A DNA stretch of 64,000 nucleotides from Thiothrix subterranea (GTDB lineage: Bacteria > Pseudomonadota > Gammaproteobacteria > Thiotrichales > Thiotrichaceae), in assembly GCF_030930995.1 (NCBI RefSeq), contig NZ_CP133217.1:2160001-2224000 (forward strand), read 5' to 3'. Under the pieces are notes generated by a model. The model had not been told where the DNA came from, did not search any database, and was given only the letters and a program-made list of their open reading frames with translations. Shown in pieces: positions 1 to 64,000 of this stretch. The position numbers and the translations under genes are program-made. The first letter of the stretch is position 1. Each line of letters opens with the position of its first letter.

Positions 1-1629
1 GCCGCAGCGTTGGCGAATGTGGATGGCGATTTCGGGCGAACTACTGACCCGGTACGCATGTACATGCGTGAAATGGGAACGGTGGAACTGTTGACCCGTG
101 AAGGCGAAATTCAGATTGCGATCCGCATCGAAGACGGTTTGAACGAAATCTTGCGAGCGTTGGCGCAATACCCGGCCTCGACAGAAGTGTTGCTGGAAAA
201 AGCCAGCCTGATTGATTCTGAAGAAATCCGTTTAACCGACATCATCAACGGTTTTGTTAACCCGGATGAAGATTTGACGGCATTTCAGGTTGCTGCTGTG
301 CCGGAAGAATTGGAAGAAGCCGCTATTGCGGCTGAAGAAGAAGCGGTCGCCGTCGTTGAAGAAGAAGATGACGAAGACGCTGCTGATCCAGTCGATACCG
401 GCCCTGATCCTGAAGAAGCGCGGATTAAGTTTGCAGAACTTCGCGAACTGTACGAAGCGTCCAAAACAGCTTGCGCCAGCAATAACCAAGCGGCTTACAC
501 AGCGGCTCGTGAGGCGGTGGCACTCAAGTTCATGGAATTCCGTTTAGCGCAACCGATCATCGAACAGTTGACCGTGCAGTTAAATGAAATCGTGGATCAG
601 ATTCGCCAAAATGAACGCCACATTATGAAATTGTGCGTCCAAAAAGGCGGCATGGCGCGTCAGGATTTCATCGACAGTTTCCCACAAAATGAAACCGATT
701 TGACTTGGTTGGATCGTTATTGTGCGGATAAACGCGGCGACCATACCCGTTTGAAGAGCTTCTTGCCAAAAATTCATGAAGCTCAGCAAGAATTATTAGT
801 CATTCAACGTGACTGCAACCTATCCATTTCGCAAATCAAAGACATTAACCGCAGCATGTCGGTCGGTGAAGCCAAGGCGCGACGTGCGAAAAAGGAAATG
901 GTCGAAGCCAACCTGCGTTTGGTGATTTCCATTGCGAAGAAGTATACCAACCGTGGTTTGCAATTCCTTGATTTGATTCAGGAAGGCAATATTGGTCTGA
1001 TGAAAGCGGTGGATAAATTTGAGTACCGCCGTGGTTACAAGTTCTCGACTTACGCCACTTGGTGGATACGTCAGGCGATTACCCGTTCGATTGCGGATCA
1101 GGCACGGACTATCCGTATTCCGGTACATATGATTGAAACCATCAACAAGCTCAACCGCATTTCGCGCAAGCTGTTGCAGGAAAAAGGTCGTGAAGCTACA
1201 CCGGAAGAATTGGCTGAAGCGATGGATATGCCGGAAGATAAAATCCGCAAAGTGCTGAAAATTGCCAAAGAGCCGATTTCGATGGAAACGCCGATTGGTG
1301 ACGATGAAGATTCTCACTTGGGTGACTTTATCGAAGATGGCAATATTTTGTCACCGATTGAGTCTGCGACCACTTCCAGTTTGTCGGAAGTGACTCGTGA
1401 TGTCTTGTCCAGTTTGACTTCCCGCGAAGCTAAAGTGTTGCGGATGCGTTTCGGTATCGACATGAACACCGACCATACGCTCGAAGAAGTGGGTAAGCAG
1501 TTCGACGTAACCCGTGAACGTATCCGTCAGATTGAAGCCAAAGCCTTGCGCAAGTTGCGTCATCCGAGCCGTTCGGATATGCTTCGCAGCTTCTTAGAAT
1601 ACGAGCCGGGTGTCTTACCGACAAACTGA
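1..1629 (+). CDS. rpoD: RNA polymerase primary sigma factor RpoD (5' end outside window)
   Basis: Sigma-70 directs core RNA polymerase to housekeeping promoters. The reading frame is open from base 1, and a TTG at 10 is only the first possible start inside the window. The visible protein opens just before region 1.2 ([19 protein letters not shown]), so roughly 90 residues of region 1.1 lie upstream. An acidic, Glu/Asp-rich non-conserved insert follows (about residues 95-135). Region 2 ([16 protein letters not shown] and [20 protein letters not shown]) is the core-binding and -10-binding part. Region 3 carries the [14 protein letters not shown] segment, and region 4 ends with [20 protein letters not shown], the -35 helix-turn-helix. 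All functional regions present look intact. A CAU tRNA follows 14 bp after the stop, an arrangement seen in several gammaproteobacteria. Confidence 0.97.
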
Positions 1630-1643
1630 GCGTAGCGATTTTA

Positions 1644-1719
1644 GGGCCTATGGCGCAATGGTTAGCGCAGAGGACTCATAATCCTTTGGTTCTAGGTTCG
1701 AGTCCTAGTAGGCCCACCA
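1644..1719 (+). tRNA. tRNA with CAU anticodon, probably tRNA-Ile2 (lysidine-modified)
   Basis: A complete 76-nt cloverleaf: acceptor GGGCCTA pairs with TAGGCCC, the D arm is GCGC/GCGC, the anticodon loop is CTCATAA with CAT at 1677-1679, the T loop is TTCGAGT, and CCA is encoded. CAU is shared by elongator tRNA-Met and the AUA-reading tRNA-Ile2. The anticodon stem and the TTGGTT variable region resemble tRNA-Ile2 more than tRNA-Met, so Ile2 is preferred, by inference. Phage-like sequence follows directly, so the 3' end is a natural candidate attachment site, but no second copy of it is visible in the window. Confidence 0.93.
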
Positions 1720-2026
1720 ATTTTATCAAGGTGTTGCGTTGTTTTGCCGCCCGATGATTCCCCGCCGTTTTGGTCGGGGTCATGATAGGGTCATACCTGC
1801 GGTTTTTGTGGGGACAAGGCGCAAGGGATTAGTACCCTACTCTATGGTCAAAAAAAAGCCGCATCAGATGACACGGCTTTCTTGATCAAGTTTTGATGCG
1901 CACTAGAGTATGGCGATGAACCACGCAAAACCGTTTAGGTAACATCCGACAATGAACTGCCAAAAATCCCCACCCACGTCTAAAAAATTCTCTTCCAGCT
2001 TTTTTTCTTTGGGGAATATCAACCCT
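1720..2026. other. Non-coding junction between the tRNA and the first IS copy
   Basis: No convincing coding sequence. It holds a minus-strand terminator-like hairpin at 1850-1880 and a GC-rich imperfect hairpin around 1758-1780. Its position directly after a tRNA and before phage and IS debris suggests the left end of a decayed integrated element. Confidence 0.5.
1850..1880 (-). terminator. Terminator-like hairpin reading leftward
   Basis: AAAGCCG (1855-1861) pairs with CGGCTTT (1874-1880). On the minus strand the stem runs into eight consecutive T. The core AAAAAAGCCGCATCAG recurs at 9787-9802, which suggests the two hairpins come from the same mobile background. Confidence 0.55.
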
Positions 2027-3466
2027 CATACGCGCCAACTTAAGCCCCTATCCCCTTGATTAAACACGGCTCAACGCCATTTCTCGGCATTGGTTCAACA
2101 GAGCAAGAATGGGGCTGGGTAAACATTGCAACGTCCGCTTTCTGGGGCGTTCGCTCAAACTCTTGATGTTGTCATCCTCAAAGCGGGCATCAACAGGGAA
2201 ACAGGCTTTGATGCCCGCGTTGAGGTCATCCGCGACGGTTTTCCAAAGTCGCCAATCGGTGAGTCGGCGGGGGTTATCGAGTTTGCGCTTGGCATTGGCA
2301 AAGCGACTTTGCGTCATCTTTTCCAGCACGGCGGCGTACAATAATTTGCCGTGTAGATACAGATCAGCCAGTTTTGAGCCTTTGTGCGCCCGTAGTTCAT
2401 CGACATTCAGCAAACTTTTGAGGCGTTTGATCACTAATTCAACCTGCCAGCGGACACGATAGAGTGCGGATGCGGTGGTGGTACACAGCACTTCAGGCGG
2501 TAATGACGTGAAAATCAGTACCCATTCGCTCAGGCAAAGGGCTTCCGTGCTGGGGTTGCGTCCCTTGTCTTTGGCACGTTGTTTGGCTTTGCGCCGCGCT
2601 TGTGCGGCTTTTTCTTCGGGTAAGGGGATCGCGTGAAGGTAGCCCTGGATGCGTTTGTTGCCATGACATAACCAAACCGGCACACAACTGGGGCGTTTGC
2701 CCAGCTTGCGTAAGCGCGTGTACCAGTCGATTTTGACTAGGCGTCCGGCATCATCTCCTTCGCCATCTTCATACAGGTTCATGCTGTGGACGTTGTAGCG
2801 TAATACCACATCACCGCCTCGGTCGATGAAAGGGACAAGCGTTTTGGGTTGGTTATAACCCCGGTCAATCAGCACCACATCGCCTGCTGCCAGCGTGTAA
2901 TGGTCGAGGTTTTCGCCTTCTTTATCGGTAGTGACTTCCACTTGATGCAGGCTGAGGTTGATCAAATCAATCGCGATGTGCAGGCGATAGGTCGTGGCAG
3001 TAGCTCCCGGTTCTTGCACGGTCGAGCCATCAATGACGATGAAACGCAGTTTGCCGCTATCGACAACCTCGCTTAGCCCAAATACGCCTGCCAGCAGGGA
3101 TTTTACCCACGGAACACAGGCTTCCAGTCTTTTTTTACCGCTGTGTCACTGAGGTAGCCCTGCCTCTGGGCGACCTCCCCGGCGCAACTGCGTAGCGACA
3201 AGTCCAAACCGCAGTAAGCCAGCACTAACTGGAGCAATTGCAGCGGGCTTTTGATCTTGCGGGGACGGGCGAAGGCTTTGAAGGCATACGCTTGTTCATG
3301 ATAATCGGCAGGCAACACTTGCAGGAATTGGGCAAAACGGGTATCTAATAACGGTGGCAACTTCATGTGGACTTTCACTTTGGTCGGTAAAAGTATCCTA
3401 CATGGAGTTGCCATATCTTGTTTTCAAGAGGAAACAAGGGGTTAGGGGCTTAAGTTGGCGCGTATG
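2027..3466 (-). mobile_element. IS4-family insertion sequence, copy A
   Basis: About 1.44 kb bounded by near-perfect inverted repeats of about 31 bp that begin CATACGCGCCAACTTAAGCC. It is closely related to copy B at 7898-9336 and lies in the opposite orientation. The flanks (AACCCT on the left, CGGGTT on the right) do not form the 11-bp direct duplication seen around copy B. That implies a deletion or recombination at one end after insertion. The right end interrupts a small phage-type gene (3467-3774). Confidence 0.93.
2060..3366 (-). CDS. IS4-family DDE transposase, two frames joined at an A7 slippery run (copy A)
   Basis: The first frame (start about 3366, MKLPPLLDTRF) ends shortly after VKKDW. 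The second frame carries IDGSTVQEP with the first catalytic Asp, LIDRGYNQPK with the second Asp, and YRVRWQVELVIKRLK, which fits the IS4 Y-(2)-R-(3)-E-(6)-K signature. The frames differ by -1 and overlap at seven consecutive A on the coding strand (T3130-T3136). Joined there, they give about 434 residues, a normal length. Copy B has the same arrangement at the same place, which favours programmed -1 frameshifting over a chance lesion. The family assignment is secure. Activity is not known. Confidence 0.85.
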
Positions 3467-3774
3467 CGGGTTTCTGTTGACAACAAAGGCCAGTTATCGG
3501 GGTGTTTCTCATATGCTTTCATCATGCCCAACATATTGGAAATAGCCCATAAATGCCCTATCCATCCGCCTATTTCATCATCGTCTTTGCACATATTTTC
3601 GCGTAACCACTTACGAACTTTATTTGCGTCTGGTTCGTCTTCCAATAATGCGGGTGAACTGCGCTTGATTGCGTTAATTAGAGTTATATGGCGTGGATAA
3701 CTCACGCCATCAATAACAATCCCATCATCATTAGCACCTACAGGCGGTTTATTTCCACGTTCATTTTGTTCCAT
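3467..3774 (-). pseudogene. Hypothetical protein truncated by IS copy A
   Basis: The frame starts at 3774 with a GGAAAG ribosome site upstream and runs about 102 residues before the IS terminus supplies the final codons and stop. The protein is hydrophilic, with an acidic middle (LLEDEPDANKVRKWLREN) and a Trp-rich helix (IGGWIGHLWAISNMLGMM). No family is recognised. It sits beyond the gpO fragment on the same strand, separated from it by a strong hairpin, so it is probably a prophage cargo gene that lost its 3' end when the IS inserted. Confidence 0.55.
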
Positions 3775-3821
3775 ACTTTGCTTTCCTGTCAGATAGTCAG
3801 ATCATCCACGGGAACATGCAA

Positions 3822-3852
3822 AAGGGGAACTCTCAACAGTTCCCCTTTTTTT
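3822..3852. terminator. Strong intrinsic terminator between gpO and the truncated gene
   Basis: AAGGGGAACT (3822-3831) pairs perfectly with AGTTCCCCTT (3838-3847), with a run of seven T through 3852 on the plus strand and TTTT on the minus strand side. It could end the leftward gpO transcript or serve both strands. Confidence 0.75.
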
Positions 3853-3910
3853 ATGTCGTTAGGTTGTCGACTGTCTGTCAGGTGAGCGTGTTTTGCAAGT
3901 CTGGCAGGGC

Positions 3911-4300
3911 TTAGCGCCAGCCCTTCACGTTGTGGGTGTCTTCGTTTCCGGTCGTCAGTGGGCGGAATTGGTAGCCGTCTGCTGGTATCTGCTGCTTCAG
4001 TTCTTCAATCTCCGTGTCGGTGGCAGACTTCAAGTCGGCATATTTGGCTTGTTGCTGCACCAGTTCAGCCTTGAGCGCATCACGTTCTGCACGGATACCG
4101 TTTAGTTCACGGGTGAAAAAATCCATCATCTTAGTGAACTGGTGCGATTGCCCTTCTGTGTCGAACTGTTCCTCTGTGGGGGTGTCGGTGTACTCCAGCG
4201 GTTCAGTAAACGCGGATTCGGTGCGGTTGCCGGTGCTGAATTTCATGATACCCGTGCCAAGGCTTGCGGGTGAGTCGGTGACTCCCAAACCCATTAAGTA
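3911..4300 (-). pseudogene. P2 gpO-like capsid scaffolding protein, C-terminal fragment
   Basis: This is the 3' half of the gene whose 5' half is at 5559-5913. Removing the IS3 element and one copy of the GTA duplication restores one frame that reads TGKAY directly into LMGLGVTDSPASLGTG, which is typical of the gpO scaffold/protease family. The remainder holds a coiled-coil-like stretch (FFTRELNGIRAERDALKAEL) matching the scaffold region of gpO, and ends KGWR. gpO normally guides procapsid assembly and cleaves capsid proteins. Here it is disrupted and presumably not made. Confidence 0.85.
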
Positions 4301-4368
4301 TGATCTAGCCCAGCAAACCCGGACACCCCAAGAAGTGAGTACACTATACTCGACACTTGAGGTGAAAG

Positions 4369-4665
4369 ATGAAACCAAGCAAACCGACCACCAAGCCCTA
4401 CACACGCCGTTCCGAGAGCTACAAAGCGGAAGCCCTGAAACTAGCCGATCGAATCGGTTACACGGAAGCTGCGCGTCAATTGGGTTTACATGAATCGCAA
4501 CTCTACGGCTGGCGAGCCAAACAGTCGCATCAACAAACGGTTAGCAGCCGCGAACAAGAGCAAGCGGCTGAAATCGCGAAACTCAAACGGGAACTGTTGA
4601 TAGCCCAAGAAGAGGTGGCTATCCTAAAAAAGGCCAGCGCGTACTTTGCGAGACAGCTCAAGTGA
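4369..4665 (+). CDS. IS3-family transposase OrfA
   Basis: A 98-residue helix-turn-helix protein. The N-terminal part ([20 protein letters not shown]) is the transposase_8 type DNA-binding domain that recognises the IS ends. The C-terminal part ([20 protein letters not shown]) is a leucine-zipper-like coiled coil used for multimerisation. Near the end the codons CTA AAA AAG contain an A AAA AAG heptamer (4626-4632), a classic -1 frameshift site. A shift there enters the orfB frame and would give the OrfAB transposase. The stop overlaps the orfB start. Confidence 0.93.
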
Positions 4666-5531
4666 AGTACGCTTTTATTCAACAACATAGCCGTGAATTC
4701 TGCATTCCCCGCCTGTGCCAAGCATTGGGTGTTGCCCGCAGCAGTTACTATGAATGGCTGGAGCGACAATCCAACTATCGGCAACGTGAGCAACGCCAGG
4801 CATCACTCGATACTCAGGTTGCCGCCGCCTTCCAGTCCAAGAAAGGCTGCTATGGCGCATGGCGTTTATGTAAACTATTGGCAAAGGATGGGCAGCATTA
4901 CAACCGCAAAACCATTGCCAACAGCTTGAAACGTCAGGGATTAGTCGCCAAAGCAGCGCGGAAATTCAAGGCAACCACCCATAGCCGCCATTCGTTGCCA
5001 GTGTCGCCCAATCTGCTGGAACAGAACTTTACCGCGACCGCCCCAAATCAGAAGTGGGTCGGTGACATCACTTATTTGTGGACAGACGAAGGCTGGCTGT
5101 ATCTGGCTGTTATCATTGACTTATTTTCCCGTCAAGTGATTGGTTGGGCAATGGATCAACGCATGACCGCTGATTTGGTTGGTGATGCTCTGCAAATGGC
5201 ACTTTGGAAACGTAAACATCCCAAGGGCGTGATTGTCCATTCCGACCGTGGCAGCCAATATTGCTCCCAAGCTTACCAACAACTGATACAACAGCACCAA
5301 CTGCATGGCAGCATGAGTGCCAAAGGCAATTGCTATGACAACGCCTGCGCCGAAAGCTTTTTCCATTCCATGAAAGTAGAATGCATCCACGGTGAACGCT
5401 TTGCCACACGGGATGCCATGAAACAAACCGTTTTCGAGTACATCGAAACCGATTACAACCGTCACCGCTTGCACAGTACCTTGGGCTATCTCAGCCCACT
5501 GGACTTTGAAGCACAATTCCTCACAAGTTGA
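4662..5531 (+). CDS. IS3-family transposase OrfB (DDE integrase core)
   Basis: A 289-residue catalytic subunit with an rve-type DDE domain. The first Asp is in [16 protein letters not shown], the second in [11 protein letters not shown], and the Glu in [16 protein letters not shown]. An HTH_21-like region precedes the core (about residues 45-95), and the C terminus ends in the usual [15 protein letters not shown]. The independent start is GTG at 4662, overlapping the orfA stop. The functional enzyme in this family is normally the OrfAB fusion made by frameshifting at 4626-4632. Confidence 0.95.
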
Positions 5532-5558
5532 GGTGTCCGGGTTTAATGGGCTAGATCA

Positions 5559-5913
5559 GTAAGCTTTGCCGGTGTCGGCAAACCTCGGATCAATTTCCAC
5601 GGATAGATGGACTTTTTGACCGCTGCGCACCATTGCGATTAGGTCGGGGTGTGGTTCGATTTTCACATACAAGGCGGTTTTGCCATCGAGTGCGCCGCCT
5701 TTGATGCGTTCGGCTTTGACTTCCACCACATCACCCAACGCCTTGAACAAACCGTCTGGCATGACGCCGCGAATATGTTCAGGCCAGATTCTGGCGTTAT
5801 AGGTGTCTTGGTGGTAACTCGCTGCAATTTGCTGGAGTTGCTCAGCGGTGATGTCGCGCCCGTCGGCTGTTTTGCCTTCAACGGCGGCGCGGATAAAATC
5901 GGTTTTCAGTTTC
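5559..5913 (-). pseudogene. P2 gpO-like capsid scaffolding protein, N-terminal fragment
   Basis: The start is at 5913 (MKLKTDFIRAAVEG) with an AAAGGA ribosome site upstream. The fragment has the gpO hallmarks EHIRGVMPDGLFKALGDV and VHLSVEIDPRFADTGKAY, then is cut by the IS3 element. Its partner is at 3911-4300. In phage P2 gpO lies upstream of gpN. Here it lies downstream of gpN-gpM on the same strand, so the block has been rearranged. Confidence 0.85.
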
Positions 5914-5931
5914 ATGGTCGGTGTCCTTTGG

Positions 5932-6070
5932 TTATGCAGTCGCGCCGCCGTGCGTGCGTTTTTGCATGAATGTTTCAACGTCACTTTTGCAGAATCGGAA
6001 AGACTTGTATTTCCCTGACTCTAGGCAGATGTCAGGGAGTTCTTTCGGATTGAGCAACGCTTGCTTTAGG
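5932..6070 (-). pseudogene. C-terminal remnant of a small helix-turn-helix (AlpA/excisionase-like) protein
   Basis: An open stretch without a start reads KQALLNPKELPDIC, then GKYKSFRFCKSDVETFMQKR, then HGGATA and stop. The pattern of a short basic beta-hairpin followed by SDVETFM matches the end of small phage DNA-binding regulators of the AlpA/MerR-like type. The N-terminal half is missing, and the end of gpM is fused to it out of frame near 6070. The gpM tail IPKASVAQSERTP is therefore probably encoded by this remnant in a second frame. This is inference from composition; no homology search was run. Confidence 0.5.
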
Positions 6071-6781
6071 AATGTGGGGATGGACGGTTAACGCTGCGGC
6101 ACGGGTTGGCATGTCGTAACGTTTGGCGGTGATTGCGGTGGTTTCCACTGGCTTTCCTGCGCTTAAGCGTTTGAGGTGGCTCTTAACGCCTATGTGCGGG
6201 TGCAAGGTTTGCGCCTGCTGTAGCAGCGTGTGTGCCTGATGCGGGTCAGTATTAGCAATGGCTAAGCCGTAAGCTTTGCAGAGTCGAGCGGTGATGATGT
6301 CCGACATATCGCGCTCTTTTACCATTTGCCATAGGCGTTCCATTTCAGCGGCATAATCCGCCGGGGTTGCGGCTAATACGGTTTTGCTGATTTCTTCGGT
6401 GCTGATGTCGGCTAGGGAGCGTGAAAAACCGTCGGGTGCGGTCATGCCGTGTTTCAGCAAATCGAGCGCTTGGGGAATGTCGCCCACGTCCGCCGCCCAC
6501 AAGGTGCACCACACGAGCACACTGTCTTGTCCGCTGCTGTTGGTGATTCCAGCCACTAACACACCGTCGAGGTAATCGCGGTATTGAGTGAGAATTTCGC
6601 GTTTGACCTCACGCCGCCGGGTTTGGCTTTTGATGCTTTGCAGGCGCTTATGATCGGCTTTCAACTGGTACAAACTCACCCGATATAGATGGTTAAGGCG
6701 CGTGTCCGTTGGCGGTGAAGCAGTGCAAACGTGCTGCTCTGCTTCGACCTTCACCCGATGTTTAGCAGCGAGTGACAACAT
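6032..6781 (-). CDS. P2 gpM-like small terminase subunit (endonuclease)
   Basis: 249 residues. It resembles gpM, the terminase subunit that with gpP cuts concatemeric DNA at cos for packaging. Family-type features are NHLYRVSLYQLKADHKRLQS near the N terminus, the REILTQYRDYLDGVL and SGQDSVLVWCTLWAADVGD helices, and a C-terminal ITARLCKAYGLAIANTDPH repeat-like helix. It starts 3 bp after gpN, as in P2 (order N-M). The last dozen residues probably come from an out-of-frame fusion with an HTH remnant, so the native C terminus may be lost. No gpL, portal or gpP is found nearby, so the protein is very likely non-functional as part of a phage. Confidence 0.8.
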   Translation of the reverse strand: MLSLAAKHRVKVEAEQHVCTASPPTDTRLNHLYRVSLYQLKADHKRLQSIKSQTRRREVKREILTQYRDYLDGVLVAGITNSSGQDSVLVWCTLWAADVGDIPQALDLLKHGMTAPDGFSRSLADISTEEISKTVLAATPADYAAEMERLWQMVKERDMSDIITARLCKAYGLAIANTDPHQAHTLLQQAQTLHPHIGVKSHLKRLSAGKPVETTAITAKRYDMPTRAAALTVHPHIPKASVAQSERTP

Positions 6782-6784
6782 GGT

Positions 6785-7831
6785 TTAAGCCCAGCCGCCC
6801 GCGCCGTCGGGTAACAAGATCGCACCGTTACGCACGCCCGCGAACTTGCCGAAGTCTTCCACCACATAGGCTTCATTTTCTGACAAGTATTCCTCTACGC
6901 GGTCACGCTTGGGGTTGTCGATAATGGTACGCCGTAAGGTTCCAGCCTGATGGTAAATACTCAGGTTGTCGTAACTGGTGACGATTACCGCCCGACTTGG
7001 CAAGAATGGCGGCATGATGCACGGCAAACCCGCTACGGTTTTCGAGGCAAACCATGTGCTTAGTGCATTGCGTTCGGTTGGCAAGGTGCTATTAGCCAAC
7101 AATGCCATGCCATGCGCTACCCAAATTTCACGCCCGACCATAACCACTAGATCATCCGTGTCTTGATGCCATGCATCTAACAGATTGGTGGTCATGTCAA
7201 ACACTAGCGCATCAAGGGAGCCATAGCCGCTGCCCTCACCTACTTTGTAAGTATCTGCGGTTGGGTTGCCGTCCGAGCCATAGCCCATAAAGCGGTGCGG
7301 TTGCTTCTTGCGTACCTTGGCAATCCAGCCCTCATTTACATCTTGCAGCAATGGATTAGCCACAATGTCGGTTTCGGCTGCTGCGCTTTCGCCGTGCCAT
7401 CCAATCATGAGGCGGTCACGCGCTACTTGCCGCGCAATCTGGCTGGCATAGATCGTGCTGAAGTCTTCCAGATGCGCCCACGAATCCATCAAGCTGTATT
7501 TCTGGTGCGTGTCATAGTTGGTTTGCTGGCAGTGGTAGCTATCGCCGTCGAGTTCGCCAACGTAACGGGTTTGACGTTCGGCTTCGTCGGTGTTGGTGCG
7601 GCTGGCAATCGGTCGGCTTACGCCTAACCCGATCTTCTGCCCTAGTTGCGAGCTAACGGTGATTTGATTCAGGCGCTTAAGGAAGTCGGCTTTATCGCTG
7701 ACCATTTCATAAAACGATTGCTGCGCTACGGGTGAGTAGTTGAACGCTTCGCCGGTTACTTTGTCGAGTCGGTTAGCGGTTGCTACCTCTGACAAATACC
7801 GATTGAAGCAAACGCGGGTATTATTCTGCAT
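6785..7831 (-). CDS. P2 gpN-like major capsid protein
   Basis: 348 residues from the ATG at 7831 (MQNNTRVCFNRYLSEVA), chosen because a GGAACA ribosome site lies just upstream and the alignment with gpN begins there. An upstream in-frame ATG at 7870 is less likely. Capsid-type blocks are IGLGVSRPIASRTNTDEAER, ARDRLMIGWHGESAA, NPLLQDVNEGWIAKVRKKQP, YGSLDALVFDMTTNLLDAWH and DRVEEYLSENEAYVVEDFGK. The coding frame looks intact. The gene that should lie upstream (gpO in P2) is replaced by IS copy B and non-coding sequence. Confidence 0.88.
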   Translation of the reverse strand: MQNNTRVCFNRYLSEVATANRLDKVTGEAFNYSPVAQQSFYEMVSDKADFLKRLNQITVSSQLGQKIGLGVSRPIASRTNTDEAERQTRYVGELDGDSYHCQQTNYDTHQKYSLMDSWAHLEDFSTIYASQIARQVARDRLMIGWHGESAAAETDIVANPLLQDVNEGWIAKVRKKQPHRFMGYGSDGNPTADTYKVGEGSGYGSLDALVFDMTTNLLDAWHQDTDDLVVMVGREIWVAHGMALLANSTLPTERNALSTWFASKTVAGLPCIMPPFLPSRAVIVTSYDNLSIYHQAGTLRRTIIDNPKRDRVEEYLSENEAYVVEDFGKFAGVRNGAILLPDGAGGWA

Positions 7832-7897
7832 ATGCTGTTCCAGATACTTGGATTGTTTAAACGTCATCACGACGGCTTGTATGGGGGGTTACGACCT

Positions 7898-9336
7898 CAT
7901 ACGCGCCAACTTAAGCCCCTAACTCCTTGTTTCCTCTTGCAAACAAGATGTGGCAACCCCACACAGATGCTTTTACCGACCAAAGTGAAAGTTCCCATGA
8001 AGTTGCCACCGTTATTAGATACCCGTTTTGCCCAATTCCTGCAAGTGTTACCTGCCGATTATCACGAACAAGCGTATGCCTTCAAAGCCTTCGCCCGTCC
8101 CCGCAAGATCAAAAGCCCGCTGCAATTGCTCCAGTTAGTGCTGGCGTACTGCGGCTTGGACTTGTCGCTACGCAGTTGCGCCGGGGAGGTTGCCCAGAGG
8201 CAGGGCTATCTCAGTGATACAGCCGTAAAAAAAGACTGGAGGCTTGTGTTCCGTGGGTAAAATCCCTGCTGGCAGGCGTATTTGGGCTAAGCGAGATTGT
8301 CGATAGCGGCAAACTACGTTTCATCGTCATTGATGGCTCGACCGTGCAAGAACCGGCAGCCACTGCCACGACGTACCGCCTGCATATCGCCATTGATTTG
8401 ATCAACCTCAGCCTGCATCAAGTGGAAGTCACCACCGATAAAGAAGGTGAAAACCTCGACCATTACACGCTGGCAGCAGGCGATGTGGTGCTGATTGACC
8501 GGGGTTATAACCAACCCAAAACGCTTGTCCCTTTTATCGACCGGGGCGGTGACGTGGTATTACGCTACAACGCCCATAGCATGAATCTGTATGAGGATGA
8601 CGAAGGGGATGATACCGGACGCCTAGTCAAAATCGACTGGTACACGCGCTTACGTAAGCTGGGTAAACGCCCCAGTTGTGTGCCGGTTTGGTTATGTCAT
8701 GGCAACAAACGCATCCAGGGCTACCTTCATGCCATCCCCTTACCCGAAGAAAAGGCTGCTGAAGCCCGGCGCAAAGCCAAACAACGCGCCAAAGACAAGG
8801 GACGCAACCCCAGCACGGAAGCCCTTTGCCTGAGCGAATGGGTACTGATTTTCACGTCATTACCGCCTGAAGTGCTGTGTACCACCACCGCATCTGCACT
8901 CTATCGTGTCCGCTGGCAGGTTGAATTGGTGATCAAACGCCTCAAAAGTTTGCTGAATGTCGATGAACTACGAGCGCACAAAGGCTCAAAACTGGCTGAT
9001 CTGTATCTACACGGCAAATTATTGTACGCCGCCGTGCTGGAAAAGATGACGCAAAGTCGCTTTGCCAATGCCAAGCGCAAACTCGACAATCCTCGCCAAC
9101 TCACTGATTGGCGACTGTGGAAAACCGTCGCGGATGACCTCAACGCAGGCATCAAAGCCTGTTTTCCTGTCGATGCACGCTTTGCGGATGACAATATCAA
9201 GAGTTTGAGCGAACGCCCCAGAAAGCGGACGTTGCAATGTTTACCCAGCCCCATTCTTGCTCTGTTGAACCAATGCCGAGAAATGGCGTTGAGCCGTGTT
9301 TAATCAAGGGGATAGGGGCTTAAGTTGGCGCGTATG
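7898..9336 (+). mobile_element. IS4-family insertion sequence, copy B, with 11-bp target duplication
   Basis: About 1.44 kb with the same terminal inverted repeats as copy A, in the opposite orientation. It is flanked by perfect 11-bp direct repeats GGTTACGACCT (7887-7897 and 9337-9347), a duplication length usual for IS4-family elements. The intact duplication shows that this copy arrived by simple transposition and has not since recombined with copy A. The copies differ at scattered positions and by one base in total length. Confidence 0.95.
7997..9303 (+). CDS. IS4-family DDE transposase, two frames joined at an A7 slippery run (copy B)
   Basis: The first frame starts at the ATG at 7997 (MKLPPLLDTRF) and would stop at 8260. 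The second, -1 frame continues through IDGSTVQEP, LIDRGYNQPK and the YREK signature to SRV at 9303. The frames meet at seven A (8227-8233) in the phase GTA AAA AAA GAC, where a -1 slip gives KKRLEACVPWVKSLLAG and joins smoothly to the catalytic core. The catalytic Asp (VIDGST) lies between the slip site and the first start in the second frame, so neither frame alone would be active. Copy A has the same layout. Confidence 0.87.
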
Positions 9337-9347
9337 GGTTACGACCT
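9337..9347. repeat. Right copy of the 11-bp target-site duplication of IS copy B
   Basis: GGTTACGACCT, identical to 7887-7897 on the other side of the element. Confidence 0.95.
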
Positions 9348-9467
9348 GCCCACGCCCATCATTAAAACATGGTTATCAATTTTTTCAAGTGCTGTATTTA
9401 CTGGGCTTTTCGGCTGACGCACTACCAACAATCCAAACGAGTTGGGGCGGGGGGACTCTCCATTAAA

Positions 9468-9575
9468 TGCACTGCACTAATGCACTGCACGAAAACCGCC
9501 TCAAGGTCGCGCCCTGCTTTGGTTTTGGTTTTTTACAAATGCACGGATTCGTGCACTTTTGTGCATTTCAGTGCA
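9468..9575. repeat. Array of eight TGCAC/GTGCA pentamers, partly helically phased
   Basis: TGCAC starts at 9468, 9473, 9481, 9486 and 9540. The inverted form GTGCA starts at 9551, 9561 and 9571, exactly 10 bp apart. The first four form two tandem pairs (TGCACTGCAC). Clustered, phased short repeats of this kind usually bind a protein cooperatively, as in phage operators or iteron origins. The binding partner is unknown. Confidence 0.55.
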
Positions 9576-9668
9576 GTGGTGAAAGGTAAACAAAATTTTA
9601 TGAGTGTTAAGGGTTTGAGGGCAAAAAAGCCGTGTTCTCTTCTTATCGCTCATTGCCGCTAGGCTAGT

Positions 9669-9691
9669 GGGGTGCAACCATGTTGCACCCC
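9669..9691. terminator. Perfect 10-bp hairpin without a T tract
   Basis: GGGGTGCAAC (9669-9678) pairs with GTTGCACCCC (9682-9691) around the loop CAT. There is no downstream T run, so it may be a protein-binding palindrome and not an intrinsic terminator. It also contains TGCAC/GTGCA, the unit of the nearby iterons. Confidence 0.4.
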
Positions 9692-9739
9692 TTGCAGTAG
9701 TTTACTTTCAGAAAGCGAGTCAAGGTTAAAGTGAACGAG

Positions 9740-9988
9740 CTACGCCCGACCTTGACACGCAAGCAGGCATGAAGAATCCAAGACGCAAAAAAGCCGCATC
9801 AGGTGCGGCTCTTCGGGGTCAATGATGTGATCATCTGGTATGGGTTCACGACGCTTGTGCTTGTGTAGGCGGTTGCCTTCGCACCACGGACAACCACCGT
9901 GATTCCTGCATGAATTAGCAATGAGTTTGCCGCCTGTATGCGGCTTGCGCCGCTCTTTGCCGTGCTTAACAGCTTTGTCTAGGCTCAT
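9740..9988 (-). CDS. Small Cys/His-rich conserved phage-type protein
   Basis: 82 residues. The first 45 (SLDKAVKHGKERRKPHTGG, then CRNHGGCPWCEGNR and LHKHKRRE) match a small family often seen in integrated elements and carry a C-x5-C-x2-C zinc-ribbon-like motif. The function is not established. The last 25 or so residues are encoded across a terminator-like hairpin (9787-9810), which is odd for a conserved C terminus and hints that the original stop was earlier or that the 3' end is eroded. It shares direction with BrnTA and the ProQ-like gene. Confidence 0.6.
   Translation of the reverse strand: MSLDKAVKHGKERRKPHTGGKLIANSCRNHGGCPWCEGNRLHKHKRREPIPDDHIIDPEEPHLMRLFCVLDSSCLLACQGRA
9787..9810 (-). 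terminator. Terminator hairpin reading leftward
   Basis: AGCCGCA (9792-9798) pairs with TGCGGCT (9804-9810). On the minus strand the stem runs into TTTTTT. It lies inside the last codons of the small Cys-rich gene and probably ends the brnTA-side transcript. The core is shared with the hairpin at 1850-1880. Confidence 0.6.
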
Positions 9989-9999
9989 CGTTACCTAAC

Positions 10000-10263
10000 C
10001 TATGCCGCGTGTTGCAAGTTCCCTGCCTGCATCTCTTCACGAATGATACGACGCAAAACAACTTCATCCAGTGCCTTACCCGTGGTCATGCTGGCTCTCA
10101 GGGTTTGATTCACTAGCGTCTGATACCCGATACCTTCCTCTTCAGCACGTTGGCGGAATGCTTCGATAATATCGTCATCAATCCAAATGGTGATACGTGT
10201 TTTTCCGTTCGCGGGAATCACCGCGCCGCGTTTGCCGTCTGTTAAATCATATTCCGCTTTCAT
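10000..10263 (-). CDS. brnA: BrnA-type antitoxin (ribbon-helix-helix family)
   Basis: 87 residues from the ATG at 10263. The central ITIWIDDDIIEAFRQRAEEE and GIGYQTLVNQTLRASM segments match BrnA/CopG-type antitoxins, in which the C-terminal ribbon-helix-helix binds operator DNA and neutralises BrnT. It overlaps the end of the upstream brnT by 17 bp, the usual toxin-first order, so the two are translationally coupled. It lies in the decayed prophage and is likely a stabilisation cassette. An autoregulatory operator would be expected upstream of brnT (about 10540-10600), but no clean palindrome is evident there. Confidence 0.85.
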   Translation of the reverse strand: MKAEYDLTDGKRGAVIPANGKTRITIWIDDDIIEAFRQRAEEEGIGYQTLVNQTLRASMTTGKALDEVVLRRIIREEMQAGNLQHAA

Positions 10264-10537
10264 AATGTCGTTTCTCCTTGTTGGTTGCTTTACGTGCCGA
10301 TATAAGCCGGATGTTGTCGCCGCGCCATGTGTAAACAACTGTCAATACACGTCCAAACATATCAGCACCTACAGTAATAAAGCGATGCTCTCCCTCAGCC
10401 GTCACGTCTTCGGATGTAACGCCCATGGGGTCATACAGCACGGGTTCAACATCTGATAACCTGATGTTGTGCTTGGCTTCGTTCAACTTTTCCTTGTTGT
10501 TCTTATTCGTCTTTTCCTTGTCCCATTCAACGCTCAT
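10247..10537 (-). CDS. brnT: BrnT-type toxin (ribonuclease)
   Basis: 96 residues from the ATG at 10537 (MSVEWDKEK). A longer frame to 10603 exists, but the family begins at the ...EWD motif. BrnT toxins are RelE-fold ribonucleases that block translation. Conserved features are NEAKHNIRLSDVEPVLYDP, EHRFITVGADMFGRVLTVVY and the C-terminal IRLISARKATNKEKRHYE with the catalytic Arg/Arg/Glu/Tyr region. BrnA follows with a 17-bp overlap. The region after EWDKEK carries a few extra Lys/Asn residues compared with typical BrnT, which may be a natural variant. Confidence 0.87.
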   Translation of the reverse strand: MSVEWDKEKTNKNNKEKLNEAKHNIRLSDVEPVLYDPMGVTSEDVTAEGEHRFITVGADMFGRVLTVVYTWRGDNIRLISARKATNKEKRHYESGI

Positions 10538-10606
10538 ACGTTCGCCTTGTATGTATTCAGTATGCACATTACGCGCCGTTATCCTGAATCTGTCAACAAT
10601 CAATAT

Positions 10607-11170
10607 TCAGCACTTACCCTGTAAGCGCGTTGTCAGGGTGTCGGTTGCGAGCTGGCGCTGATAGTCATCAATCGTGCCGTCGGGTGTGCCGTCGAGCTGA
10701 TAGCGGTCTGTGCCGTGTTTGAGGTTTTGCAGGTAAACACCGTGATTAACGTGCATCCTCAGCAGCTTTTGCACAACGTTCTTGCTTGCGCCGGGGAAGT
10801 GCTCCTCGTTCACCAGTCGGAAAATTTCCTTTTCAATGCCGATTGCCAGCGGTTGGAAGTCAAACCAGACGCGGAAGGCGTTTAGGCGGTCGTTCAATTC
10901 TTGCAACTTCAGTTGTGACGGTGGTGTGACCTGCTTCTTGGGTGCGGGTGGCTTGCGCGGTTTCTTGGGTTTGGCGGTGGCGGGTGGCTTGGGTTTGGCG
11001 GTGGCGGGTGGCTTGGGTTTGGGTGCGGGGATGCGCTGCACTTGGGGCAGTTCGTCACGCCTGATAATGCGTTTGCCGGTGCGTTGAATTGTGCCAGCGG
11101 TGGCATTTACCGTGCCACTGTTGGCAGGTTTGCGCGTAATGCTTAAGGTTTTTTTCGGGGTGTCGGTCAT
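10607..11170 (-). CDS. ProQ/FinO-domain RNA-binding protein with a proline/lysine-rich N terminus
   Basis: 187 residues from the ATG at 11170, preferred over a TTG at 11176 because AAGGAAG lies 7 bases upstream. The N-terminal half is basic and low-complexity, with tandem PKPPATA units and a KPRKPPAPKK stretch. The C-terminal half is a ProQ/FinO domain: NAFRVWFDFQPLAIGIEKEI, NVVQKLLRMHVNHGVYLQNL and DRYQLDGTPDGTIDDYQRQL. Such proteins bind structured RNA and act as chaperones for sense-antisense pairing, for example in plasmid fertility control. Lying between the integrase and BrnTA, it is probably element-encoded and might regulate element transcripts. Confidence 0.82.
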   Translation of the reverse strand: MTDTPKKTLSITRKPANSGTVNATAGTIQRTGKRIIRRDELPQVQRIPAPKPKPPATAKPKPPATAKPKKPRKPPAPKKQVTPPSQLKLQELNDRLNAFRVWFDFQPLAIGIEKEIFRLVNEEHFPGASKNVVQKLLRMHVNHGVYLQNLKHGTDRYQLDGTPDGTIDDYQRQLATDTLTTRLQGKC

Positions 11171-11185
11171 GTCCAAACTTCCTTT

Positions 11186-12274
11186 TCAGGTATTGATTGC
11201 CGCCGTTGCGGTCTTGGATGCGGATAGTGTACCGGATGTCAGGCTTAACAGCTTGTCGGTGATGGTCTGCATGGGTTCTCTGAGACTTTCCACGTCGGTC
11301 ACGATGTATCCGCCGGTCACATCCGCCGCGCCGGTCTTGTGGTTGATCAGACGCTTCAGGGTATAGCCGCGAACACCGATGTTTTCGGCAGTGGTGGCGA
11401 ACGTGCGCCGTAGGTCGTGCATTTCCCAGTGAATACCCGACCTGGTGCGAATGGCCTTTATCGTTTTCTCCACGCTGGACAGTGGCGAGGTGTTGTCAGT
11501 CGCCCGGAATACTAAGCCGCTGCCCTGTCCACTGCGGGCTTGCCACTGTGTCAACAGATCGCGGGTGTAGGTGGTGAGCGGCAGTGTGTGCGCTTGGTGG
11601 TTTTTGGTGTCTTCCAGCCTGATCGTATTGTTGATCAGGTCGATATTTTCCCACAGCAAGGTGCTGGACTCCGTGCGCCGGTAGCCACTGAACAGGGTTA
11701 GCAGGAAATAGACCCGCGCCTTTTCAGCGAGTGCGCCGCCGTACCATTCCGGGAGTGAATTTACCGCTTCGTACCAGATCGGGAGTTCGTCATTTTTGAT
11801 AATGGTCTGTTTACGGTCGACACGATTCCATGCGCGGCTGTGAGAGAGGCGCTTGACCGGATTGGATTTTATCAGCGGTTGTTGATTGTCATCAAAGTAT
11901 TCCTCAGCAGCATAGTTATAAATGCTACGTAACACGCGCATCTCGTTATTTGCCCGTGCCTCTGAGTGTTGGCTGCGTTCGCGGTGACGTTCCTCTACCA
12001 TGTCACGGGTGATGCTGTTCAACGGCAGAGACTCCCAGTCGGAAAAACCGACGCTTACCGCACGTTCATAATCGGCAATCGTGACGGGCTTAAGATTCTT
12101 ATGCGATTTCAGATAATCCTTGAACACTTTTCCCAAGGTCATGTTAGCGAATTGCTGCCCCTCTGCCCTGATTTGCTTTTGCTGGTAACTCGTTTGGCGG
12201 GTGGTGGCTATCAGCGAGAGTTCCTTACGTTTAAAGCGGCTCGCTGTTTTTATTTGTGCTGATCCACAAACCAC
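11186..12274 (-). pseudogene. Tyrosine recombinase (phage-type integrase), N-terminally truncated
   Basis: The core-binding domain (TLGKVFKDYLKSHKNLKPVT onward) and catalytic domain are present, with FSGYRRTESSTL (Arg), LEDTKNHQAH (Lys), MHDLRRTFATT (His-x-x-Arg), LINHKTG (His) and the Tyr in VTGGYIV. The arm-binding N-terminal domain of about 80 residues is missing. The frame opens inside the 3' end of narL, where the first residues (MVCGSAQIKT) are narL sequence read in another frame, and no ribosome site is visible. A deletion has evidently removed the integrase 5' end and the right attachment site and fused the remnant to narL. Confidence 0.85.
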
Positions 12275-12900
12275 ACCGCCGCTTCCACCCGCGACCGCAG
12301 GTTGAGCTTGCGTAGTAAATGTTTGACGTGAACTTTGACCGTGCCTTCGGTGATACCCAGTTCCCGTGCTACCAGCTTATTGCTTTTGCCCGCCGCAACC
12401 CGTTCCAGAATGCGTTGTTCCTGCTCAGTCAAACCCGCTTCGGAGCTGGTTTTGGGGTGAATCGCGTCGTGGCGCATGGCGTGTGCCAGCAAATTGATCA
12501 GACGTTCGGTGAGGGTGATGCGTCCCGCCGCTGCTTCCGCCAGTTTTTCCACCAAATCTTCAGGTTCCATTTCTTTGAGCAAATAGCCGTCTGCACCTGC
12601 GCGTAATGCTGCTACCAAATCACTCGCCTGATCGGAAACCGTCAACATCACTACCCGTGCATCGCTGCCAGAGGCTTTGATGACTTTTAATACCTCAATG
12701 CCGCTCATGTCCTTCATGTTCAGGTCGAGCAAGATCATGTCGGGGGCAAGTTCCAACGCCATGTCGATGCCTTCCTGCCCGCATGAGGCTTCGCCGACGA
12801 TGATGAAATCAGGCACCATATTGACCAAATAGCGCACGCCTTTGCGAAACAAGGGGTGATCGTCCACGATCAGCAGGCTTTGTGGGGTTTCAAGCGGCAT
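12250..12900 (-). CDS. narL: Nitrate/nitrite response regulator NarL
   Basis: 216 residues from the ATG at 12900. The longer upstream frame is antisense to none of the family and is ignored because the start lies within the end of narX. The receiver domain has the acidic pocket DDHPLF, the phospho-acceptor Asp in MILLDLNMKDMSG and the conserved Lys in LLKEMEP. The LuxR-type DNA-binding domain is LTEQEQRILERVAAGKSNKL through ITEGTVKVHVKHLLRKLNL. It ends WFVDQHK. The start overlaps narX by 11 bp, so kinase and regulator are co-translated. It probably controls the narK promoter region at 14765-15055. The truncated integrase overlaps its last codons. Confidence 0.94.
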   Translation of the reverse strand: MPLETPQSLLIVDDHPLFRKGVRYLVNMVPDFIIVGEASCGQEGIDMALELAPDMILLDLNMKDMSGIEVLKVIKASGSDARVVMLTVSDQASDLVAALRAGADGYLLKEMEPEDLVEKLAEAAAGRITLTERLINLLAHAMRHDAIHPKTSSEAGLTEQEQRILERVAAGKSNKLVARELGITEGTVKVHVKHLLRKLNLRSRVEAAVWFVDQHK

Positions 12901-14764
12901 GGGCAATCCTTGTTTTGGGGGTGAAATCGAGTTGTACGCAAGTGCCACCACCCGTGCGCGGCAAGTATTGCAGTATGCCATGCAGGGCGCGGGCGCGTTC
13001 GTCCATAATTGCCATGCCGTAATGGTGCAGGTTGGCGGTTTTTTGGATACCTGCACCGTCATCTTCGATGCGCAATTGCAGGCTGTTATCGTCTTGACGC
13101 TGCAACGACACCCACGCTTGGCTGGCGTGCGCGTGTTTGAGGGTGTTGGATAAGGCTTCGCGCACGATTTGCAGCAGGTGAATTTCTTCGTTGGGGGTCA
13201 GGTTGAGGTTGCCTAAGCTGACCTCCAGCGCAATCGGTAAGTTGCCGCGCTCGGCAAATTCGGTGGTGGTTTGCGCCAATGCCATGCCTAAATCGTCGTC
13301 TTCCATGCGCAAGCGGAAGGTGGAGAGCAGTTCGCGCAATTGCTGGTAGGAACTATTGAGGCCCTCGCGCAATTCTTCCAGTGCAGCGGTAACTTCTGTG
13401 ACATCCGCCGGATTTTTTACCGCCGTGCGCAAGCGGCTGACTTGGATTTTCATATAGGCCAGCGATTGTGCCAAGGAATCGTGCAATTCGCGGGCGATGA
13501 CGGCGCGTTCTTCCAACAGGGAAACGCGGCGGTGCTGTTCGCTGCGTTGTTCGGAGGCAATGGTGACACCGATGTGGCGCGATAATGCTTCCAGCAATTG
13601 TACTTGCCAGCGTTCGGCGGTGGTGTTGGCGGGGACATCGACGGCTAACATGCCGTAACGTTTTTCGGCATCGGTGAGCGGCATCCGCAAGATTTGGCGA
13701 CCGTCGGGGAGTTTGTCCATACGGGCGGCGTGCGGGTCGTGGCATTCGGCGCAACTGTTGGCGCGTTCGCACAGTGGGCTTTTGCCGCTGCTCGCGGTAG
13801 TGGCGACGACATCGCCTTGCTGGTCGTTGTCTTCTTTGAGGCAAATCGTGCCATTGCCTAAGCCCAGCACCGCTTCGGCATCTTTCAACACGTTATGGAA
13901 AACGGCGCGGTCGGGGGCAATGCCGTGCAAGCGTGTGATGGAGCGGTACAGTAAATCCAGTGAACGATTGCTGCGGGTGAGTTCGGCGGTTTTTTGTTCG
14001 ACCCGTGCCTCAAGGTCTTGGTAAAGTTTGGAGAGATCTTCTGCCATCAGGTCAAAAGCTCGTCCTAGTTGCCCGATTTCGTCTTCACCCGCAAGGTCAG
14101 TGCGTACCGCGAGATTGCCTTGGCGGATTTGGTCGGTTAGCCCCAATAGCCCTTTGAGCGGGGTGACAAAAATGTTGTTGACCAAGTAAATGGAGAGGAT
14201 CACGGCGAGGATCGTGCCAATCACGGCAACACCCAAAATCACCCGCAACACCAAAATCTTGGCTTCGGTGGCTTCTTCAATCTGCTTGACCAGATCATTG
14301 ATGTGCGCAACGAATTGGGGAATGGCATCGAGCAATGCGGCATCGGCGGAGGTGGTGGTGCTCGTGGTCAGTAAGGGAATCAGGTCGGGTTTGATGCGTT
14401 GCTGCCAGCCGCTTTCGACTTGCCGATACACTTGCTTGAGCGGGGTGGTTTCGTCGGTGGGCAATACGGAGAGGATCGAGTCCGCCGCTAAATCGGTTTC
14501 AAAGCGTTGGATGGCTTGTTGCAAGTCGCTGCGATGCGTGGGGTTGGGATCTTGCAGAATGCGTTGGTAGAGTGATGCCATACGCCAGCTTTGCATCCGC
14601 AAACTTCCGGCAACGTTGATGGCTTCGCCGTTGCCTTGGGTGGTTTCCGCGACCATCCACGAGGTGGACATGCCGACGACGGCGAGAACGGTGATGGCAG
14701 CGATCATGCCGCCTAGCCGTAGCAGCAGGGAGTTTTGGAGTTTGTTCCACAGAAGGCGGTTCAC
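12890..14764 (-). CDS. narX: Nitrate/nitrite sensor histidine kinase NarX
   Basis: 624 residues from a GTG at 14764 with GAGGA upstream. TM1 is at about 15-37, followed by the periplasmic four-helix sensor with the nitrate-binding P-box (NVAGSLRMQSWRMASLYQR). TM2 is at about 170-195, then HAMP. The central module is a GAF-like domain with the cysteine cluster CERANSCAECHDPH known from NarX. The HisKA_3 dimerisation domain contains the phospho-accepting His in ARELHDSLAQSLAYMKIQVS. The ATPase lobe has the N box (VREALSNTLKHA) and G box (IEDDGAGI). It is divergent from narK1 and co-transcribed with narL. Confidence 0.95.
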   Translation of the reverse strand: MNRLLWNKLQNSLLLRLGGMIAAITVLAVVGMSTSWMVAETTQGNGEAINVAGSLRMQSWRMASLYQRILQDPNPTHRSDLQQAIQRFETDLAADSILSVLPTDETTPLKQVYRQVESGWQQRIKPDLIPLLTTSTTTSADAALLDAIPQFVAHINDLVKQIEEATEAKILVLRVILGVAVIGTILAVILSIYLVNNIFVTPLKGLLGLTDQIRQGNLAVRTDLAGEDEIGQLGRAFDLMAEDLSKLYQDLEARVEQKTAELTRSNRSLDLLYRSITRLHGIAPDRAVFHNVLKDAEAVLGLGNGTICLKEDNDQQGDVVATTASSGKSPLCERANSCAECHDPHAARMDKLPDGRQILRMPLTDAEKRYGMLAVDVPANTTAERWQVQLLEALSRHIGVTIASEQRSEQHRRVSLLEERAVIARELHDSLAQSLAYMKIQVSRLRTAVKNPADVTEVTAALEELREGLNSSYQQLRELLSTFRLRMEDDDLGMALAQTTTEFAERGNLPIALEVSLGNLNLTPNEEIHLLQIVREALSNTLKHAHASQAWVSLQRQDDNSLQLRIEDDGAGIQKTANLHHYGMAIMDERARALHGILQYLPRTGGGTCVQLDFTPKTRIAHAA

Positions 14765-15055
14765 GCGCTGGGTTTCCTCGTGTTGTTATTGGGTGCTGCG
14801 CTCTGATTCTAGGGTAATACATTTGGGAGTGGGGTAGGTGGGAAAATAAAGGCGTACCACCTTTACGCTACCACCCACCATTACCATCCTCCATCCTAAA
14901 ATCACAACCTTATAAAACAATAGGTTGCGCAATGCCACCCCTACCACCAAAGTGGTACTTCGCTCCTATTTTCGACTATTACCCCCACTAGAATCAGGAA
15001 TTTATCAGCCTAGAATCACCTTGAAACCACTTACGGTTTTGTTACGAGGTGAATT
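14765..15055. promoter_or_regulatory. narX/narK divergent control region with repeated TACC-type heptamers
   Basis: 291 bp separate divergent narX and narK1. TACCACC occurs at 14855, 14869 and 14942, TACCATC at 14882 and TACCCCC at 14980. NarL binds heptamers of the form TACYYMT, so these are near matches and not exact sites. GGGGTA (14831-14836) is an inverted near-match. The narK1 ribosome site is GAGGTG. No clean FNR box (TTGAT-N4-ATCAA) is visible. Confidence 0.5.
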
Positions 15056-16312
15056 ATGGCAACGCAGCAATACAAGGCATGGTCGGTCGTCATCATGAGT
15101 ACGCTGGCCTTCACGGTGTGCTTCATGATCTGGATGATGTTTGCCGTCATCGGGATTCCTATCAAGGCAACCTTGGGTTTGAACGAAACCCAGTTCGGGA
15201 TTTTGATCGCCACGCCGGTGCTGACCGGCTCATTGATTCGCGTGCCGCTAGGGATGTGGACGGATAAATTCGGTGGGCGCATCGTGTTCACCATCCTGAT
15301 GTTGTCCACCATATTCCCGATTTGGATGATTTCGCAGGCGACCCAATTCTGGCATTTCCTCGTAACTGGCTTGTTTGTTGGCGTAGCGGGTGGTTCATTC
15401 ACGGTCGGGATTGCCTATTGCGCCCGCTGGTTTCCGAAGGAACGCCAAGGCTTGGCGATGGGGATTTTCGGTGCAGGCAATACCGGCGCGGCTGTTACCA
15501 AGTTACTCGCGCCCATTATCGTGGTGGGCTATGGCTGGACAATGGTTCCGCAAGTCTACGCGGTACTGATGCTGGTGACGGCGATTGTGTTCTGGTTTTT
15601 TACCTTCAGTGAACCTAGCCACAAGGTGGGTAAATCGGTCACGGTGCGCGAACAGCTTGCTGCGTTCAAAGACCCCAAGGTATGGCGTTACAGCCAATAT
15701 TATTCCATCGTGTTCGGCGGCTACGTCGCGCTGGCGTTGTGGATGACCAAATATTACGTCAGCGAATACGGTTTCGACCTAAAAACCGCCGCGTTTTTGG
15801 CAGCCGCATTCAGTATTCCCGGCGGTTTGTTGCGGGCGGTCGGTGGCTACTTCTCCGACAAACTCGGCGCACACACCCTGACCTGGTGGGTGTTGTGGAT
15901 TTCACTGGTATGCTTGTTCTTCCTGTCTTACCCGCAAAGCGACATCACTATTCAAACCATTGGCGGGGCAAAAACCTTCCATGTTGGCCTGACCCCAACC
16001 GTTTTCACTATCATCCTGTTTACCCTTGGTGTGGTCTTTGCCGTCGGTAAAGCCTCGGTTTTCAAGTACATATCCGACGATTACCCCGACAACATTGGCG
16101 TGGTATCCGGCGTGGTGGGCTTGGCGGGCGGTTTGGGTGGTTTCCTGATGCCGATTATGTTTGGCGCATTGGTGGATCTCACCGGCATTCGCTCTTCCGC
16201 CTTCATGCTGATGTTTGGCGTGGTGTGGGTGTCGCTGATGTGGATGTATTTCACCGAAGTTCGCCCAGTTCATGCCGATTTACACGAAAAATCCCTCACC
16301 ACAAACCTTTAA
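15056..16312 (+). CDS. narK1: NarK1-type nitrate/proton symporter (MFS, NNP family)
   Basis: 418 residues with 12 predicted membrane helices. NNP-family signatures are present: RVPLGMWTDKFGGRIVFTIL in the first half, a nitrate-signature glycine-rich segment GVAGGSFTVGIAYCARWFPK with AMGIFGAGNTGAAVTK, and a second one at DNIGVVSGVVGLAGGLGGF. Its length and position as the first of two NarK genes fit the NarK1 subtype that imports nitrate with protons. The start is the ATG at 15056 after GAGGTG. It ends 15 bp before narK2, so the two are probably co-transcribed from the narK promoter. Confidence 0.92.
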   Translation: MATQQYKAWSVVIMSTLAFTVCFMIWMMFAVIGIPIKATLGLNETQFGILIATPVLTGSLIRVPLGMWTDKFGGRIVFTILMLSTIFPIWMISQATQFWHFLVTGLFVGVAGGSFTVGIAYCARWFPKERQGLAMGIFGAGNTGAAVTKLLAPIIVVGYGWTMVPQVYAVLMLVTAIVFWFFTFSEPSHKVGKSVTVREQLAAFKDPKVWRYSQYYSIVFGGYVALALWMTKYYVSEYGFDLKTAAFLAAAFSIPGGLLRAVGGYFSDKLGAHTLTWWVLWISLVCLFFLSYPQSDITIQTIGGAKTFHVGLTPTVFTIILFTLGVVFAVGKASVFKYISDDYPDNIGVVSGVVGLAGGLGGFLMPIMFGALVDLTGIRSSAFMLMFGVVWVSLMWMYFTEVRPVHADLHEKSLTTNL

Positions 16313-16327
16313 TGCGAGGAATACCTG

Positions 16328-17935
16328 ATGACTGATATTAAAAATTGGGACGTGGAAGACACCACGTTCTGGGAAAGCACTGGCAAGAAAATTGCCAACC
16401 GTAATTTGTGGATTTCGATCCCCAGCCTGCTGATGGGTTTCGCCATCTGGCTAATGTGGGGAATTATCACCGTACAAATGTCCAATCTGGGCTTTCCGTT
16501 TAAAGACGATGAATTGTTCACGCTGACGGCGATTGCCGGTTTGGCAGGCGCGACCCTGCGGATTCCGGCTTCTTTCTTTATCCGCTTGGCAGGGGGGCGC
16601 AATACCATTTTCCTGACCACCGCACTGCTGATGATTCCGGCTATCGGCACGGGGTTTGCGCTGCAAAACAAGGAAACCCCGCTGCTGACTTTCCAGATTC
16701 TGGCGTTTTTGTCCGGGATTGGTGGCGGTAACTTTGCGTGTTCCATGTCCAATATCAGCACGTTTTTCCCCAAGCGTTTGCAAGGTACGGCACTGGGTTT
16801 GAACGCGGGTTTGGGTAACTTTGGTGTGACTACCATGCAAATCCTGATTCCGCTGGTGATGACGATGGGCGTGTTTGGCGCATTGGGTGGCGATTCCATG
16901 CCCTTGATGAAAGATTCCGGCTGGATTCTTGGCAAAATTTTGGCAGGCACAGAAACGTGGGTGCAAAACGCGGGCTTTGTATGGCTGGTATTCCTGATTC
17001 CGCTGGCGTTCTTCGGCTTCTTTGGCATGAATAACCTGTTGCCGATTTCTCCGGCGATTGGCGGCACGCTTGCGGCATTCGTGAAAATTTTGTGGCTGTA
17101 TGGCTTGGCGTTTTTGACCACGGCAGTTGGCTTGTATTTGTACTTGCCTGCGCCCACGGGTTTGGGTTTGCTGAATATGTGGGTGGCACTGCCGCTGATC
17201 ATTGTGGCAACGCTGGGGATTATGAAAGTGACTGCCTTTGGTGAAATGAAGGTGGGCATCAACAAGCAATTCGCGATTTTCAGCAATAAGCATACTTGGT
17301 CAATGACCGTGTTGTATGTACTGACCTTCGGCTCTTTCATCGGTTTTTCAATGGCATTGCCACTGGCGATCAAGGTCATTTTCGGCAATACCCATGTGTT
17401 TGATGCAGCCACGCAAGCGTGGGTACATGCCAAAAATCCTAACGCGATTCCGGTGTTTGCGTATGCGTGGATTGGCCCTTTCGTGGGCGCGTTGATTCGT
17501 CCGGTCGGTGGTTGGATTTCTGACAAAGTGGGCGGCTCTATCGTTACGCAAGTGATTTCGGTGGTGATGGTGGGCGCGTCGGCGTATGCGGGTTACATCA
17601 TGATGCAGGCTTATCAATCGGCTACCCCAGAAATTTACTTCCAGCCGTTTTTGTGGACGTTTGTGTTGCTGTTTGCTGCCACCGGTTTGGGCAATGGCTC
17701 AACCTTCCGCACCGTTGGGGTGATTTTTGACCGCCTGCAAGCAGGCCCTGTGTTGGGTTGGACTTCAGCAGTAGCGGCTTACGGTTCATTCATTGCGCCC
17801 GTGGTGATTGGGGCGCAAGTGAAAGCGGGTACGCCGGAAAATGCGATGTATGGCTTTGCGATTTTCTACGCGCTCTGCCTGATTTTGAACTGGTGGTTTT
17901 ATCTGCGTAGTGGCAGTGAGATCAAGAACCCTTAA
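16328..17935 (+). CDS. narK2: NarK2-type nitrate/nitrite antiporter (MFS, NNP family)
   Basis: 535 residues with 12-14 membrane helices and a longer loop in the middle. Signatures include LRIPASFFIRLAGGRNTIFL, GIGGGNFACSMSNISTFFPK, GTALGLNAGLGNFGVTTMQI, GALIRPVGGWISDKVGGSIV and LLFAATGLGNGSTFRTVGVI. These are the Arg residues and glycine-rich nitrate signatures of NNP carriers. By subtype it should exchange nitrite for nitrate and prevent nitrite build-up. The ribosome site GAGGA lies before the ATG. The pairing of NarK1 and NarK2 parallels the NarK1-NarK2 fusion found in Paracoccus. Confidence 0.92.
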   Translation: MTDIKNWDVEDTTFWESTGKKIANRNLWISIPSLLMGFAIWLMWGIITVQMSNLGFPFKDDELFTLTAIAGLAGATLRIPASFFIRLAGGRNTIFLTTALLMIPAIGTGFALQNKETPLLTFQILAFLSGIGGGNFACSMSNISTFFPKRLQGTALGLNAGLGNFGVTTMQILIPLVMTMGVFGALGGDSMPLMKDSGWILGKILAGTETWVQNAGFVWLVFLIPLAFFGFFGMNNLLPISPAIGGTLAAFVKILWLYGLAFLTTAVGLYLYLPAPTGLGLLNMWVALPLIIVATLGIMKVTAFGEMKVGINKQFAIFSNKHTWSMTVLYVLTFGSFIGFSMALPLAIKVIFGNTHVFDAATQAWVHAKNPNAIPVFAYAWIGPFVGALIRPVGGWISDKVGGSIVTQVISVVMVGASAYAGYIMMQAYQSATPEIYFQPFLWTFVLLFAATGLGNGSTFRTVGVIFDRLQAGPVLGWTSAVAAYGSFIAPVVIGAQVKAGTPENAMYGFAIFYALCLILNWWFYLRSGSEIKNP

Positions 17936-17939
17936 AGAA

Positions 17940-17982
17940 CCCCTCACCCCAACCCCTCTCCCTCAAGGGGCGAGGGGCTAAG
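17940..17982. repeat. REP-like palindromic repeat, type A
   Basis: It begins CCCCTCACCCCAACCCCTCT, then CCCTCAAGGGGCGAGGGG. It forms a stable hairpin between narK2 and the DsrC-like gene and is closely related to the repeat at 25079-25115. The hairpin may attenuate or process the nar transcript. Confidence 0.75.
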
Positions 17983-17996
17983 ACAAGGAAATAGCT

Positions 17997-18389
17997 ATGG
18001 CAATTCAACAGTATGACGACAATCTGCAAACCAACCCTTACGCGATTTATACCTTGGCGTTGGACGTGGATGGCAAGCAAATCCTCACCGATCAGGAAGG
18101 TTACATCCAGAACATGGATGACTGGAGCGAAGGTTTCGTGGAAGCCCTCGCCGAACGTGAAGGCTTGGTGCTGACCGACGAGCATTGGGAAATCATTGAG
18201 TTCCTGCGTAATTACCATCAGGAACACGGGGTACAAGCCCCAGTGCGTGACATGCTCAAGCACTTCAAGCAAGCGTGGGGTGAAGAGTTTGCAACGAACC
18301 ATTACCTGCATGAAATTTTCCCTAAAGGCGGCCCGCAAAAGCAGGGCAATCGTCTGGCGGGTATCCGTAGAACCAAAGGGGAGCATTGA
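17997..18389 (+). CDS. DsrC/TusE-family protein lacking both C-terminal cysteines
   Basis: 130 residues. The fold-defining segments of the DsrC family are present: DQEGYIQNMDDWSEGFVEAL, LTDEHWEIIEFLRNYHQEHG, VRDMLKHFKQAW and YLHEIFPKGGPQKQGNRLAG. In sulfur-carrying DsrC the last part reads KQxC...GCV, with two cysteines that bind and transfer persulfide. Here KQG-N replaces KQxC and the protein ends RRTKGEH, so no cysteine is present at all. It cannot act as a sulfur carrier in the usual way. A regulatory or scaffolding role, as suggested for cysteine-less members of this superfamily, is inferred. It lies between narK2 and narG, with the narG start 6 bp after its stop. Confidence 0.88.
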   Translation: MAIQQYDDNLQTNPYAIYTLALDVDGKQILTDQEGYIQNMDDWSEGFVEALAEREGLVLTDEHWEIIEFLRNYHQEHGVQAPVRDMLKHFKQAWGEEFATNHYLHEIFPKGGPQKQGNRLAGIRRTKGEH

Positions 18390-18394
18390 TTGCT

Positions 18395-21300
18395 ATGAGC
18401 CACTTTATTGACCGACTGAATTTTTTCAAACGCACCCAAACGCCGTTTTCCAACGGGCATGGCGCGATGACCGAGGAAAGCCGCGACTGGGAAGACGGCT
18501 ACCGCAAACGCTGGCAGCACGACAAAGTGGTACGTTCCACCCACGGCGTAAATTGCACAGGCTCATGTAGCTGGAAAATCTACGTGAAAAACGGCTTGGT
18601 GACGTGGGAAACCCAGCAAACCGACTACCCGCGTACCCGCCCGGATTTGCCGAATCATGAGCCGCGTGGCTGTCCGCGTGGCGCAAGCTATTCGTGGTAT
18701 ATGTACAGCGCCAATCGCCTCAAATACCCCTTGATGCGCCGCCAGTTAATGGAATTGTGGCGTTCTGCCAAAGCGAAAAACCCTGATCCGGTCACGGCGT
18801 GGGAATCTATCGTTGAAAATCCAACCACGGCGCAATCCTACAAAACCCGACGTGGTTTGGGTGGTTTCGTGCGTTCTTCGTGGGATGAAGTTAACGAGCT
18901 AATTGCAGCGGCGAATGTGTATACCGCCAAGCAATACGGCCCAGACCGTGTGATTGGTTTCTCACCGATTCCGGCGATGTCGATGGTGTCGTATGCTGCC
19001 GGAAGCCGTTACCTGTCGTTGATTGGTGGCGTGTGTTTGAGCTTTTACGATTGGTATTGCGATTTGCCGCCTGCGTCACCAATGGTGTGGGGCGAACAGA
19101 CCGACGTGCCGGAATCCGCCGACTGGTACAACAGCAGCTATATCATTGCGTGGGGTTCTAACGTTCCGCAGACTCGTACCCCTGACGCGCATTTCTTTAC
19201 CGAAGTGCGTTACAAAGGCACGAAAACGGTGGCAATTACGCCGGACTACGCGGAGGTTGCCAAACATGCTGACCAATGGTTGAACCCGAAGCAGGGGACA
19301 GATGCGGCGTTGGCAATGGCGTTCGGACACGTCATCCTCAAAGAATTCCACGTTGACAAGCCCAGCGGCTATTTCACCGATTACGTGCGCCGTTACACCG
19401 ACTGGCCGAATCTGGTGTTGCTGGAAGCGCGGGACGATGGCAGTTATCAGGCGGGACGCTTTGCGCGTGCTAGTGACTTCGTGTCTGGTTTGGGCGAAGA
19501 GCAAAATCCTGACTGGAAAACTGTCGCGATTGACGATGCGACGGGCGACATCATTTCCCCGAACGGATCAATTGGCTACCGTTGGGATGGTAGCGGTCAG
19601 TGGAATCTTCAACAAAAAGATGGCAAAACCCACGAAGATGTCAAACTGTCATTGTCCTTGGTTGAACGTCACGATGAAGTGGTAGACGTTGCGCTGCCTT
19701 ATTTTGGCGGTGTGCCGAGCGATTATTTCCAAGGCAATACGCTCAAAGACATTCTCAAGTACAAATTGCCTGCCCGCAAAGTGACCTTGGCGGATGGTAG
19801 CGAAGGCTTGCTGGTGTCGGTGTACGACCTGAACATGGTCAACTACGGTATCAGCCGTGGTTTGGGCGATGATGACAGTGCTAAAGGTTTCGATGATGCC
19901 AATGCGCCGTACACCCCGGCATGGCAAGAAGCGATTACTGGCGTACCGCGTGACAAAGTGATCCGCATTGCGCGTGAATTCGCCGATACCGCCGACAAGA
20001 CCAAGGGCAAGTCGATGATTATCGTCGGCGCGGGCATGAACCACTGGTATCACATGGACATGAACTACCGTGGCTTGATCAATATGCTCGCGATGTGCGG
20101 CTGCGTCGGGCAATCCGGTGGTGGCTGGGCGCATTACGTCGGGCAGGAAAAGCTGCGTCCGCAAACCGGCTGGTTGCCGCTGGCGTTTGGGCTGGATTGG
20201 TCACGTCCGCCACGGCAAATGAATGGCACATCGTTCTTCTACAACCATTCCAGCCAATGGCGTTACGAAAAGCTCGAAATCAAGGAAATCCTTTCCCCGC
20301 TGGCGAACAAAGAACGTCAATCCGGTAATTTGATTGACTACAACGTGCGGGCAGAACGCATGGGTTGGTTGCCATCTGCGCCCCAGCTCAATACCAACCC
20401 GTTACGCATTGCCAAGGCAGCCAAAGACGCGGGCATGAGTCCGGCGGATTACACCGTTGCCAGCCTCAAATCCGGCAAGATCGCGTTTGCGGCGGAAGAC
20501 CCCGATAACGCGCAAAACTTCCCGCGTAACCTGTTCGTGTGGCGTTCCAATTTGCTGGGTTCGTCCGGCAAAGGGCATGAATACTTGCTCAAGTATTTGC
20601 TGGGCACAAAGCATGGCGTGCAAGGCAAAGACCTCGGTGAAATGGGCGGGGTGAAACCGCAAGAAGTGAAGTGGCATACAGATGCGCCCGAAGGCAAACT
20701 TGATTTGCTGGTGACGCTCGATTTCCGCATGTCCACTACCTGCTTGTATTCCGACATCGTGCTGCCGACGGCGACGTGGTACGAAAAGGACGACCTCAAC
20801 ACTTCCGACATGCACCCGTTCATTCACCCGCTGACCGCCGCCGTCGATCCGTCGTGGGAAGCACGCAGCGACTGGGAAATCTACAAAGGCATTGCCAAGG
20901 AATTCTCACGGGTGTGCGTCGGGCATTTGGGCGTGGAAACCGATTTGGTGACATTGCCCTTGCTGCACGATGCGCCAGCCGAACTCGGTCAAGCTTTCGG
21001 CGTGAAGGACTGGAAGAAAGGTCAATGCGACCTGATTCCGGGCAAAACAGCCCCAGCCATGATTGCGGTCGAACGCAATTACCCCGAAACCTACGCCCGC
21101 TTCACCTCGATTGGCCCGTTGATGGAAAAGCTCGGTAACGGCGGCAAAGGCATTGGCTGGAATACCGAAACCGAAATCGCCTTCCTCGGCAAGCTCAATC
21201 ACCAGCACACCAGCGGCACAAACGAAGGTCGTCCGTGCCTGAACAGCGCGATTGATGCGGCGGAAATGATCCTCTCGCTTGCCCCCGAAACCAATGGGCA

Positions 21301-22147
21301 AGTGGCGGTGAAAGCGTGGGCAGCCTTGTCGAAAATTACCGGCATTGACCACACCCACCTCGCTTTGAACAAGGAAGACGAGAAAATCCGCTTCCGCGAC
21401 ATCGTGGCGCAACCGCGCAAGATCATTTCCAGCCCTACTTGGTCGGGCTTGGAAGATGAACATGTGTCATACAACGCCGGTTATACCAACGTCCACGAGT
21501 TGATTCCGTGGCGCACCTTGACGGGGCGGCAACAGTTCTACCTCGACCATGACTGGATGCGTGATTTTGGCGAAAGCATGTTGGTGTATCGCCCGCCGAT
21601 CAACACCAAAACCATCAAGCCGATGCTCAACCAAAAGTCCAACGGCAACCCGGAACTGGCGTTGAACTGGATTACCCCGCATCAAAAATGGGGCATCCAT
21701 TCCACTTACACCGACAACTTGCTGATGCTTACGCTGTCACGCGGCGGCCCCATTGTGTGGATGAGTGAAGACGATGCCAAAAAGCTGGGCATTGTCGATA
21801 ACGACTGGATCGACCTGTTCAACGCCAACGGTGCAATTGCAGCGCGGGCAGTGGTCAGCCAGCGCGTCATGCCGGGGATGGTAATGATGTACCACGCGCA
21901 AGAGCGCATTGTGAACGTACCCGGTTCTGCCATTACTGGCGAACGCGGCGGCATTCACAACTCCGTCACCCGCGTTTGCCCGAAACCGACGCACATGATC
22001 GGCGGTTACGCGCAACAGGCTTACGGCTTCAACTACTACGGCACGGTCGGCTCTAACCGCGATGAATTCGTCATTGTGCGCAAGATGACCAACGTCGATT
22101 GGCTGGACGGCGAAGGTAATGACACCATTCAGGAGGCAGTAAAATGA
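18395..22147 (+). CDS. narG: Respiratory nitrate reductase alpha subunit NarG
   Basis: 1,250 residues, the normal length. NarG holds the Mo-bisMGD active site that reduces nitrate to nitrite on the cytoplasmic face, plus the FS0 cluster. The N terminus (MSHFIDRLNFFKRTQTPFSN) fits family starts, so the ATG at 18395 is preferred over an upstream in-frame codon at 18386. The FS0 motif is THGVNCTGSCSWKIY (His-x3-Cys-x3-Cys) with the fourth ligand in RGCPRG. The segment SFYDWYCDLPPASP is expected to supply the Asp ligand to Mo. There is no twin-arginine signal, in keeping with a cytoplasmic enzyme. It overlaps narH by 4 bp. Confidence 0.97.
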   Translation: MSHFIDRLNFFKRTQTPFSNGHGAMTEESRDWEDGYRKRWQHDKVVRSTHGVNCTGSCSWKIYVKNGLVTWETQQTDYPRTRPDLPNHEPRGCPRGASYSWYMYSANRLKYPLMRRQLMELWRSAKAKNPDPVTAWESIVENPTTAQSYKTRRGLGGFVRSSWDEVNELIAAANVYTAKQYGPDRVIGFSPIPAMSMVSYAAGSRYLSLIGGVCLSFYDWYCDLPPASPMVWGEQTDVPESADWYNSSYIIAWGSNVPQTRTPDAHFFTEVRYKGTKTVAITPDYAEVAKHADQWLNPKQGTDAALAMAFGHVILKEFHVDKPSGYFTDYVRRYTDWPNLVLLEARDDGSYQAGRFARASDFVSGLGEEQNPDWKTVAIDDATGDIISPNGSIGYRWDGSGQWNLQQKDGKTHEDVKLSLSLVERHDEVVDVALPYFGGVPSDYFQGNTLKDILKYKLPARKVTLADGSEGLLVSVYDLNMVNYGISRGLGDDDSAKGFDDANAPYTPAWQEAITGVPRDKVIRIAREFADTADKTKGKSMIIVGAGMNHWYHMDMNYRGLINMLAMCGCVGQSGGGWAHYVGQEKLRPQTGWLPLAFGLDWSRPPRQMNGTSFFYNHSSQWRYEKLEIKEILSPLANKERQSGNLIDYNVRAERMGWLPSAPQLNTNPLRIAKAAKDAGMSPADYTVASLKSGKIAFAAEDPDNAQNFPRNLFVWRSNLLGSSGKGHEYLLKYLLGTKHGVQGKDLGEMGGVKPQEVKWHTDAPEGKLDLLVTLDFRMSTTCLYSDIVLPTATWYEKDDLNTSDMHPFIHPLTAAVDPSWEARSDWEIYKGIAKEFSRVCVGHLGVETDLVTLPLLHDAPAELGQAFGVKDWKKGQCDLIPGKTAPAMIAVERNYPETYARFTSIGPLMEKLGNGGKGIGWNTETEIAFLGKLNHQHTSGTNEGRPCLNSAIDAAEMILSLAPETNGQVAVKAWAALSKITGIDHTHLALNKEDEKIRFRDIVAQPRKIISSPTWSGLEDEHVSYNAGYTNVHELIPWRTLTGRQQFYLDHDWMRDFGESMLVYRPPINTKTIKPMLNQKSNGNPELALNWITPHQKWGIHSTYTDNLLMLTLSRGGPIVWMSEDDAKKLGIVDNDWIDLFNANGAIAARAVVSQRVMPGMVMMYHAQERIVNVPGSAITGERGGIHNSVTRVCPKPTHMIGGYAQQAYGFNYYGTVGSNRDEFVIVRKMTNVDWLDGEGNDTIQEAVK

Positions 22148-23697
22148 AAATCCGTTCCCAAGTCGGCATGGTGCTGAATTTAGACAAGTGCATCGGCTGC
22201 CATACCTGCTCGATTACTTGCAAAAACGTCTGGACTTCACGCGAAGGCATGGAGTACGCATGGTTCAATAACGTCGAAACCAAGCCCGGTATCGGTTATC
22301 CCAAAGAATGGGAGAATCAGGAAAAGTGGAAGGGCGGCTGGTTACGTCGCGCCGATGGCAAGATTGAGCCGCGCATCGGTGGGCGGTTTCGGGTGCTGGC
22401 GAATATCTTTGCCAACCCCGATTTACCGGCGATTGACGATTATTACGAGCCATTCGATTTCGATTACCAACACTTACACAATGCACCCGATAGCAAGCAT
22501 CAGCCGGTGGCACGCCCGCGCTCGCTGATTTCTGGGCAGCGCATGGACAAAATCGAATGGGGGCCAAACTGGGAAGAAATCCTCGGCACGGAGTTTTCCA
22601 AACGCCGCAAGGACAAAAACTTCGACCAGATTCAGGCGGACATTTACGGTGAATTTGAAAACACCTTCATGTTTACCCTGCCGCGTTTGTGCGAACACTG
22701 TTTGAATCCGGCGTGTGTGGCGTCTTGCCCCAGCGGTGCGATTTACAAGCGTGACGAAGACGGCATTGTATTGATCGACCAAGACAAATGCCGGGGCTGG
22801 CGCATGTGCGTGAGCGGTTGCCCTTACAAGAAGATTTACTACAACTGGAAGTCCGGTAAATCCGAGAAGTGCATTTTCTGTTACCCACGCATTGAAGCGG
22901 GGATGCCGACGGTGTGTTCCGAAACCTGCGTGGGGCGTATCCGTTACCTTGGCGTGTTGCTGTATGACGCGGATCAGATTGAGTCCGTCGCCAGCACACC
23001 CAACGAAAAGGATTTGTACCAGAAGCAGTTGGAAATATTCCTTGACCCATTCGACCCGAAAGTGATTGAGCAGGCGAAAAAAGACGGCATTCCCGACAAT
23101 GTGCTGAAAGCCGCGCAAGAGTCTCCGGTGTGGAAGCTGGCGATGGATTGGAAGCTGGCACTGCCGTTGCACCCTGAATACCGTACTTTGCCAATGGTGT
23201 GGTATGTGCCGCCACTGTCCCCAATCCAATCGGCGGCGGATGCGGGAAAGATTGGCTACGACGGCGTATTGCCGGACGTGGACAGCTTGCGGATTCCGGT
23301 ACGTTACTTGGCAAACTTGCTGACGGCGGGTGACGAAGAGCCGGTGAAACTGGCACTCAAACGCCTGATGGCCATGCGCCAATACAAGCGGGCGGAAACC
23401 GTGGAAGGCATCCACGATACCTGTGCGTTGGAGCAAGTCGGTTTGTCTGAGGCGCAAGCCAAGGAAATGTACCGTTATTTGGCGATTGCCAATTACGAAG
23501 ACCGTTACGTAATCCCCACCAGTCACCGCGAACTGGCACGCGAAGCCTTCCCCGAACGCGGCGGCTGCGGTTTCAGCTTTGGCGACGGTTGCGGCACTAG
23601 CACGGGGAATAACGAGGTCAACCTATTCGGCGGGCGCAAGCAAACCGTGACAATGGTGCAAAAAATCGACTTCGTGAAGCAGGAGGTCAAGCCATGA
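22144..23697 (+). CDS. narH: Respiratory nitrate reductase beta subunit NarH
   Basis: 517 residues carrying the electron-transfer clusters FS1-FS4 between NarI and NarG. Four cysteine groups are visible: CIGCHTCSITCKNVW, CEHCLNPACVASC, CRGWRMCVSGCP (where Trp replaces one Cys, typical of the [3Fe-4S] cluster FS4) and CIFC...CSETC. The family C-terminal region includes GKIGYDGVLPDVDSLRIPVR. The start ATG overlaps the narG stop and the end overlaps the narJ start (ATGA in both cases), showing tight coupling. Confidence 0.97.
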   Translation: MKIRSQVGMVLNLDKCIGCHTCSITCKNVWTSREGMEYAWFNNVETKPGIGYPKEWENQEKWKGGWLRRADGKIEPRIGGRFRVLANIFANPDLPAIDDYYEPFDFDYQHLHNAPDSKHQPVARPRSLISGQRMDKIEWGPNWEEILGTEFSKRRKDKNFDQIQADIYGEFENTFMFTLPRLCEHCLNPACVASCPSGAIYKRDEDGIVLIDQDKCRGWRMCVSGCPYKKIYYNWKSGKSEKCIFCYPRIEAGMPTVCSETCVGRIRYLGVLLYDADQIESVASTPNEKDLYQKQLEIFLDPFDPKVIEQAKKDGIPDNVLKAAQESPVWKLAMDWKLALPLHPEYRTLPMVWYVPPLSPIQSAADAGKIGYDGVLPDVDSLRIPVRYLANLLTAGDEEPVKLALKRLMAMRQYKRAETVEGIHDTCALEQVGLSEAQAKEMYRYLAIANYEDRYVIPTSHRELAREAFPERGGCGFSFGDGCGTSTGNNEVNLFGGRKQTVTMVQKIDFVKQEVKP

Positions 23698-24377
23698 TTA
23701 AGATCTTTGCCGTACTGGCACGCTTAATGGATTACCCCACGGCGGAACTGATCGAAGCGCGGAGTGCCTTGATTGACGTGGTGCGTGAAGAAACCCGTTT
23801 GCCGGTGGCTTTGCGCGATTCCCTGACCGCTTTCATCCAGCAATTGGGTACGGGCGATTTGCTGGATGCGCAGGAAGATTACGTGGCGCTGTTTGATCGC
23901 GGGCGTTCGCTGTCCTTGCTGCTGTTTGAACACGTTCACGGCGAATCGCGGGATCGTGGGCAGGCAATGGTGGATTTGCTCCAGCAATACCGCGATGCGG
24001 GGCTGGAGTTGAGTGTCAAGGAATTGCCGGATTACATCCCGTTGTATCTGGAATACCTCGCCACCCGCAGCGAAGCAGAAGCGGCGCAAGGCTTGGGTGA
24101 TGTTCACCCGATTCTCGCGCTGTTATCGGCACGCTTGCAGGAACGCGGTAGCAATTACCACCTGTTGTTTGATGGCTTGCTGGCGATGATTGGCATCCAG
24201 CCCAACATGGGGGAATTGCGCGGTAAAGTGGCAACCGAACCCCGCGACGATACTGCTGCTGCGATGGATAAGGTCTGGGAAGAGGAAATGGTCGCCTTTG
24301 TGGAAGACAAAGGCGCGTCGTGCCGACCCACCCAATCCACCAACCAAACCCACACGCTGCATTTTCGGGAGAACTGA
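23694..24377 (+). CDS. narJ: Nitrate reductase assembly chaperone NarJ
   Basis: 227 residues of the TorD/NarJ all-helical chaperone family. NarJ binds the NarG N terminus and allows cofactor insertion before membrane docking. The conserved segments are VLARLMDYPTAELIEARSAL near the N terminus, YVALFDRGRSLSLLLFEHVH with GESRDRGQAMVDL in the middle, and ELPDYIPLYLEYLATRSEAE. The C-terminal 30 residues (from DKGASCRPTQ) are variable. It overlaps narH by 4 bp, and narI begins 1 bp after the stop. Confidence 0.95.
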   Translation: MIKIFAVLARLMDYPTAELIEARSALIDVVREETRLPVALRDSLTAFIQQLGTGDLLDAQEDYVALFDRGRSLSLLLFEHVHGESRDRGQAMVDLLQQYRDAGLELSVKELPDYIPLYLEYLATRSEAEAAQGLGDVHPILALLSARLQERGSNYHLLFDGLLAMIGIQPNMGELRGKVATEPRDDTAAAMDKVWEEEMVAFVEDKGASCRPTQSTNQTHTLHFREN

Positions 24378-24378
24378 T

Positions 24379-25056
24379 ATGTCTTACTTTGATTCACTTT
24401 TCTTTGGGCTGTACCCCTACGTGGCAGGGGCGGTGTTTCTGATTGGTAGCTGGCTGCGTTACGACCAAGCGCAATACACTTGGCGGGCGGGTTCTAGCCA
24501 GATGTTGAGCAATTCAGGAATGCGCGTGGCGAGTAACTTGTTCCATGTGGGTATTCTGGTGATTTTCTTCGGGCATTTGGTGGGGTTGTTGACCCCGCAT
24601 TGGTTGTATGAACCGTTTATGTCACCCGGAACGAAGCAGGTGCTGGCGATTCTCATTGGTGGGATTGCAGGGGCGGCTTGCTGGTATGGCGCGTTCTTGC
24701 TGTTCATGCGCCGCAAGAATGATCCACGGGTACGCGCTACTGGCTCGACGATGGATCTGGCGGTGATTGGTATTTTGCTGGTGCAAGTGACGTTGGGTTT
24801 GCTGACCATCATTCCGACCTTGGGGCATTTGGATGGCAGCAATATGTTGCGGCTTGCGGAATGGGCGCAATCCATTGTGTTCTTTAAAGGCGGTGCGGCG
24901 GCGCATCTGGCGGATGTGGGCTTTATCTTTAAGCTGCATATTTTGCTGGGCTTGACCGTATTTTTGCTGTTCCCGTTTACGCGCTTGGTGCATATCTGGA
25001 GCGTGCCAGTGCAATACGTGAATCGTCAGTATCAAATCGTGCGAGCGCGGGGGTAA
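24379..25056 (+). CDS. narI: Respiratory nitrate reductase gamma subunit NarI (cytochrome b)
   Basis: 225 residues with five membrane helices. It binds two b hemes and oxidises quinol. The start is the ATG at 24379, one base after narJ. The much longer frame from 24190 lies over narJ and is not used. The N-terminal DSLFFGLYPYVAGAVFLIGS and SNLFHVGILVIFFGHLVGLL carry a conserved His ligand. The C-terminal FIFKLHILLGLTVFLLFPFT and LVHIWSVPVQYVNRQYQIVR carry the others. Directly followed by ppiC. Confidence 0.96.
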   Translation: MSYFDSLFFGLYPYVAGAVFLIGSWLRYDQAQYTWRAGSSQMLSNSGMRVASNLFHVGILVIFFGHLVGLLTPHWLYEPFMSPGTKQVLAILIGGIAGAACWYGAFLLFMRRKNDPRVRATGSTMDLAVIGILLVQVTLGLLTIIPTLGHLDGSNMLRLAEWAQSIVFFKGGAAAHLADVGFIFKLHILLGLTVFLLFPFTRLVHIWSVPVQYVNRQYQIVRARG

Positions 25057-25059
25057 TTT

Positions 25060-25872
25060 ATGGAAGTGATGCAATATACCCCTCACCCTAGCCCTCTCCC
25101 TCAAGGGGAGAGGGGACAAGAAGTGCGCGTTGGTGCGCAAGTGCTGACGGAGGAGGCGATTGCGGAAGAGTTGCAATACCACCCGGCCGCACAATTGGAT
25201 GAAGCATGGCAAGCAGCGGCAACCAGCTTGGTGGTGAAAACCTTGCTGGAACAACGCGCTGCACAACTGGGTATCGAAGCCGCTAGTGAAGAAGAACGCA
25301 CCGCCCTGTTGTTGGAAAGGGAGCTGCAAGTGCCTGATCCAACAGAGGCGCAGTGTCTTCACTATTTTGAGAGCAATCGGCAACGCTTTCAAACGCCGGT
25401 ATTGCTGGCAGTGAGTCATATCCTGTTGCCCGCCGCGCCGGATGATGTGCAGCAACGTGACCAACAGCGCATTCTGGCGACGCAATTGCTGCGGCAGTTG
25501 CAAGCTGACCCGGATAGCTTTACGGCATTAGCCCAGCAATATTCCGCCTGCCCGTCATCGGGGCAAGGTGGCAGTCTTGGGCAATTGTCGAAAGGGCAAA
25601 CCGTGGCGGAATTTGAACGCCAAGTATGGCGCTTGCCCGTTGGTTTAAGTGCAGAACCAGTGGAAACGCGCTTTGGTTTCCATCTGGTGCGCCTCGATCA
25701 GCGCGTGGAAGGCGAGCCGCTGGAATATGAGCATGTGGCAACGCGCATCCGCCAGTATTTGCATGAGCAAGTGACGCGGCGGGCGTTGAGCCAATATTTG
25801 CAGGTGTTGGGTGCGGAGATTGGCGTTGAGGGGATTGCCTTCAATGCCGCTGGTTCGCCGTTGATGCAGTAA
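25060..25872 (+). CDS. PpiC-type (parvulin) peptidyl-prolyl isomerase of the nar operon
   Basis: 270 residues. After a helical NifM-like N-terminal region, the parvulin domain spans about 110-225: LLAVSHILLPAAPDD, FTALAQQYSACPSSGQGGSL, GQLSKGQTVAEFERQVW and PVETRFGFHLVRLDQRV. No signal peptide is seen, so it is cytoplasmic and probably helps NarG or NarH fold. A parvulin gene at this position is known from other denitrifier nar operons. The first 20 codons (TPHPSPLPQGERG) are the translation of a REP-like repeat, so the N terminus has been built from, or extended by, repeat DNA. It starts 3 bp after narI. Confidence 0.9.
   Translation: MEVMQYTPHPSPLPQGERGQEVRVGAQVLTEEAIAEELQYHPAAQLDEAWQAAATSLVVKTLLEQRAAQLGIEAASEEERTALLLERELQVPDPTEAQCLHYFESNRQRFQTPVLLAVSHILLPAAPDDVQQRDQQRILATQLLRQLQADPDSFTALAQQYSACPSSGQGGSLGQLSKGQTVAEFERQVWRLPVGLSAEPVETRFGFHLVRLDQRVEGEPLEYEHVATRIRQYLHEQVTRRALSQYLQVLGAEIGVEGIAFNAAGSPLMQ
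25079..25115. repeat. REP-like palindromic repeat, type A, inside ppiC
   Basis: Begins CCCCTCACCC; CCCTCTCCC (25092-25100) pairs with GGGAGAGGG (25106-25114). Related to 17940-17982. It is read in frame as PHPSPLPQGERG near the start of the PpiC protein. Confidence 0.82.
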
Positions 25873-25881
25873 GTTTTTCAG

Positions 25882-25952
25882 ACCCTCCGAAACTGGTCGG
25901 GAGTAAGCCACCGATCAGGGGTACGGGCGGTAGCAATATCGCCCGTTTTTTT
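25882..25952 (+). promoter_or_regulatory. Structured leader ending in an intrinsic terminator upstream of moaA
   Basis: ACCC (25882-25885) pairs with GGGT (25919-25922) and encloses the bulge TCCGAAA and an 8-bp helix (CTGGTCGG 25893-25900 with CCGATCAG 25911-25918, one G-T pair) with the loop GAGTAAGCCA. A terminator follows at once: ACGGGCG (25923-25929) with CGCCCGT (25940-25946), then seven T. The moaA ribosome site comes 7 bases later. An aptamer-like fold followed by a terminator just before a Moco gene is the layout of a riboswitch or attenuator. A plain terminator for the nar operon is the alternative. Confidence 0.55.
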
Positions 25953-25968
25953 CTTTATGAGGTGGTGT

Positions 25969-26955
25969 ATGGGTAATGGATTAATTGACCCGTTTGGGCG
26001 TGAAATTAGCTACTTGCGGGTATCGGTGACGGATCGCTGTGACCTGCGGTGTTTTTACTGTATGCCGGAACACTTCAACGATTATACCGTGCCGGATCAT
26101 TGGCTGAGCTTCGAGGAAATCGAGCGGGTCACGGCAGCGTTTGCCGCCTTGGGCGTGAGTCGGTTGCGCTTGACAGGTGGTGAACCGTTGGTGCGCAAGG
26201 GCTTGCCTGAACTGGCGACGCGGCTGGCAGCATTACCCGGCATTACCGACTTATCCCTCAGTACCAATGCCAATCGTCTCGCGCAGGAGGCAGTGGCACT
26301 CAAGCAGGCGGGCGTTTCCCGCCTCAATATCAGTCTCGATAGCCTGCAACCCAAACGCTTTCAACTCATTACCAAAGGCAAGTTGGATAAAGTCATGGCA
26401 GGCTTGATGGCAGCCAAAGCCGCTGGGTTTGCCCCAATCAAAATCAATATGGTGGTGATGCAGGGCATTAACGACGACGAAGTGCTGGATATGGTGGAAT
26501 TCTGTCTGGAACACCGCTTCACCTTGCGTTTTATTGAGACCATGCCGATGGGTGAAACGGGGCGTAATGCTCGCGATTCGTATTACCTGAGCCTGCAAAC
26601 GGTTAAGGCACGGCTGGCGGAACACTACAATTTGTTGCCGTCGATCATGGAGGGCGGTGGCCCGGCGCAGTATTACACCATTGGCGATACAGGGTTGAAG
26701 ATTGGGTTTATTACGCCGATTTCGCAGCATTTTTGTGCTACCTGTAACCGTGTGCGGCTGGGTGTGGATGGCACGTTGTATTTGTGTTTGGGGCAGGAAC
26801 ATAGCGTGGCATTGCGTCCGTTATTGCGGGCAGGGATTAGCGATGTGGCATTGCAAGGAGTGGTCCGCAAGGCGTTGTGGCTGAAGCCGCTGGAGCATAA
26901 CTTCAACCAAACGCAAACGCAGGTGTTGCGGTTTATGTCGATGACGGGTGGGTAA
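25969..26955 (+). CDS. moaA: GTP 3',8-cyclase MoaA (molybdenum cofactor step 1)
   Basis: 328 residues. MoaA is a radical SAM enzyme that with MoaC converts GTP to cyclic pyranopterin monophosphate. The N-terminal cluster motif is CDLRCFYC (Cys-x3-Cys-x2-Cys), and the C-terminal cluster for GTP binding is CATCNRVRLGVDGTLYLCLG. LRLTGGEPLVRKGLPEL is the SAM-binding GGEP motif. The start ATG at 25969 has GAGGTG 4 bases upstream; an earlier in-frame ATG at 25957 lies on top of that site and is rejected. The typical C-terminal GG is present (MSMTGG), as required for activity. It supplies Moco to NarG. Confidence 0.95.
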   Translation: MGNGLIDPFGREISYLRVSVTDRCDLRCFYCMPEHFNDYTVPDHWLSFEEIERVTAAFAALGVSRLRLTGGEPLVRKGLPELATRLAALPGITDLSLSTNANRLAQEAVALKQAGVSRLNISLDSLQPKRFQLITKGKLDKVMAGLMAAKAAGFAPIKINMVVMQGINDDEVLDMVEFCLEHRFTLRFIETMPMGETGRNARDSYYLSLQTVKARLAEHYNLLPSIMEGGGPAQYYTIGDTGLKIGFITPISQHFCATCNRVRLGVDGTLYLCLGQEHSVALRPLLRAGISDVALQGVVRKALWLKPLEHNFNQTQTQVLRFMSMTGG

Positions 26956-26961
26956 ATAGTC

Positions 26962-27975
26962 TCACTTTGCAAATCGTATGCGCTCAATGGCCTGTAGCTG
27001 AAGGCGTAAGTTATCCGCTGTACCGTAATGCTGTTCCCAGCATATTAGCCACTGCGCCACACTGAGATTTTCTGCCCAACTGTGGGCAATAGCACACTCA
27101 CGCATCGCTTTTTGTACTATGTGTGGGGAATCTGGTGTTTGTAATGCCTGTAAAATACGGCGTTTACCGCGCCATTGCCGCCAGTGTTTTCCCGCCAGCT
27201 TTACGCCAAGCCATAGGCTTGTCAACAATACCAGCAGACTAAACACACCCATTACACCACGCCAAATCCAACCCAATACCCACTGGCGTGGTGGCGTGTA
27301 TTGCCTGTGTTCCAAACGTGCCGTTTCAGGGTCAAACCAATGCCATTGCAAGGTTGGTAAATCCAGCCATCCGCTGCTTTGCGGCTTGAAGGGGATGTGG
27401 TATTCGAGTCGGTATTGCCCGCCGTCACTGGCAGGTTTGTCAACTTTCGCAGGGAATAATTCCACTCCACTGCTGCGCATTTGTTTGAGAATTGGCGGGA
27501 ATTGTGCCGTGTTTACTGCGTCGCTGTGCAAACGGATGTGCCAATACGCCAGATGCCCCGGTTGCAACACGCCGCTGGGGTCGATGTGCGATTCAATCTC
27601 GACATTACCGACGGGGATGGTTGGCGGCAAATATGGGGGCAGGGCTTGCACGTCCAGCGTTTGCACGGGCGGTTGCCATTGTGCGGCATCGCGTCCGTTG
27701 AGGTTATAGCGGATGGTGGGCAGTTGAATGGTTTGTGTGCCGGGGGTGTGGGCAGATAATTGCCATGTCAGGCGTAGGATGCGCTTGCCGTCTGTTCCCG
27801 CTTCGTTGGTGGCAGGCAGAGCCTGCACATCCACGCCGTCAATGCGCGGCAAACTGGCTTCGAGGGTGGCGAAGCGGTCGGTGGATTGCACTTCCACAGT
27901 CACTGTGGTGCGTTCGCGCTGCCAAACTTGTGCGTCTTCGAGTTGGATTGTCCACGGCAAATCGGCGACTACCAC
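26962..27975 (-). CDS. BatD-like protein of the MoxR/Bat operon
   Basis: 337 residues from a GTG at 27975, overlapping the end of the TPR gene. Beta-rich Ig-like repeats (TIQLEDAQVWQRERTTVTVE, LPTIRYNLNGRDAAQW) match the BatD/oxygen-tolerance family. A single membrane helix (about 232-255) precedes a cytoplasmic tail. BatD normally begins with a signal peptide, but none is visible here (MVVADLPWTIQ), so either export depends on the membrane helix or the N terminus is eroded. It is the last gene of the operon and ends 6 bp from the convergent moaA. Its role in the complex is unknown. Confidence 0.75.
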   Translation of the reverse strand: MVVADLPWTIQLEDAQVWQRERTTVTVEVQSTDRFATLEASLPRIDGVDVQALPATNEAGTDGKRILRLTWQLSAHTPGTQTIQLPTIRYNLNGRDAAQWQPPVQTLDVQALPPYLPPTIPVGNVEIESHIDPSGVLQPGHLAYWHIRLHSDAVNTAQFPPILKQMRSSGVELFPAKVDKPASDGGQYRLEYHIPFKPQSSGWLDLPTLQWHWFDPETARLEHRQYTPPRQWVLGWIWRGVMGVFSLLVLLTSLWLGVKLAGKHWRQWRGKRRILQALQTPDSPHIVQKAMRECAIAHSWAENLSVAQWLICWEQHYGTADNLRLQLQAIERIRFAK

Positions 27976-28679
27976 GGTAAAACCCCCGGTAATTCGTTGG
28001 GTTTGGTTTGCGGTGCGGGGTAGCCTTCTTCGACTTCAAACAGACGTTTCCATAAAGCAGCGGGATCGTCGTCGAGCTGTTGCAGGACAATGCGTGCATC
28101 GTCGAGCGATTGTTGGCTTTTGCGCCATGTTTGCGGATCGCTTTCGCCGGTTTCTGCCAATCGAGCCATGCCTTTGTTGACCAGTTGCTCGATGTCAGGG
28201 GGTAAATCGGGCGGTGGAGTATTTACGGGTGCGTCTTTGCCTTCGCCCAACGTCAAGGTGCTGGCTTGATCCCAGTCGAGGGTGTTGGTGTTGCGTTCGC
28301 GGCGTGCGCCAGTACTCGCGTTGTCGGCGGCGGCGCGTTGTCCGGCTTCGCGGCGGCGTTCGAGTTCGGCTTGGACTTCGGCGGCGAGGGCTAGGTTTTG
28401 CTGGGTGGCGGGGTGTTCTGGGCGATAGGTTAGGGCATCGCGGAAGACTTGCGCGGCGGCGGCATAATCGCCTTGTTGGAAGTAGCTGTTGCCGAGGTTG
28501 TGTAGGGCGCGGGCGCGTTCGGTGTCGTCGCGGGCGGCGAAGACGGCGGCGGTGAAGTGTTGGGTGGCGGTGTCGTAGTGTTCGGCACGGTAGGCTTCGA
28601 TACCGTTGCGTAGGTTCGTTTCATCCGCTTGGACGCTACACGTCAACATAAGTAGTAGCGCAAACAGCTTATGCTTCAT
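27969..28679 (-). CDS. BatC-like periplasmic TPR protein
   Basis: 236 residues with a signal peptide (MKHKLFALLLMLTCSVQADE). TPR units cover about 25-115: YRAEHYDTATQHFTAAVFAA, ALHNLGNSYFQQGDYAAAAQ and ALTYRPEHPATQQNLALAAE. The linker is low complexity and the C terminus acidic. In Bat operons this subunit is thought to be a periplasmic scaffold for the VWA proteins. It overlaps the upstream BatB gene by 11 bp and the downstream BatD gene by 7 bp. Confidence 0.8.
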   Translation of the reverse strand: MKHKLFALLLMLTCSVQADETNLRNGIEAYRAEHYDTATQHFTAAVFAARDDTERARALHNLGNSYFQQGDYAAAAQVFRDALTYRPEHPATQQNLALAAEVQAELERRREAGQRAAADNASTGARRERNTNTLDWDQASTLTLGEGKDAPVNTPPPDLPPDIEQLVNKGMARLAETGESDPQTWRKSQQSLDDARIVLQQLDDDPAALWKRLFEVEEGYPAPQTKPNELPGVLPW

Positions 28680-29679
28680 TTTTTCTTCCTCTTATTGCCA
28701 GCCATGCACACACCATCCCCAGTAACAACGCCCACACATACAACTCCCGCCACTGTTGCGCATCGCTGGAGGTGGCAGGAAAGGCTTGCGCAATTCCGTT
28801 GGTGTACAGCGTTTTCCAGTCGCTGGCATCGTCTTTCACCGCGCTGTACGCACCGTCCGCTTGTGCTGTCAGGCTTTGTAGCAAGGTACTGTCGAGGCGC
28901 GAACGCACCGCTTGTCCGTCATGTTCCAACCATTTGCCGCCGGGGAGTGGGATGGCTTCGCCGTCTTCCGTGCCAACGCCAAGGCTGTAGAGCGGAATGC
29001 CAGCCGTTTGTAGGGTTTGCACACGAGTTTGCAAAGCGGCGTGCTGATCGGCGGGAATATCGCCATCGGTCATCCACAGCACGGCAGCAGGCAATGCTTG
29101 TTCACGCGCCGCGAGTTCTTGCTGGGCGAATTCGAGCGCGGCGGCGTGGTCAGTGCCGTGCGTCGGTAGCACCAGCGATTCCAGATGTTGCAGGTAAAAG
29201 CGCACGGCATTGGCATCGTTGGTCAGCGGTGCGAACAGGTGCGGACGTGCGCCATACACCACGATGCCGACGCGGCTTCCTTGGGCAAGACCGAGGAATT
29301 CGTGCAATTCCAGCGCGGCGCGTTGCAGGCGGTTGGGAGCAATGTCGGTGGCTTGCATGGAGCGCGAAATATCCAGTACTACCAGCACGTCGAATTGGGC
29401 GGGGCGCAGGTCATCGGGCTGGGTTTGTGGAATGCGCGGCCCCGCTAGGCTGATGGCGAATAGTACCCACGCGATAGCCCACAGTGTTTGCGGGGAGAGC
29501 AGTTTGTGCCAACCGTGTTGGCTGGCGGTTATTTGTACCCACGGTAGTAAATGCGAATCGGCGTAGGTTTGCGCTTGGCTGCGTTGCTGGAAATAGCCCC
29601 ATGCGGCAAGCAGTAGTGGGAACAGTGCCAGCAACAGCCATAAGGGTTCGCGCCAATGTAAGGCTTGCCACAGCGTCAT
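28669..29679 (-). CDS. BatB-like von Willebrand factor A membrane protein
   Basis: 336 residues. Two N-terminal membrane helices (WLLLALFPLLLAAWGY and LWAIAWVLFAISLAGP) precede a periplasmic VWA domain with a MIDAS motif (VLVVLDISRSMQA, then conserved Thr and TDGDI). A C-terminal helix (LYVWALLLGMVCAWLAI) closes it. VWA domains of this family bind metal and protein partners and work with a MoxR AAA+ ATPase. It is overlapped by its paralogue upstream (4 bp) and by batC downstream. Confidence 0.82.
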   Translation of the reverse strand: MTLWQALHWREPLWLLLALFPLLLAAWGYFQQRSQAQTYADSHLLPWVQITASQHGWHKLLSPQTLWAIAWVLFAISLAGPRIPQTQPDDLRPAQFDVLVVLDISRSMQATDIAPNRLQRAALELHEFLGLAQGSRVGIVVYGARPHLFAPLTNDANAVRFYLQHLESLVLPTHGTDHAAALEFAQQELAAREQALPAAVLWMTDGDIPADQHAALQTRVQTLQTAGIPLYSLGVGTEDGEAIPLPGGKWLEHDGQAVRSRLDSTLLQSLTAQADGAYSAVKDDASDWKTLYTNGIAQAFPATSSDAQQWRELYVWALLLGMVCAWLAIRGRKNEA

Positions 29680-30656
29680 GTGTTTGCCCTACGTTGCCAG
29701 AGTTGCCACAACATCAGCGGTAGCAAACCTGCCAGTAATAGCCAGTGGTACAGCGGTTGCTGTTCGTAACGGGAAATTTGTTCGGCTGCGTTTTGGTGTT
29801 GGCGGGTAATGTCGGCAAGGGCTTGTTCGACGGCTTGCGCGTCACCAGCTTGATAGGTTTTTGCGCCTGTGCGTTCTGACAAGGCTTGTAGCAGAGCTAG
29901 GTTGACGGGTTGGTAGACTAATCCGCCGGTATCGCCGGTCATTGTGGCGGCGGTGGAGCCAATCGCGATGGTGTACAGCGGAATCTTGCTTTCGGCGGCA
30001 AGGGCGGCGGCGGCTTCGGGGTCGACGCGCCCGATGGATTCGTCGGCATCGGTGAACAGCACGAAAATGGGTTTGCGCTGGGGTTGTTTGCCTGCTTCTT
30101 TGAGCGCAAGGGTGATGGCATCGCCGACAGCACTGACACGCCCCGCCAGCGTTGGGGTGAGGCGTTGCAGTTGGCTTTGTACCAGCGTCGGGTCGCGGGT
30201 CAGCGGCACGAGCAGGTAGGGGTTTTCGGCGAACACGATCATACCGAGGCGTTCGCCTTGCAGGCGGTTGGCGAAATCGTGCAGCAGGGTTTTGAGAACT
30301 TCCATGCGGCTGCGCGGTTGTCCATCGAGGGTGTAGTCGGTTAGGGTCATGCTGATGGATACGTCTACCAGTAGCAGGATGTCGCGTTCGGGCGGCAGGT
30401 CGGGGAGTTTTGCGCCGCGTTGCACGGGTTGGGCGATGGCGACGGTTAGGCAGAGCCAGAGCCATGCGAAGACGGCGCGTTGGAGGTGGCGTTGCCATTG
30501 GGGTTCGGGAGTTGTGGGTAGCAAGTGGGCTAGAGGATGAAGAAAGACCCCCTTCCCCGACCCTTCCCCAGCAAGGGGAGCAGGGAGGAAGAGAAGGGGG
30601 ACTGCCGCCAGTAGTGGGAGGATTGCCAGATACGGAGTAAGCCAGTCGATGTTCAT
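29676..30656 (-). CDS. BatA-like von Willebrand factor A membrane protein with in-frame repeat
   Basis: 326 residues, with an N-terminal helix, a second helix (FAWLWLCLTVAIAQP), a VWA domain with MIDAS DILLLVDVSISMTLTD and FVLFTDADES, and a C-terminal helix (WLLLAGLLPLMLWQLW). Residues about 24-37 (PAPLAGEGSGKGVF) are the translation of a REP-like repeat between the first helix and the next, an insertion the protein seems to tolerate. Partner of the neighbouring VWA protein in the Bat complex. Confidence 0.82.
   Translation of the reverse strand: MNIDWLTPYLAILPLLAAVPLLFLPAPLAGEGSGKGVFLHPLAHLLPTTPEPQWQRHLQRAVFAWLWLCLTVAIAQPVQRGAKLPDLPPERDILLLVDVSISMTLTDYTLDGQPRSRMEVLKTLLHDFANRLQGERLGMIVFAENPYLLVPLTRDPTLVQSQLQRLTPTLAGRVSAVGDAITLALKEAGKQPQRKPIFVLFTDADESIGRVDPEAAAALAAESKIPLYTIAIGSTAATMTGDTGGLVYQPVNLALLQALSERTGAKTYQAGDAQAVEQALADITRQHQNAAEQISRYEQQPLYHWLLLAGLLPLMLWQLWQRRANT
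30547..30600. repeat. REP-like palindromic repeat, type B, inside the BatA-like gene
   Basis: Plus strand ACCCCCTTCCCCGACCCTTC, then CCCAGCAAGGGGAGCAGGG and a purine-rich arm ending AAGGGGG. It folds into nested hairpins and resembles 41451-41494. Read in frame as PAPLAGEGSGKG. Confidence 0.75.
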
Positions 30657-30985
30657 CGGGCTTGTTCCAACAAAGTGCGGGCTTCGCGTTTGAGGGTGGC
30701 GAAGGTGTCGGGGGTGCAGGGTGTTGGAGCGAAGCGGGCATGGTCGAGAGCAGCAAGGGAAGTAAGTCCTGCTTCGCGCAAAATGCTTGCCAATGCGGTT
30801 GGATTAGGCGGTGAATCGGGCAGGCGTTCAAGCTGACGTAAAGCATCCGCCACGGGGTGTTGTCGTTTGCGCCACCACGCTAATCCAGCAAGCAGCAACA
30901 ACAGCACAACCAACGCCAGCAGCCACCACACATAACCCGGCAAGGGTGCAGGCGGAAGTTCCAGATCGTGCAGTGTGGTGCTCAT
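30653..30985 (-). CDS. DUF4381-type membrane protein of the Bat operon
   Basis: 110 residues from the ATG at 30985, whose first bases overlap the DUF58 stop (ATGA). One membrane helix (GYVWWLLALVVLLLLLAGLA) sits after a short proline-rich periplasmic segment. The C-terminal part (VADALRQLERLPDSP, ILREAGLTSLAALDH) is helical and cytoplasmic. This small family is found only with DUF58, VWA and MoxR genes. Its job is not known. Confidence 0.75.
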   Translation of the reverse strand: MSTTLHDLELPPAPLPGYVWWLLALVVLLLLLAGLAWWRKRQHPVADALRQLERLPDSPPNPTALASILREAGLTSLAALDHARFAPTPCTPDTFATLKREARTLLEQAR

Positions 30986-31899
30986 GCCCCCATCCCGTGC
31001 GGTAATGGCACTGTCAATTCGGGCGCATCCACTTCCGCCAATAGTTGGGTGTAATGGCATCCCCAGCCGCGTAACCGTTGCGCTTGCCCCTCATGCAATG
31101 CCGCTGCTTGCTGGCGAAACTGTTCACGCAACGCGGGATCAGCCAGATTGACGCGATGGGTAATGCCATCCAGCCCTTGCAGGTTCACGCGTCCGGCAGC
31201 GGGTAATTCGTATTCAGCAGTGTCCAGCACTTGCACGGTGAACAGCGGGTGATGATGGAGGAGTTGCAGGATATGTGCCTCACAAGCTGCGTCCAGATCG
31301 GTGAAATCGCTGAGTAGATAAACGTGTGTGCCACGTACCACAGACGCATTGATGAGCGGCAAAATACTTGCCAAGGTAGGTTCATGCGTAGTCGGTAACG
31401 GTGGGCAAGTTGCTGCGCATTGGCGCACGAATTCCCATACGGCGTGGGTATCGGTTGAGGCGGGAAACCAGTGGGGCTGCGCTTCCAAGATTACGCCGGA
31501 GGCTGCCCAGCCTTGTTGTGTGGCGGCGAACGCGATCAGTGCGGCAACACGGGCAGCTTGCGCCGCTTTGAGGCGTACTTTCGTGCCAAAACGCATTGCC
31601 TTGCGCCGATCTAGGACGATGAACACGGCGGGGCGGCGTTCTTCGCGGAACTGTTTGACGTGCGCTTTGCCAGTGCGGGCGGTAACGCTCCAGTGGATGA
31701 AACGCGGTTCGTCGCCGGATTGGTAGGGGCGGCTTTCGGCGTAATCCAGCCCTGCCCCGCGATAGCGTGAAGCTACGTCACCGGCTTGGCGTTGTTCCAG
31801 CAGGTTTTGCAGGGAAGCGTCAGCGGTTGCACTGCGGGCGCGTTGGTACAGGGCTTGCAGTTCGGTTTCGGTGAGAATCGGGGGGAAGACCATTTTCAC
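30982..31899 (-). CDS. DUF58-domain protein of the MoxR/Bat operon
   Basis: 305 residues, soluble. The diagnostic segment is YQSGDEPRFIHWSVTARTGK, followed by a VWA-like fold with FIVLDRRKAM in the MIDAS position and LLSDFTDLD later. The first MIDAS Ser is replaced (DRRKA in place of DxSxS), so metal binding is doubtful. DUF58 proteins pair with MoxR ATPases. It overlaps moxR upstream and the DUF4381 gene downstream by 4 bp each. Confidence 0.85.
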   Translation of the reverse strand: MKMVFPPILTETELQALYQRARSATADASLQNLLEQRQAGDVASRYRGAGLDYAESRPYQSGDEPRFIHWSVTARTGKAHVKQFREERRPAVFIVLDRRKAMRFGTKVRLKAAQAARVAALIAFAATQQGWAASGVILEAQPHWFPASTDTHAVWEFVRQCAATCPPLPTTHEPTLASILPLINASVVRGTHVYLLSDFTDLDAACEAHILQLLHHHPLFTVQVLDTAEYELPAAGRVNLQGLDGITHRVNLADPALREQFRQQAAALHEGQAQRLRGWGCHYTQLLAEVDAPELTVPLPHGMGA

Positions 31900-32858
31900 G
31901 GAATCGCCACGCCCGCCAATACCTTACGCACCACCGCATTCGCATCCACACCCGCCGCCCGTGCCGCATACCCCAGCACCAGACGATGGCGCAACACATC
32001 CGGCGCAATGTCGATAATATCGTCCGGCACGACATACTCACGCCCGCGCAAATACGCCAAGGCACTGCTGGCTCGCAGCAACGCAATCGACGCACGCGGC
32101 GATGCCCCCACCTGCAAATAATCTACCCATGTTGCATCAAACTGCCCCAAATCGCGGGTAGCCCCGACCAGCGCAACAATGTACCGCTCCAGTTCCGGCG
32201 CAACATGCACTTCCGCCACTTCGCGGCGGGCTTGCAGGACTTGCTGGGGGTGCAAGGGCGAATGCAGCACGGGCTTATCCGCGCCGTAATGCCGCGCCCG
32301 ATCGCGTTGCAAAATCAGCAATTCGTCGTCAGCCGTGGGGTATTGCAGCACCACATGCAGCAAAAAGCGGTCGAGTTGTGCTTCGGGTAAAGGGTACGTG
32401 CCGCTTTGTTCCAGCGGGTTTTGCGTTGCCATCACGATGAAGAGTTCGGGCAAGGGGCGGGTCACGCCGCCGACGGTGATCTGGTGTTCCTGCATGGCTT
32501 CGAGCAGCGCGGATTGCACTTTGGGCGGAGCGCGGTTGATCTCATCCGCCAGCACGATTTCGTGGAATAACGGCCCCGCGATAAAGCGGAATGTGCCGTG
32601 TTGCGGCTCGAAAATATCCGTGCCGGTCAAATCCCCCGGCATCAAATCCGGCGTGAACTGGATGCGCTGGAAGCTGGCGTGGACACCGCTGGCAAGCGTG
32701 GTGACAGCAGTGGTTTTCGCCAGACCGGGCAGGCTTTCCAGCAGGATATGTCCGCCGGTTAGCAGCGCAATCATGAGGCGGTCGAGCAAGGCGGATTGCC
32801 CCACGATCACCTGTTCGAGGTGGGAGCGCAGTTGCAGGAATTCGGTTTGAGTTTGCAC
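31896..32858 (-). CDS. MoxR-family AAA+ ATPase
   Basis: 320 residues. Walker A is ESLPGLAKTT, where Ser replaces the usual first Gly. Walker B is EIVLADEINRAPPKVQSALL, sensor 1 is FIVMATQNPLEQSGTYPLPE, and the lid has VGASPRASIALLRASSALA. MoxR ATPases act as chaperones that remodel or load metal into partners through VWA proteins, several of which follow in this operon. It is the first gene of the seven-gene set and begins 3 bp after the upstream MFS transporter stop, so it may be co-transcribed with that gene. Confidence 0.9.
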   Translation of the reverse strand: MQTQTEFLQLRSHLEQVIVGQSALLDRLMIALLTGGHILLESLPGLAKTTAVTTLASGVHASFQRIQFTPDLMPGDLTGTDIFEPQHGTFRFIAGPLFHEIVLADEINRAPPKVQSALLEAMQEHQITVGGVTRPLPELFIVMATQNPLEQSGTYPLPEAQLDRFLLHVVLQYPTADDELLILQRDRARHYGADKPVLHSPLHPQQVLQARREVAEVHVAPELERYIVALVGATRDLGQFDATWVDYLQVGASPRASIALLRASSALAYLRGREYVVPDDIIDIAPDVLRHRLVLGYAARAAGVDANAVVRKVLAGVAIP

Positions 32859-32861
32859 GGG

Positions 32862-34094
32862 TTACTCCTTGATGAATGCCAGCGCAACCCATGCGCCGGA
32901 GAGCAGCATTGCCACCCCGACCAGCCAGAAGGTTACGTCCAAGCCTTGTGTCCATTGTGCCAGCAAGCCCATGCTCAGCGCACCTACCGCGTACCCGAAG
33001 TCGCGCCAGAAACGGTATACGCCGAGCAAGGTGCTGCGTTGCGCGGGTGGGCTGACATCGGCGACTGCCGCGCCCAGCGTGGGGTAAAGCATTGCCATGC
33101 CGAAACCGATTAGCCCCGCTTCCAGCGTCCACAGCCAGACGGTGTGGGTGAGTACCAGCAACAATACGCCGATGCCGCATAGCCACATGCCGCCGACAAT
33201 CAAGGGTTTGCGTCCGAAACGGTCGGAGGCGGGGCCGGTGATGAGTTGGCTTGCGCCCCACACTAGCGCGTAGACACCGATGATGGAACTGGCTTGCACC
33301 AGCGTCAGGTTTTGCGCGACGAACCAGACGGGGAGGATGATCCAGACCAGTGCGTCGGTGAATTTTTCCACCAATCCGGCTTGATTCAAAGCTAACAGAT
33401 TCCGGTTTTGCCAACTCGCGTACCAAAAGGCTTGCCCTAATGATGGTGCGGGCGCGGGTTTTATTCCCTGAATGTGCGCCAAAGCCCACGGACGGGTTTC
33501 TTTGATCATCAGAACCGCCAATAGCAAGCCCAACACAATCACCGTTGTGCCAAACATAAACAAACCCAGCCTTGCGCCGTACACGCTGACCAACCATGCG
33601 GTGACGACACCCGCCAAGGCAACGGCGGCGTAGCCGGAAAACTCATTCATGCCATTGACCAGCCCTTTCTGGTTCAGGTTGGTCATATCGAGTTTGCTGT
33701 TGAGGGTCATCGACCAGCACAAGCCTTGGTTAATACCGAGCAAGGCAGTGGCGGAGACGACCCAACCCCAATTCGGCGCGTAAAGCAGCAGCAACGGAAT
33801 CGGCAACGCAGCAATCCATCCCGCCACCAACACGCGCTTGCGCCCGAAACGGTCGGAAAACCGCCCTGCAAACAGGTTCATCACGGATTTGACCGCGCCA
33901 AAGACCACCACAAACGTGGTCAGCAAAAAGAACTGTTGCCCTCCCAATCCGAATTCGGTTTCCGCCAAACCGGGGACAACGGTGCGGGTCATGCCGATGG
34001 TTAAACCCACCAGAAACACCTGAAGTAGCTGGTGCAAGATTTGCGCAAGATTAGCTTGAATACCGTGCTGGAGGGAATGTGAAGGGTTATGCAT
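32862..34094 (-). CDS. MFS transporter, substrate unknown
   Basis: 410 residues with 12 membrane helices. The MFS motif A is AGRFSDRFGRKRVLVAG, and it is repeated in the second half (TGPASDRFGRKPLIVGG). No substrate-specific motif is recognised. It is divergent from the persulfide operon with a perfect palindrome (34123-34142) between, which suggests control by the ArsR-type regulator encoded there and a link to sulfur compounds. It ends 3 bp before moxR. Confidence 0.8.
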   Translation of the reverse strand: MHNPSHSLQHGIQANLAQILHQLLQVFLVGLTIGMTRTVVPGLAETEFGLGGQQFFLLTTFVVVFGAVKSVMNLFAGRFSDRFGRKRVLVAGWIAALPIPLLLLYAPNWGWVVSATALLGINQGLCWSMTLNSKLDMTNLNQKGLVNGMNEFSGYAAVALAGVVTAWLVSVYGARLGLFMFGTTVIVLGLLLAVLMIKETRPWALAHIQGIKPAPAPSLGQAFWYASWQNRNLLALNQAGLVEKFTDALVWIILPVWFVAQNLTLVQASSIIGVYALVWGASQLITGPASDRFGRKPLIVGGMWLCGIGVLLLVLTHTVWLWTLEAGLIGFGMAMLYPTLGAAVADVSPPAQRSTLLGVYRFWRDFGYAVGALSMGLLAQWTQGLDVTFWLVGVAMLLSGAWVALAFIKE

Positions 34095-34122
34095 AAGTAG
34101 ATACTGACTTTAAATCAAAAAC

Positions 34123-34142
34123 ATTCAATTGAAGAATTGAAT
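34123..34142. promoter_or_regulatory. Candidate ArsR-family operator between the MFS gene and the persulfide operon
   Basis: ATTCAATT (34123-34130) and AATTGAAT (34135-34142) form a perfect inverted repeat with the spacer GAAG. It lies 29 bp before the MFS start and 57 bp before the DsrE-like start. Persulfide-sensing ArsR proteins (BigR/SqrR type) bind AT-rich ATT...AAT palindromes, so the ArsR-rhodanese protein two genes on is the likely ligand. Inference. Confidence 0.6.
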
Positions 34143-34198
34143 ATACGATTTATCCCAGCTACACTGCAAGCATTATCCAGCCAGATAAGGGTTCAGCC

Positions 34199-34552
34199 AT
34201 GAAAATACTGCTCATCCTCAACGATGCTCCTTATGGCACTGAGAAAGCCTACAACGCACTACGCTTGGCAATGGCATTGCAAAAAGAACAACCAGAAACG
34301 GAAGTGTTGGTTTTCCTGATGGCAGATGCGGCTACTTGCGCCATTCCGAACCAAGCTACACCGCAAGGCTATTACAACTTGGAACGCATGGTGAAAGCCG
34401 TCATCCACAAAGGTGGTCAAGTCAAAGCCTGTGGTACTTGTCTCGACGCACGCGGGTTGAAAGCAATTCCCTTGATCGAAGGCGTGGAAGCCAGCAATAT
34501 GCCGCAACTGGCGCAATGGACGCTAGCAGCCGATAAAGTGCTGACATTTTAG
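34199..34552 (+). CDS. DsrE/DsrF-like sulfur carrier family protein
   Basis: 117 residues with the DsrE fold: MKILLILNDAPYGTEKAYNA at the N terminus and GGQVKACGTCLDARGL in the middle. The two cysteines in KACGTCLDARG match the active-site region of small DsrE-like sulfurtransferases. The start follows TAAGG. It is the first gene of an operon with ArsR-rhodanese and persulfide dioxygenase, so it probably holds or relays persulfide sulfur in the cytoplasm. The exact donor and acceptor are unknown. Confidence 0.85.
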   Translation: MKILLILNDAPYGTEKAYNALRLAMALQKEQPETEVLVFLMADAATCAIPNQATPQGYYNLERMVKAVIHKGGQVKACGTCLDARGLKAIPLIEGVEASNMPQLAQWTLAADKVLTF

Positions 34553-34564
34553 TAAGGAACAAGC

Positions 34565-35227
34565 ATGACGCTACCTACCCCAAAGCAACAATTGAATGGT
34601 CAATTCGCCCTGATCGCGCAAGCACTTGCTTCCCCACAGCGGCTGGAAATCCTCGACTACCTCGCACAAACCGAGCGTAGCGTGGAAGAACTTAGCCAGC
34701 TTGCTAATTTAACGGTAGCCAACACCTCGCGGCATTTGCAAACCCTCAAACAAGCCGCGCTGGTGAATGTACGCACAGACGGCAAACGCCGTTGCTACCG
34801 CCTCGCCGGAGATGATGTGGTGCAATTGATTGCCAGCTTGCGACGCACGGCGGAATTGCATCTGGCAGAAGTGGAGCGGCTTGCCCACACCTACCTGACC
34901 GACAAACAGGCGATGGAAGCCATTAGCGCGGAAGAATTGCTGACCCGCATTCAACGCGATGAAGTCACCGTGCTGGATGTGCGTCCACAAGCCGAATACG
35001 CCGCCGGACACATCCCCGGCGCGATTCACCTGCTGCCGGAAGAAGTCGCCGAACGCCTGCACGAACTTGATGACAGCAAAACCATCGTTGCGTATTGCCG
35101 TGGGCCGTATTGCGTGTATTCCTACCAGATGGTGCAAGCCTTGCGTGGGCATGGCATTAACGCCGTGCGCCTTGTCGATGGCTTGCCCGAATGGAAAGCC
35201 GCTGGATTACCTGTTCAAACTGTTTAG
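34565..35227 (+). CDS. ArsR-type regulator fused to a rhodanese domain
   Basis: 220 residues. The N-terminal winged helix (residues about 10-95) has SPQRLEILDYLAQTERSVEE and LANLTVANTSRHLQTLKQAA. The C-terminal rhodanese domain (about 125-215) has VTVLDVRPQAEYAAGHIPGA and the active loop AYCRGPYCVYS with a catalytic Cys. A single protein that binds DNA and carries a sulfurtransferase domain could sense persulfide directly. Such fusions occur with persulfide dioxygenases elsewhere. It lies 12 bp after the DsrE-like gene. Confidence 0.9.
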   Translation: MTLPTPKQQLNGQFALIAQALASPQRLEILDYLAQTERSVEELSQLANLTVANTSRHLQTLKQAALVNVRTDGKRRCYRLAGDDVVQLIASLRRTAELHLAEVERLAHTYLTDKQAMEAISAEELLTRIQRDEVTVLDVRPQAEYAAGHIPGAIHLLPEEVAERLHELDDSKTIVAYCRGPYCVYSYQMVQALRGHGINAVRLVDGLPEWKAAGLPVQTV

Positions 35228-35238
35228 GAGGATTACCC

Positions 35239-35973
35239 ATGTTTTTCTTGCAACGTGCCGCACCGTCTAACCCATCCTCGCTTGCTTATTTGTTTGGCTG
35301 TGGTGGCAAAGGTCATGCTATTGCCGTCGATGTCCATGCCGAAGACGTGGAGTGGTTTTTGCAGCAAGCCGCGCAACAGGCGGTGAAAATTGATTACGTG
35401 ATCGACACCCACATCCACGCCGACCACGTATCCGGCGGGCGTGAACTGGCGCAACGTTGCGGCGGTGAATATTGCTTGCACGAAAGTTCCACGCCGCAAT
35501 TTGCGTTTACCTCGCTCAAGGATGGGCAAGTGCTGACCATCGGCAATGTCACTGCGCAAGTGCTGCACACACCGGGGCATACTTCTGACAGCATTTGCTT
35601 GCTGGTGTCTGACGTGCGCCGCAGTGCTGAACCGTGGTTTTTGTTGAGTGGGCATACGCTGTTTGTGGGCAGTGCGGGACGACCGGATTTGCGTGGTGAA
35701 GAAGAACGCATGGGCGGTTTGCTGCACGATTCGCTGTTCAATAAACTGCTGACCTTGCCGGAACATGTGGAAATCTTCCCCGGTGCGCAAGCGGGGAGCG
35801 TGTGTGGCGCGGGGATTTCGGGCAAACCATCTTCTACAATTGCGTTTGAAAAGCGCTTTAATACGGCGTTGGTGGCGGATAAAGCGGCGTTTGTGGAGGC
35901 AATTCTCGCAGATTTGCCGCCACAGCCAGAAGGCATGGCAGAGATTATTCGGCGTAATGTGCAGGGGCAATGA
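35239..35973 (+). CDS. Persulfide dioxygenase-like MBL-fold protein (ETHE1/Blh family)
   Basis: 244 residues from the ATG at 35239 with AGGAGG 7 bases upstream. Metal ligands are in DTHIHADHVSGG (His-x-His-x-Asp-His), LHTPGHTSDS, and a conserved Asp in GRPDLRGEEE; the substrate region is FPGAQAGSVCGAGISGKPSS. ETHE1-type enzymes oxidise glutathione persulfide to sulfite with O2 using one iron. It follows ArsR-rhodanese by 11 bp, and the two were probably acquired together. Confidence 0.9.
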   Translation: MFFLQRAAPSNPSSLAYLFGCGGKGHAIAVDVHAEDVEWFLQQAAQQAVKIDYVIDTHIHADHVSGGRELAQRCGGEYCLHESSTPQFAFTSLKDGQVLTIGNVTAQVLHTPGHTSDSICLLVSDVRRSAEPWFLLSGHTLFVGSAGRPDLRGEEERMGGLLHDSLFNKLLTLPEHVEIFPGAQAGSVCGAGISGKPSSTIAFEKRFNTALVADKAAFVEAILADLPPQPEGMAEIIRRNVQGQ

Positions 35974-35977
35974 TATT

Positions 35978-36532
35978 TTGAAAAAACTAATTTCATTAAC
36001 ATTTTCAATGATAGCGTTTCTGGCAGTCCCCAGTTTCGCGGAAGAAGCTAAGGTAAGCCCCACACCTACCGTCCAGAAGACCGAGCAGGGCGTGACGTTT
36101 TCCTTGCAACAACTGTTACCCGACCAAGTAAATGCTTTTTATTTGGGGCGCGGTTTCACGAGTGAGCAAATTAAGTCTTATGTGGAATCCTGTGTTTATA
36201 CAGCCGTCTTGCGCAACGATAATGCAGAAGAGCGTATTCACTTTGTGCGCAGTGGCTGGAACGTTAAAACCAATGATGCATCCCAAACGATCAAAACCAA
36301 TGCTGAGTGGTTAACCGAATTCACCCAACAACAAGCGACACCCGCAGCCCTGCTTGCGTTTGATCTTGCCCAAATTCCTGAGGAACAGGAGTATGAACCC
36401 AAGGGTGACTGGAATCAGGGCATGTTATCCGTTGGCCTGCCAGCAGGCAGTGTCTTTGCTATAACCATTACTTGGGACATCGCGGGCAAACCCTATCAAT
36501 TGACACTCAATGAGGTGAATTGTGTTAAATAA
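35978..36532 (+). CDS. Secreted protein of unknown function in the persulfide operon
   Basis: 184 residues from a TTG at 35978, chosen because it gives a normal signal peptide (MKKLISLTFSMIAFLAVPSF-AEE). The much longer frame upstream runs over the dioxygenase gene. The mature part contains VTFSLQQLLPDQVNAFYLGR, SYVESCVYTAVLRND, a YEPKGDWNQGMLSVGLPAGS stretch and two cysteines. No family is recognised. It overlaps the next gene (TlpA-like) by 11 bp, so the two are coupled and may act on the same periplasmic target, possibly a copper or thiol protein. Confidence 0.72.
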   Translation: MKKLISLTFSMIAFLAVPSFAEEAKVSPTPTVQKTEQGVTFSLQQLLPDQVNAFYLGRGFTSEQIKSYVESCVYTAVLRNDNAEERIHFVRSGWNVKTNDASQTIKTNAEWLTEFTQQQATPAALLAFDLAQIPEEQEYEPKGDWNQGMLSVGLPAGSVFAITITWDIAGKPYQLTLNEVNCVK

Positions 36533-37079
36533 ATGCAGTAGTCGTCTATTGACGAGCCTTTGTTTTGCTTTGTGCTTGGTTGTCCATGCCCCTGTGCTTC
36601 ATGCCGAAGATCCACCTCCGCTGACGCATAATTTGACCGAAATTAATCCACCGCTTGCCATTCCTGAATTAAAACTACCGGATATGGATGACAAGCTAGT
36701 TGACATTGAATCCATGAAAGGCAAAGTCGTTGTTGTTAATTTCTGGGCAACGTGGTGTCCGCCTTGCCGCCGCGAAATGGCCTCTTTGGAAAATCTGTAT
36801 CAGGAAACCAAGGACAAGAATGTGGAAGTTATTGCCGTCAATGTGGGTGAAGACACGGATACGGTCTTTCCATTCATTAATAGCCTCGACGTGATACCAA
36901 CTTTCGCGGTGTTATTGGATAAGGATTCCAGTGCGATGAAACGCTGGAAGGCGCGTAGCCTGCCAACAACCTATGTCGTGAATGCCGAAGGTAAAGTGAT
37001 TTACCGTGCGGTAGGTGGGCGTGAGTTTGACCATCCTGATGTTGTTAACAAAATTCAGTCCGGGTTAGCGTCAGATTAG
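36522..37079 (+). CDS. TlpA/ResA-like periplasmic thiol-disulfide oxidoreductase
   Basis: 185 residues from a GTG at 36522, inside the end of the upstream gene. There is an N-terminal signal peptide (SLCFALCLVVHAPVLHAED), then a thioredoxin fold with the active site NFWATWCPPCRREMASLENL (Trp-Cys-Pro-Pro-Cys) and the cis-Pro loop ARSLPTTYVVNAEG. It probably keeps periplasmic cysteines or metal ligands reduced. It faces the Crp-type regulator tail-to-tail with a 4-bp overlap. Confidence 0.88.
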   Translation: MLNKCSSRLLTSLCFALCLVVHAPVLHAEDPPPLTHNLTEINPPLAIPELKLPDMDDKLVDIESMKGKVVVVNFWATWCPPCRREMASLENLYQETKDKNVEVIAVNVGEDTDTVFPFINSLDVIPTFAVLLDKDSSAMKRWKARSLPTTYVVNAEGKVIYRAVGGREFDHPDVVNKIQSGLASD

Positions 37080-37606
37080 CGTTTGGCAATTTCGCGGTAT
37101 AACGCCTCTGGGCTAATGCTTAACTGTTCAGCCAAGGCTTTCCATTCGCCTTTGGGCGGAAGTTTGCCGCCGTGCCAATTCAGCCAGCCATCCAAACGCG
37201 CCGCCACGGTTTTCAGGGAGAGCCATTCACTACGTAACCGCGCTTGTTGTACCTCCCGTGCCAGATACGCAGCCCACTGTTGTGCAAAGTCAGCGTCACT
37301 TTGCAAGCGGGCAAATACCACGGCTTTAGGTAATACATGGAGACAAGCAGCTTTTTCAGCAACGGCATGGCAATGGTAACAGGGCACGTACAACGAAGCT
37401 TCGGCTAATACTTGCCCTGCTGTTGCGCGTTGCAGGGTAATACTGCCACCGTCGGGTTGATGGCGAATTAAGCGGACTTCACCCGCTAACACCACAAACA
37501 ACGCCTCCACGCTGTCGCCTTGATGGAACAGGAATGCACCAGCGGCAAGTTGACGTTGCTTGCTATCGGGCAATGTTTGTAATTGCGTAATGAGTGATTC
37601 AGACAT
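37076..37606 (-). CDS. Short Crp/Fnr-family regulator
   Basis: 176 residues from the ATG at 37606; another start at 37618 is possible. The cyclic-nucleotide-binding fold has GAFLFHQGDSVEALFVVLAG and VRLIRHQPDGGSITLQRATA. The C-terminal helix-turn-helix is short: TVAARLDGWLNW, then EWKALAEQLSISPEALYREI. Three clustered Cys/His (CYHCHAV) sit in the sensor domain and could bind a metal or redox signal. It is divergent from the cytochrome gene with a palindrome across its own start, which suggests autoregulation. Confidence 0.8.
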   Translation of the reverse strand: MSESLITQLQTLPDSKQRQLAAGAFLFHQGDSVEALFVVLAGEVRLIRHQPDGGSITLQRATAGQVLAEASLYVPCYHCHAVAEKAACLHVLPKAVVFARLQSDADFAQQWAAYLAREVQQARLRSEWLSLKTVAARLDGWLNWHGGKLPPKGEWKALAEQLSISPEALYREIAKR

Positions 37607-37623
37607 GACAGCTATCATGTCAT
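37605..37623. promoter_or_regulatory. Palindrome at the start of the Crp-type regulator gene
   Basis: ATGACA (37605-37610) and TGTCAT (37618-37623) with a 7-bp spacer. It spans the start codon and lies 57 bp before the cytochrome gene start. It could be the operator of the adjacent regulator. Weak evidence. Confidence 0.35.
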
Positions 37624-37679
37624 TAGTCAGACAGACGTGGCAAGATTGCGAAATCACAATAGCAACGAGTTCCCGCACC

Positions 37680-38117
37680 ATGAAACCTTATTCCGCTTAT
37701 CTACTGGCTGGGCTGTTGTGCCTGAGCAGTGCTTTACCCACGTTTGCCGCTGACACCACAGCACCAGACCCGCGTACCAGCTTGGGTATGACACCCGCAG
37801 AACGCGCCGAATTCCTCAGCGAAATGCGCAAAATGCTCGGTAGCATCCAAGGCATTCTGCAAGGCATTAGCAACGAAGATCGTAAGATGATTGCCGAATT
37901 TGCCACCCAATCCGGCAATCGCATGGCACGCGCCACCCCCGACACCTTGCGCAACCGCTTGCCGCAAGCCTTCAAAGACATCGGCGGTCCCACGCACATG
38001 TTGTTTGAAGAGCTGGTGATTCGTGCCGAAACCGACGACATGGAAGATTTGCTCAAACATACCACCACGATCATGAATCAATGCATGAGCTGTCACGCGC
38101 AATTCCGTGCCGATTAA
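37680..38117 (+). CDS. Cytochrome c'-like protein (C-terminal heme)
   Basis: 145 residues with a signal peptide (YSAYLLAGLLCLSSALPTFA-AD). It is mostly helical, and the single heme site CMSCH lies 10 residues from the C terminus (NQCMSCHAQFRAD), the hallmark of class II (c'-type) cytochromes. Proteins of this class bind NO or shuttle electrons in the periplasm. The start ATG at 37680 lies after the divergent regulator. It is followed after 19 bp by the DUF4395 gene. Confidence 0.85.
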   Translation: MKPYSAYLLAGLLCLSSALPTFAADTTAPDPRTSLGMTPAERAEFLSEMRKMLGSIQGILQGISNEDRKMIAEFATQSGNRMARATPDTLRNRLPQAFKDIGGPTHMLFEELVIRAETDDMEDLLKHTTTIMNQCMSCHAQFRAD

Positions 38118-38136
38118 ACCAACAAGGATAAACACC

Positions 38137-38874
38137 ATGAGTAAACTCTTCCGCTTCGGCGACACTATCGCAGGCTACGAAGTCCCTGTTCTCAACGAAC
38201 GCGAAGTACGGGCGGCGGCAGGCATCCTGTTTTTCTTCGCCATTATCACCTTCATGAACGCCTTTTTGATGGGTAACTTCTACCCGATACAGGTGTTTAT
38301 TGTCGCGTTTTTGGTGGATTTCACGATTCGGCTGTTTATCAACCCACAGTTTGCCCCCAGCATGATTCTTGGGCGTTTCGCAGTGCGCAATCAAACCCCC
38401 GAATACGTCGGCGCACCCCAGAAACGCTTTGCGTGGATTATCGGGTTTGCCTTGGCACTGCTGATGTTTTACCTGATGGTGCTCAATCGGGTGGTCGGGC
38501 CGATTAATATGCTGGTGTGTTCTGCCTGCATGATGTTGATGTTTTTTGAAGCGGCTTTTGGTATTTGCTTGGGCTGCAAGGTTTTCAATCTGTTTTTCCG
38601 CGAAAAGGCTAAACTCTGCCCCGGCGATGCGTGCGAAGCCAATACGCGCCACGACATCCAAAAAATTGGTATGGCGCAAATTGCCAGCCTTGTGGTATTT
38701 CTGGGCTTAATCGGCGTGGTGGGACAACAGCTTCACGGCGCAACGCCCGCTGACATGACGCATCATGAAGCCGCCGCTAGTGATGGAGCGGCTAACGATG
38801 AATGCACGCCACCCGATTTCGCCGTGAAAATGGGGCACGCCGAAATGTGGAAGCTGCATCACAATTGCAAATAA
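38137..38874 (+). CDS. DUF4395 integral membrane protein
   Basis: 245 residues with four or five membrane helices. The DUF4395 features are VLNEREVRAAAGILFFFAII, FIVAFLVDFTIRLFINPQFA, QKRFAWIIGFALALLMFYLM and CSACMMLMFFEAAFGICLGC. The C-terminal soluble tail contains CPGDACE and a His-rich segment (MTHHEAA, MWKLHHNC) that could bind metal. DUF4395 proteins often lie beside thiosulfate or persulfide genes. The start has AAGGA upstream. Confidence 0.82.
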   Translation: MSKLFRFGDTIAGYEVPVLNEREVRAAAGILFFFAIITFMNAFLMGNFYPIQVFIVAFLVDFTIRLFINPQFAPSMILGRFAVRNQTPEYVGAPQKRFAWIIGFALALLMFYLMVLNRVVGPINMLVCSACMMLMFFEAAFGICLGCKVFNLFFREKAKLCPGDACEANTRHDIQKIGMAQIASLVVFLGLIGVVGQQLHGATPADMTHHEAAASDGAANDECTPPDFAVKMGHAEMWKLHHNCK

Positions 38875-38901
38875 ACTAACCATAAATCACAGGATTACAC
38901 C

Positions 38902-39834
38902 ATGTTAAGAAAACTCTCAACGTGACTCATCGGCTTGCTGCTATTAGCCGCGCCACTCGCTCACGCCTTTGAACCCACCACCCAAAAAGTCACCGACAAC
39001 GTGTACGCCATCATCGGCGAACTCGACCAACGCAGTGCCGACAACCAAGGGTTGAACAATACCACTGGCTTTATTATCACCGCTGACGGGGTAGTATTGG
39101 TGGGTAGTGGTGCAACCGCAGGCAGCGCGAAAATGCTCGAAGCCGCCGTCAAAAGCGTCACCGATAAACCCATCAAGCAAGTGCTGAACATCGGTGTACA
39201 AGACCATCACTGGATGGGCAATAGCCATTTCCTCGCGCAAAAAATCCCGGTCAGTGCCTTAGCTAAAACCGTAGCTAGCCAGCATGAACAAGAACCGATG
39301 AACCGGATGCGCCTTTCCAGCGCGATTGGCGGCAAGCCCGAAGACCTGCAAGTGGAATACGCCAGCGAAACCTTTGAGGGCGATGAAAAAACCCTAACGA
39401 TTGGTGGCGTGGAAATGTCTCTGCGTTACCTCGGTGATGCGCATTTCCCCGGCGATGCGGTGCTGTGGTTGCCCAAGGAAAAGCTGGTGTTCACGGGTGA
39501 TATGGTGTTCAACGAGCGGATGCTGGGCGTATTGCCGGAAATTTCCAAAGTGAAAGACTGGCAAGCAACTTTCAAGAAAATGGCAGAACTCAAGCCCGAA
39601 CACGTCATTGCAGGGCATGGCGCACCCAGCGATTTGGCTACCGCGCAGAAAAATACCGGCGATTACCTTGATTGGCTGGTCACGGAGGTCGGCAAATCGT
39701 TAGAGGCGATGGAAGATTTGGGCGATGCGGTTAAACGCTTGTCAGCGGATGATAAATTCAGCTTCCTGAAGCTTTCCAAAGACTTGCATGGGCGCAGTGT
39801 GCATCAGACGTACTTGCAGCTAGAGGCGGAGTAA
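38902..39834 (+). pseudogene. Metallo-beta-lactamase-fold protein with an opal stop in its signal peptide
   Basis: From the ATG at 38902 the frame reads MLRKLST, then TGA (38923-38925), then LIGLLLLAAPLAHAFEP and 290 further residues to a normal stop. Without the TGA it would be a textbook signal peptide, so a TGG-to-TGA change is likely. A TTG at 38935 could restart translation but lacks the charged N region. The MBL motif is also degenerate: VQDHHWMGNSHF replaces THxHxDH, while GDAHFPGD, FTGDMVF and AGHGAP remain. The rest of the frame is free of damage, so the lesion is recent, a sequencing error, or read through. Confidence 0.75.
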
Positions 39835-39912
39835 TGTCTGGACGGGGCATTTGCCTATACGTGAGACTTTTGCTATGTTTGAACCGAAATCATACAGGTA
39901 TTTACTAATCGT

Positions 39913-40242
39913 ATGCGCAAGCACATTGTCACATTCCTCATCTTGCTGATGGCTGCCCTGCCAGTCTGGTCAGCGTCGATGGTGTGCCATCATGTGCCAA
40001 CAATGACAATGATGGATACGCAAGCCACTGAGCATCGCTGCTGCCTTGAGATGCAAACACAGCAGTCGGCGCAAGTTTCCGCCGATGCCTGCCATTGTGA
40101 CCAACTCCAGCACGCCCAATTTATTTTGAGCCTGCCAGAAATGCCAGCCGCTGCACCAACCAACCGTTTTATCCCGCCTGCTTTGTCATTCCAGCCCTTG
40201 CCCGAACGCACTGACGTGCTCTATCGCCCACCGATTGCCTAA
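39913..40242 (+). CDS. Small exported Cys/Met/His-rich protein before the metal efflux genes
   Basis: 109 residues with a signal peptide (MRKHIVTFLILLMAALPVWS). The mature part is rich in metal-binding residues: MVCHHVPTMTMMDTQ, HRCCLEMQ and DACHCDQLQH. The C terminus is proline-rich. The family is not recognised, but composition and position upstream of an RND efflux pair suggest a periplasmic metal sensor or chaperone, perhaps for copper or silver. Confidence 0.68.
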   Translation: MRKHIVTFLILLMAALPVWSASMVCHHVPTMTMMDTQATEHRCCLEMQTQQSAQVSADACHCDQLQHAQFILSLPEMPAAAPTNRFIPPALSFQPLPERTDVLYRPPIA

Positions 40243-40293
40243 AGAGCCTTCCGCATCCCTTTTCTGCGTATTTGGTTTTTTAGGTGAATAACG

Positions 40294-41763
40294 ATGAACA
40301 ATTATTTGATTGCTGCCTTAAGCGGCTGCTTGCTCATGGGTATGGCAAGCCTCCCCTTGGCTGTATTTGCCCACGGTGGCGAAGACCACAGCCACGATGA
40401 CGCGCCCCCTGCGCCCATTATTGCCCCCAATAACAGCGGCATACGCTGGGAATTACAATCGCCCGACGTGGAACTGCTCGGCGCACTCCATGACGGCAAA
40501 CTGACCCTGTATGCCAGCCATTTCCGCGACAACACCCCGATTCCCAATGCCAACATCGAGCTGGAAAGCAAGGGGCAAAAGCTGCTGCTGCAAACTGATG
40601 CCAACGGCATAGGTGAAACAGAGGCAGCATGGTTGCAACAAGCGGACAAACGCGAATTGCTGGCAACCGTGCAAGCCAAGGGCGTCAACGATTTGCTGGT
40701 GGGCAAACTGGCGTTTAGCAATGGCACAGCACAAGCCACCCGCTTGACGGATGGCAGCGTGTTCATGCCGCAAGCGTCCCAACAAATACTCGGTTTACAC
40801 ACCACGACCAGTAAACCGCAAACCGTCGCCCAAAGTGTCACCCTTAATGGCGTAGTCGTAACCGACCCGAACGCCAGCGCAGTGATCCAACCGCCGCTGA
40901 GCGGACGCTTGCTTGCACCGCAAAACGGATTCCCCAGCATTGGCAGCAGGGTCAAAAAAGGGCAAATCCTCGCCATCCTCGAACCCGCCGCCAGCAATAC
41001 CGACAAAGGCGACCAGCAAGACAAAATCGCTGAAGTACGCTCCGAACTGGCATTGGCAGAGAAAAACGCCGCACGCCTGACTAGCATTGCAGGCGTTATT
41101 CCACAAATGGAAGTCGATGCTGCCCGCAACACCGCCGATACCCTCAACGCCCGCCTTAAAGCCCTGCAAAGCCACCTTGCGCAACAGCCACAACCGCTGC
41201 TTGCCCCACTGTCTGGTATCATCAGCAGTGCCAAGGTGGCGTTAGGGCAACAAGCCAACGCAGGCGATGTCCTGTTTGAAATCATCGACCCGGCACAGCT
41301 ACAAGTCGAAGCCCTCGCCTACGACGCAACGGTAGCGGCACAAATCACCGGTGCAACCACCACCCTCAACGGTCAAACCCTGACACTGGACTTCATCGGC
41401 AGCAGCCAACAACTGCGCAACCAAGCCCTACCACTCCGCTTCACGGTCTTACCCCCTTCACCCCTTGCGGGGGAAGGGCTGGGGATGGGGGGGGCTTCTA
41501 TTCTCACCGTCGGGCAACCGCTCAAACTCGCCGTGCAAACCCGCACCAGCATCCAAGGCACGCCCTTACCCGCCAGCAGCGTGGTCAACAATAACCAGCA
41601 ACAGCCAACCGTGTGGGTAAAAACCGCAGCCGAACGTTTCACCCCCCACACCGTCAAGCTGCAAACGCTGGATGCCGATACCGTAATCATTACCGAAGGC
41701 TTGCCGAACAGCAGTATCCGCGCCGTCACCAACAGCGCGGTCTTGCTGTCGCAAGTGCGCTAG
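40294..41763 (+). CDS. RND efflux periplasmic adaptor (CusB/CzcB-like), with in-frame repeat
   Basis: 489 residues with a signal peptide followed by a His-rich head (AHGGEDHSHDDAPP). The barrel-sandwich, helical hairpin and beta-barrel domains are recognisable: GRLLAPQNGFPSIGSRVKKG, ELALAEKNAARLTSIAGVIP and PLSGIISSAKVALGQQANAG. Near residue 390 the protein contains PPSPLAGEGLGMGG, the translation of a REP-like repeat, inserted in the beta-barrel region. It forms a complex with the RND pump 10 bp downstream. The outer-membrane partner is not in the window. Confidence 0.88.
   Translation: MNNYLIAALSGCLLMGMASLPLAVFAHGGEDHSHDDAPPAPIIAPNNSGIRWELQSPDVELLGALHDGKLTLYASHFRDNTPIPNANIELESKGQKLLLQTDANGIGETEAAWLQQADKRELLATVQAKGVNDLLVGKLAFSNGTAQATRLTDGSVFMPQASQQILGLHTTTSKPQTVAQSVTLNGVVVTDPNASAVIQPPLSGRLLAPQNGFPSIGSRVKKGQILAILEPAASNTDKGDQQDKIAEVRSELALAEKNAARLTSIAGVIPQMEVDAARNTADTLNARLKALQSHLAQQPQPLLAPLSGIISSAKVALGQQANAGDVLFEIIDPAQLQVEALAYDATVAAQITGATTTLNGQTLTLDFIGSSQQLRNQALPLRFTVLPPSPLAGEGLGMGGASILTVGQPLKLAVQTRTSIQGTPLPASSVVNNNQQQPTVWVKTAAERFTPHTVKLQTLDADTVIITEGLPNSSIRAVTNSAVLLSQVR
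41451..41494. repeat. REP-like palindromic repeat, type B, inside the RND adaptor gene
   Basis: ACCCCCTTCACCCCTTGCGG, then GGGAAGGGCTGGGGATGGGG. CCCCTT pairs with AAGGG and the outer CCCCC with GGGGG. Related to 30547-30600. Confidence 0.78.
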
Positions 41764-41772
41764 GGGGCTGCC

Positions 41773-44700
41773 ATGTTTAACGCGATTATCCAGACCAGCC
41801 TGAAACAACGCTTGTTCGTGTTGATGGGGGCATTGCTGCTGATGTTGTACGGGCTGTTTACCCTGCGGCAATTGCCCGTGGACGTATTCCCCGACCTCAA
41901 TAAACCCACCGTCACCCTGATGACCGAAGCCGAAGGTATCGCTCCGGAAGAGGTCGAACAACTAGTCACCTTCCCGCTGGAAACCGCGATGAACGGGCTG
42001 GAAGGCGTGACACGGCTACGTTCCGTCTCTGGCGTGGGCTTGTCGATTGTGTATGTGGAATTTGGCTGGGGGACGGACATTTACCGTAACCGCCAGCAAG
42101 TTTCCGAGCGACTCGGAGCCGTTACCAACCAGTTACCGGCGGGCGTTGTGCCGCAAATGTCGCCGATCAGTTCGATCATGGGTGAGATTTTGCTGGTGGC
42201 AATGACGGCGGAAGCGGGCAAGGCAACACCGATGGAGGTGCGGGATTTGGCGGAGTGGGTGGTGCGTCCGCGCTTGCTGGGGATTCCAGGTGTATCGCAA
42301 GTGATCCCGATGGGCGGTGAAGTGCGCCAGTACCGCATCACCCCCGATGTGGCAAACATGGAACGCCTCAATATCAGCATCAGCCAGTTGCAGACCGCGC
42401 TGCACGGCTTTGCCAGCAATACCAGCGGCGGCTTTCTGGAAGCACAGTCGCAGGAATACCTGATCCGCAACATTGGGCGCACCACCAAGCTGGAAGACAT
42501 GCAGCAACTAGTAGTAGCACACCGTGACAACGTGCCGATCCTGTTGCAGCAGGTGGCGAAGGTGGAATTTGCCGCAGGGGTAAAGCGCGGGGAAGCCAGT
42601 TTCATGGGCAAACCAGCCGTGATCCTTTCGGTGCAAAAGCAGCCCAGCGTCGATACGGTCAAGCTCACCCGCGAAGTGGAAAGTGCCTTGGCAGAGATCA
42701 ACCGCAATCTGCCAGCGGGGGTAAAGGCGGATAACCTGCTGTTCAAGCAAGCCAACTTCATCGAAAGTGCCATCAGCAATGTGGAAGAAGCCTTGCGTGA
42801 CGGGGCTATCATGGTGGTGATCGTGCTGTTTTTGTTCTTGCTGAATGTGCGCACCACGCTGATTTCACTGACCGCTATCCCGCTGTCCTTGCTGGCAGCA
42901 GGTTTGGTGTTTCATGCGTTTGGCTTGTCGGTCAATACCATGACGCTGGGCGGCTTGGCGATTGCGCTAGGCGAACTGGTGGATGATGCGGTCGTCGATG
43001 TGGAAAACGTGCTGCGCCGCCTGCGCCAAAATGCGTTGCTGCCCCAGCCCTTGCCAGCCTTGCAGGTGATTGCGGCGGCTTCGCGGGAAGTGCGTTCCGG
43101 GGTGGTGTATGCCACGCTGATTGTGGTGCTGGTGTTCGTGCCGCTGTTCTTTCTGGCGGGGATTGAGGGGCGGCTGTTTACGCCCTTGGGCATTGCCTAC
43201 ATTGTGTCGATACTGGCGAGCTTGGGGGTGGCGGTGACGGTGACGCCGGTGTTGTGCTATTACTTGCTGGGGAAACAAACGGCGGAAGAAAAGCCAGATT
43301 CCCCGCTAGTCCGCCTCCTCAAACGCCTCGATACCCGCCTGCTGCACTGGTCATTTCGCCACGTCAAGCTATTGCTCAGTGCTGCCGTGATCGTGGTGTT
43401 GCTCGCCATCGCCAGCATCCCGTTCTTTCCCCGTGCGTTCCTGCCCGCGTTCAACGAAGGGACGTTGACAGTCAGTCTGCTGTTGCAACCGGGTATTTCC
43501 CTGACCGAATCCAACCGTATTGGCACATTGGCAGAAAACCTGTTGTTGCAAGTGCCAGAGGTGCAACAGGTCGGGCGGCGCACCGGACGCGCTGAACTGG
43601 ACGAACACGCGGAAGGGGTGCATTCCAGCGAAATTGACGTGGATTTAGCACCTTCAGAACGTGGGCGTGACGCGGTATTAGCGGACATCCGCAGCCGATT
43701 GGCGGTGATCCCTGCTGCCATCAACATCGGGCAACCGATTTCGCACCGCCTTGACCATTTGCTCTCCGGGGTACGGGCGCAAATTGCCTTGAAAGTGTTT
43801 GGTGATGACACTGACACCTTACGCAGCTTGGCAACGGCACTGCAAACCCGCTTGGCAGCGATTCCCGGCGTGGTCGATTTGCAGCTCGAAAAACAGGTGC
43901 GCATCCCGCAATTGCAGGTACGGGTCGATTACAACAAAGTGCAGCAATACGGCGTTACCCCTGCCAGCATTAACCAAGCGCTCGAAACCCTTGCCAATGG
44001 CGCAAGCGTCGCGCAAGTACTGGACAACAACCGCCGTGCTGACGTGGTGATCCGCTTGCAAGACGCAGACCGCACTGCCCACGGCTTACGCAATTTGCTG
44101 GTGGAAACGCATTCCGGTTACATTCCTTTACAACAGATTGCCAGCATCGAAGACAGCAGCGGCCCCAACCAGATCGTGCGCGAAAACAGCCGCCGCCGCA
44201 TTGTGCTGTCCGCCAATGCCGCTGATGGTGCGGATATGGCAGGTGTGGTGCAAGCCATCCGTGCCGAACTTGCCGATTTCCCGCTGCCCGAAGGCTACTT
44301 CACCCGCCTCGAAGGGCAGTTCCAAGCGCAAGAGGAAGCTACCCAACTCATTGTCATGCTGGCGCTGGTATCACTGACGCTGATTTTTCTGGTGCTGTAC
44401 AGCCGTTACCAATCCAGCGTGTTGGCGCTCATCATCATGGGCAATATCCCGCTGGCACTGGTCGGCGGCGTGGTGGCGCTGTGGCTGGCGGGGCAAACGC
44501 TGTCGGTGGCAAGTCTGGTCGGCTTCATCACGCTGGCGGGGATTTCGACCCGCAACGGCATCCTAAAAATCAGCCATTACATCCATCTGGTGCAGCATGA
44601 AGGCGAAACGTTCGGCATCCCCATGATCGTGCGCGGCAGTTTGGAACGTTTGACACCCGTGCTGATGACCGCGTTGGTGGCTGCGTTTGCGTTGCTGCCC

Positions 44701-44886
44701 CTAATCTTAGCCAGTGGCGAACCGGGCAAGGAAATTTTGCATCCGGTGGCATTAGTCATTTTTGGCGGGTTGGTCAGTTCCACCCTGCTGGATACCCTGC
44801 TTACCCCAGTACTGTTCTACCGCTGGGGCGAGCAACCGTTGAACCAATTGTTATCCCAACAAGGAGCTAATCATGAAACTGTTTAA
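41773..44886 (+). CDS. Heavy-metal RND efflux pump (CzcA/CusA-like)
   Basis: 1,037 residues, full length, with 12 membrane helices. HME-type features include PVDVFPDLNKPTVTLMTEAE, EVEQLVTFPLETAMNGLEGV, the TM4 segment LGGLAIALGELVDDAVVDVE with the acidic relay residues, and LVGFITLAGISTRNGILKIS in the second half. It uses the proton gradient to expel metal cations from the periplasm. Compared with Cus or Czc the precise metal is not determined; the Met-rich small gene upstream hints at Cu or Ag. Overlaps the next gene by 14 bp. Confidence 0.9.
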   Translation: MFNAIIQTSLKQRLFVLMGALLLMLYGLFTLRQLPVDVFPDLNKPTVTLMTEAEGIAPEEVEQLVTFPLETAMNGLEGVTRLRSVSGVGLSIVYVEFGWGTDIYRNRQQVSERLGAVTNQLPAGVVPQMSPISSIMGEILLVAMTAEAGKATPMEVRDLAEWVVRPRLLGIPGVSQVIPMGGEVRQYRITPDVANMERLNISISQLQTALHGFASNTSGGFLEAQSQEYLIRNIGRTTKLEDMQQLVVAHRDNVPILLQQVAKVEFAAGVKRGEASFMGKPAVILSVQKQPSVDTVKLTREVESALAEINRNLPAGVKADNLLFKQANFIESAISNVEEALRDGAIMVVIVLFLFLLNVRTTLISLTAIPLSLLAAGLVFHAFGLSVNTMTLGGLAIALGELVDDAVVDVENVLRRLRQNALLPQPLPALQVIAAASREVRSGVVYATLIVVLVFVPLFFLAGIEGRLFTPLGIAYIVSILASLGVAVTVTPVLCYYLLGKQTAEEKPDSPLVRLLKRLDTRLLHWSFRHVKLLLSAAVIVVLLAIASIPFFPRAFLPAFNEGTLTVSLLLQPGISLTESNRIGTLAENLLLQVPEVQQVGRRTGRAELDEHAEGVHSSEIDVDLAPSERGRDAVLADIRSRLAVIPAAINIGQPISHRLDHLLSGVRAQIALKVFGDDTDTLRSLATALQTRLAAIPGVVDLQLEKQVRIPQLQVRVDYNKVQQYGVTPASINQALETLANGASVAQVLDNNRRADVVIRLQDADRTAHGLRNLLVETHSGYIPLQQIASIEDSSGPNQIVRENSRRRIVLSANAADGADMAGVVQAIRAELADFPLPEGYFTRLEGQFQAQEEATQLIVMLALVSLTLIFLVLYSRYQSSVLALIIMGNIPLALVGGVVALWLAGQTLSVASLVGFITLAGISTRNGILKISHYIHLVQHEGETFGIPMIVRGSLERLTPVLMTALVAAFALLPLILASGEPGKEILHPVALVIFGGLVSSTLLDTLLTPVLFYRWGEQPLNQLLSQQGANHETV

Positions 44887-45310
44887 AACCACCCTGTTTG
44901 CTGCATCCCTGCTGATGGCGGGCTATGCCGTGGCGCATACCGATGAATTCCTCGACAGCCAAAAATCCCCACACGATGGGCAAATCCGCATGACGGATAT
45001 GTACCACCTTGAACTGGTGGTCAAGGACAAGGAACTTACGGTTTACGTGATGAACCACGCCAATGAAGCCCAGCCCAGCGCGGGAATGACTGCCACTGCT
45101 ACGGTACTGTCCGGTGAAATCAAAACCGAGGTGAAACTCGAACCCGCAGAGGAAAATCTGTTGAAAGGCACTGGCGATTTCAAAACCAGTGAGGACATGA
45201 AAGTGGTGCTTTCGGTCACGCCTGCGCCGATGACGGTACGCTACACGCCGCTCCAAAAAGCAGAAGCTCCGGCAACGGCAACAACAGCAAAAGATGAAAC
45301 CAAGCAATGA
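44873..45310 (+). CDS. Periplasmic protein of the RND operon, unknown function
   Basis: 145 residues with a signal peptide (MKLFKTTLFAASLLMAGYAVA-HT). The mature start HTDEFLDSQKSPHDGQIRMT is His/Asp-rich. The body (MYHLELVVKDKELTVYVMNH, MTATATVLSGEIKTEVKLEP) is beta-rich and similar in character to the N-terminal domain of the adaptor encoded upstream, suggesting a shared periplasmic metal-binding module. The C terminus is low complexity (APATATTAKDE). Last gene of the operon. Confidence 0.7.
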   Translation: MKLFKTTLFAASLLMAGYAVAHTDEFLDSQKSPHDGQIRMTDMYHLELVVKDKELTVYVMNHANEAQPSAGMTATATVLSGEIKTEVKLEPAEENLLKGTGDFKTSEDMKVVLSVTPAPMTVRYTPLQKAEAPATATTAKDETKQ

Positions 45311-45352
45311 GCGTTGGGTGGGTGAAGCATCAGCAACACCCGCCCCTCACTT

Positions 45353-45805
45353 TCAAGCTGGATAATTCCAGCTATGCGTTTCCTGCTGGGTGTGCTTGCA
45401 CCACGCATACAGCGCGTCATACATCACCATGCCCTGCGCCAACATTGCATGGTCATCCGCGAAGTTATGCGATAGCCCCAGTGACAGAGCCAACAACCCT
45501 GCCGCTTGCGGGGCAATATCCAGCCGTGCCGTATCCGCCCCACGCACTATCACCGCCAGTTGCAGTAATGCCGGGTCGGTGAGGTTGTGTTTGTTGAGGA
45601 AAGCATCAAAGCTGCACAACTCCCCGACGTGGGAATATTCCACACCGGGAATGTCGTAAGGCGTAGCCCCGCTGGTTTCCGCCACTGCCAGCACCTGATC
45701 GGCTGGCACGTAGAGGAATTCGGCTTCTTTGTCGATAAAGCGGGTAATCAGCCACGGGCAAGCAATGCGGTCAATTTTCGGGCGTTCGCGTGAGACCCAT
45801 TTCAT
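45353..45805 (-). CDS. ChrB-like C-terminal domain protein (chromate resistance)
   Basis: 150 residues matching the C-terminal half of ChrB: RPKIDRIACPWLITRFIDKE, EFLYVPADQVLAVAE, YSHVGELCSFDAFLNKHNLT and DPALLQLAVIVRGADTARLD. The full-length ChrB at the head of this operon has the same domain (RLASAWLIHRFIDPQAQFLW), so this is a stand-alone paralogue. It overlaps the rhodanese gene by 4 bp. Its exact role in chromate handling is unknown. Confidence 0.85.
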   Translation of the reverse strand: MKWVSRERPKIDRIACPWLITRFIDKEAEFLYVPADQVLAVAETSGATPYDIPGVEYSHVGELCSFDAFLNKHNLTDPALLQLAVIVRGADTARLDIAPQAAGLLALSLGLSHNFADDHAMLAQGMVMYDALYAWCKHTQQETHSWNYPA

Positions 45806-46116
45806 TTGGCTTCCACCTTGCCACCAGCAGCTTTCAGCCCTTCAATGCCGCCCTCAATGAAACGGGCATTCACGCCTTCCGCTTGCAGACGGTCAACCAC
45901 GCTATTGCTGACTCCGCCACCGCGCACACAATAAATCACCACCTCATGCTTGCGGGGTATGGCTTCGATCCATTGGTCAATCTGGGTCGGGTCTTTCCAA
46001 ATCGCAAACGGTACGGTTTCGTTGGAGGCGGCACGGTCTTCCAAACGGCGCACGTCTAACACCATTGCAGTATCTGCAATCGCGGCAAAATCTTCTGGTT
46101 TAATAGTACGTTCCAT
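45802..46116 (-). CDS. Single-domain rhodanese in the chromate operon
   Basis: 104 residues from the ATG at 46116, 2 bp after chrA. The rhodanese fold has AMVLDVRRLEDRAASNETVP and the active loop VVIYCVRGGGVSNSVVDRL with the catalytic Cys. Rhodaneses next to ChrA/ChrB are known in sulfur bacteria. Because chromate and sulfate share uptake routes, a role in sulfur relay or repair under chromate stress is plausible. Confidence 0.85.
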   Translation of the reverse strand: MERTIKPEDFAAIADTAMVLDVRRLEDRAASNETVPFAIWKDPTQIDQWIEAIPRKHEVVIYCVRGGGVSNSVVDRLQAEGVNARFIEGGIEGLKAAGGKVEAK

Positions 46117-46118
46117 AC

Positions 46119-47465
46119 TCACATTGCTCCCATAGCCAGTGTGTAACCTAATCCCAATACGGCGCATACGCCGATTACTTTCATCACGTCCACCTTGTAT
46201 TTCCACAGCGCGACAAATGCACCGATGGCGACCATCACGGCGAACCATTCAAACGGCGCAACAAACGGGGTTGCTCCGGTGGCTTTGGGGAAAAAGGTAT
46301 GCCACGCGAAAAACACCGCCAGATTCATAATCACACCCACCACGGCAGCGGTCACGCCCGTCAAGGGTGCGGTAAATTTGAGGTCATTACGCGAGCTTTC
46401 CACCACTGGTCCCACCGCAAGAATGAACAGGAATGACGGCAAAAACGTGAAAAAGGTAGCGACGGCAGCCCCGGCAAAGCCTGCTGCAATCGGATTGGCT
46501 ACGACTGTTTTTGCCACACCGCCCAGATAGCCGACCCAAGTAACCACCATGATTAGCGGCCCCGGCGTGGTTTCACCCAATGCCAGACCATCCATCATTT
46601 GCGCACCCGTCAGCCAGCCGTACTGCTCGACTCCACCTTGGTACACATACGGCAGCACCGCATACGCCCCGCCAATCGTCAAAAACGCTGCTTTGGTGAA
46701 GAAGTTACCCATCTCACTCAAGGCTTGATTGCCACTCAGCGCGAACATCGCGACTGCCCAAATACCGATAAAAGCGACGACAGTGATACCCAGTTTTGCC
46801 CATGAAAACTTGGCGTGTGCTGGCGTTGGGGTATGGTCGTCAATCACCGCCGCACCGTATTGCTTGTCAGAAGCACCATGCCCGCCACCGCCTTTGAACT
46901 TGTCCGGCATGACTTTGCCGCCAATGATACCGAGCAAAGCGGCTGCCAACACAATCCACGGGAAACCCACATCAAACACAAAGATAGCGACAAAAGCGGC
47001 GGCGGCGATACCCCATAGGACGCTGTTTTTCAGCGCCTTCGAGCCAATCCGCCACGCAGCAAACAGCACAATCGCCACCACTGCGGGTTTTATGCCATAA
47101 AATAGACCTTGCATCAGCGGCACATCGCCCCATGCCAGATACACCCCCGCCAATACGGAAAGCAGCAAGAACGCAGGCATAAAGAACAACACCCCCGCCA
47201 TGACTGCACCCGTCACGCCGTGCATCAACCAGCTAATGTAAATCGCCAACTGGATCGCTTCCGGCCCCGGCAAAATCATGCAGAAATTCAGCGCGTGTAA
47301 AAAACGGTGTTCCGAAATCCAGCGTTTCTTTTCCACCAAATCGGTGTGCATCATTGCAATCTGCCCCATCGGGCCGCCAAAGCTGATGAAACCGAGTTTC
47401 AGCCAGTATTTGAAAGCCTGCCCCAATGTCGGGGCTTGCGGTGCGGTTTGTGGTGTATCGCTCAA
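46119..47465 (-). CDS. chrA: Chromate transporter ChrA (long form, two CHR domains)
   Basis: 448 residues from a TTG at 47465, chosen because GGAGG lies 8 bases upstream and the TTG overlaps the chrB stop. Ten or more membrane helices form two homologous halves. The first begins KLGFISFGGPMGQIAMMHTD with FLHALNFCMILPGPEAIQLA. The second has FFTKAAFLTIGGAYAVLPYV and GLALGETTPGPLIMVVTWVG. These are the CHR-domain signatures for chromate export. A His/Gly-rich loop separates the halves. Confidence 0.9.
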   Translation of the reverse strand: MSDTPQTAPQAPTLGQAFKYWLKLGFISFGGPMGQIAMMHTDLVEKKRWISEHRFLHALNFCMILPGPEAIQLAIYISWLMHGVTGAVMAGVLFFMPAFLLLSVLAGVYLAWGDVPLMQGLFYGIKPAVVAIVLFAAWRIGSKALKNSVLWGIAAAAFVAIFVFDVGFPWIVLAAALLGIIGGKVMPDKFKGGGGHGASDKQYGAAVIDDHTPTPAHAKFSWAKLGITVVAFIGIWAVAMFALSGNQALSEMGNFFTKAAFLTIGGAYAVLPYVYQGGVEQYGWLTGAQMMDGLALGETTPGPLIMVVTWVGYLGGVAKTVVANPIAAGFAGAAVATFFTFLPSFLFILAVGPVVESSRNDLKFTAPLTGVTAAVVGVIMNLAVFFAWHTFFPKATGATPFVAPFEWFAVMVAIGAFVALWKYKVDVMKVIGVCAVLGLGYTLAMGAM

Positions 47466-48400
47466 AGGGAATCCTCCGGTAAAGAAAAAGCGCAATAAAG
47501 ATCATCAAGTAGCTGCCCGCCTTCCGCCAGCAGCACATCATCATTCGGGGAGCGGTGTTTTAAACCTTTCAGCAGCACCGCAAATCCGGCGGCTTCCGGC
47601 GCATTGCCACCGACATCCAGCGTATGCACCAGATGCGCCAAGCGTTGCAGCCCAACATCCTGAGCCAGCCCAAAACTGTGTAGCAAGGTTTCAAACGTCA
47701 CGTAGCGTCCAATGTGGCTAAAACGCGCCCCGTCAAAATCGAAACCGAGCGCGTCAGCGGGGCAAACGGCGGTATCGTCCAACCACAGAAATTGCGCTTG
47801 CGGGTCAATGAAACGGTGGATCAGCCATGCCGAGGCAAGGCGGTCTACCCACAAATCGCGGCGGGTTGCCCAGCTCTTGCCTTGGAAATTTGCTTTGTCG
47901 AGCCGTTCCGGTTCACCCTGCTGGGAGGTGGGTTCAGCCGAAACTGTCCGCCCACGCACGGCAGATTCTGCTGTGTGCAGGCGTTCACGGGCGGTGGTTT
48001 GCAGCGGATGCGGGAAATAGTCCGTGTCGGTGATGGCAGCTAACCGCTTGCCCAACCCTTTCAGTTGCTTGCGGGTAGAGGCAATGTCGGCGGCGAGCGG
48101 GTCGAATTGCGCCAGTTCCTCCAGCCATGCTGTGTATTCGGCACTGCGATCAAACAAAGCGGGGAAACTGTCGGCTTGTTGCGCATCGGCTTGCAGTGCC
48201 AGCACCCACGCCTCGCCGCCCGATTTATGGGTGTCTTCGGCAATGCCATCAAACCGTGCATGGGTATCAGGGCGTGAGGGCAACAGCCACACGCCATCAC
48301 GCAAGCTGGCGCAACCAAGGGTTTTTAATGCCCGCCAGATACGCATTCGTGCCGTGGCGTTTTCGGTGGGCAGGGAAATAATGAGTAATAACCAATTCAT
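47462..48400 (-). CDS. chrB: Chromate-responsive regulator ChrB
   Basis: 312 residues. The N-terminal domain (WLLLIISLPTENATARMRIW, LGCASLRDGVWLLPSRPD) is the ChrB DNA-binding type. The C-terminal domain (WATRRDLWVDRLASAWLIHR, FSHIGRYVTFETLLHSFGLA) is shared with the stand-alone gene at 45353-45805. ChrB in other bacteria represses or senses chromate for chrA. It heads a four-gene operon. A 10-bp perfect palindrome (48423-48450) lies 22 bp upstream. Confidence 0.88.
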   Translation of the reverse strand: MNWLLLIISLPTENATARMRIWRALKTLGCASLRDGVWLLPSRPDTHARFDGIAEDTHKSGGEAWVLALQADAQQADSFPALFDRSAEYTAWLEELAQFDPLAADIASTRKQLKGLGKRLAAITDTDYFPHPLQTTARERLHTAESAVRGRTVSAEPTSQQGEPERLDKANFQGKSWATRRDLWVDRLASAWLIHRFIDPQAQFLWLDDTAVCPADALGFDFDGARFSHIGRYVTFETLLHSFGLAQDVGLQRLAHLVHTLDVGGNAPEAAGFAVLLKGLKHRSPNDDVLLAEGGQLLDDLYCAFSLPEDSL

Positions 48401-48422
48401 CTGGTTATAGTAACAATCTCTA

Positions 48423-48450
48423 CAATAAAGTTACAACTATAACTTTATTG
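48423..48450. promoter_or_regulatory. Candidate ChrB operator
   Basis: CAATAAAGTT (48423-48432) and AACTTTATTG (48441-48450) form a perfect palindrome with an 8-bp spacer, upstream of chrB. An overlapping second inverted pair, GTTATAGT (48404-48411) and ACTATAAC (48436-48443), is also present. It could double as a weak terminator for nnrS, which ends on the other side in the same direction. Confidence 0.5.
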
Positions 48451-48471
48451 GTTTTGCATCAGCCGCTTTCT

Positions 48472-49683
48472 TCAGCCATAACGACCATCCACACGCGGTT
48501 TGATCAACATTGGCGCATACAGCCACACAAACAGCGCGAAAGCGACAATCCAGATAAATTGCGCCATTAATATCCACAAAGCGTAAAACTGTGGAAACAG
48601 CCCCGCAGCGACCACCCGCACCAGCGTACCGATTAGCAATAAGCCGAAAATCAGGCTGACCAACGACGGCGGCTCAGCCACATTACGCCCGGTATGCCCC
48701 AGGGTCACACGCGCCATCATCCCCACCGTCAGGGTCGCAATTCCGCCATACGCAAACGCATGAACTGCCAAAAACGGTGAAATTCTCGCCGCCACGCTCA
48801 GAAATTTCAGCGCAAAACCCGCAATCAACCAGCCATACGCCAGATACAGCACCCACAACAACGGTTTTTGCCAGATATTGGGGTGATACCAGCCCCACAA
48901 ACGCAAAATATGTAACGGCACTTGCACCAATGCCAAAAGTGCTGCCGCCCACGCTGCGCCGCGATGACCGCTTGCCATTGCCAGCAAATCCGCCAGCATA
49001 AACAGCAAAAACAAAATCAGGCTGGCGCGATCAATCCACGAATGGTTCTGCGCAGTAAACGGGCAACTCACGCCACGTTCGATGAAAAACGGGATTACCC
49101 GCCGCCCCATTGTCAAAATCAACGCTACAATGACGTAAAAACCCGCATACAAACCCAGTTGCATTCCTTGCGCCCAAATACCCAGCAAACCCAGATAAAA
49201 CAACGCATTCGCCAGCAACAGCAAGCCAACTTTGCCCACAATCGCCGCTTGATTCCATTGTTTCGCCCGGATAATGGGCAATGCCGCCGCGACCAGTAAA
49301 CCCGTGAGCCACAACACATCCAACACCGCTGTCCACACCAGCGGCAACCCCGTAAACGGCAATACTCGTGCTGCCAACCATAACCCCGCCAACAGCAGCA
49401 ATGGCGTACCACTCAAGGTTTGTTGCCCCGTCCAGTTTTTAATAGCCGTCAGCAAAAATCCCGCCGCAACCGCCGCCGCATACCCAAATACCATTTCATG
49501 CGCGTGCCACGTTATCGACGGGTAAGCACTGTGCAAGCCTTGCCAGTTAAAGCTGTAAAGGGCAGTCCATAACAATATGCCCACCAGCGCATACAAGCTC
49601 GCCGCCAAAAAGAACGGGCGGAAACCGAGGTGGGTAAACGCATGACGCTGTGAAGCGGGCGGGGTAATCTCCAGTTTGATCAT
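48472..49683 (-). CDS. nnrS: NnrS family heme-copper membrane protein (nitric oxide response)
   Basis: 403 residues with 12 membrane helices. NnrS features are HLGFRPFFLAASLYALVGIL, SITWHAHEMVFGYAAAVAAG with GFLLTAIKNWTGQQTLSG, and AVHAFAYGGIATLTVGMMAR with VTLGHTGRN. NnrS proteins carry hemes and copper and reduce damage caused by NO during nitrate or nitrite respiration. A perfect FNR/DNR-type box lies 62 bp before the start. Confidence 0.92.
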   Translation of the reverse strand: MIKLEITPPASQRHAFTHLGFRPFFLAASLYALVGILLWTALYSFNWQGLHSAYPSITWHAHEMVFGYAAAVAAGFLLTAIKNWTGQQTLSGTPLLLLAGLWLAARVLPFTGLPLVWTAVLDVLWLTGLLVAAALPIIRAKQWNQAAIVGKVGLLLLANALFYLGLLGIWAQGMQLGLYAGFYVIVALILTMGRRVIPFFIERGVSCPFTAQNHSWIDRASLILFLLFMLADLLAMASGHRGAAWAAALLALVQVPLHILRLWGWYHPNIWQKPLLWVLYLAYGWLIAGFALKFLSVAARISPFLAVHAFAYGGIATLTVGMMARVTLGHTGRNVAEPPSLVSLIFGLLLIGTLVRVVAAGLFPQFYALWILMAQFIWIVAFALFVWLYAPMLIKPRVDGRYG

Positions 49684-49744
49684 GGCGAAGTTTTCTCACT
49701 AATAAAGTTGATGTAAACACTAGGGTAATCGCATGGGGTGGGCG

Positions 49745-49758
49745 TTGATCTACATCAA
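49745..49758 (-). promoter_or_regulatory. FNR/DNR-type box upstream of nnrS
   Basis: TTGAT-CTAC-ATCAA, a perfect match to the FNR/DNR consensus, centred about 68 bp before the nnrS ATG. It lies between the truncated hemoglobin stop and nnrS. The DNR-type regulator at 61413-62105 is the obvious candidate to bind it. Confidence 0.8.
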
Positions 49759-49807
49759 GTGTCATTTTGGGTGCGAATGGCATTGCACCACCCGCACACG
49801 CTTTAGT

Positions 49808-50176
49808 TTACCGACACAATACGTCAGTACGGGTACTTTCGACGATTGCACCCGCTTCCGCGATAATGTCTTCCGGCACATTCAAATCACGCAAGGCTTT
49901 GACCAGATTTTCCACGGTGGCATCGAAATGCACATCAGAAAGCCCCATGTGATCGACCATGTGCTGGTGAGCGGAACGCATGTCCTTACCCGCATAACCG
50001 CCCTCCGCGCCCAACGCAAAGGAAATGAAATCCTTTTGGTGTTGGCGTTGCTTTTCCATATTGGTATTTGCGAAAAAGTGTTTGACGCGATCATCCGTCA
50101 GCATGTACTCGTAAAAACGATCAACCGCTGCATCCACTGCCGCTTTACCACCAATACGCTTAAAAACATCTCTCAT
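49808..50176 (-). CDS. Truncated hemoglobin, group 1 (N)
   Basis: 122 residues from the ATG at 50176, overlapping the upstream transporter stop. The 2-on-2 globin features are VFKRIGGKAAVDAAVDRFYE, the tyrosine-phenylalanine helix segment FYEYMLTDDRVKHFF, the GG near LGAEGGYAGKDM and the proximal His in MRSAHQHMVDHM. Group 1 truncated globins detoxify NO with oxygen or bind it. The position beside nnrS supports a role in NO defence. Confidence 0.92.
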   Translation of the reverse strand: MRDVFKRIGGKAAVDAAVDRFYEYMLTDDRVKHFFANTNMEKQRQHQKDFISFALGAEGGYAGKDMRSAHQHMVDHMGLSDVHFDATVENLVKALRDLNVPEDIIAEAGAIVESTRTDVLCR

Positions 50177-51222
50177 TGTGAGCTTTCCTTGTGACCAAAA
50201 AACATGAATAAAATCAAACCTAACAACACCAAACACCACACCGCAAAACCCACCCACACGATCAGCAATGAAATCCACTGTAACGGCGGAAATTCAGCCG
50301 CCAAACCCAGCCGGTAACTGGCAACCGCATACATCCCCAGCGGAAACACCATGCTCCACATCGCAGGCTCGTAGCGTAACGGGTAACGTTTCACCCCGTG
50401 TTTCCATACCCCAAAGATCACCAGCATCGGAATCCACCAGGTTGCCCATGACCACAACAGCATTGCCACGCCGTCAATAAACGGGTGCAAGGCGTGTAAA
50501 AAACTCAGGGTCGTCGAGGTTTGCAACAACACCGTTCCGGCATTCACCCCTGCCGCTGCTGCACCCATAATGACCCACAACAACGGCGAGGTATCTTCTG
50601 GCTGAAATCGCTGGAAGAAAATCCGATAGCAAAATAAGGTGACAAAAATCCCGTACAACACCAGCCCCAGCAGCCACAGCAAATGCACTTCCACCAGCAT
50701 GTAATCGGTGTAAATGCCTAAATCCGGCGCAACCATCACCCCCAGCAATACCAGCGATTGCGTGGCAATGATCGAGGTCAACCAATCGCCATGCACCACA
50801 TTCACGGTATGCGGATGCGTCAAAAACGTCAGCACACTAAAGCTCAGGTACAACAGTAACGACCACACCACGAAGGCAAACGCCCAACACGCCAACGCCA
50901 ATTGCGGGTAGCCGTGTTGATGCAGCAAAATCCCCACCACATTGGTCGATACCACCAACGTAAAAAACGCAAATACCCGCCGGATATTCAACAAGTCGAT
51001 TTTCACTGCTTGCGGAAAACGCCATAAACGCCATGCACTCAAGCCCAGCATTACCACCCACGCCAGCAATGTGGCGGCGAATAATCCCTTAGCCAGCACA
51101 TTCTGCCCGATCATATCGAAGGCAATACTCAAAATGCCGCTCGCCATTGCCACCGCAAAATAGCCTGGTGGCAAGCCTTCCAGCCAGCGCAGGGCGTTAG
51201 CGTTTGGCGTGGATGGTGTCAT
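50173..51222 (-). CDS. TDT-family (TehA/SLAC1-like) transporter
   Basis: 349 residues with ten membrane helices; a TTG at 51228 is an alternative start. The N-terminal WLEGLPPGYFAVAMASGILS is the TDT signature. Members export sulfite or dicarboxylates, or give tellurite resistance. Between a DsrC-like gene and a NO-binding globin, sulfite efflux is the most plausible inference but is not shown by the sequence. It is co-transcribed with both neighbours. Confidence 0.85.
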   Translation of the reverse strand: MTPSTPNANALRWLEGLPPGYFAVAMASGILSIAFDMIGQNVLAKGLFAATLLAWVVMLGLSAWRLWRFPQAVKIDLLNIRRVFAFFTLVVSTNVVGILLHQHGYPQLALACWAFAFVVWSLLLYLSFSVLTFLTHPHTVNVVHGDWLTSIIATQSLVLLGVMVAPDLGIYTDYMLVEVHLLWLLGLVLYGIFVTLFCYRIFFQRFQPEDTSPLLWVIMGAAAAGVNAGTVLLQTSTTLSFLHALHPFIDGVAMLLWSWATWWIPMLVIFGVWKHGVKRYPLRYEPAMWSMVFPLGMYAVASYRLGLAAEFPPLQWISLLIVWVGFAVWCLVLLGLILFMFFGHKESSQ

Positions 51223-51228
51223 CTGCAA

Positions 51229-51561
51229 TTAACCCGTACTCCACCCACGCGGACGTTGCATCCCCGCAATCTTGCAGGTCTGTTTCACATAGCCATACGG
51301 GAACAACTGGAATAATTGTTGCTTAGCTGCTTTTTTGTCGATGCCTTGCTGTTTTGCCATGAAGTCAGTGACGTGGCGAATGTCGGGCGTGATTTGGTTC
51401 TCGCCCCACGAATCGCGCACGAAGTTCAACACCACCCAATACGCATCGGTCAATTCGATGTTTTCTTCGGCGGCTAAGGCGTGGGCAAGGTCTGGATTCC
51501 AGTCTTCGGGGTTGACGAGATAGCCTTCGGCATCGCGTTCAGCGTTTATTTCTGTGGGCAT
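51229..51561 (-). CDS. DsrC/TusE-family protein with one C-terminal-region cysteine
   Basis: 110 residues from the ATG at 51561, with AAGGAG upstream. DsrC fold segments are DAEGYLVNPEDWNPDLAHAL, LTDAYWVVLNFVRDSWGENQ and QLFQLFPYGYVKQTCKIAGM. The upstream Cys of the DsrC tail is present (KQTCKIAG), but the penultimate Cys is not: the protein ends QRPRGWSTG in place of the usual GCV. It therefore keeps only one of the two persulfide-relay cysteines, and it is the residue that normally makes the intramolecular disulfide partner. First gene of the TDT-globin-nnrS set and divergent from a LysR regulator. Confidence 0.88.
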   Translation of the reverse strand: MPTEINAERDAEGYLVNPEDWNPDLAHALAAEENIELTDAYWVVLNFVRDSWGENQITPDIRHVTDFMAKQQGIDKKAAKQQLFQLFPYGYVKQTCKIAGMQRPRGWSTG

Positions 51562-51648
51562 GATGCATCTCCTTTTCCTACTAAAGCATTCAAATTCAAG
51601 CATAGCGATAAGCCTTAATCCTTACATAACGATATTTTTTGCTGTCTA

Positions 51649-51667
51649 ATATCGGAATTGTCGATAT
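51649..51667. promoter_or_regulatory. Candidate LysR-type operator
   Basis: ATATCG (51649-51654) and CGATAT (51662-51667) are perfect inverted arms with a 7-bp spacer, and a further CGATAT half-site lies at 51630-51635. The site sits between lysR and the divergent DsrC-like gene. Confidence 0.6.
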
Positions 51668-51679
51668 AAAGAGTACTGC

Positions 51680-52537
51680 ATGGATACCGAACAAGCTCGT
51701 ACCTTCCTTGCCATTGCTGCCCACGGCAGTTTTATTGCCGCTGCCAGCCAGCTACACCTCACGCAATCCACCGTGAGTGCGCGGATTCAACGGCTGGAGG
51801 AAACCTTGAATGCGCGGCTGTTCGTGCGCAATCGCTCCGGCGCGAGCCTGACACCCGCAGGGCGACGCTTTCTGGAATACGCCAAACGGCTGGTATTCAC
51901 CGCAGAACAGGCGATTCACGACGTGGGTTCATCTAGCCGTTACCGCGCTACGCTGCGTGTCGGTGGGCGCATTGCCTTGTGGGAAGGTTTTTTGCCGCAA
52001 TGGGTCGGGTGGATGCGCCGCACCAATCCCGATGTGGCGATGCGCACGGAAATCGGCTTTGAAGATGACCTGATGCGCCGTTTGATTGAAGGCACGCTCG
52101 ACATGGGTTTGATGTACACGCCCAGCCATCAACCGGGGCTGATTGTTGAACATTTGTTTGACGAACGCCTGATTCTGGTCAGCAGTCGCCCTGATGTTCA
52201 CGAACCGGGGTCGGGTTATGTCCACGTTGATTGGGGCGCAAGTTTTCATGCGCAGCACCGCCAAAGTTTCCCGCAAATGGAAACCCCTGCGTTGGTGGCG
52301 AATATCGGCTGGCTGGCAATCCAACTGGTGCTGGCGAATGGTGGTTGCTGTTTTTTGCCAGTGCGTTTGGCACAGCCGTTTTTGACGACGGGGCAATTGT
52401 TTCCGGTGGTGGGTGCGCCGGAATACGACCATCCGGCGTACATGGTTTACCCGCAAAAAGCCGAGAGCATGGTGTTGGAACAGGCGGTGCAGGGTTTGCG
52501 GGAAGTGGCGAAGCAGCAAGGGGCATGGCAATCTTGA
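51680..52537 (+). CDS. LysR-family transcriptional regulator
   Basis: 285 residues. The N-terminal winged helix is typical (FLAIAAHGSFIAAASQLHLT, QSTVSARIQRLEETLNARLF), and the C-terminal substrate-binding domain includes GTLDMGLMYTPSHQPGLIVE and NIGWLAIQLVLANGGCCFLP. It is divergent from the DsrC-TDT-globin genes and probably controls them through the palindrome at 51649-51667. The effector is unknown. Confidence 0.88.
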   Translation: MDTEQARTFLAIAAHGSFIAAASQLHLTQSTVSARIQRLEETLNARLFVRNRSGASLTPAGRRFLEYAKRLVFTAEQAIHDVGSSSRYRATLRVGGRIALWEGFLPQWVGWMRRTNPDVAMRTEIGFEDDLMRRLIEGTLDMGLMYTPSHQPGLIVEHLFDERLILVSSRPDVHEPGSGYVHVDWGASFHAQHRQSFPQMETPALVANIGWLAIQLVLANGGCCFLPVRLAQPFLTTGQLFPVVGAPEYDHPAYMVYPQKAESMVLEQAVQGLREVAKQQGAWQS

Positions 52538-52547
52538 ATAAATGCTG

Positions 52548-53135
52548 CTAAATACGGCTGATTATGCGTTGAAACAGTGTTTCTAAAGGCTGCAAATCAC
52601 CCAAATAACCGGCAATGTTGGCTTGAATCCACTCATGTTGTTCCACTTGTGACCAATCCAAACCGTACCCAGCGTTGATAGCCAGCAGTTCAAAAAAGAG
52701 GCGTTGAGTGCGTCCGTTACCCTCACGGAAGGGGTGAATTACATTCAATTCGCAGTAATAATCCGCCAGTCGTGCCACTGTGGAAGTCGAACAACCGACC
52801 AGATAATGTTCACCTGCCAATTTGCGTAACAGTTTGTTGGCTTCTTTTTCAACGTAAGCGGCGGTACAAAAACGGGTATTACCTTTACTGATGTCAACCG
52901 TTCGCAATGCTCCCGCCCACGGATAAATGTCTTGAAATAAGTAATAGTGGATGCCGCACAAGGCTGATAAATCAGAGATTGAAAAATCGGGTTCAAACAA
53001 CGCCGCTCTGGATTCGGTCAAGGCTTTTTCGATCTCGGCAAGTTCTTCTGCGTCACGTATATTGAGCTTATTGATTAAAACCGTGCTGTTTGGGTAGCAA
53101 GCCGGATCGTGTGCAACACCGTACTTATCCTGCAT
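52548..53135 (-). CDS. fic: Fic-family AMPylase toxin of a YhfG-Fic pair
   Basis: 195 residues from the ATG at 53135, which overlaps the yhfG stop. A TTG at 53156 gives seven more residues. The Fic core has the catalytic His in NVIHPFREGNGRTQRLFFEL and the flap region SKGNTRFCTAAYVEKEANKL. It transfers AMP to target proteins such as topoisomerases. There is no (S/T)xxxE(G/N) inhibitory helix within it, so inhibition must come from the small upstream partner (class I). Confidence 0.9.
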   Translation of the reverse strand: MQDKYGVAHDPACYPNSTVLINKLNIRDAEELAEIEKALTESRAALFEPDFSISDLSALCGIHYYLFQDIYPWAGALRTVDISKGNTRFCTAAYVEKEANKLLRKLAGEHYLVGCSTSTVARLADYYCELNVIHPFREGNGRTQRLFFELLAINAGYGLDWSQVEQHEWIQANIAGYLGDLQPLETLFQRIISRI

Positions 53136-53304
53136 AGCGAGCAGTAATGCGTTCAATGCGTTGCAGAATTTGCTGGCGAGTCAGTGTATCAAGGTTTATT
53201 TCCTTGTCAGGCACGACCTTAAATCCCTCCAAACGCAAGCTAGCACGGTAATTGCTGTTACGGTGCGTTTGGAAATAGTGCAGTTTTTGTTCATTAGTTA
53301 GCAT
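53125..53304 (-). CDS. yhfG: YhfG-like small antitoxin of the Fic pair
   Basis: 59 residues, too short for many gene finders. It reads MLTNEQKLHYFQTHRNSNYR, ASLRLEGFKVVPDKEINLDT and ILQRIERITARYAG. The motif NYRASLRLEGF matches YhfG, which lies before Fic in enterobacteria and inhibits it. It overlaps the fic start, giving translational coupling. A TGACATC palindromic region precedes the start. Identification rests on motif, position and size. Confidence 0.82.
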   Translation of the reverse strand: MLTNEQKLHYFQTHRNSNYRASLRLEGFKVVPDKEINLDTLTRQQILQRIERITARYAG

Positions 53305-53355
53305 GATGTCACCTGTTTTTTGCCTGAAAACACCGTCATTTTAGCATGATCACAA

Positions 53356-54063
53356 TCAAGAAACTGCTTCCTCATACGTCTTGCCATCGCGAATATGGTA
53401 CAGCCGCTTAAAGGTCGGAATAATCTTCTCATCATGCGTGACCACAATAATCGCGGTTTGATGCTGTTGCGCCATGTCGTTGAGGATTTTCACCACCGCC
53501 AATGCCCGTTCGCCATCCAGCGGCGCGGTGGGTTCGTCGGCAAGAATCACCGGCGGATTATTTGCCAATGCCCGCGCAATCGACACGCGTTGTTGTTCAC
53601 CACCGGAGAGCAGTGCTGGATTGGATTTGGCACGATGGGCTACGTCGAGGGCTTCGAGTAATTCCAACGCACGACGGCGGGCTTCTTTGTTGGATTTGCC
53701 CGCCAGCATCGGCAACAGTGCCACATTGTCGGTCACGTCCAGAAACGGGATCAGGTACGGGGCTTGGAACACAAAACCGATGCGGTCGCGGCGCAAGGTG
53801 CGCAAGTCTTTCACCTTCCATACCCCATCAAAAATGGCTTCGCCGCCCAAAAACATTTGCCCTGCGGTGGGGTCAATGACCGCGCCCAGACATTTCAGCA
53901 AGGTGCTTTTGCCCGAACCGCTGGGGCCAACCAGCCCGACCACTTCGCCGGGGGCAATGCGCATATCCACGCCTTTGAGCGCGTCCACCGCCGTGTCGCC
54001 GCTGCCGTAGCGTTTGCATAAGCCGCGCAGTTCAATGGCTGGGGTGCTGATGGTATTTGTCAT
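53356..54063 (-). CDS. ABC transporter ATP-binding protein (LolD/MacB-type)
   Basis: 235 residues from the ATG at 54063. Walker A is GLVGPSGSGKSTLLKCLGAV, the Q-loop is IGFVFQAPYLIPFLDV, the signature is LLSGGEQQRVSIARALANNP, Walker B is VILADEPTAPLD, and the switch His is in VVTHDEKII. It powers the FtsX-type permease encoded at 56613-57806; the two belong to one operon but are separated by four other genes. It starts 5 bp after the patatin-like gene. Confidence 0.9.
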   Translation of the reverse strand: MTNTISTPAIELRGLCKRYGSGDTAVDALKGVDMRIAPGEVVGLVGPSGSGKSTLLKCLGAVIDPTAGQMFLGGEAIFDGVWKVKDLRTLRRDRIGFVFQAPYLIPFLDVTDNVALLPMLAGKSNKEARRRALELLEALDVAHRAKSNPALLSGGEQQRVSIARALANNPPVILADEPTAPLDGERALAVVKILNDMAQQHQTAIIVVTHDEKIIPTFKRLYHIRDGKTYEEAVS

Positions 54064-54067
54064 GATG

Positions 54068-55291
54068 TCACCTAATTCCTTTATGTCCCACATTTTCTTG
54101 AGGGCGGGCAGAAAAACCACTGACCTGTTTTTTCCAAGCGTCATCCGATAAGGCTGCACGATAACCGACCTGATACAGATCTTTCATGTAAATAGGATCG
54201 AACATTCCCTTTAACGGCGTATCGAAATTCTGGGGTACATACGTCAAGCGCAGGTCGAAATTATCGCGCCTAGCCAAGTTCTCCAGCATCATCAGATCGC
54301 CACGCCCTTGGTACTTGGTCATAGTACTGATGGAACGTTCAACAATATCTGCCACACCCCAACCTACTGCCTCATACACAGGATCAATTTTTGTGTTGCG
54401 GATCAGCCAGAAAGTTTTATGGGGCTTTACACCGAGCTGCTGATCTATTTCCCGTGCATCCACAGCAGTGGGGTAAACAAAAATCTGGTTGGTTACACCA
54501 CCATCAACATGCAGTTCCTGATACGGCTTCCCCGTCACCCTGACATCGAAGCTTACGGGTGGAAAAATACCTGGAATAGCCGCCGAAGCCAGTATGATGT
54601 CACCAATCAGTTTTACCGCGTGCGGGTGACCGCTGGCGGCAATACTGCCAATATCCCATGTTACCGGTCGTTGAGCGTCAAGATTGGTCGTGCCGATAAA
54701 CAACATCCGTCCTCGGCGGCTTTCCCGTGCAATGGCAGCAACCAACTCATCGTTAATCTCATCCCGAATAATACGGCGCAGGGGGCTGGTATCGCCTAAT
54801 GCAGAGCCACCAAACAGGGCAGTGAGTGGGCTTAAACTAAAAATATTCTGCGGGTGTGTTTCCGTGTAAAATCGCTTGATCGTCTCGTCATGCCGGGAGC
54901 CAAGAAAGGCAAAAGGCGCAATCAACGCACCCGTCGATATGCCCGTGACTACCGCAAATTCGGGACGGTTGCCGCGTTTGCTCCAGCCTTTCAAAAAGCC
55001 CGCACTGTAAGCACCATCCTCACTGCCGCCGGACAGTGCCAATATATCAATACGTTGGCGCGATGCGTTATTGGTCAGATACATCTGCCGTTTCTGGGCA
55101 ATCATTTTGTCAAGATACGGGGGTATTTCATCGCCCCAGAAGCGGATGTCCTTGAAGCCAACAACGTGTGCCTGTTCATATTGTGTTGGAGCTGGCGCAA
55201 TAGACTCACGCGAGATGCTGACACAACCGCCGAGTGACCAGCCAAGCAACCCCATTAATAGAACTCGCATCGACAATCGCTGTAACATCAT
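54068..55291 (-). CDS. Patatin-like phospholipase, lipoprotein
   Basis: 407 residues. The signal peptide ends in a lipobox (LLGWSLGGC), so Cys is lipidated. The patatin domain has the oxyanion motif LSGGSEDGAYSAGF, the nucleophile GISTG (Gly-x-Ser-x-Gly) and the catalytic Asp in HVDGG. It would act on lipids at the inner leaflet of the outer membrane or at the inner membrane. It overlaps its upstream neighbour by one base (TAATG). Being in one operon with an ABC exporter is unusual. Confidence 0.88.
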   Translation of the reverse strand: MMLQRLSMRVLLMGLLGWSLGGCVSISRESIAPAPTQYEQAHVVGFKDIRFWGDEIPPYLDKMIAQKRQMYLTNNASRQRIDILALSGGSEDGAYSAGFLKGWSKRGNRPEFAVVTGISTGALIAPFAFLGSRHDETIKRFYTETHPQNIFSLSPLTALFGGSALGDTSPLRRIIRDEINDELVAAIARESRRGRMLFIGTTNLDAQRPVTWDIGSIAASGHPHAVKLIGDIILASAAIPGIFPPVSFDVRVTGKPYQELHVDGGVTNQIFVYPTAVDAREIDQQLGVKPHKTFWLIRNTKIDPVYEAVGWGVADIVERSISTMTKYQGRGDLMMLENLARRDNFDLRLTYVPQNFDTPLKGMFDPIYMKDLYQVGYRAALSDDAWKKQVSGFSARPQENVGHKGIR

Positions 55292-55755
55292 TAAAAATTA
55301 GCCGCCAAAGCCGCTTCATTATTAATGAACAGAATTTCATCTACCTTGCCTGCCTTGAGCTTCACCACAGTCACGTGGTCTTTCTGGTGCGGCATGAAGG
55401 CCAGTTCTGACGCAGAATACCCCAGCAACGCTGACCACGGGCGTTTACGCATGGTCGGCAGTGCAAACATTTGGATCACCATGCTGGGCATACCGCTAAT
55501 ATCCGCCATGAAATACGCTTTTTTGCTGATCAAGAAGTCATCTGGATGCTTTTTTAGGTAGCCGCTCAGCACTTCGCCCGCTGGCTTTTCAACCACAAAA
55601 AGCAAAGTTTGCACATCAGCAGCCACCGTTATGAGGTTATCGTGCTGATTTTTCAGCGTGATCGCGGGCAAATCATCGCCTACTCGCAATTCAGCGGCAA
55701 CAACACTGGCATTCAAACCGAAACACAGCAGTATCAATAACAACAGTTTATTCAT
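55291..55755 (-). CDS. Secreted thioredoxin-fold-like protein without CxxC
   Basis: 154 residues from the ATG at 55755 with a signal peptide (MNKLLLLILLCFGLNASVVA-AE). ELRVGDDLPAITLKNQHDNL resembles the start of AhpC/TSA or TlpA proteins, and the pattern of strands and helices fits that fold. No CxxC or peroxidatic Cys is present. The function is unknown; it may be a lipid- or metal-binding member. Confidence 0.65.
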   Translation of the reverse strand: MNKLLLLILLCFGLNASVVAAELRVGDDLPAITLKNQHDNLITVAADVQTLLFVVEKPAGEVLSGYLKKHPDDFLISKKAYFMADISGMPSMVIQMFALPTMRKRPWSALLGYSASELAFMPHQKDHVTVVKLKAGKVDEILFINNEAALAANF

Positions 55756-56141
55756 ACTTTCCCCCGACCTAACCACACAGAACCTAGCAGCAGAACCAAC
55801 CAAACTACCGTGCGTAAGATCATTGCCCGCAGACTGTCAACCGCTACGCTGCCTGAAATAAAGTACAGGTAGGCGATACCCCCTAGCACGATAAGATTGA
55901 GCGTAAAAATACCAGCCGCCACATACTTACCACGGCGAAGGTTGCGCCAGATCATCAGGCCACCTGCGATATAGACCACGCCCATCAAGGTGTTGTAGAC
56001 CAGCAACGGCTGAAATACTGCGTAGCCGGGGTCTGTACCTGTGAGTACCCGGCTGCCTGCAATGATGGTAACGATGCCGAATACGACCGCAACCGCCGCC
56101 ATAATGCGTTGCAGTATGAGGGGAATGATGGATTGATTCAC
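55752..56141 (-). CDS. Four-helix inner-membrane protein, unknown
   Basis: 129 residues with four hydrophobic segments: IMAAVAVVFGIVTIIAG, LVYNTLMGVVYIAGGLMIW, YVAAGIFTLNLIVLGGIAYL and MILRTVVWLVLLLGSVWL. No family is recognised. It overlaps the genes on both sides by 4 bp. Confidence 0.7.
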   Translation of the reverse strand: MNQSIIPLILQRIMAAVAVVFGIVTIIAGSRVLTGTDPGYAVFQPLLVYNTLMGVVYIAGGLMIWRNLRRGKYVAAGIFTLNLIVLGGIAYLYFISGSVAVDSLRAMILRTVVWLVLLLGSVWLGRGKV

Positions 56142-56608
56142 TTTGCTACCGCCTCATTCACTAAAAAATCGGGGTGGTTAAAATAATCGGGGTACTGTTG
56201 CAAAGCGTGCTGGATGCGTTCCACACCATCGGGCGAATCAGGGGCTTTGTTGAGCATATCTGCCCCCGTCAATAACTGGCTGATAATGCCGTGTAACGCC
56301 GCATCCGCTTGTGAATCCAGTTTGCAGTGGGTAATCATATAATCCACCTGTGCCTTGGTGGTGCTTGCCAAAGCCGCACCTTGTTGTTGGCTGGCTGCGT
56401 CGCGAATTTGCAGCATACTGGTGCGTAAGGCTTCATCGGTTTCCCAGCGTTGCCCGTTTACCAGTGGTGGAGCGGCGGTGTCGTGTGCATGAGCGGCGTG
56501 TGCCTCATGATCGGCATGATTTTCATGGGAATGGTGCAACCACGCATACACACCGCCACCCACTAAAAGCGCAACGGCAATCACGGTCACTAAGGTTTTA
56601 CTATTCAT
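56138..56608 (-). CDS. His-rich periplasmic membrane-anchored protein
   Basis: 156 residues with an N-terminal membrane anchor (LVTVIAVALLVGGGVYAWLH). A His-rich linker follows (HHSHENHADHEAHAAHAH), a likely metal-binding segment. The C-terminal domain is helical (NGQRWETDEALRTSMLQIRD, QVDYMITHCKLDSQADAALH). It could deliver or sense zinc, copper or nickel for the adjacent exporter. No family is recognised. Confidence 0.7.
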   Translation of the reverse strand: MNSKTLVTVIAVALLVGGGVYAWLHHSHENHADHEAHAAHAHDTAAPPLVNGQRWETDEALRTSMLQIRDAASQQQGAALASTTKAQVDYMITHCKLDSQADAALHGIISQLLTGADMLNKAPDSPDGVERIQHALQQYPDYFNHPDFLVNEAVAK

Positions 56609-56612
56609 TTCA

Positions 56613-57806
56613 TTAGCCTCCTATGGCTTCAGCGGGATCAACTTTCAACGCGGCGCGAATCGCCATGACGCTCGCCAGCGTACACACCACCACGATCACC
56701 AGCAGCCCTAGCACAGCATCCAGCGGTAACAGCAAGACGTATTTGGGGAAAACGGGTGCCCACAAGGTCGCCACCGTTTTGCCGATAATGAAACCCACCA
56801 GCCCCAAGCCGAGGGATTCCTGCAAAATCATCCACGAAATCGTGCTATTGCGCGTGCCGATCAGCTTTAACACCGCAATTTCGCGGATTTTGCCCAGCGT
56901 CATGGTGTAGATAATGAACGACACAATCGCGGTGCTGACAATGGTGAGGATGACGAGAAACAAGCCGATTTGCTTGGCGGAGGTGGCAATCAGTTTTTTC
57001 ACCGAAATTTCTTCCATGTCGGCGTAGGTGTAGGCTTGCAGGTGTTTCCAGCGTTGGATGTCTGCCGCCAATTGCGCCGCATCCCACCCCGCCCGCACTT
57101 GCACCAGCACGGCATTGACGTTGTGGCTGGTGGTTTGGCTCATCTGCACCGCTTCCAGCAAACCCGGCACGTTGGGTCGGTTGAAAGCGGGGTTGGCGGC
57201 GGTACGTTCACGCCCGCTCACAATCGCGTCGTTGTCTTTCTGGAACTGTGCTGCTTGCGCATCCGCCAGCGGAATAAACACCATCGGGTCGCCGCCGGAT
57301 GACACGGTGCGCTGGCTCAAGCCGACAATGGTGTACTCGTTGCGGCGAATGCGGATTTTTTCGCCCAGCTTGAAACCGGCTTTCACGTCCGCCACGGCTT
57401 CGTAGTGCGAACGGGTCACGTGCCGTCCGGCAATCAGCGACGGCGGCGCACCCGGTTGCCCCGACTCGAAACCGACGACCATGACGCGGGTATCCTTGCC
57501 CTGATGCTGCACCTGCATGGTGAAATAGGTGACATTGGCAGCTTGTTGCACCCCCGGCATTCCCAAAATGCTGCGGTAAACATCGTCGGGCAGGCTGGAC
57601 GATTCGGCGTAAGGCCCTTGGGTGTCTTTTTGCACCACCCACACATCCGCCTGACTGTTGCGCAATAACACCTGCGCGTCGTCCACCATGCCGCGAAAAA
57701 TCCCCGCCATCGACAGCGTGACTCCGATCAGCAAGCCCAAACCAATGCCGGTAAGGACGTATTTTGACCACGAATGCGCAATGTCACGGGCGGCAAGGCT
57801 GATCAT
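56613..57806 (-). CDS. ABC transporter permease (FtsX/MacB/DevC-like)
   Basis: 397 residues with four membrane helices and a large periplasmic domain between the first and second (about 40-270). The MacB-PCD part starts VLTGIGLGLLIGVTLSMAGI. The FtsX domain has FLVILTIVSTAIVSFIIYTM, REIAVLKLIGTRNSTISWMI and a C-terminal ALKVDPAEAIGG. It overlaps the adaptor gene by 4 bp. With the ATPase at 53356-54063 and the adaptor it would form an export or lipid-handling complex. Confidence 0.9.
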   Translation of the reverse strand: MISLAARDIAHSWSKYVLTGIGLGLLIGVTLSMAGIFRGMVDDAQVLLRNSQADVWVVQKDTQGPYAESSSLPDDVYRSILGMPGVQQAANVTYFTMQVQHQGKDTRVMVVGFESGQPGAPPSLIAGRHVTRSHYEAVADVKAGFKLGEKIRIRRNEYTIVGLSQRTVSSGGDPMVFIPLADAQAAQFQKDNDAIVSGRERTAANPAFNRPNVPGLLEAVQMSQTTSHNVNAVLVQVRAGWDAAQLAADIQRWKHLQAYTYADMEEISVKKLIATSAKQIGLFLVILTIVSTAIVSFIIYTMTLGKIREIAVLKLIGTRNSTISWMILQESLGLGLVGFIIGKTVATLWAPVFPKYVLLLPLDAVLGLLVIVVVCTLASVMAIRAALKVDPAEAIGG

Positions 57807-58975
57807 AATTGCGCTACCACTTTGATTTTGCTATCCACACTGAGGGCTTTGCTGGTGTAGACCACGATGGTGTCATCCGCCTGCAAGCCGCTGAGAATTT
57901 CTACCTGACCGTCGAGTGACTGGATGCCCGTTTGCACCGGGGTGAATTGCAGGCTGTTGTCAGGGTTGAGTTTCCATACGCCGGATTGCCCCGTTTGTTG
58001 CTGAATAGCGGCGTTGGGAATCACCAGCGCGGAATCTTTTTGTCCGGTTTGCAGGGTGACTTCCGCCAGTTCGCCAGAGGATAACGCGGCGGGAACAGGG
58101 GTGAACGCGATGCCGACAATGCGTTCTTCGGTGACGCTATCGCTTAACGGTTCGATGCGTACCAGCTTGCCGGGTAAGGCTTGTTGCGGGGCAGAACGCA
58201 GGGTGATGCTTGCCGTTTGCCCCGCTTGTAAACCCAAGGCAAGGCTTTGGTCGATGCGGGCTTTGACCCAATAACTTTGCGGGTCAGCAAGGGTGAGAAC
58301 CGCCTGACCTGCAACCAGCGTTGTGCCCGGTTCGGCATCGCGGGTGGTGATCATGCCTGCCACGGGCGCGGTCAGGGTGAGGTTGGCTTGTTGCTGGCGC
58401 AAGGCTTGCTGCTCGGCTTGCAGGCGTTGCTGTTCCTTTTTGGCGACAGCGGCGGCGGCATGGCTGGCTTCCACTGCGGCTTGGGTAACAGCTAAATCTT
58501 GCTGGCGGGCATCGCTGCTGCTTTGGCTGACGAGGGCTTTGGCGGCAAGGCTTTGCTGGCGCTGGGCTTCGTGCTGGGCAAGGTTGAAACGGGCGTTCGC
58601 TTCCTTGGTTTGCGCGTTGGCACTGGCGATGCTGGCAGTGGCGCGTTCGGCGGCTAGACCAGCGGCTTGAATGCGGGAATCGAGGTCAACCGCATCCATG
58701 ATTGCCAAGGTTTGCCCCGCTTGCACGCTGTCACCGACATCGACCAACACTTGCTGGACGCGCCCCGCAGCGGTGGGGCCGATGCGGTAGTTATAACGCG
58801 CTTCCACCGTGCCAATGCCAAACACGCTGGCACTGATGGCTTGGTTTGTCACCGTCGCCACCGTGATGCGGGTGGCTGCCATTGGCCCTTGTTGGGTCAC
58901 GACCCAGCCAAAACCGCCCAGCACCACCACGACAATCAGCGGTAACAGGATTTTTTTCAATAACGGCGATGTCAT
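57803..58975 (-). CDS. HlyD-type periplasmic adaptor of the ABC exporter
   Basis: 390 residues from the ATG at 58975. There is an N-terminal anchor (LLKKILLPLIVVVVLGGFGW), then GRVQQVLVDVGDSVQAGQTL (half lipoyl domain), a long coiled-coil hairpin rich in Ala/Gln (about 110-215), the second half LTAPVAGMITTRDAEPGTTL and a beta barrel. It links the permease to the cell envelope. The start overlaps the tetR stop (ATGA). Confidence 0.9.
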   Translation of the reverse strand: MTSPLLKKILLPLIVVVVLGGFGWVVTQQGPMAATRITVATVTNQAISASVFGIGTVEARYNYRIGPTAAGRVQQVLVDVGDSVQAGQTLAIMDAVDLDSRIQAAGLAAERATASIASANAQTKEANARFNLAQHEAQRQQSLAAKALVSQSSSDARQQDLAVTQAAVEASHAAAAVAKKEQQRLQAEQQALRQQQANLTLTAPVAGMITTRDAEPGTTLVAGQAVLTLADPQSYWVKARIDQSLALGLQAGQTASITLRSAPQQALPGKLVRIEPLSDSVTEERIVGIAFTPVPAALSSGELAEVTLQTGQKDSALVIPNAAIQQQTGQSGVWKLNPDNSLQFTPVQTGIQSLDGQVEILSGLQADDTIVVYTSKALSVDSKIKVVAQL

Positions 58976-59592
58976 GGCGCAACCTCCTGACGGATAGCAC
59001 TTAAATACAATGCCCACACGCCCGCCATCATGGGCTGAATGCTGGTGCTTGAACCCAGCAACATGGCTTGCATCACCAAGCCCTGAATCGAGCCGATGAA
59101 TAAGGTGGCAGCACTGCGTTCCTCCAGATTTGGCGAAACTTGCCCGGCGGTTTTGGCTTGCTGGAGTACGCGGATCAGAATGCCGCTGTAGGTTTGCAAC
59201 ATCGCCGCGACTTGCTGCTTGACGGGGGAATCGGCGGGTCGTTGCAGCTCGTTGAAAATGAAGCGCGGCACGCCGGGGTTTTCCTGCACAAATTGCAGGT
59301 GGGCGCGGAAAATGTTACCGAGGCTGGTCAGCGGGTCAGGGGATGACTGCGCCGCCGTTTGCACCAAGGGCAGCAAGGTGGCTTCCAGCCATTGCGCCAC
59401 GTTCAACCAAATTGCCTGTTTGTTGGGAAAATGGCGGAACACCGCACCTTGGCTCAAACCAACAGCTTTGGCAATGTCGGTGGTGGTAATACTGGCGGGT
59501 TCTTGTTGTGCCGCTAATGTCAGTACTGCCTGCACCATTTCGGCTTGGCGGGCTTCGGCTGGTTGGCGTAGGGAAACGGTGGCAGCATTCAT
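58972..59592 (-). CDS. TetR-family repressor of the ABC export operon
   Basis: 206 residues. The N-terminal helix-turn-helix is SITTTDIAKAVGLSQGAVFR followed by HFPNKQAIWL. The C-terminal ligand domain includes FVQENPGVPRFIFNELQRP. It is the first gene of an eight-gene set and lies 19 bp after a perfect palindrome, so it probably represses its own operon. The inducer is unknown. Confidence 0.9.
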   Translation of the reverse strand: MNAATVSLRQPAEARQAEMVQAVLTLAAQQEPASITTTDIAKAVGLSQGAVFRHFPNKQAIWLNVAQWLEATLLPLVQTAAQSSPDPLTSLGNIFRAHLQFVQENPGVPRFIFNELQRPADSPVKQQVAAMLQTYSGILIRVLQQAKTAGQVSPNLEERSAATLFIGSIQGLVMQAMLLGSSTSIQPMMAGVWALYLSAIRQEVAP

Positions 59593-59610
59593 GGCAGGTA
59601 TTCCAGTGTT

Positions 59611-59636
59611 TATGTTAGCGAGTACTTACTAACATA
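59611..59636. promoter_or_regulatory. TetR-type operator
   Basis: TATGTTAG (59611-59618) and CTAACATA (59629-59636) are perfect inverted arms, with a further central AGTACT palindrome. Located 19 bp before tetR, the size and symmetry are those of TetR operators. Confidence 0.8.
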
Positions 59637-59671
59637 ATGCGACGGACACGGGCGGAATGCAACCCCTGCGT

Positions 59672-61396
59672 TTACCGCCCGGTCAGCAACGCATACAACT
59701 GCGGTAATTTCTGCGGCAACTCTTCCGCTTTTTTCACCAACACCCAGCCGTTTTGCCCAAACAAACGTGGCAAATAATCTTCCGCCTTGTCGTCAATGGT
59801 GACGCAAAACGGTTTCAAACCCTTGCGCCGCGCTTCCTGTAACGCCATGCGCGTATCTTCCAGTCCGTAACGCCCTTCGTAAATGTCGAGGTCATTGGGC
59901 TTGCCATCGGTCAGCAGCAACAGCAGTTTTTGTTGCGACGGCTCGGCTTCCAGCAATTGCGTGGCATGGCGGATTGCAGCACCCATGCGAGTGTAATAGC
60001 CGGGTTGGGTTGCCATAATGCGCCCGCGTACTTGCCCGTCGTAGCGTTCGGTGAACTTTTTCAGGTGGTAAAGGCGCACGTTCTGGCGGTTGACGGATGC
60101 AAAGCCGTACAGCGCGAAACGGTCGCGGGTGGCGCTCAGGCTTTCCGCAAACAGGATGAGTGCGTCACGCACCACATCCACCACCCGTGAGGTATTGCTG
60201 ACCCAACTGTCGGTGGACATCGAAAAATCCGCCAGCAACAGACACGACAAATCGCGCCCTTGTTTGCGGCAATCGCGGTAGACCATCGGCATATCGACTT
60301 GCCCGCGCTGGCGTTCGGTGAGGTGCAGAATGTAGCTGTCGGTGTCGAGTTCCGCGCCGTCTTGCTGGTGGTTGCGCCATTCGCGGCGCGGTTGCAAGGC
60401 TTCAAAGCGGTGACGTAGTTGGCGGGCGGCGGCTTGTAAATGGGCGGGCAGCGCGAGTTCTTGCGCACCACGCGGGAGCATGATTTGTAGGCGGCAATGG
60501 CCGGGCAACAGGCGTTGCTTGCGGTAATCCCATTCGGGGAGTGGGATGCCTTCGCCTTGCGGAATGTCGTCGTATTCGGCGTTGGGTAAATCCAGATCGA
60601 GTTTGATTTTCTGGGAACTGGCTTTGCGGTCATGCGCTACGGTGATCACATCCATGTCGGCGGCGGCGCGGGCGGCATCGTCGTTGGGGTCTTCGTCGGT
60701 GGTGCGGTTAACGGGGGTGTATTCTGTCCATGAAAACAGGCTTTCAAGGCGGAACATTAATAAGCCGCTGTTACCGTCGGGCATGTTGGTGCGTTCGGCG
60801 CGTTGGCGTTTGCTGCTGGCGACGGGGGCTTGGCTGTTGGGGTTGGGTTCGGGGGGAGGGGGTTCTGCCAAGGAAACCGGCGTGTTGGGTGGGGAGGTGT
60901 TGGGCGGCAGAATTAGGGTTAGGGGGAGTTCGGTAGCTTCGGGGTGGAGGGTTTGCCATGCGGTGAGGAGGCGTTGGTGGCGGGATTTTGAAGAGGGCGT
61001 ATGCCATACGCCCCTACAAGAGGGATCTTCCGTAGGGGCGTATGGCATACGCCCTTCTTCGCTCCCTAACACCGCCAACCACAAATACATCTCGCGATTC
61101 AATTCACGTTGCGGAAACAGCGCAATGCTATCGGGCAAATTCAGGCTTTCCGCATCACGCCATGCTGCTTGCGTTTTCAGCCCTGTTCCGGCAATGCGTT
61201 GCATGAGATTGCGCGGGGCATTGCTGGCAACGTCGGTGCTTTGGCGGATTTGTAACCCCGCGTCACCGCTCAAAGCGCGTAACACAATGCCGAGGGTTTT
61301 GCGCATTTCATCCAAATTGACCTGCGCTTGTGGGTATTCGTGGTTTACACTGCGAGTTACCCACTTGTGCCAAACTTTACCGACCCATTCTTCCAT
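59672..61396 (-). CDS. norD: NorD-type VWA protein for nitric oxide reductase activation
   Basis: 574 residues. NorD has a C-terminal VWA domain with MIDAS at about residue 389 (LLLADFSMSTDSWVSNTSRV), TRMGAAIRHATQLLEAEPSQ and LLLLLTDGKPNDLDIYEGRY. With NorQ it activates nitric oxide reductase by metal loading. Residues about 114-136 contain GRMPYAPTEDPSCRGVWHTP, the translation of a long palindromic repeat, in frame. The proline-rich linker (PPNTSPPNTPVSLAEPPPPE) is variable. It is divergent from dnr with only 16 bp between starts. norCB is not in the window. Confidence 0.93.
   Translation of the reverse strand: MEEWVGKVWHKWVTRSVNHEYPQAQVNLDEMRKTLGIVLRALSGDAGLQIRQSTDVASNAPRNLMQRIAGTGLKTQAAWRDAESLNLPDSIALFPQRELNREMYLWLAVLGSEEGRMPYAPTEDPSCRGVWHTPSSKSRHQRLLTAWQTLHPEATELPLTLILPPNTSPPNTPVSLAEPPPPEPNPNSQAPVASSKRQRAERTNMPDGNSGLLMFRLESLFSWTEYTPVNRTTDEDPNDDAARAAADMDVITVAHDRKASSQKIKLDLDLPNAEYDDIPQGEGIPLPEWDYRKQRLLPGHCRLQIMLPRGAQELALPAHLQAAARQLRHRFEALQPRREWRNHQQDGAELDTDSYILHLTERQRGQVDMPMVYRDCRKQGRDLSCLLLADFSMSTDSWVSNTSRVVDVVRDALILFAESLSATRDRFALYGFASVNRQNVRLYHLKKFTERYDGQVRGRIMATQPGYYTRMGAAIRHATQLLEAEPSQQKLLLLLTDGKPNDLDIYEGRYGLEDTRMALQEARRKGLKPFCVTIDDKAEDYLPRLFGQNGWVLVKKAEELPQKLPQLYALLTGR
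60994..61055. repeat. Long palindromic repeat (MITE-like) inside norD
   Basis: Inverted arms of 23 bp, perfect: AGGGCGTATGCCATACGCCC plus CTA at 60994-61016, and TAGGGGCGTATGGCATACGC plus CCT at 61033-61055. Each arm is itself nearly palindromic (GGGCGTATG/CATACGCCC). The 16-bp centre is CAAGAGGGATCTTCCG. It adds about 21 codons to norD without breaking the frame. Confidence 0.88.
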
Positions 61397-61412
61397 TGTT
61401 AGCCTTCATTGC

Positions 61413-62105
61413 ATGAAATTTGATAATTACACCCTGACTGTCTTGCACCGCTCGCCCTTGTTTCGCGCCCTTGAACCGGATCAGTTCAATGCCTTGGTGG
61501 ATACCGCGCATTTGTATACCTTGAACGAAGGTGAATTCCTGTTTCGGCAGGGCGATCCGCTGAATGAGGTGTTCGTTGACATCAAGGGCTTTATGAAACT
61601 GTTTCGTCTTACCCCGAATGGCGATGAGAAAGTGGTAGACATTATTGCCCCCGGTAGCAGTTTCGCCGAAGCGGTGTTGTTCATGGGCGGGCAGCAATAT
61701 CCGGTACACGCGGTGGCGCTCAAACCCGCCATCGTTGTCGGCATCAATGCAGCGCAATACGAACAAATGCTGCGATCTTCCATCGACCTGTGCTTCGGCA
61801 TGATGGGGCTGATGAGCCGCAGGATGCACTGGCTGCTGAACGAAGTTGACCGTTTGACGCTGCATAATGCCACTTTCCGCCTCGTGATTTGGTTGCTGGA
61901 AATGCGGTGCAGTGATGCTGCTTGTGACCGCATTGTGCTGGATGTGCCGAAGCACGTCGTGGCTTCGCGCCTGTCGATCAAGCCGGAAACGTTCTCGCGC
62001 ATCCTCAAACGCCTCACCAGCCAAGAACTGATTGCGGTGAATGATCAGCATATTACCTTGCTGGATGTGGCGGCGCTGGAAGCGTTGGTACGCATCGAGC
62101 TTTAA
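61413..62105 (+). CDS. dnr: DNR-type Crp/Fnr regulator (nitric oxide response)
   Basis: 230 residues from the ATG at 61413. Much longer upstream extensions run over norD and are rejected. The sensor domain has HRSPLFRALEPDQFNALVDT, NEGEFLFRQGDPLNEVFVDI and PGSSFAEAVLFMGGQQYPVH. The helix-turn-helix is KHVVASRLSIKPETFSRILK with the E-x2-SR recognition pattern of FNR/DNR proteins. The four N-terminal cysteines of FNR are absent, so it does not carry an oxygen-sensing cluster; this and the nor context indicate a DNR-type NO sensor. It probably binds TTGAT-N4-(A/G)TCAA boxes at 49745 and 63004. Confidence 0.9.
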   Translation: MKFDNYTLTVLHRSPLFRALEPDQFNALVDTAHLYTLNEGEFLFRQGDPLNEVFVDIKGFMKLFRLTPNGDEKVVDIIAPGSSFAEAVLFMGGQQYPVHAVALKPAIVVGINAAQYEQMLRSSIDLCFGMMGLMSRRMHWLLNEVDRLTLHNATFRLVIWLLEMRCSDAACDRIVLDVPKHVVASRLSIKPETFSRILKRLTSQELIAVNDQHITLLDVAALEALVRIEL

Positions 62106-62944
62106 GCGAAAAATGTGTTAACCACTTCCATCAAGGCTTCCACCGTTTCGGGGTCATCGGTCAGCGGCTCGACCAGTGCAGCGCGACAGGCTGCGAGTGG
62201 CTCGAAACCGTCCTGCATCAGCGTGGCAGTGTAGACCAGCAAACGGGTGGAGGCAGATTCTTCCAGATCGTGTTCTTTCAACACCCGCAACGCATTTGCC
62301 AGCTTGACCAGTTGCGCAGCGAGTTGGGTATCCACACCGGTTTCTTGCGCCACAATACGGGTTTCGATCTCTGGTTTGGGATAGTCGAAACGCAGTGCCA
62401 CGAAACGCTGGCGGGTAGAGGGTTTCATGCCCTTGAGCAAATTCTGGTAGCCGGGATTGTAGGACACCACCAGCATGAATTCGGGTGGGGCGTGCAAGGT
62501 TTCGCCAGTACGTTCGATGGGCAGGATGCGGCGGTTGTCGGAAAGTGGGTGCAAGATCACGGTGGTATCTTTACGGGCTTCCACCACTTCGTCCAGATAG
62601 CAGATTGCACCTTCGCGCACGGCACGGGTTAAGGGGCCGTCGTTCCAGTAGGTTTCGCCATCGCCGATGAGATGCCGCCCGACCAAATCTGCCGCGCTTA
62701 AATCGTCGTGGCAGGCAACCGTGTACAGCGGCCTGCCCAGTTTGGCTGCCATGTGTTCGACGAAGCGGGTTTTGCCGCAACCCGTGGGGCCTTTGAGCAA
62801 TACCGGCAATTGACGGCGGAAGGCGTGTTCAAACAGCGTCACTTCCTGCGCTTGTGCTTGGTAGTGGGGGATGGCGGCAGTCATTACAGATGGAAACGCC
62901 GTCTCATGTTCACCTTGATGATAGTAAGGTTCAGTGTAAGCCAT
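62102..62944 (-). CDS. norQ: NorQ/CbbQ-type AAA+ ATPase
   Basis: 280 residues from the ATG at 62944; other starts lie further up. Walker A is VLLKGPTGCGKTRFVEHMAA, Walker B is REGAICYLDEVVEARKDTTV, sensor 1 is FMLVVSYNPGYQNLLKGMKP, and the arginine-finger region is STRQRFVALRFDYP. The C-terminal CbbQ domain is ESASTRLLVYTATLMQDG. It works with NorD. It lies tail-to-tail with dnr (4-bp overlap) and has a DNR-type box upstream. Confidence 0.93.
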   Translation of the reverse strand: MAYTEPYYHQGEHETAFPSVMTAAIPHYQAQAQEVTLFEHAFRRQLPVLLKGPTGCGKTRFVEHMAAKLGRPLYTVACHDDLSAADLVGRHLIGDGETYWNDGPLTRAVREGAICYLDEVVEARKDTTVILHPLSDNRRILPIERTGETLHAPPEFMLVVSYNPGYQNLLKGMKPSTRQRFVALRFDYPKPEIETRIVAQETGVDTQLAAQLVKLANALRVLKEHDLEESASTRLLVYTATLMQDGFEPLAACRAALVEPLTDDPETVEALMEVVNTFFA

Positions 62945-63003
62945 TGTCATACCCTTTGAAGTCAAGCATGGCGCAAGGGTAGGGCATGGCGACGCGGGGG
63001 ACA

Positions 63004-63017
63004 TTGATTCAGGTCAA
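63004..63017 (-). promoter_or_regulatory. DNR-type box upstream of norQ
   Basis: TTGAT-TCAG-GTCAA, one base from the perfect FNR/DNR palindrome, centred 66 bp before the norQ start. The form TTGAT-N4-GTCAA is known for DNR-controlled nor genes. Confidence 0.78.
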
Positions 63018-63023
63018 GGATGT

Positions 63024-63125
63024 TGCGGTGAATAGTGGGGTTAATCGCCGCAAATTATGCGGTGAATAGGCTTGCGTTTGCGGTGATTAGGTTTTATAAA
63101 CACCATCATAGCTGCGGTGATTACG
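63024..63125. repeat. Four direct and one inverted copies of TGCGGTGA(A/T)TA before the Fic gene
   Basis: TGCGGTGAATA at 63024 and 63058, TGCGGTGATTA at 63079 and 63113 (spacings 34, 21 and 34 bp), and the inverted near-copy TTAATCGCCGCA at 63041-63052. The last copy ends at the base before the Fic ATG. This looks like an operator array for an unknown regulator. No clear ribosome site is visible. Confidence 0.6.
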
Positions 63126-64000
63126 ATGAAATGGATACACGAACAACCTGATTGGCCTCATTTTTACTGGGATGACAAAGCCTTAAGCACCCCGTTAGCA
63201 TCGGTGCGCCATCAGCAAGGGCGGTTGCTGGGGCGCATGGAGGCATTGGGCTTTTCATTCCAGATGGAAGCCAGTTTGAATGCGCTGACCAATGACGTGG
63301 TGAAATCGTCTGCCATTGAAGGTGAGCGACTCAACCGTGCGGAAGTCCGGTCGTCGATTGCCCGCAAATTGGGGATGGATCAGGGCGGGCATTTGCCTGC
63401 CAGCCGCCACGTGGAGGGCATTGTCGAAGTGATGTTGGATGCGACGCAGGCTTACCAACAAGCGTTGACCGAAGAACGTTTATGCGCGTGGCACTGCGCT
63501 TTGTTTCCGAGCGGTTTCAGTGGCATGACCCCGATTATGGTGGGCATGTGGCGACCACCTTCGGCGGGGGCAATGCAGGTTATATCCGGTGGCTACGGGC
63601 GTACACGGGTGCATTTTGAAGCACCAGAAGCCACCCGCTTGCCAGAGGAAATGGCGGCGTTTTTGGATTGGTTCGCGGCTGATGGCGGGCTTGACCCGGT
63701 GCTGAAAGCGGGCGTGGCGCATTTTTGGTTTATTACCTTGCACCCGTTTGAGGATGGTAACGGGCGCATTGCCAGAGCGATTGCGGATATGGCGTTGGCA
63801 CGGGCGGATCAAACGCCGCAGCGATTTTACAGCATGTCGGCGCAAATTGAAGCCGAACGCAAACACTACTATGAGCAATTGGAACGCCAGCAACGCGGTT
63901 CGCTGGATATTACGCCGTGGCTTGGCTGGTTTTTGGGGTGTCTGGAGCGGGCAATTGTGAGTGCTGGGGAGGCGTTGGGCGCGGTGTTGCACAAAGCTAA
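63126..64000 (+). CDS. Fic-family protein with built-in inhibitory helix (3' end outside window)
   Basis: 291 residues are visible from the ATG at 63126 and the frame is still open at the window end. The N-terminal DUF4172-like part reads MKWIHEQPDWPHFYWDDKAL. The inhibitory motif is VVKSSAIEGERL, matching (S/T)xxxE(G/N) of class II Fic proteins. The catalytic motif is LHPFEDGNGRIARAIADMAL, complete (HxFx(D/E)GNGRxxR). The flap region is MWRPPSAGAMQVISGGYGR. It would AMPylate an unknown target and is normally autoinhibited. Unrelated in layout to the YhfG-Fic pair at 52548-53304. Confidence 0.93.
   Translation, partial: MKWIHEQPDWPHFYWDDKALSTPLASVRHQQGRLLGRMEALGFSFQMEASLNALTNDVVKSSAIEGERLNRAEVRSSIARKLGMDQGGHLPASRHVEGIVEVMLDATQAYQQALTEERLCAWHCALFPSGFSGMTPIMVGMWRPPSAGAMQVISGGYGRTRVHFEAPEATRLPEEMAAFLDWFAADGGLDPVLKAGVAHFWFITLHPFEDGNGRIARAIADMALARADQTPQRFYSMSAQIEAERKHYYEQLERQQRGSLDITPWLGWFLGCLERAIVSAGEALGAVLHKA

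Follow-up and report, generated by a model that had tools for sequence, protein, structure and literature searches.

The nar locus and its features

We analyzed a stretch of 64,000 nucleotides of the Thiothrix subterranea genome, referred to below as the window, in which narK1, narK2, a gene that we name dsrCn, narG, narH, narJ and narI follow each other in this order, with a parvulin-like and a moaA-like gene behind them (Table 1). The names of narG and narH rest on curated cut-offs, and those of the other genes on weaker matches, similarity, position or inspection by eye. The stop codon of dsrCn (18387-18389) and the ATG of narG (18395-18397) are separated by 5 bp. A preliminary description of this DNA had placed the gene 6 bp before narG; that it is encoded together with the nar genes was confirmed, and the spacing is corrected here. 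The inverted repeat in the gap between narK2 and dsrCn did not fold clearly better than shuffled sequences (z = -1.3; no better than 23 of 200).

Two other regions of the window deserve mention. A BrnT/BrnA-like toxin-antitoxin pair and a tyrosine recombinase, recognized by eye at positions 10000-12274 next to a narL-like gene, may mark a mobile element. A minus-strand run at 48472-51603 encodes a DsrC-family protein that keeps only one arm cysteine, CysB (KQTCKIAG..WSTG), a TehA/TDT-like transporter and, by eye, a small globin-like and an NnrS-like protein.

Table 1. Features of the nar locus and a related gene in the window (CysA and CysB, the two arm cysteines of DsrC)
Feature	Positions	Strand	Basis
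NarX/NarQ-like sensor kinase, divergent from narK1	12890..14764	-	best profiles NarQ and NarX, below cut-off
narK1, nitrate/nitrite transporter-like	15056..16312	+	by eye and position
narK2, nitrate/nitrite transporter-like	16328..17935	+	NarK/NarU-family profiles, below cut-off
37-bp G+C-rich imperfect inverted repeat, narK2-dsrCn gap	17941..17977	+	sequence
dsrCn, cysteine-free DsrC-fold protein, 130 aa	17997..18389	+	translation, profiles, alignment, model
codons of arm GGPQKQGNRLAGIRRTKGEH (Asn118 at CysB, Glu129 at CysA)	18327..18386	+	alignment
Shine-Dalgarno-like AAGGGGAG for narG, within K-G-E codons of dsrCn	18376..18383	+	predicted role
narG, nitrate reductase alpha subunit	18395..22147	+	TIGR01580, 2313.6 bits
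narH	22144..23697	+	TIGR01660, 1010.8 bits
narJ	23694..24377	+	position and length
narI (predicted start at MSYFDSLFF)	24379..25056	+	weaker match, similarity, position
parvulin-type peptidyl-prolyl isomerase-like gene	25060..25872	+	by eye
moaA-like gene	25957..26955	+	by eye
CysB-only DsrC-family gene (KQTCK..WSTG), beside TehA/TDT-like gene	51229..51603	-	alignment, tree; TDT profile below cut-off

DsrCn has the fold and arm of DsrC and lacks the arm cysteines

The product of dsrCn contains no cysteine and belongs to the DsrC/TusE/DsvC superfamily, scoring above the curated cut-offs of both the Pfam DsrC profile PF04358 (residues 24-125, E = 1.7e-32, 112.5 bits against a cut-off of 24.9) and TIGR03342 (100.8 against 53.5). 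Its score with the TusE equivalog profile NF008562, 85.9, lies below the cut-off of 191. The AlphaFold model (pLDDT 90.6) matched eight solved structures at E <= 0.001 in Foldseek, all of the DsrC family, with DsrC of Allochromatium vinosum (1yx3) on top at 40% identity. The full-length, cysteine-free DsrC fold announced in the preliminary description is thus borne out by translation, profiles and model.

We then compared dsrCn with seven close relatives, six from Thiothrix and one from a gammaproteobacterial MAG (L082-L088). Since these are 79-98% identical and give dN/dS ratios of 0.02 to 0.10, the frame is not a chance one; profile, fold, orthologue and dN/dS results together rule out an annotation artefact. 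Judged by these ratios, dsrCn is under strong purifying selection across the whole gene.

Alignment with the DsrC of the same genome placed one additional residue ahead of the arm, Asn118 at the position of CysB (Cys100 in A. vinosum numbering) and Glu129 at that of the penultimate cysteine, CysA. In DsrC the latter, Cys111 of A. vinosum, is reported to bind sulfur and to be strictly conserved (PMC3397948). With both cysteines of the carrier replaced, the chemistry would exclude sulfur carriage of the DsrC kind, in agreement with the preliminary description, which had called persulfide carriage impossible and the flexible C-terminal arm preserved. Indeed, the arm, GGPQKQGNRLAGIRRTKGEH, is present, and conservation within the protein is highest along GGPQKQGNRLAG..TKGEH. 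The arm holds six Lys/Arg residues, compared with three in the host DsrC.

DsrCn among the DsrC-family proteins

The host genome encodes six PF04358 proteins. The true DsrC, with both arm cysteines, lies inside the dsr cluster (dsrA identified by profile, the other dsr genes by eye), and a cysteine-free paralogue (L002) is found on the opposite strand upstream of dsrA, separated from it by other genes. The remaining four are DsrCn, the CysB-only protein of Table 1, a CysA-only TusE-like protein and a divergent protein without arm cysteines. At L007 (G000:C2:3682000-3701000), a cysteine-free paralogue that ends in NRKGGY is encoded upstream of dsrA, on the opposite strand. Relatives ending in RKGGY were read in 19 other genomes, of which 14 belong to the genomes with dsrA in the 370-genome sample introduced further down (dsrA was scored in those 14).

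DsrCn shares its fold and C-terminal arm with DsrC, but its arm cysteines are replaced, it has the extra residue before the arm, and it is encoded with a nitrate reductase rather than with dsrAB. TusE belongs to the same superfamily, whereas DsrCn falls below the TusE cut-off and has no penultimate cysteine. The CysB-only proteins (KQACK..WSTG) also occur near narG-type genes and lack CysA; unlike DsrCn, they keep CysB and form a separate group in the tree. Closest in kind are the cysteine-free DsrC-like proteins of dsr loci, which we take to be the RspA proteins of the literature. Like them, DsrCn is DsrC-like and without arm cysteines, but the two fall into separate supported clades in a quick tree (see below), and the dsr-linked proteins end in RKGGY instead of KGEH. 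Cysteine-free DsrC-like proteins as such are already known, RspA being an example.

In the openly licensed PMC literature, as far as it was covered, we recognized no report linking DsrC-family genes to nar operons, and an earlier mention may exist elsewhere; the parts of PMC11636981, PMC9796809 and PMC4853749 consulted contain nothing on a nar-linked DsrC-family gene. Several highly transcribed dsrC/tusE genes are described for a Thiodiazotropha symbiont (PMC13137333).

DsrCn forms a clade

A first alignment comprised nine sequences. To find further relatives, we scanned one genome per species with one arm and one helix pattern and kept the best 79 of 331 relatives. QKQGNR is present in the arm of every one of the 79, and none has an arm cysteine. 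The sequence closes with KGEH in 78 and with RGEH in the remaining one. No cysteine at all was found in 65; each of the other 14 has a single cysteine, which does not fall within the last 21 residues. As one scan pattern is part of the arm, the number with QKQGNR partly reflects how the loci were chosen; five of the 79 lack this pattern and still contain QKQGNR, and KGEH was in no pattern. An alignment of 49 relatives shows no variation in QKQGNR or at Gly128, and the 48 rows long enough to include positions 129 and 130 all have Glu129 and His130. Mean entropy in this alignment was 0.29 bits for the arm (residues 110-130), compared with 1.13 for residues 24-54 and 0.99 for residues 55-95.

A quick tree of 97 of 98 rows and 121 columns, from which L202 was left out for having too few columns and in which several rows are long, placed DsrCn in a clade of 57 rows (SH-aLRT 95). 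The dsr-linked cysteine-free paralogues formed a separate clade of 20 rows (SH-aLRT 96), the CysB-only proteins a group of eight rows, one of them long and divergent (SH-aLRT 95), and DsrC a group of 11 rows that includes a long TusE-like branch (SH-aLRT 86). The tree thus places the four kinds apart, with a tentative deep branching given the few columns and the long rows. The frames read for L059 and L202, of 5 aa each, were unusable. A one-off loss of cysteines in a single strain is ruled out by the clade. Four DsrCn open frames (L077, L078, L145 and L168) have a putative N-terminal extension of several tens of residues.

dsrCn recurs beside nitrate and nitrite genes

Neighbourhoods were read from listed coordinates; contig ends hide some neighbours, the genomes are not independent, and genes in other loci were named by similarity to window or locus proteins, some by sight. 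Among 63 genomes of the host family, 15 have narG, in 17 copies, and dsrCn stands directly upstream of 14 of these copies, in 13 of the 15 genomes (two of the 14 dsrCn genes are shortened). The narG copies without it are those of G038 and G043 and the second narG of G059. The shortened genes, in G052 and G053 (L093, Thiothrix lacustris), lack the same 31 codons, in frame, and with them the central helix; the arm remains, and the nar genes are kept. As G038 and G043 have narG without DsrCn and the T. lacustris copy is shortened, DsrCn is not essential to nar.

Within the best 79 of 331 relatives, nar genes lie within about 5 kb of dsrCn at 48 loci. Among the other 31, 14 are near nas-type, HPP or NnrS genes, six are in dsr operons, where dsrCn follows a CobB/DsrN-like gene, and 11 show none of these markers, some of them being cut by contig ends. 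Over all 79 loci, with overlaps allowed, we counted nas-type genes at six, HPP at nine, NnrS at four, dsr at six and CBS at one. The nas-type neighbours include a molybdenum enzyme with similarity to NasC, PP2C/kinase proteins, a NirC-type channel and an NrtA-like protein; the HPP membrane protein family includes nitrite transporters.

The placement of the gene also varies. It is directly upstream of narG in Thiothrix and after narI in many other genomes. In two Thiothrix genomes it adjoins other molybdenum enzymes: in G055 (L075) a molybdopterin enzyme with a BFD domain, matching Fdh-alpha/NasC profiles below cut-off, and in G062 (L071) an Fdh-alpha/NasC-like enzyme (below cut-off) with a Fer4/DmsC-like partner. 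Some copies stand beside regulators of LysR, NarXL-like or PP2C/kinase type. At four Sedimenticola loci (L097, L130, L131 and L137), a LysR gene is divergent from an HPP gene that dsrCn immediately follows, possibly a small nitrite-linked unit.

The dsrCn-narG junction and exchange of narGHJI

The last nine codons of dsrCn, including the stop, are identical in nucleotide sequence in the window and in eight related loci with narG behind (L082-L088 and L093). They contain AAGGGGAG, located 11 nt before the narG start in the window and identical in the eight loci. dsrCn and narG are therefore probably translationally coupled in these nine loci, to judge from the nucleotide sequence. In eight compared loci where dsrCn does not precede narG, the codons differ and KGEH is kept, which rules out that KGEH is retained solely for a narG ribosome site.

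In L084-L086, DsrCn is 93-97% identical to that of the host, yet NarG is only 58-59% and NarH 62-63% identical; it appears that narGHJI was replaced while the dsrCn gene in front of it changed little. The distant type of narGHJI (58-59% NarG identity) was seen directly behind a little-changed dsrCn in the Thiothrix-type loci L084, L085, L086 and L070, and G062 has both types, each with its own dsrCn.

DsrCn occurs in genomes with the Dsr pathway

To place DsrCn in a wider setting, we used a single draw of 370 genomes from the class, in which narG is present in 67 and dsrA in 125; the counts below are uncorrected for relatedness. An exact codon pattern of QKQGNRxAG was found in 24 of the 370, and a reversed control pattern in none. 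All 24 motif genomes have dsrA (Fisher, 1e-12, relatedness ignored). What the preliminary description treated as a single case is therefore a widespread clade, restricted in this sample to dsrA genomes. Within the dsrA genomes, narG accompanies the motif in 11 of 24 and is present in 19 of 101 without it (p = 0.008, relatedness ignored); no narG was found in the other 13 motif genomes. QKQGNR is present in the 24 copies by definition of the pattern; the last residues are GEH in 23 of them and KGEV in one. Within 1.5 kb on each side, nine of the 24 loci have nar genes, seven a nas-type gene or molybdenum-enzyme subunit, one NnrS and one CBS, while six have no marker in that range.

Besides the host, 66 genomes have narG; 29 of these have dsrA and, among the profile matches listed, which do not include all weak ones, 34 have a DsrC-family protein. 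Among the same matches, a DsrC-family gene lies within about 5 kb of narG in 16 narG genomes, the host included: 16 of the 30 with dsrA, compared with none of the 37 without it, leaving 14 of the 30 without such a gene. Because no DsrC-family match whatever is listed for 32 of these 37, the latter result speaks of distribution and not of choice of place. That nar-operon homologues might usually keep the cysteines, which the preliminary description had named as grounds against its own proposal, was not observed: none of the 16 has CysA, nine, of the DsrCn type, lack both arm cysteines (one, in G093, has a cysteine elsewhere), and seven have CysB only. Three of these seven are encoded after narI; the other four have a NarG nearby that shares just 46% identity with the host protein.

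Possible roles of DsrCn

The preliminary description had proposed a structural or regulatory part in nitrate respiration, perhaps with sensing of sulfur status. This proposal is supported in part, by the fold, the cysteine loss, the kept arm and the shared operon, and the role itself is hypothetical. Taken together, the kept fold and arm, the lost carrier chemistry, the selection on the arm and the company of nitrate/nitrite and Dsr genes argue for a docking regulator or adaptor. We tentatively propose, at somewhat less than even chances, that DsrCn is a DsrC paralogue without catalytic function which uses its arm to dock and connects nitrate/nitrite metabolism with sulfur oxidation by the Dsr pathway. 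It would act as a pseudo-carrier, with the DsrC fold and docking arm and no persulfide at Asn118 or Glu129. The arm would most likely dock on a partner from the Dsr/DsrC network, with DsrMK, DsrAB-L and DsrEFH as candidates, or on the nitrate/nitrite system, and docking, in whichever direction control may run, would adjust sulfur-derived electron flow to nitrate use. Counting against this proposal, 13 of the 24 motif genomes have no narG, 14 of the 30 genomes with both narG and dsrA lack a nar-linked DsrC among the matches listed, seven of the 16 nar-linked DsrC-family proteins retain CysB, and markers are missing at 11 of the 79 loci and, within 1.5 kb, at six of the 24 motif loci. A more specific form, which we consider unlikely, makes DsrCn a permanently charged look-alike of sulfur-loaded DsrC, in which Glu129 replaces the persulfide-bearing CysA; it would occupy the DsrC docking site on a Dsr partner and throttle or redirect sulfur-derived electrons when the genes for nitrate/nitrite reduction are on.

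The proximity of dsrCn to three kinds of molybdenum enzyme, namely NarG, the BFD-domain type of L075 and the Fer4/DmsC-partnered type of L071, and the moaA-like gene in the window operon would also fit a factor that matures or protects cytoplasmic molybdenum nitrate reductases. It would bind NarG, an assimilatory-type apo-enzyme or a protein that inserts the cofactor, and would order sulfur-relay traffic during this insertion. There is a precedent in Pseudomonas aeruginosa, where the persulfide-modified TusA-like protein PA1006 is reported to be needed for all nitrate reductase activities (PMC3568122). However, DsrCn cannot pass sulfur on an arm cysteine, nitrate reductases are produced elsewhere in its absence, as the 37 narG genomes without dsrA have no nar-linked DsrC gene (again with 32 of them free of any match listed), no molybdenum enzyme is among the markers of the HPP/LysR loci L097, L130, L131 and L137 (L099 has one), and five of the six dsr loci lack such an enzyme, the sixth, L160, having a weak one. 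We thus regard this role as rather improbable, and we give about the same weight to a regulator of nar, nas or dsr genes that would bind nucleic acid through a helix-turn-helix-like part of the DsrC fold and the basic arm. The doubled number of Lys/Arg residues in the arm relative to host DsrC and the copies adjoining LysR, NarXL-like or PP2C/kinase genes agree with such a regulator, and A. vinosum DsrC reportedly binds DNA upstream of dsr; the weak Foldseek similarity to LexA (3jso, probability 0.25, E = 2.8) points the same way but is not significant.

The position directly upstream of narG in Thiothrix, the ribosome-site-like stretch for narG in the 3' end of dsrCn and the location after narI in many other genomes could suggest a stable accessory subunit of NarGHI. 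Such a role is quite improbable: a close-fitting subunit is less likely because DsrCn at 93-97% identity stands with NarG at 58-59%, 31 of the 79 loci (best 79 of 331) show no nar genes nearby, the clade is also found beside nas-type, HPP and dsr genes, and T. lacustris keeps nar with a copy 31 codons shorter. Finally, dsrCn might be a relic whose frame survives since its 3' end carries the ribosome-binding site of narG, in line with the nine nucleotide-identical codons in the window and eight loci and with the shortened T. lacustris gene, which keeps its end and frame. This is very improbable given the strong purifying selection over the whole gene and the KGEH ending kept with different codons in eight loci not before narG.

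Significance

In sediments, wastewater and symbioses, the coupling of sulfur oxidation to nitrate reduction joins the sulfur and nitrogen cycles, and to our knowledge it is little understood how cells match the two pathways. The recurrence of DsrCn beside nitrate/nitrite genes in sulfur oxidizers with the Dsr pathway suggests an unstudied link between them. DsrCn, whose gene is often found after nitrate/nitrite genes and was confined to genomes with dsrA in the class sample, offers a concrete, deletable candidate for this link, and matches to DsrC/TusE in metagenomes are not all sulfur carriers. If DsrCn does mimic sulfur-loaded DsrC, Gamma- and Betaproteobacteria with Dsr genes would have in it a protein dedicated to switching between the two cycles.
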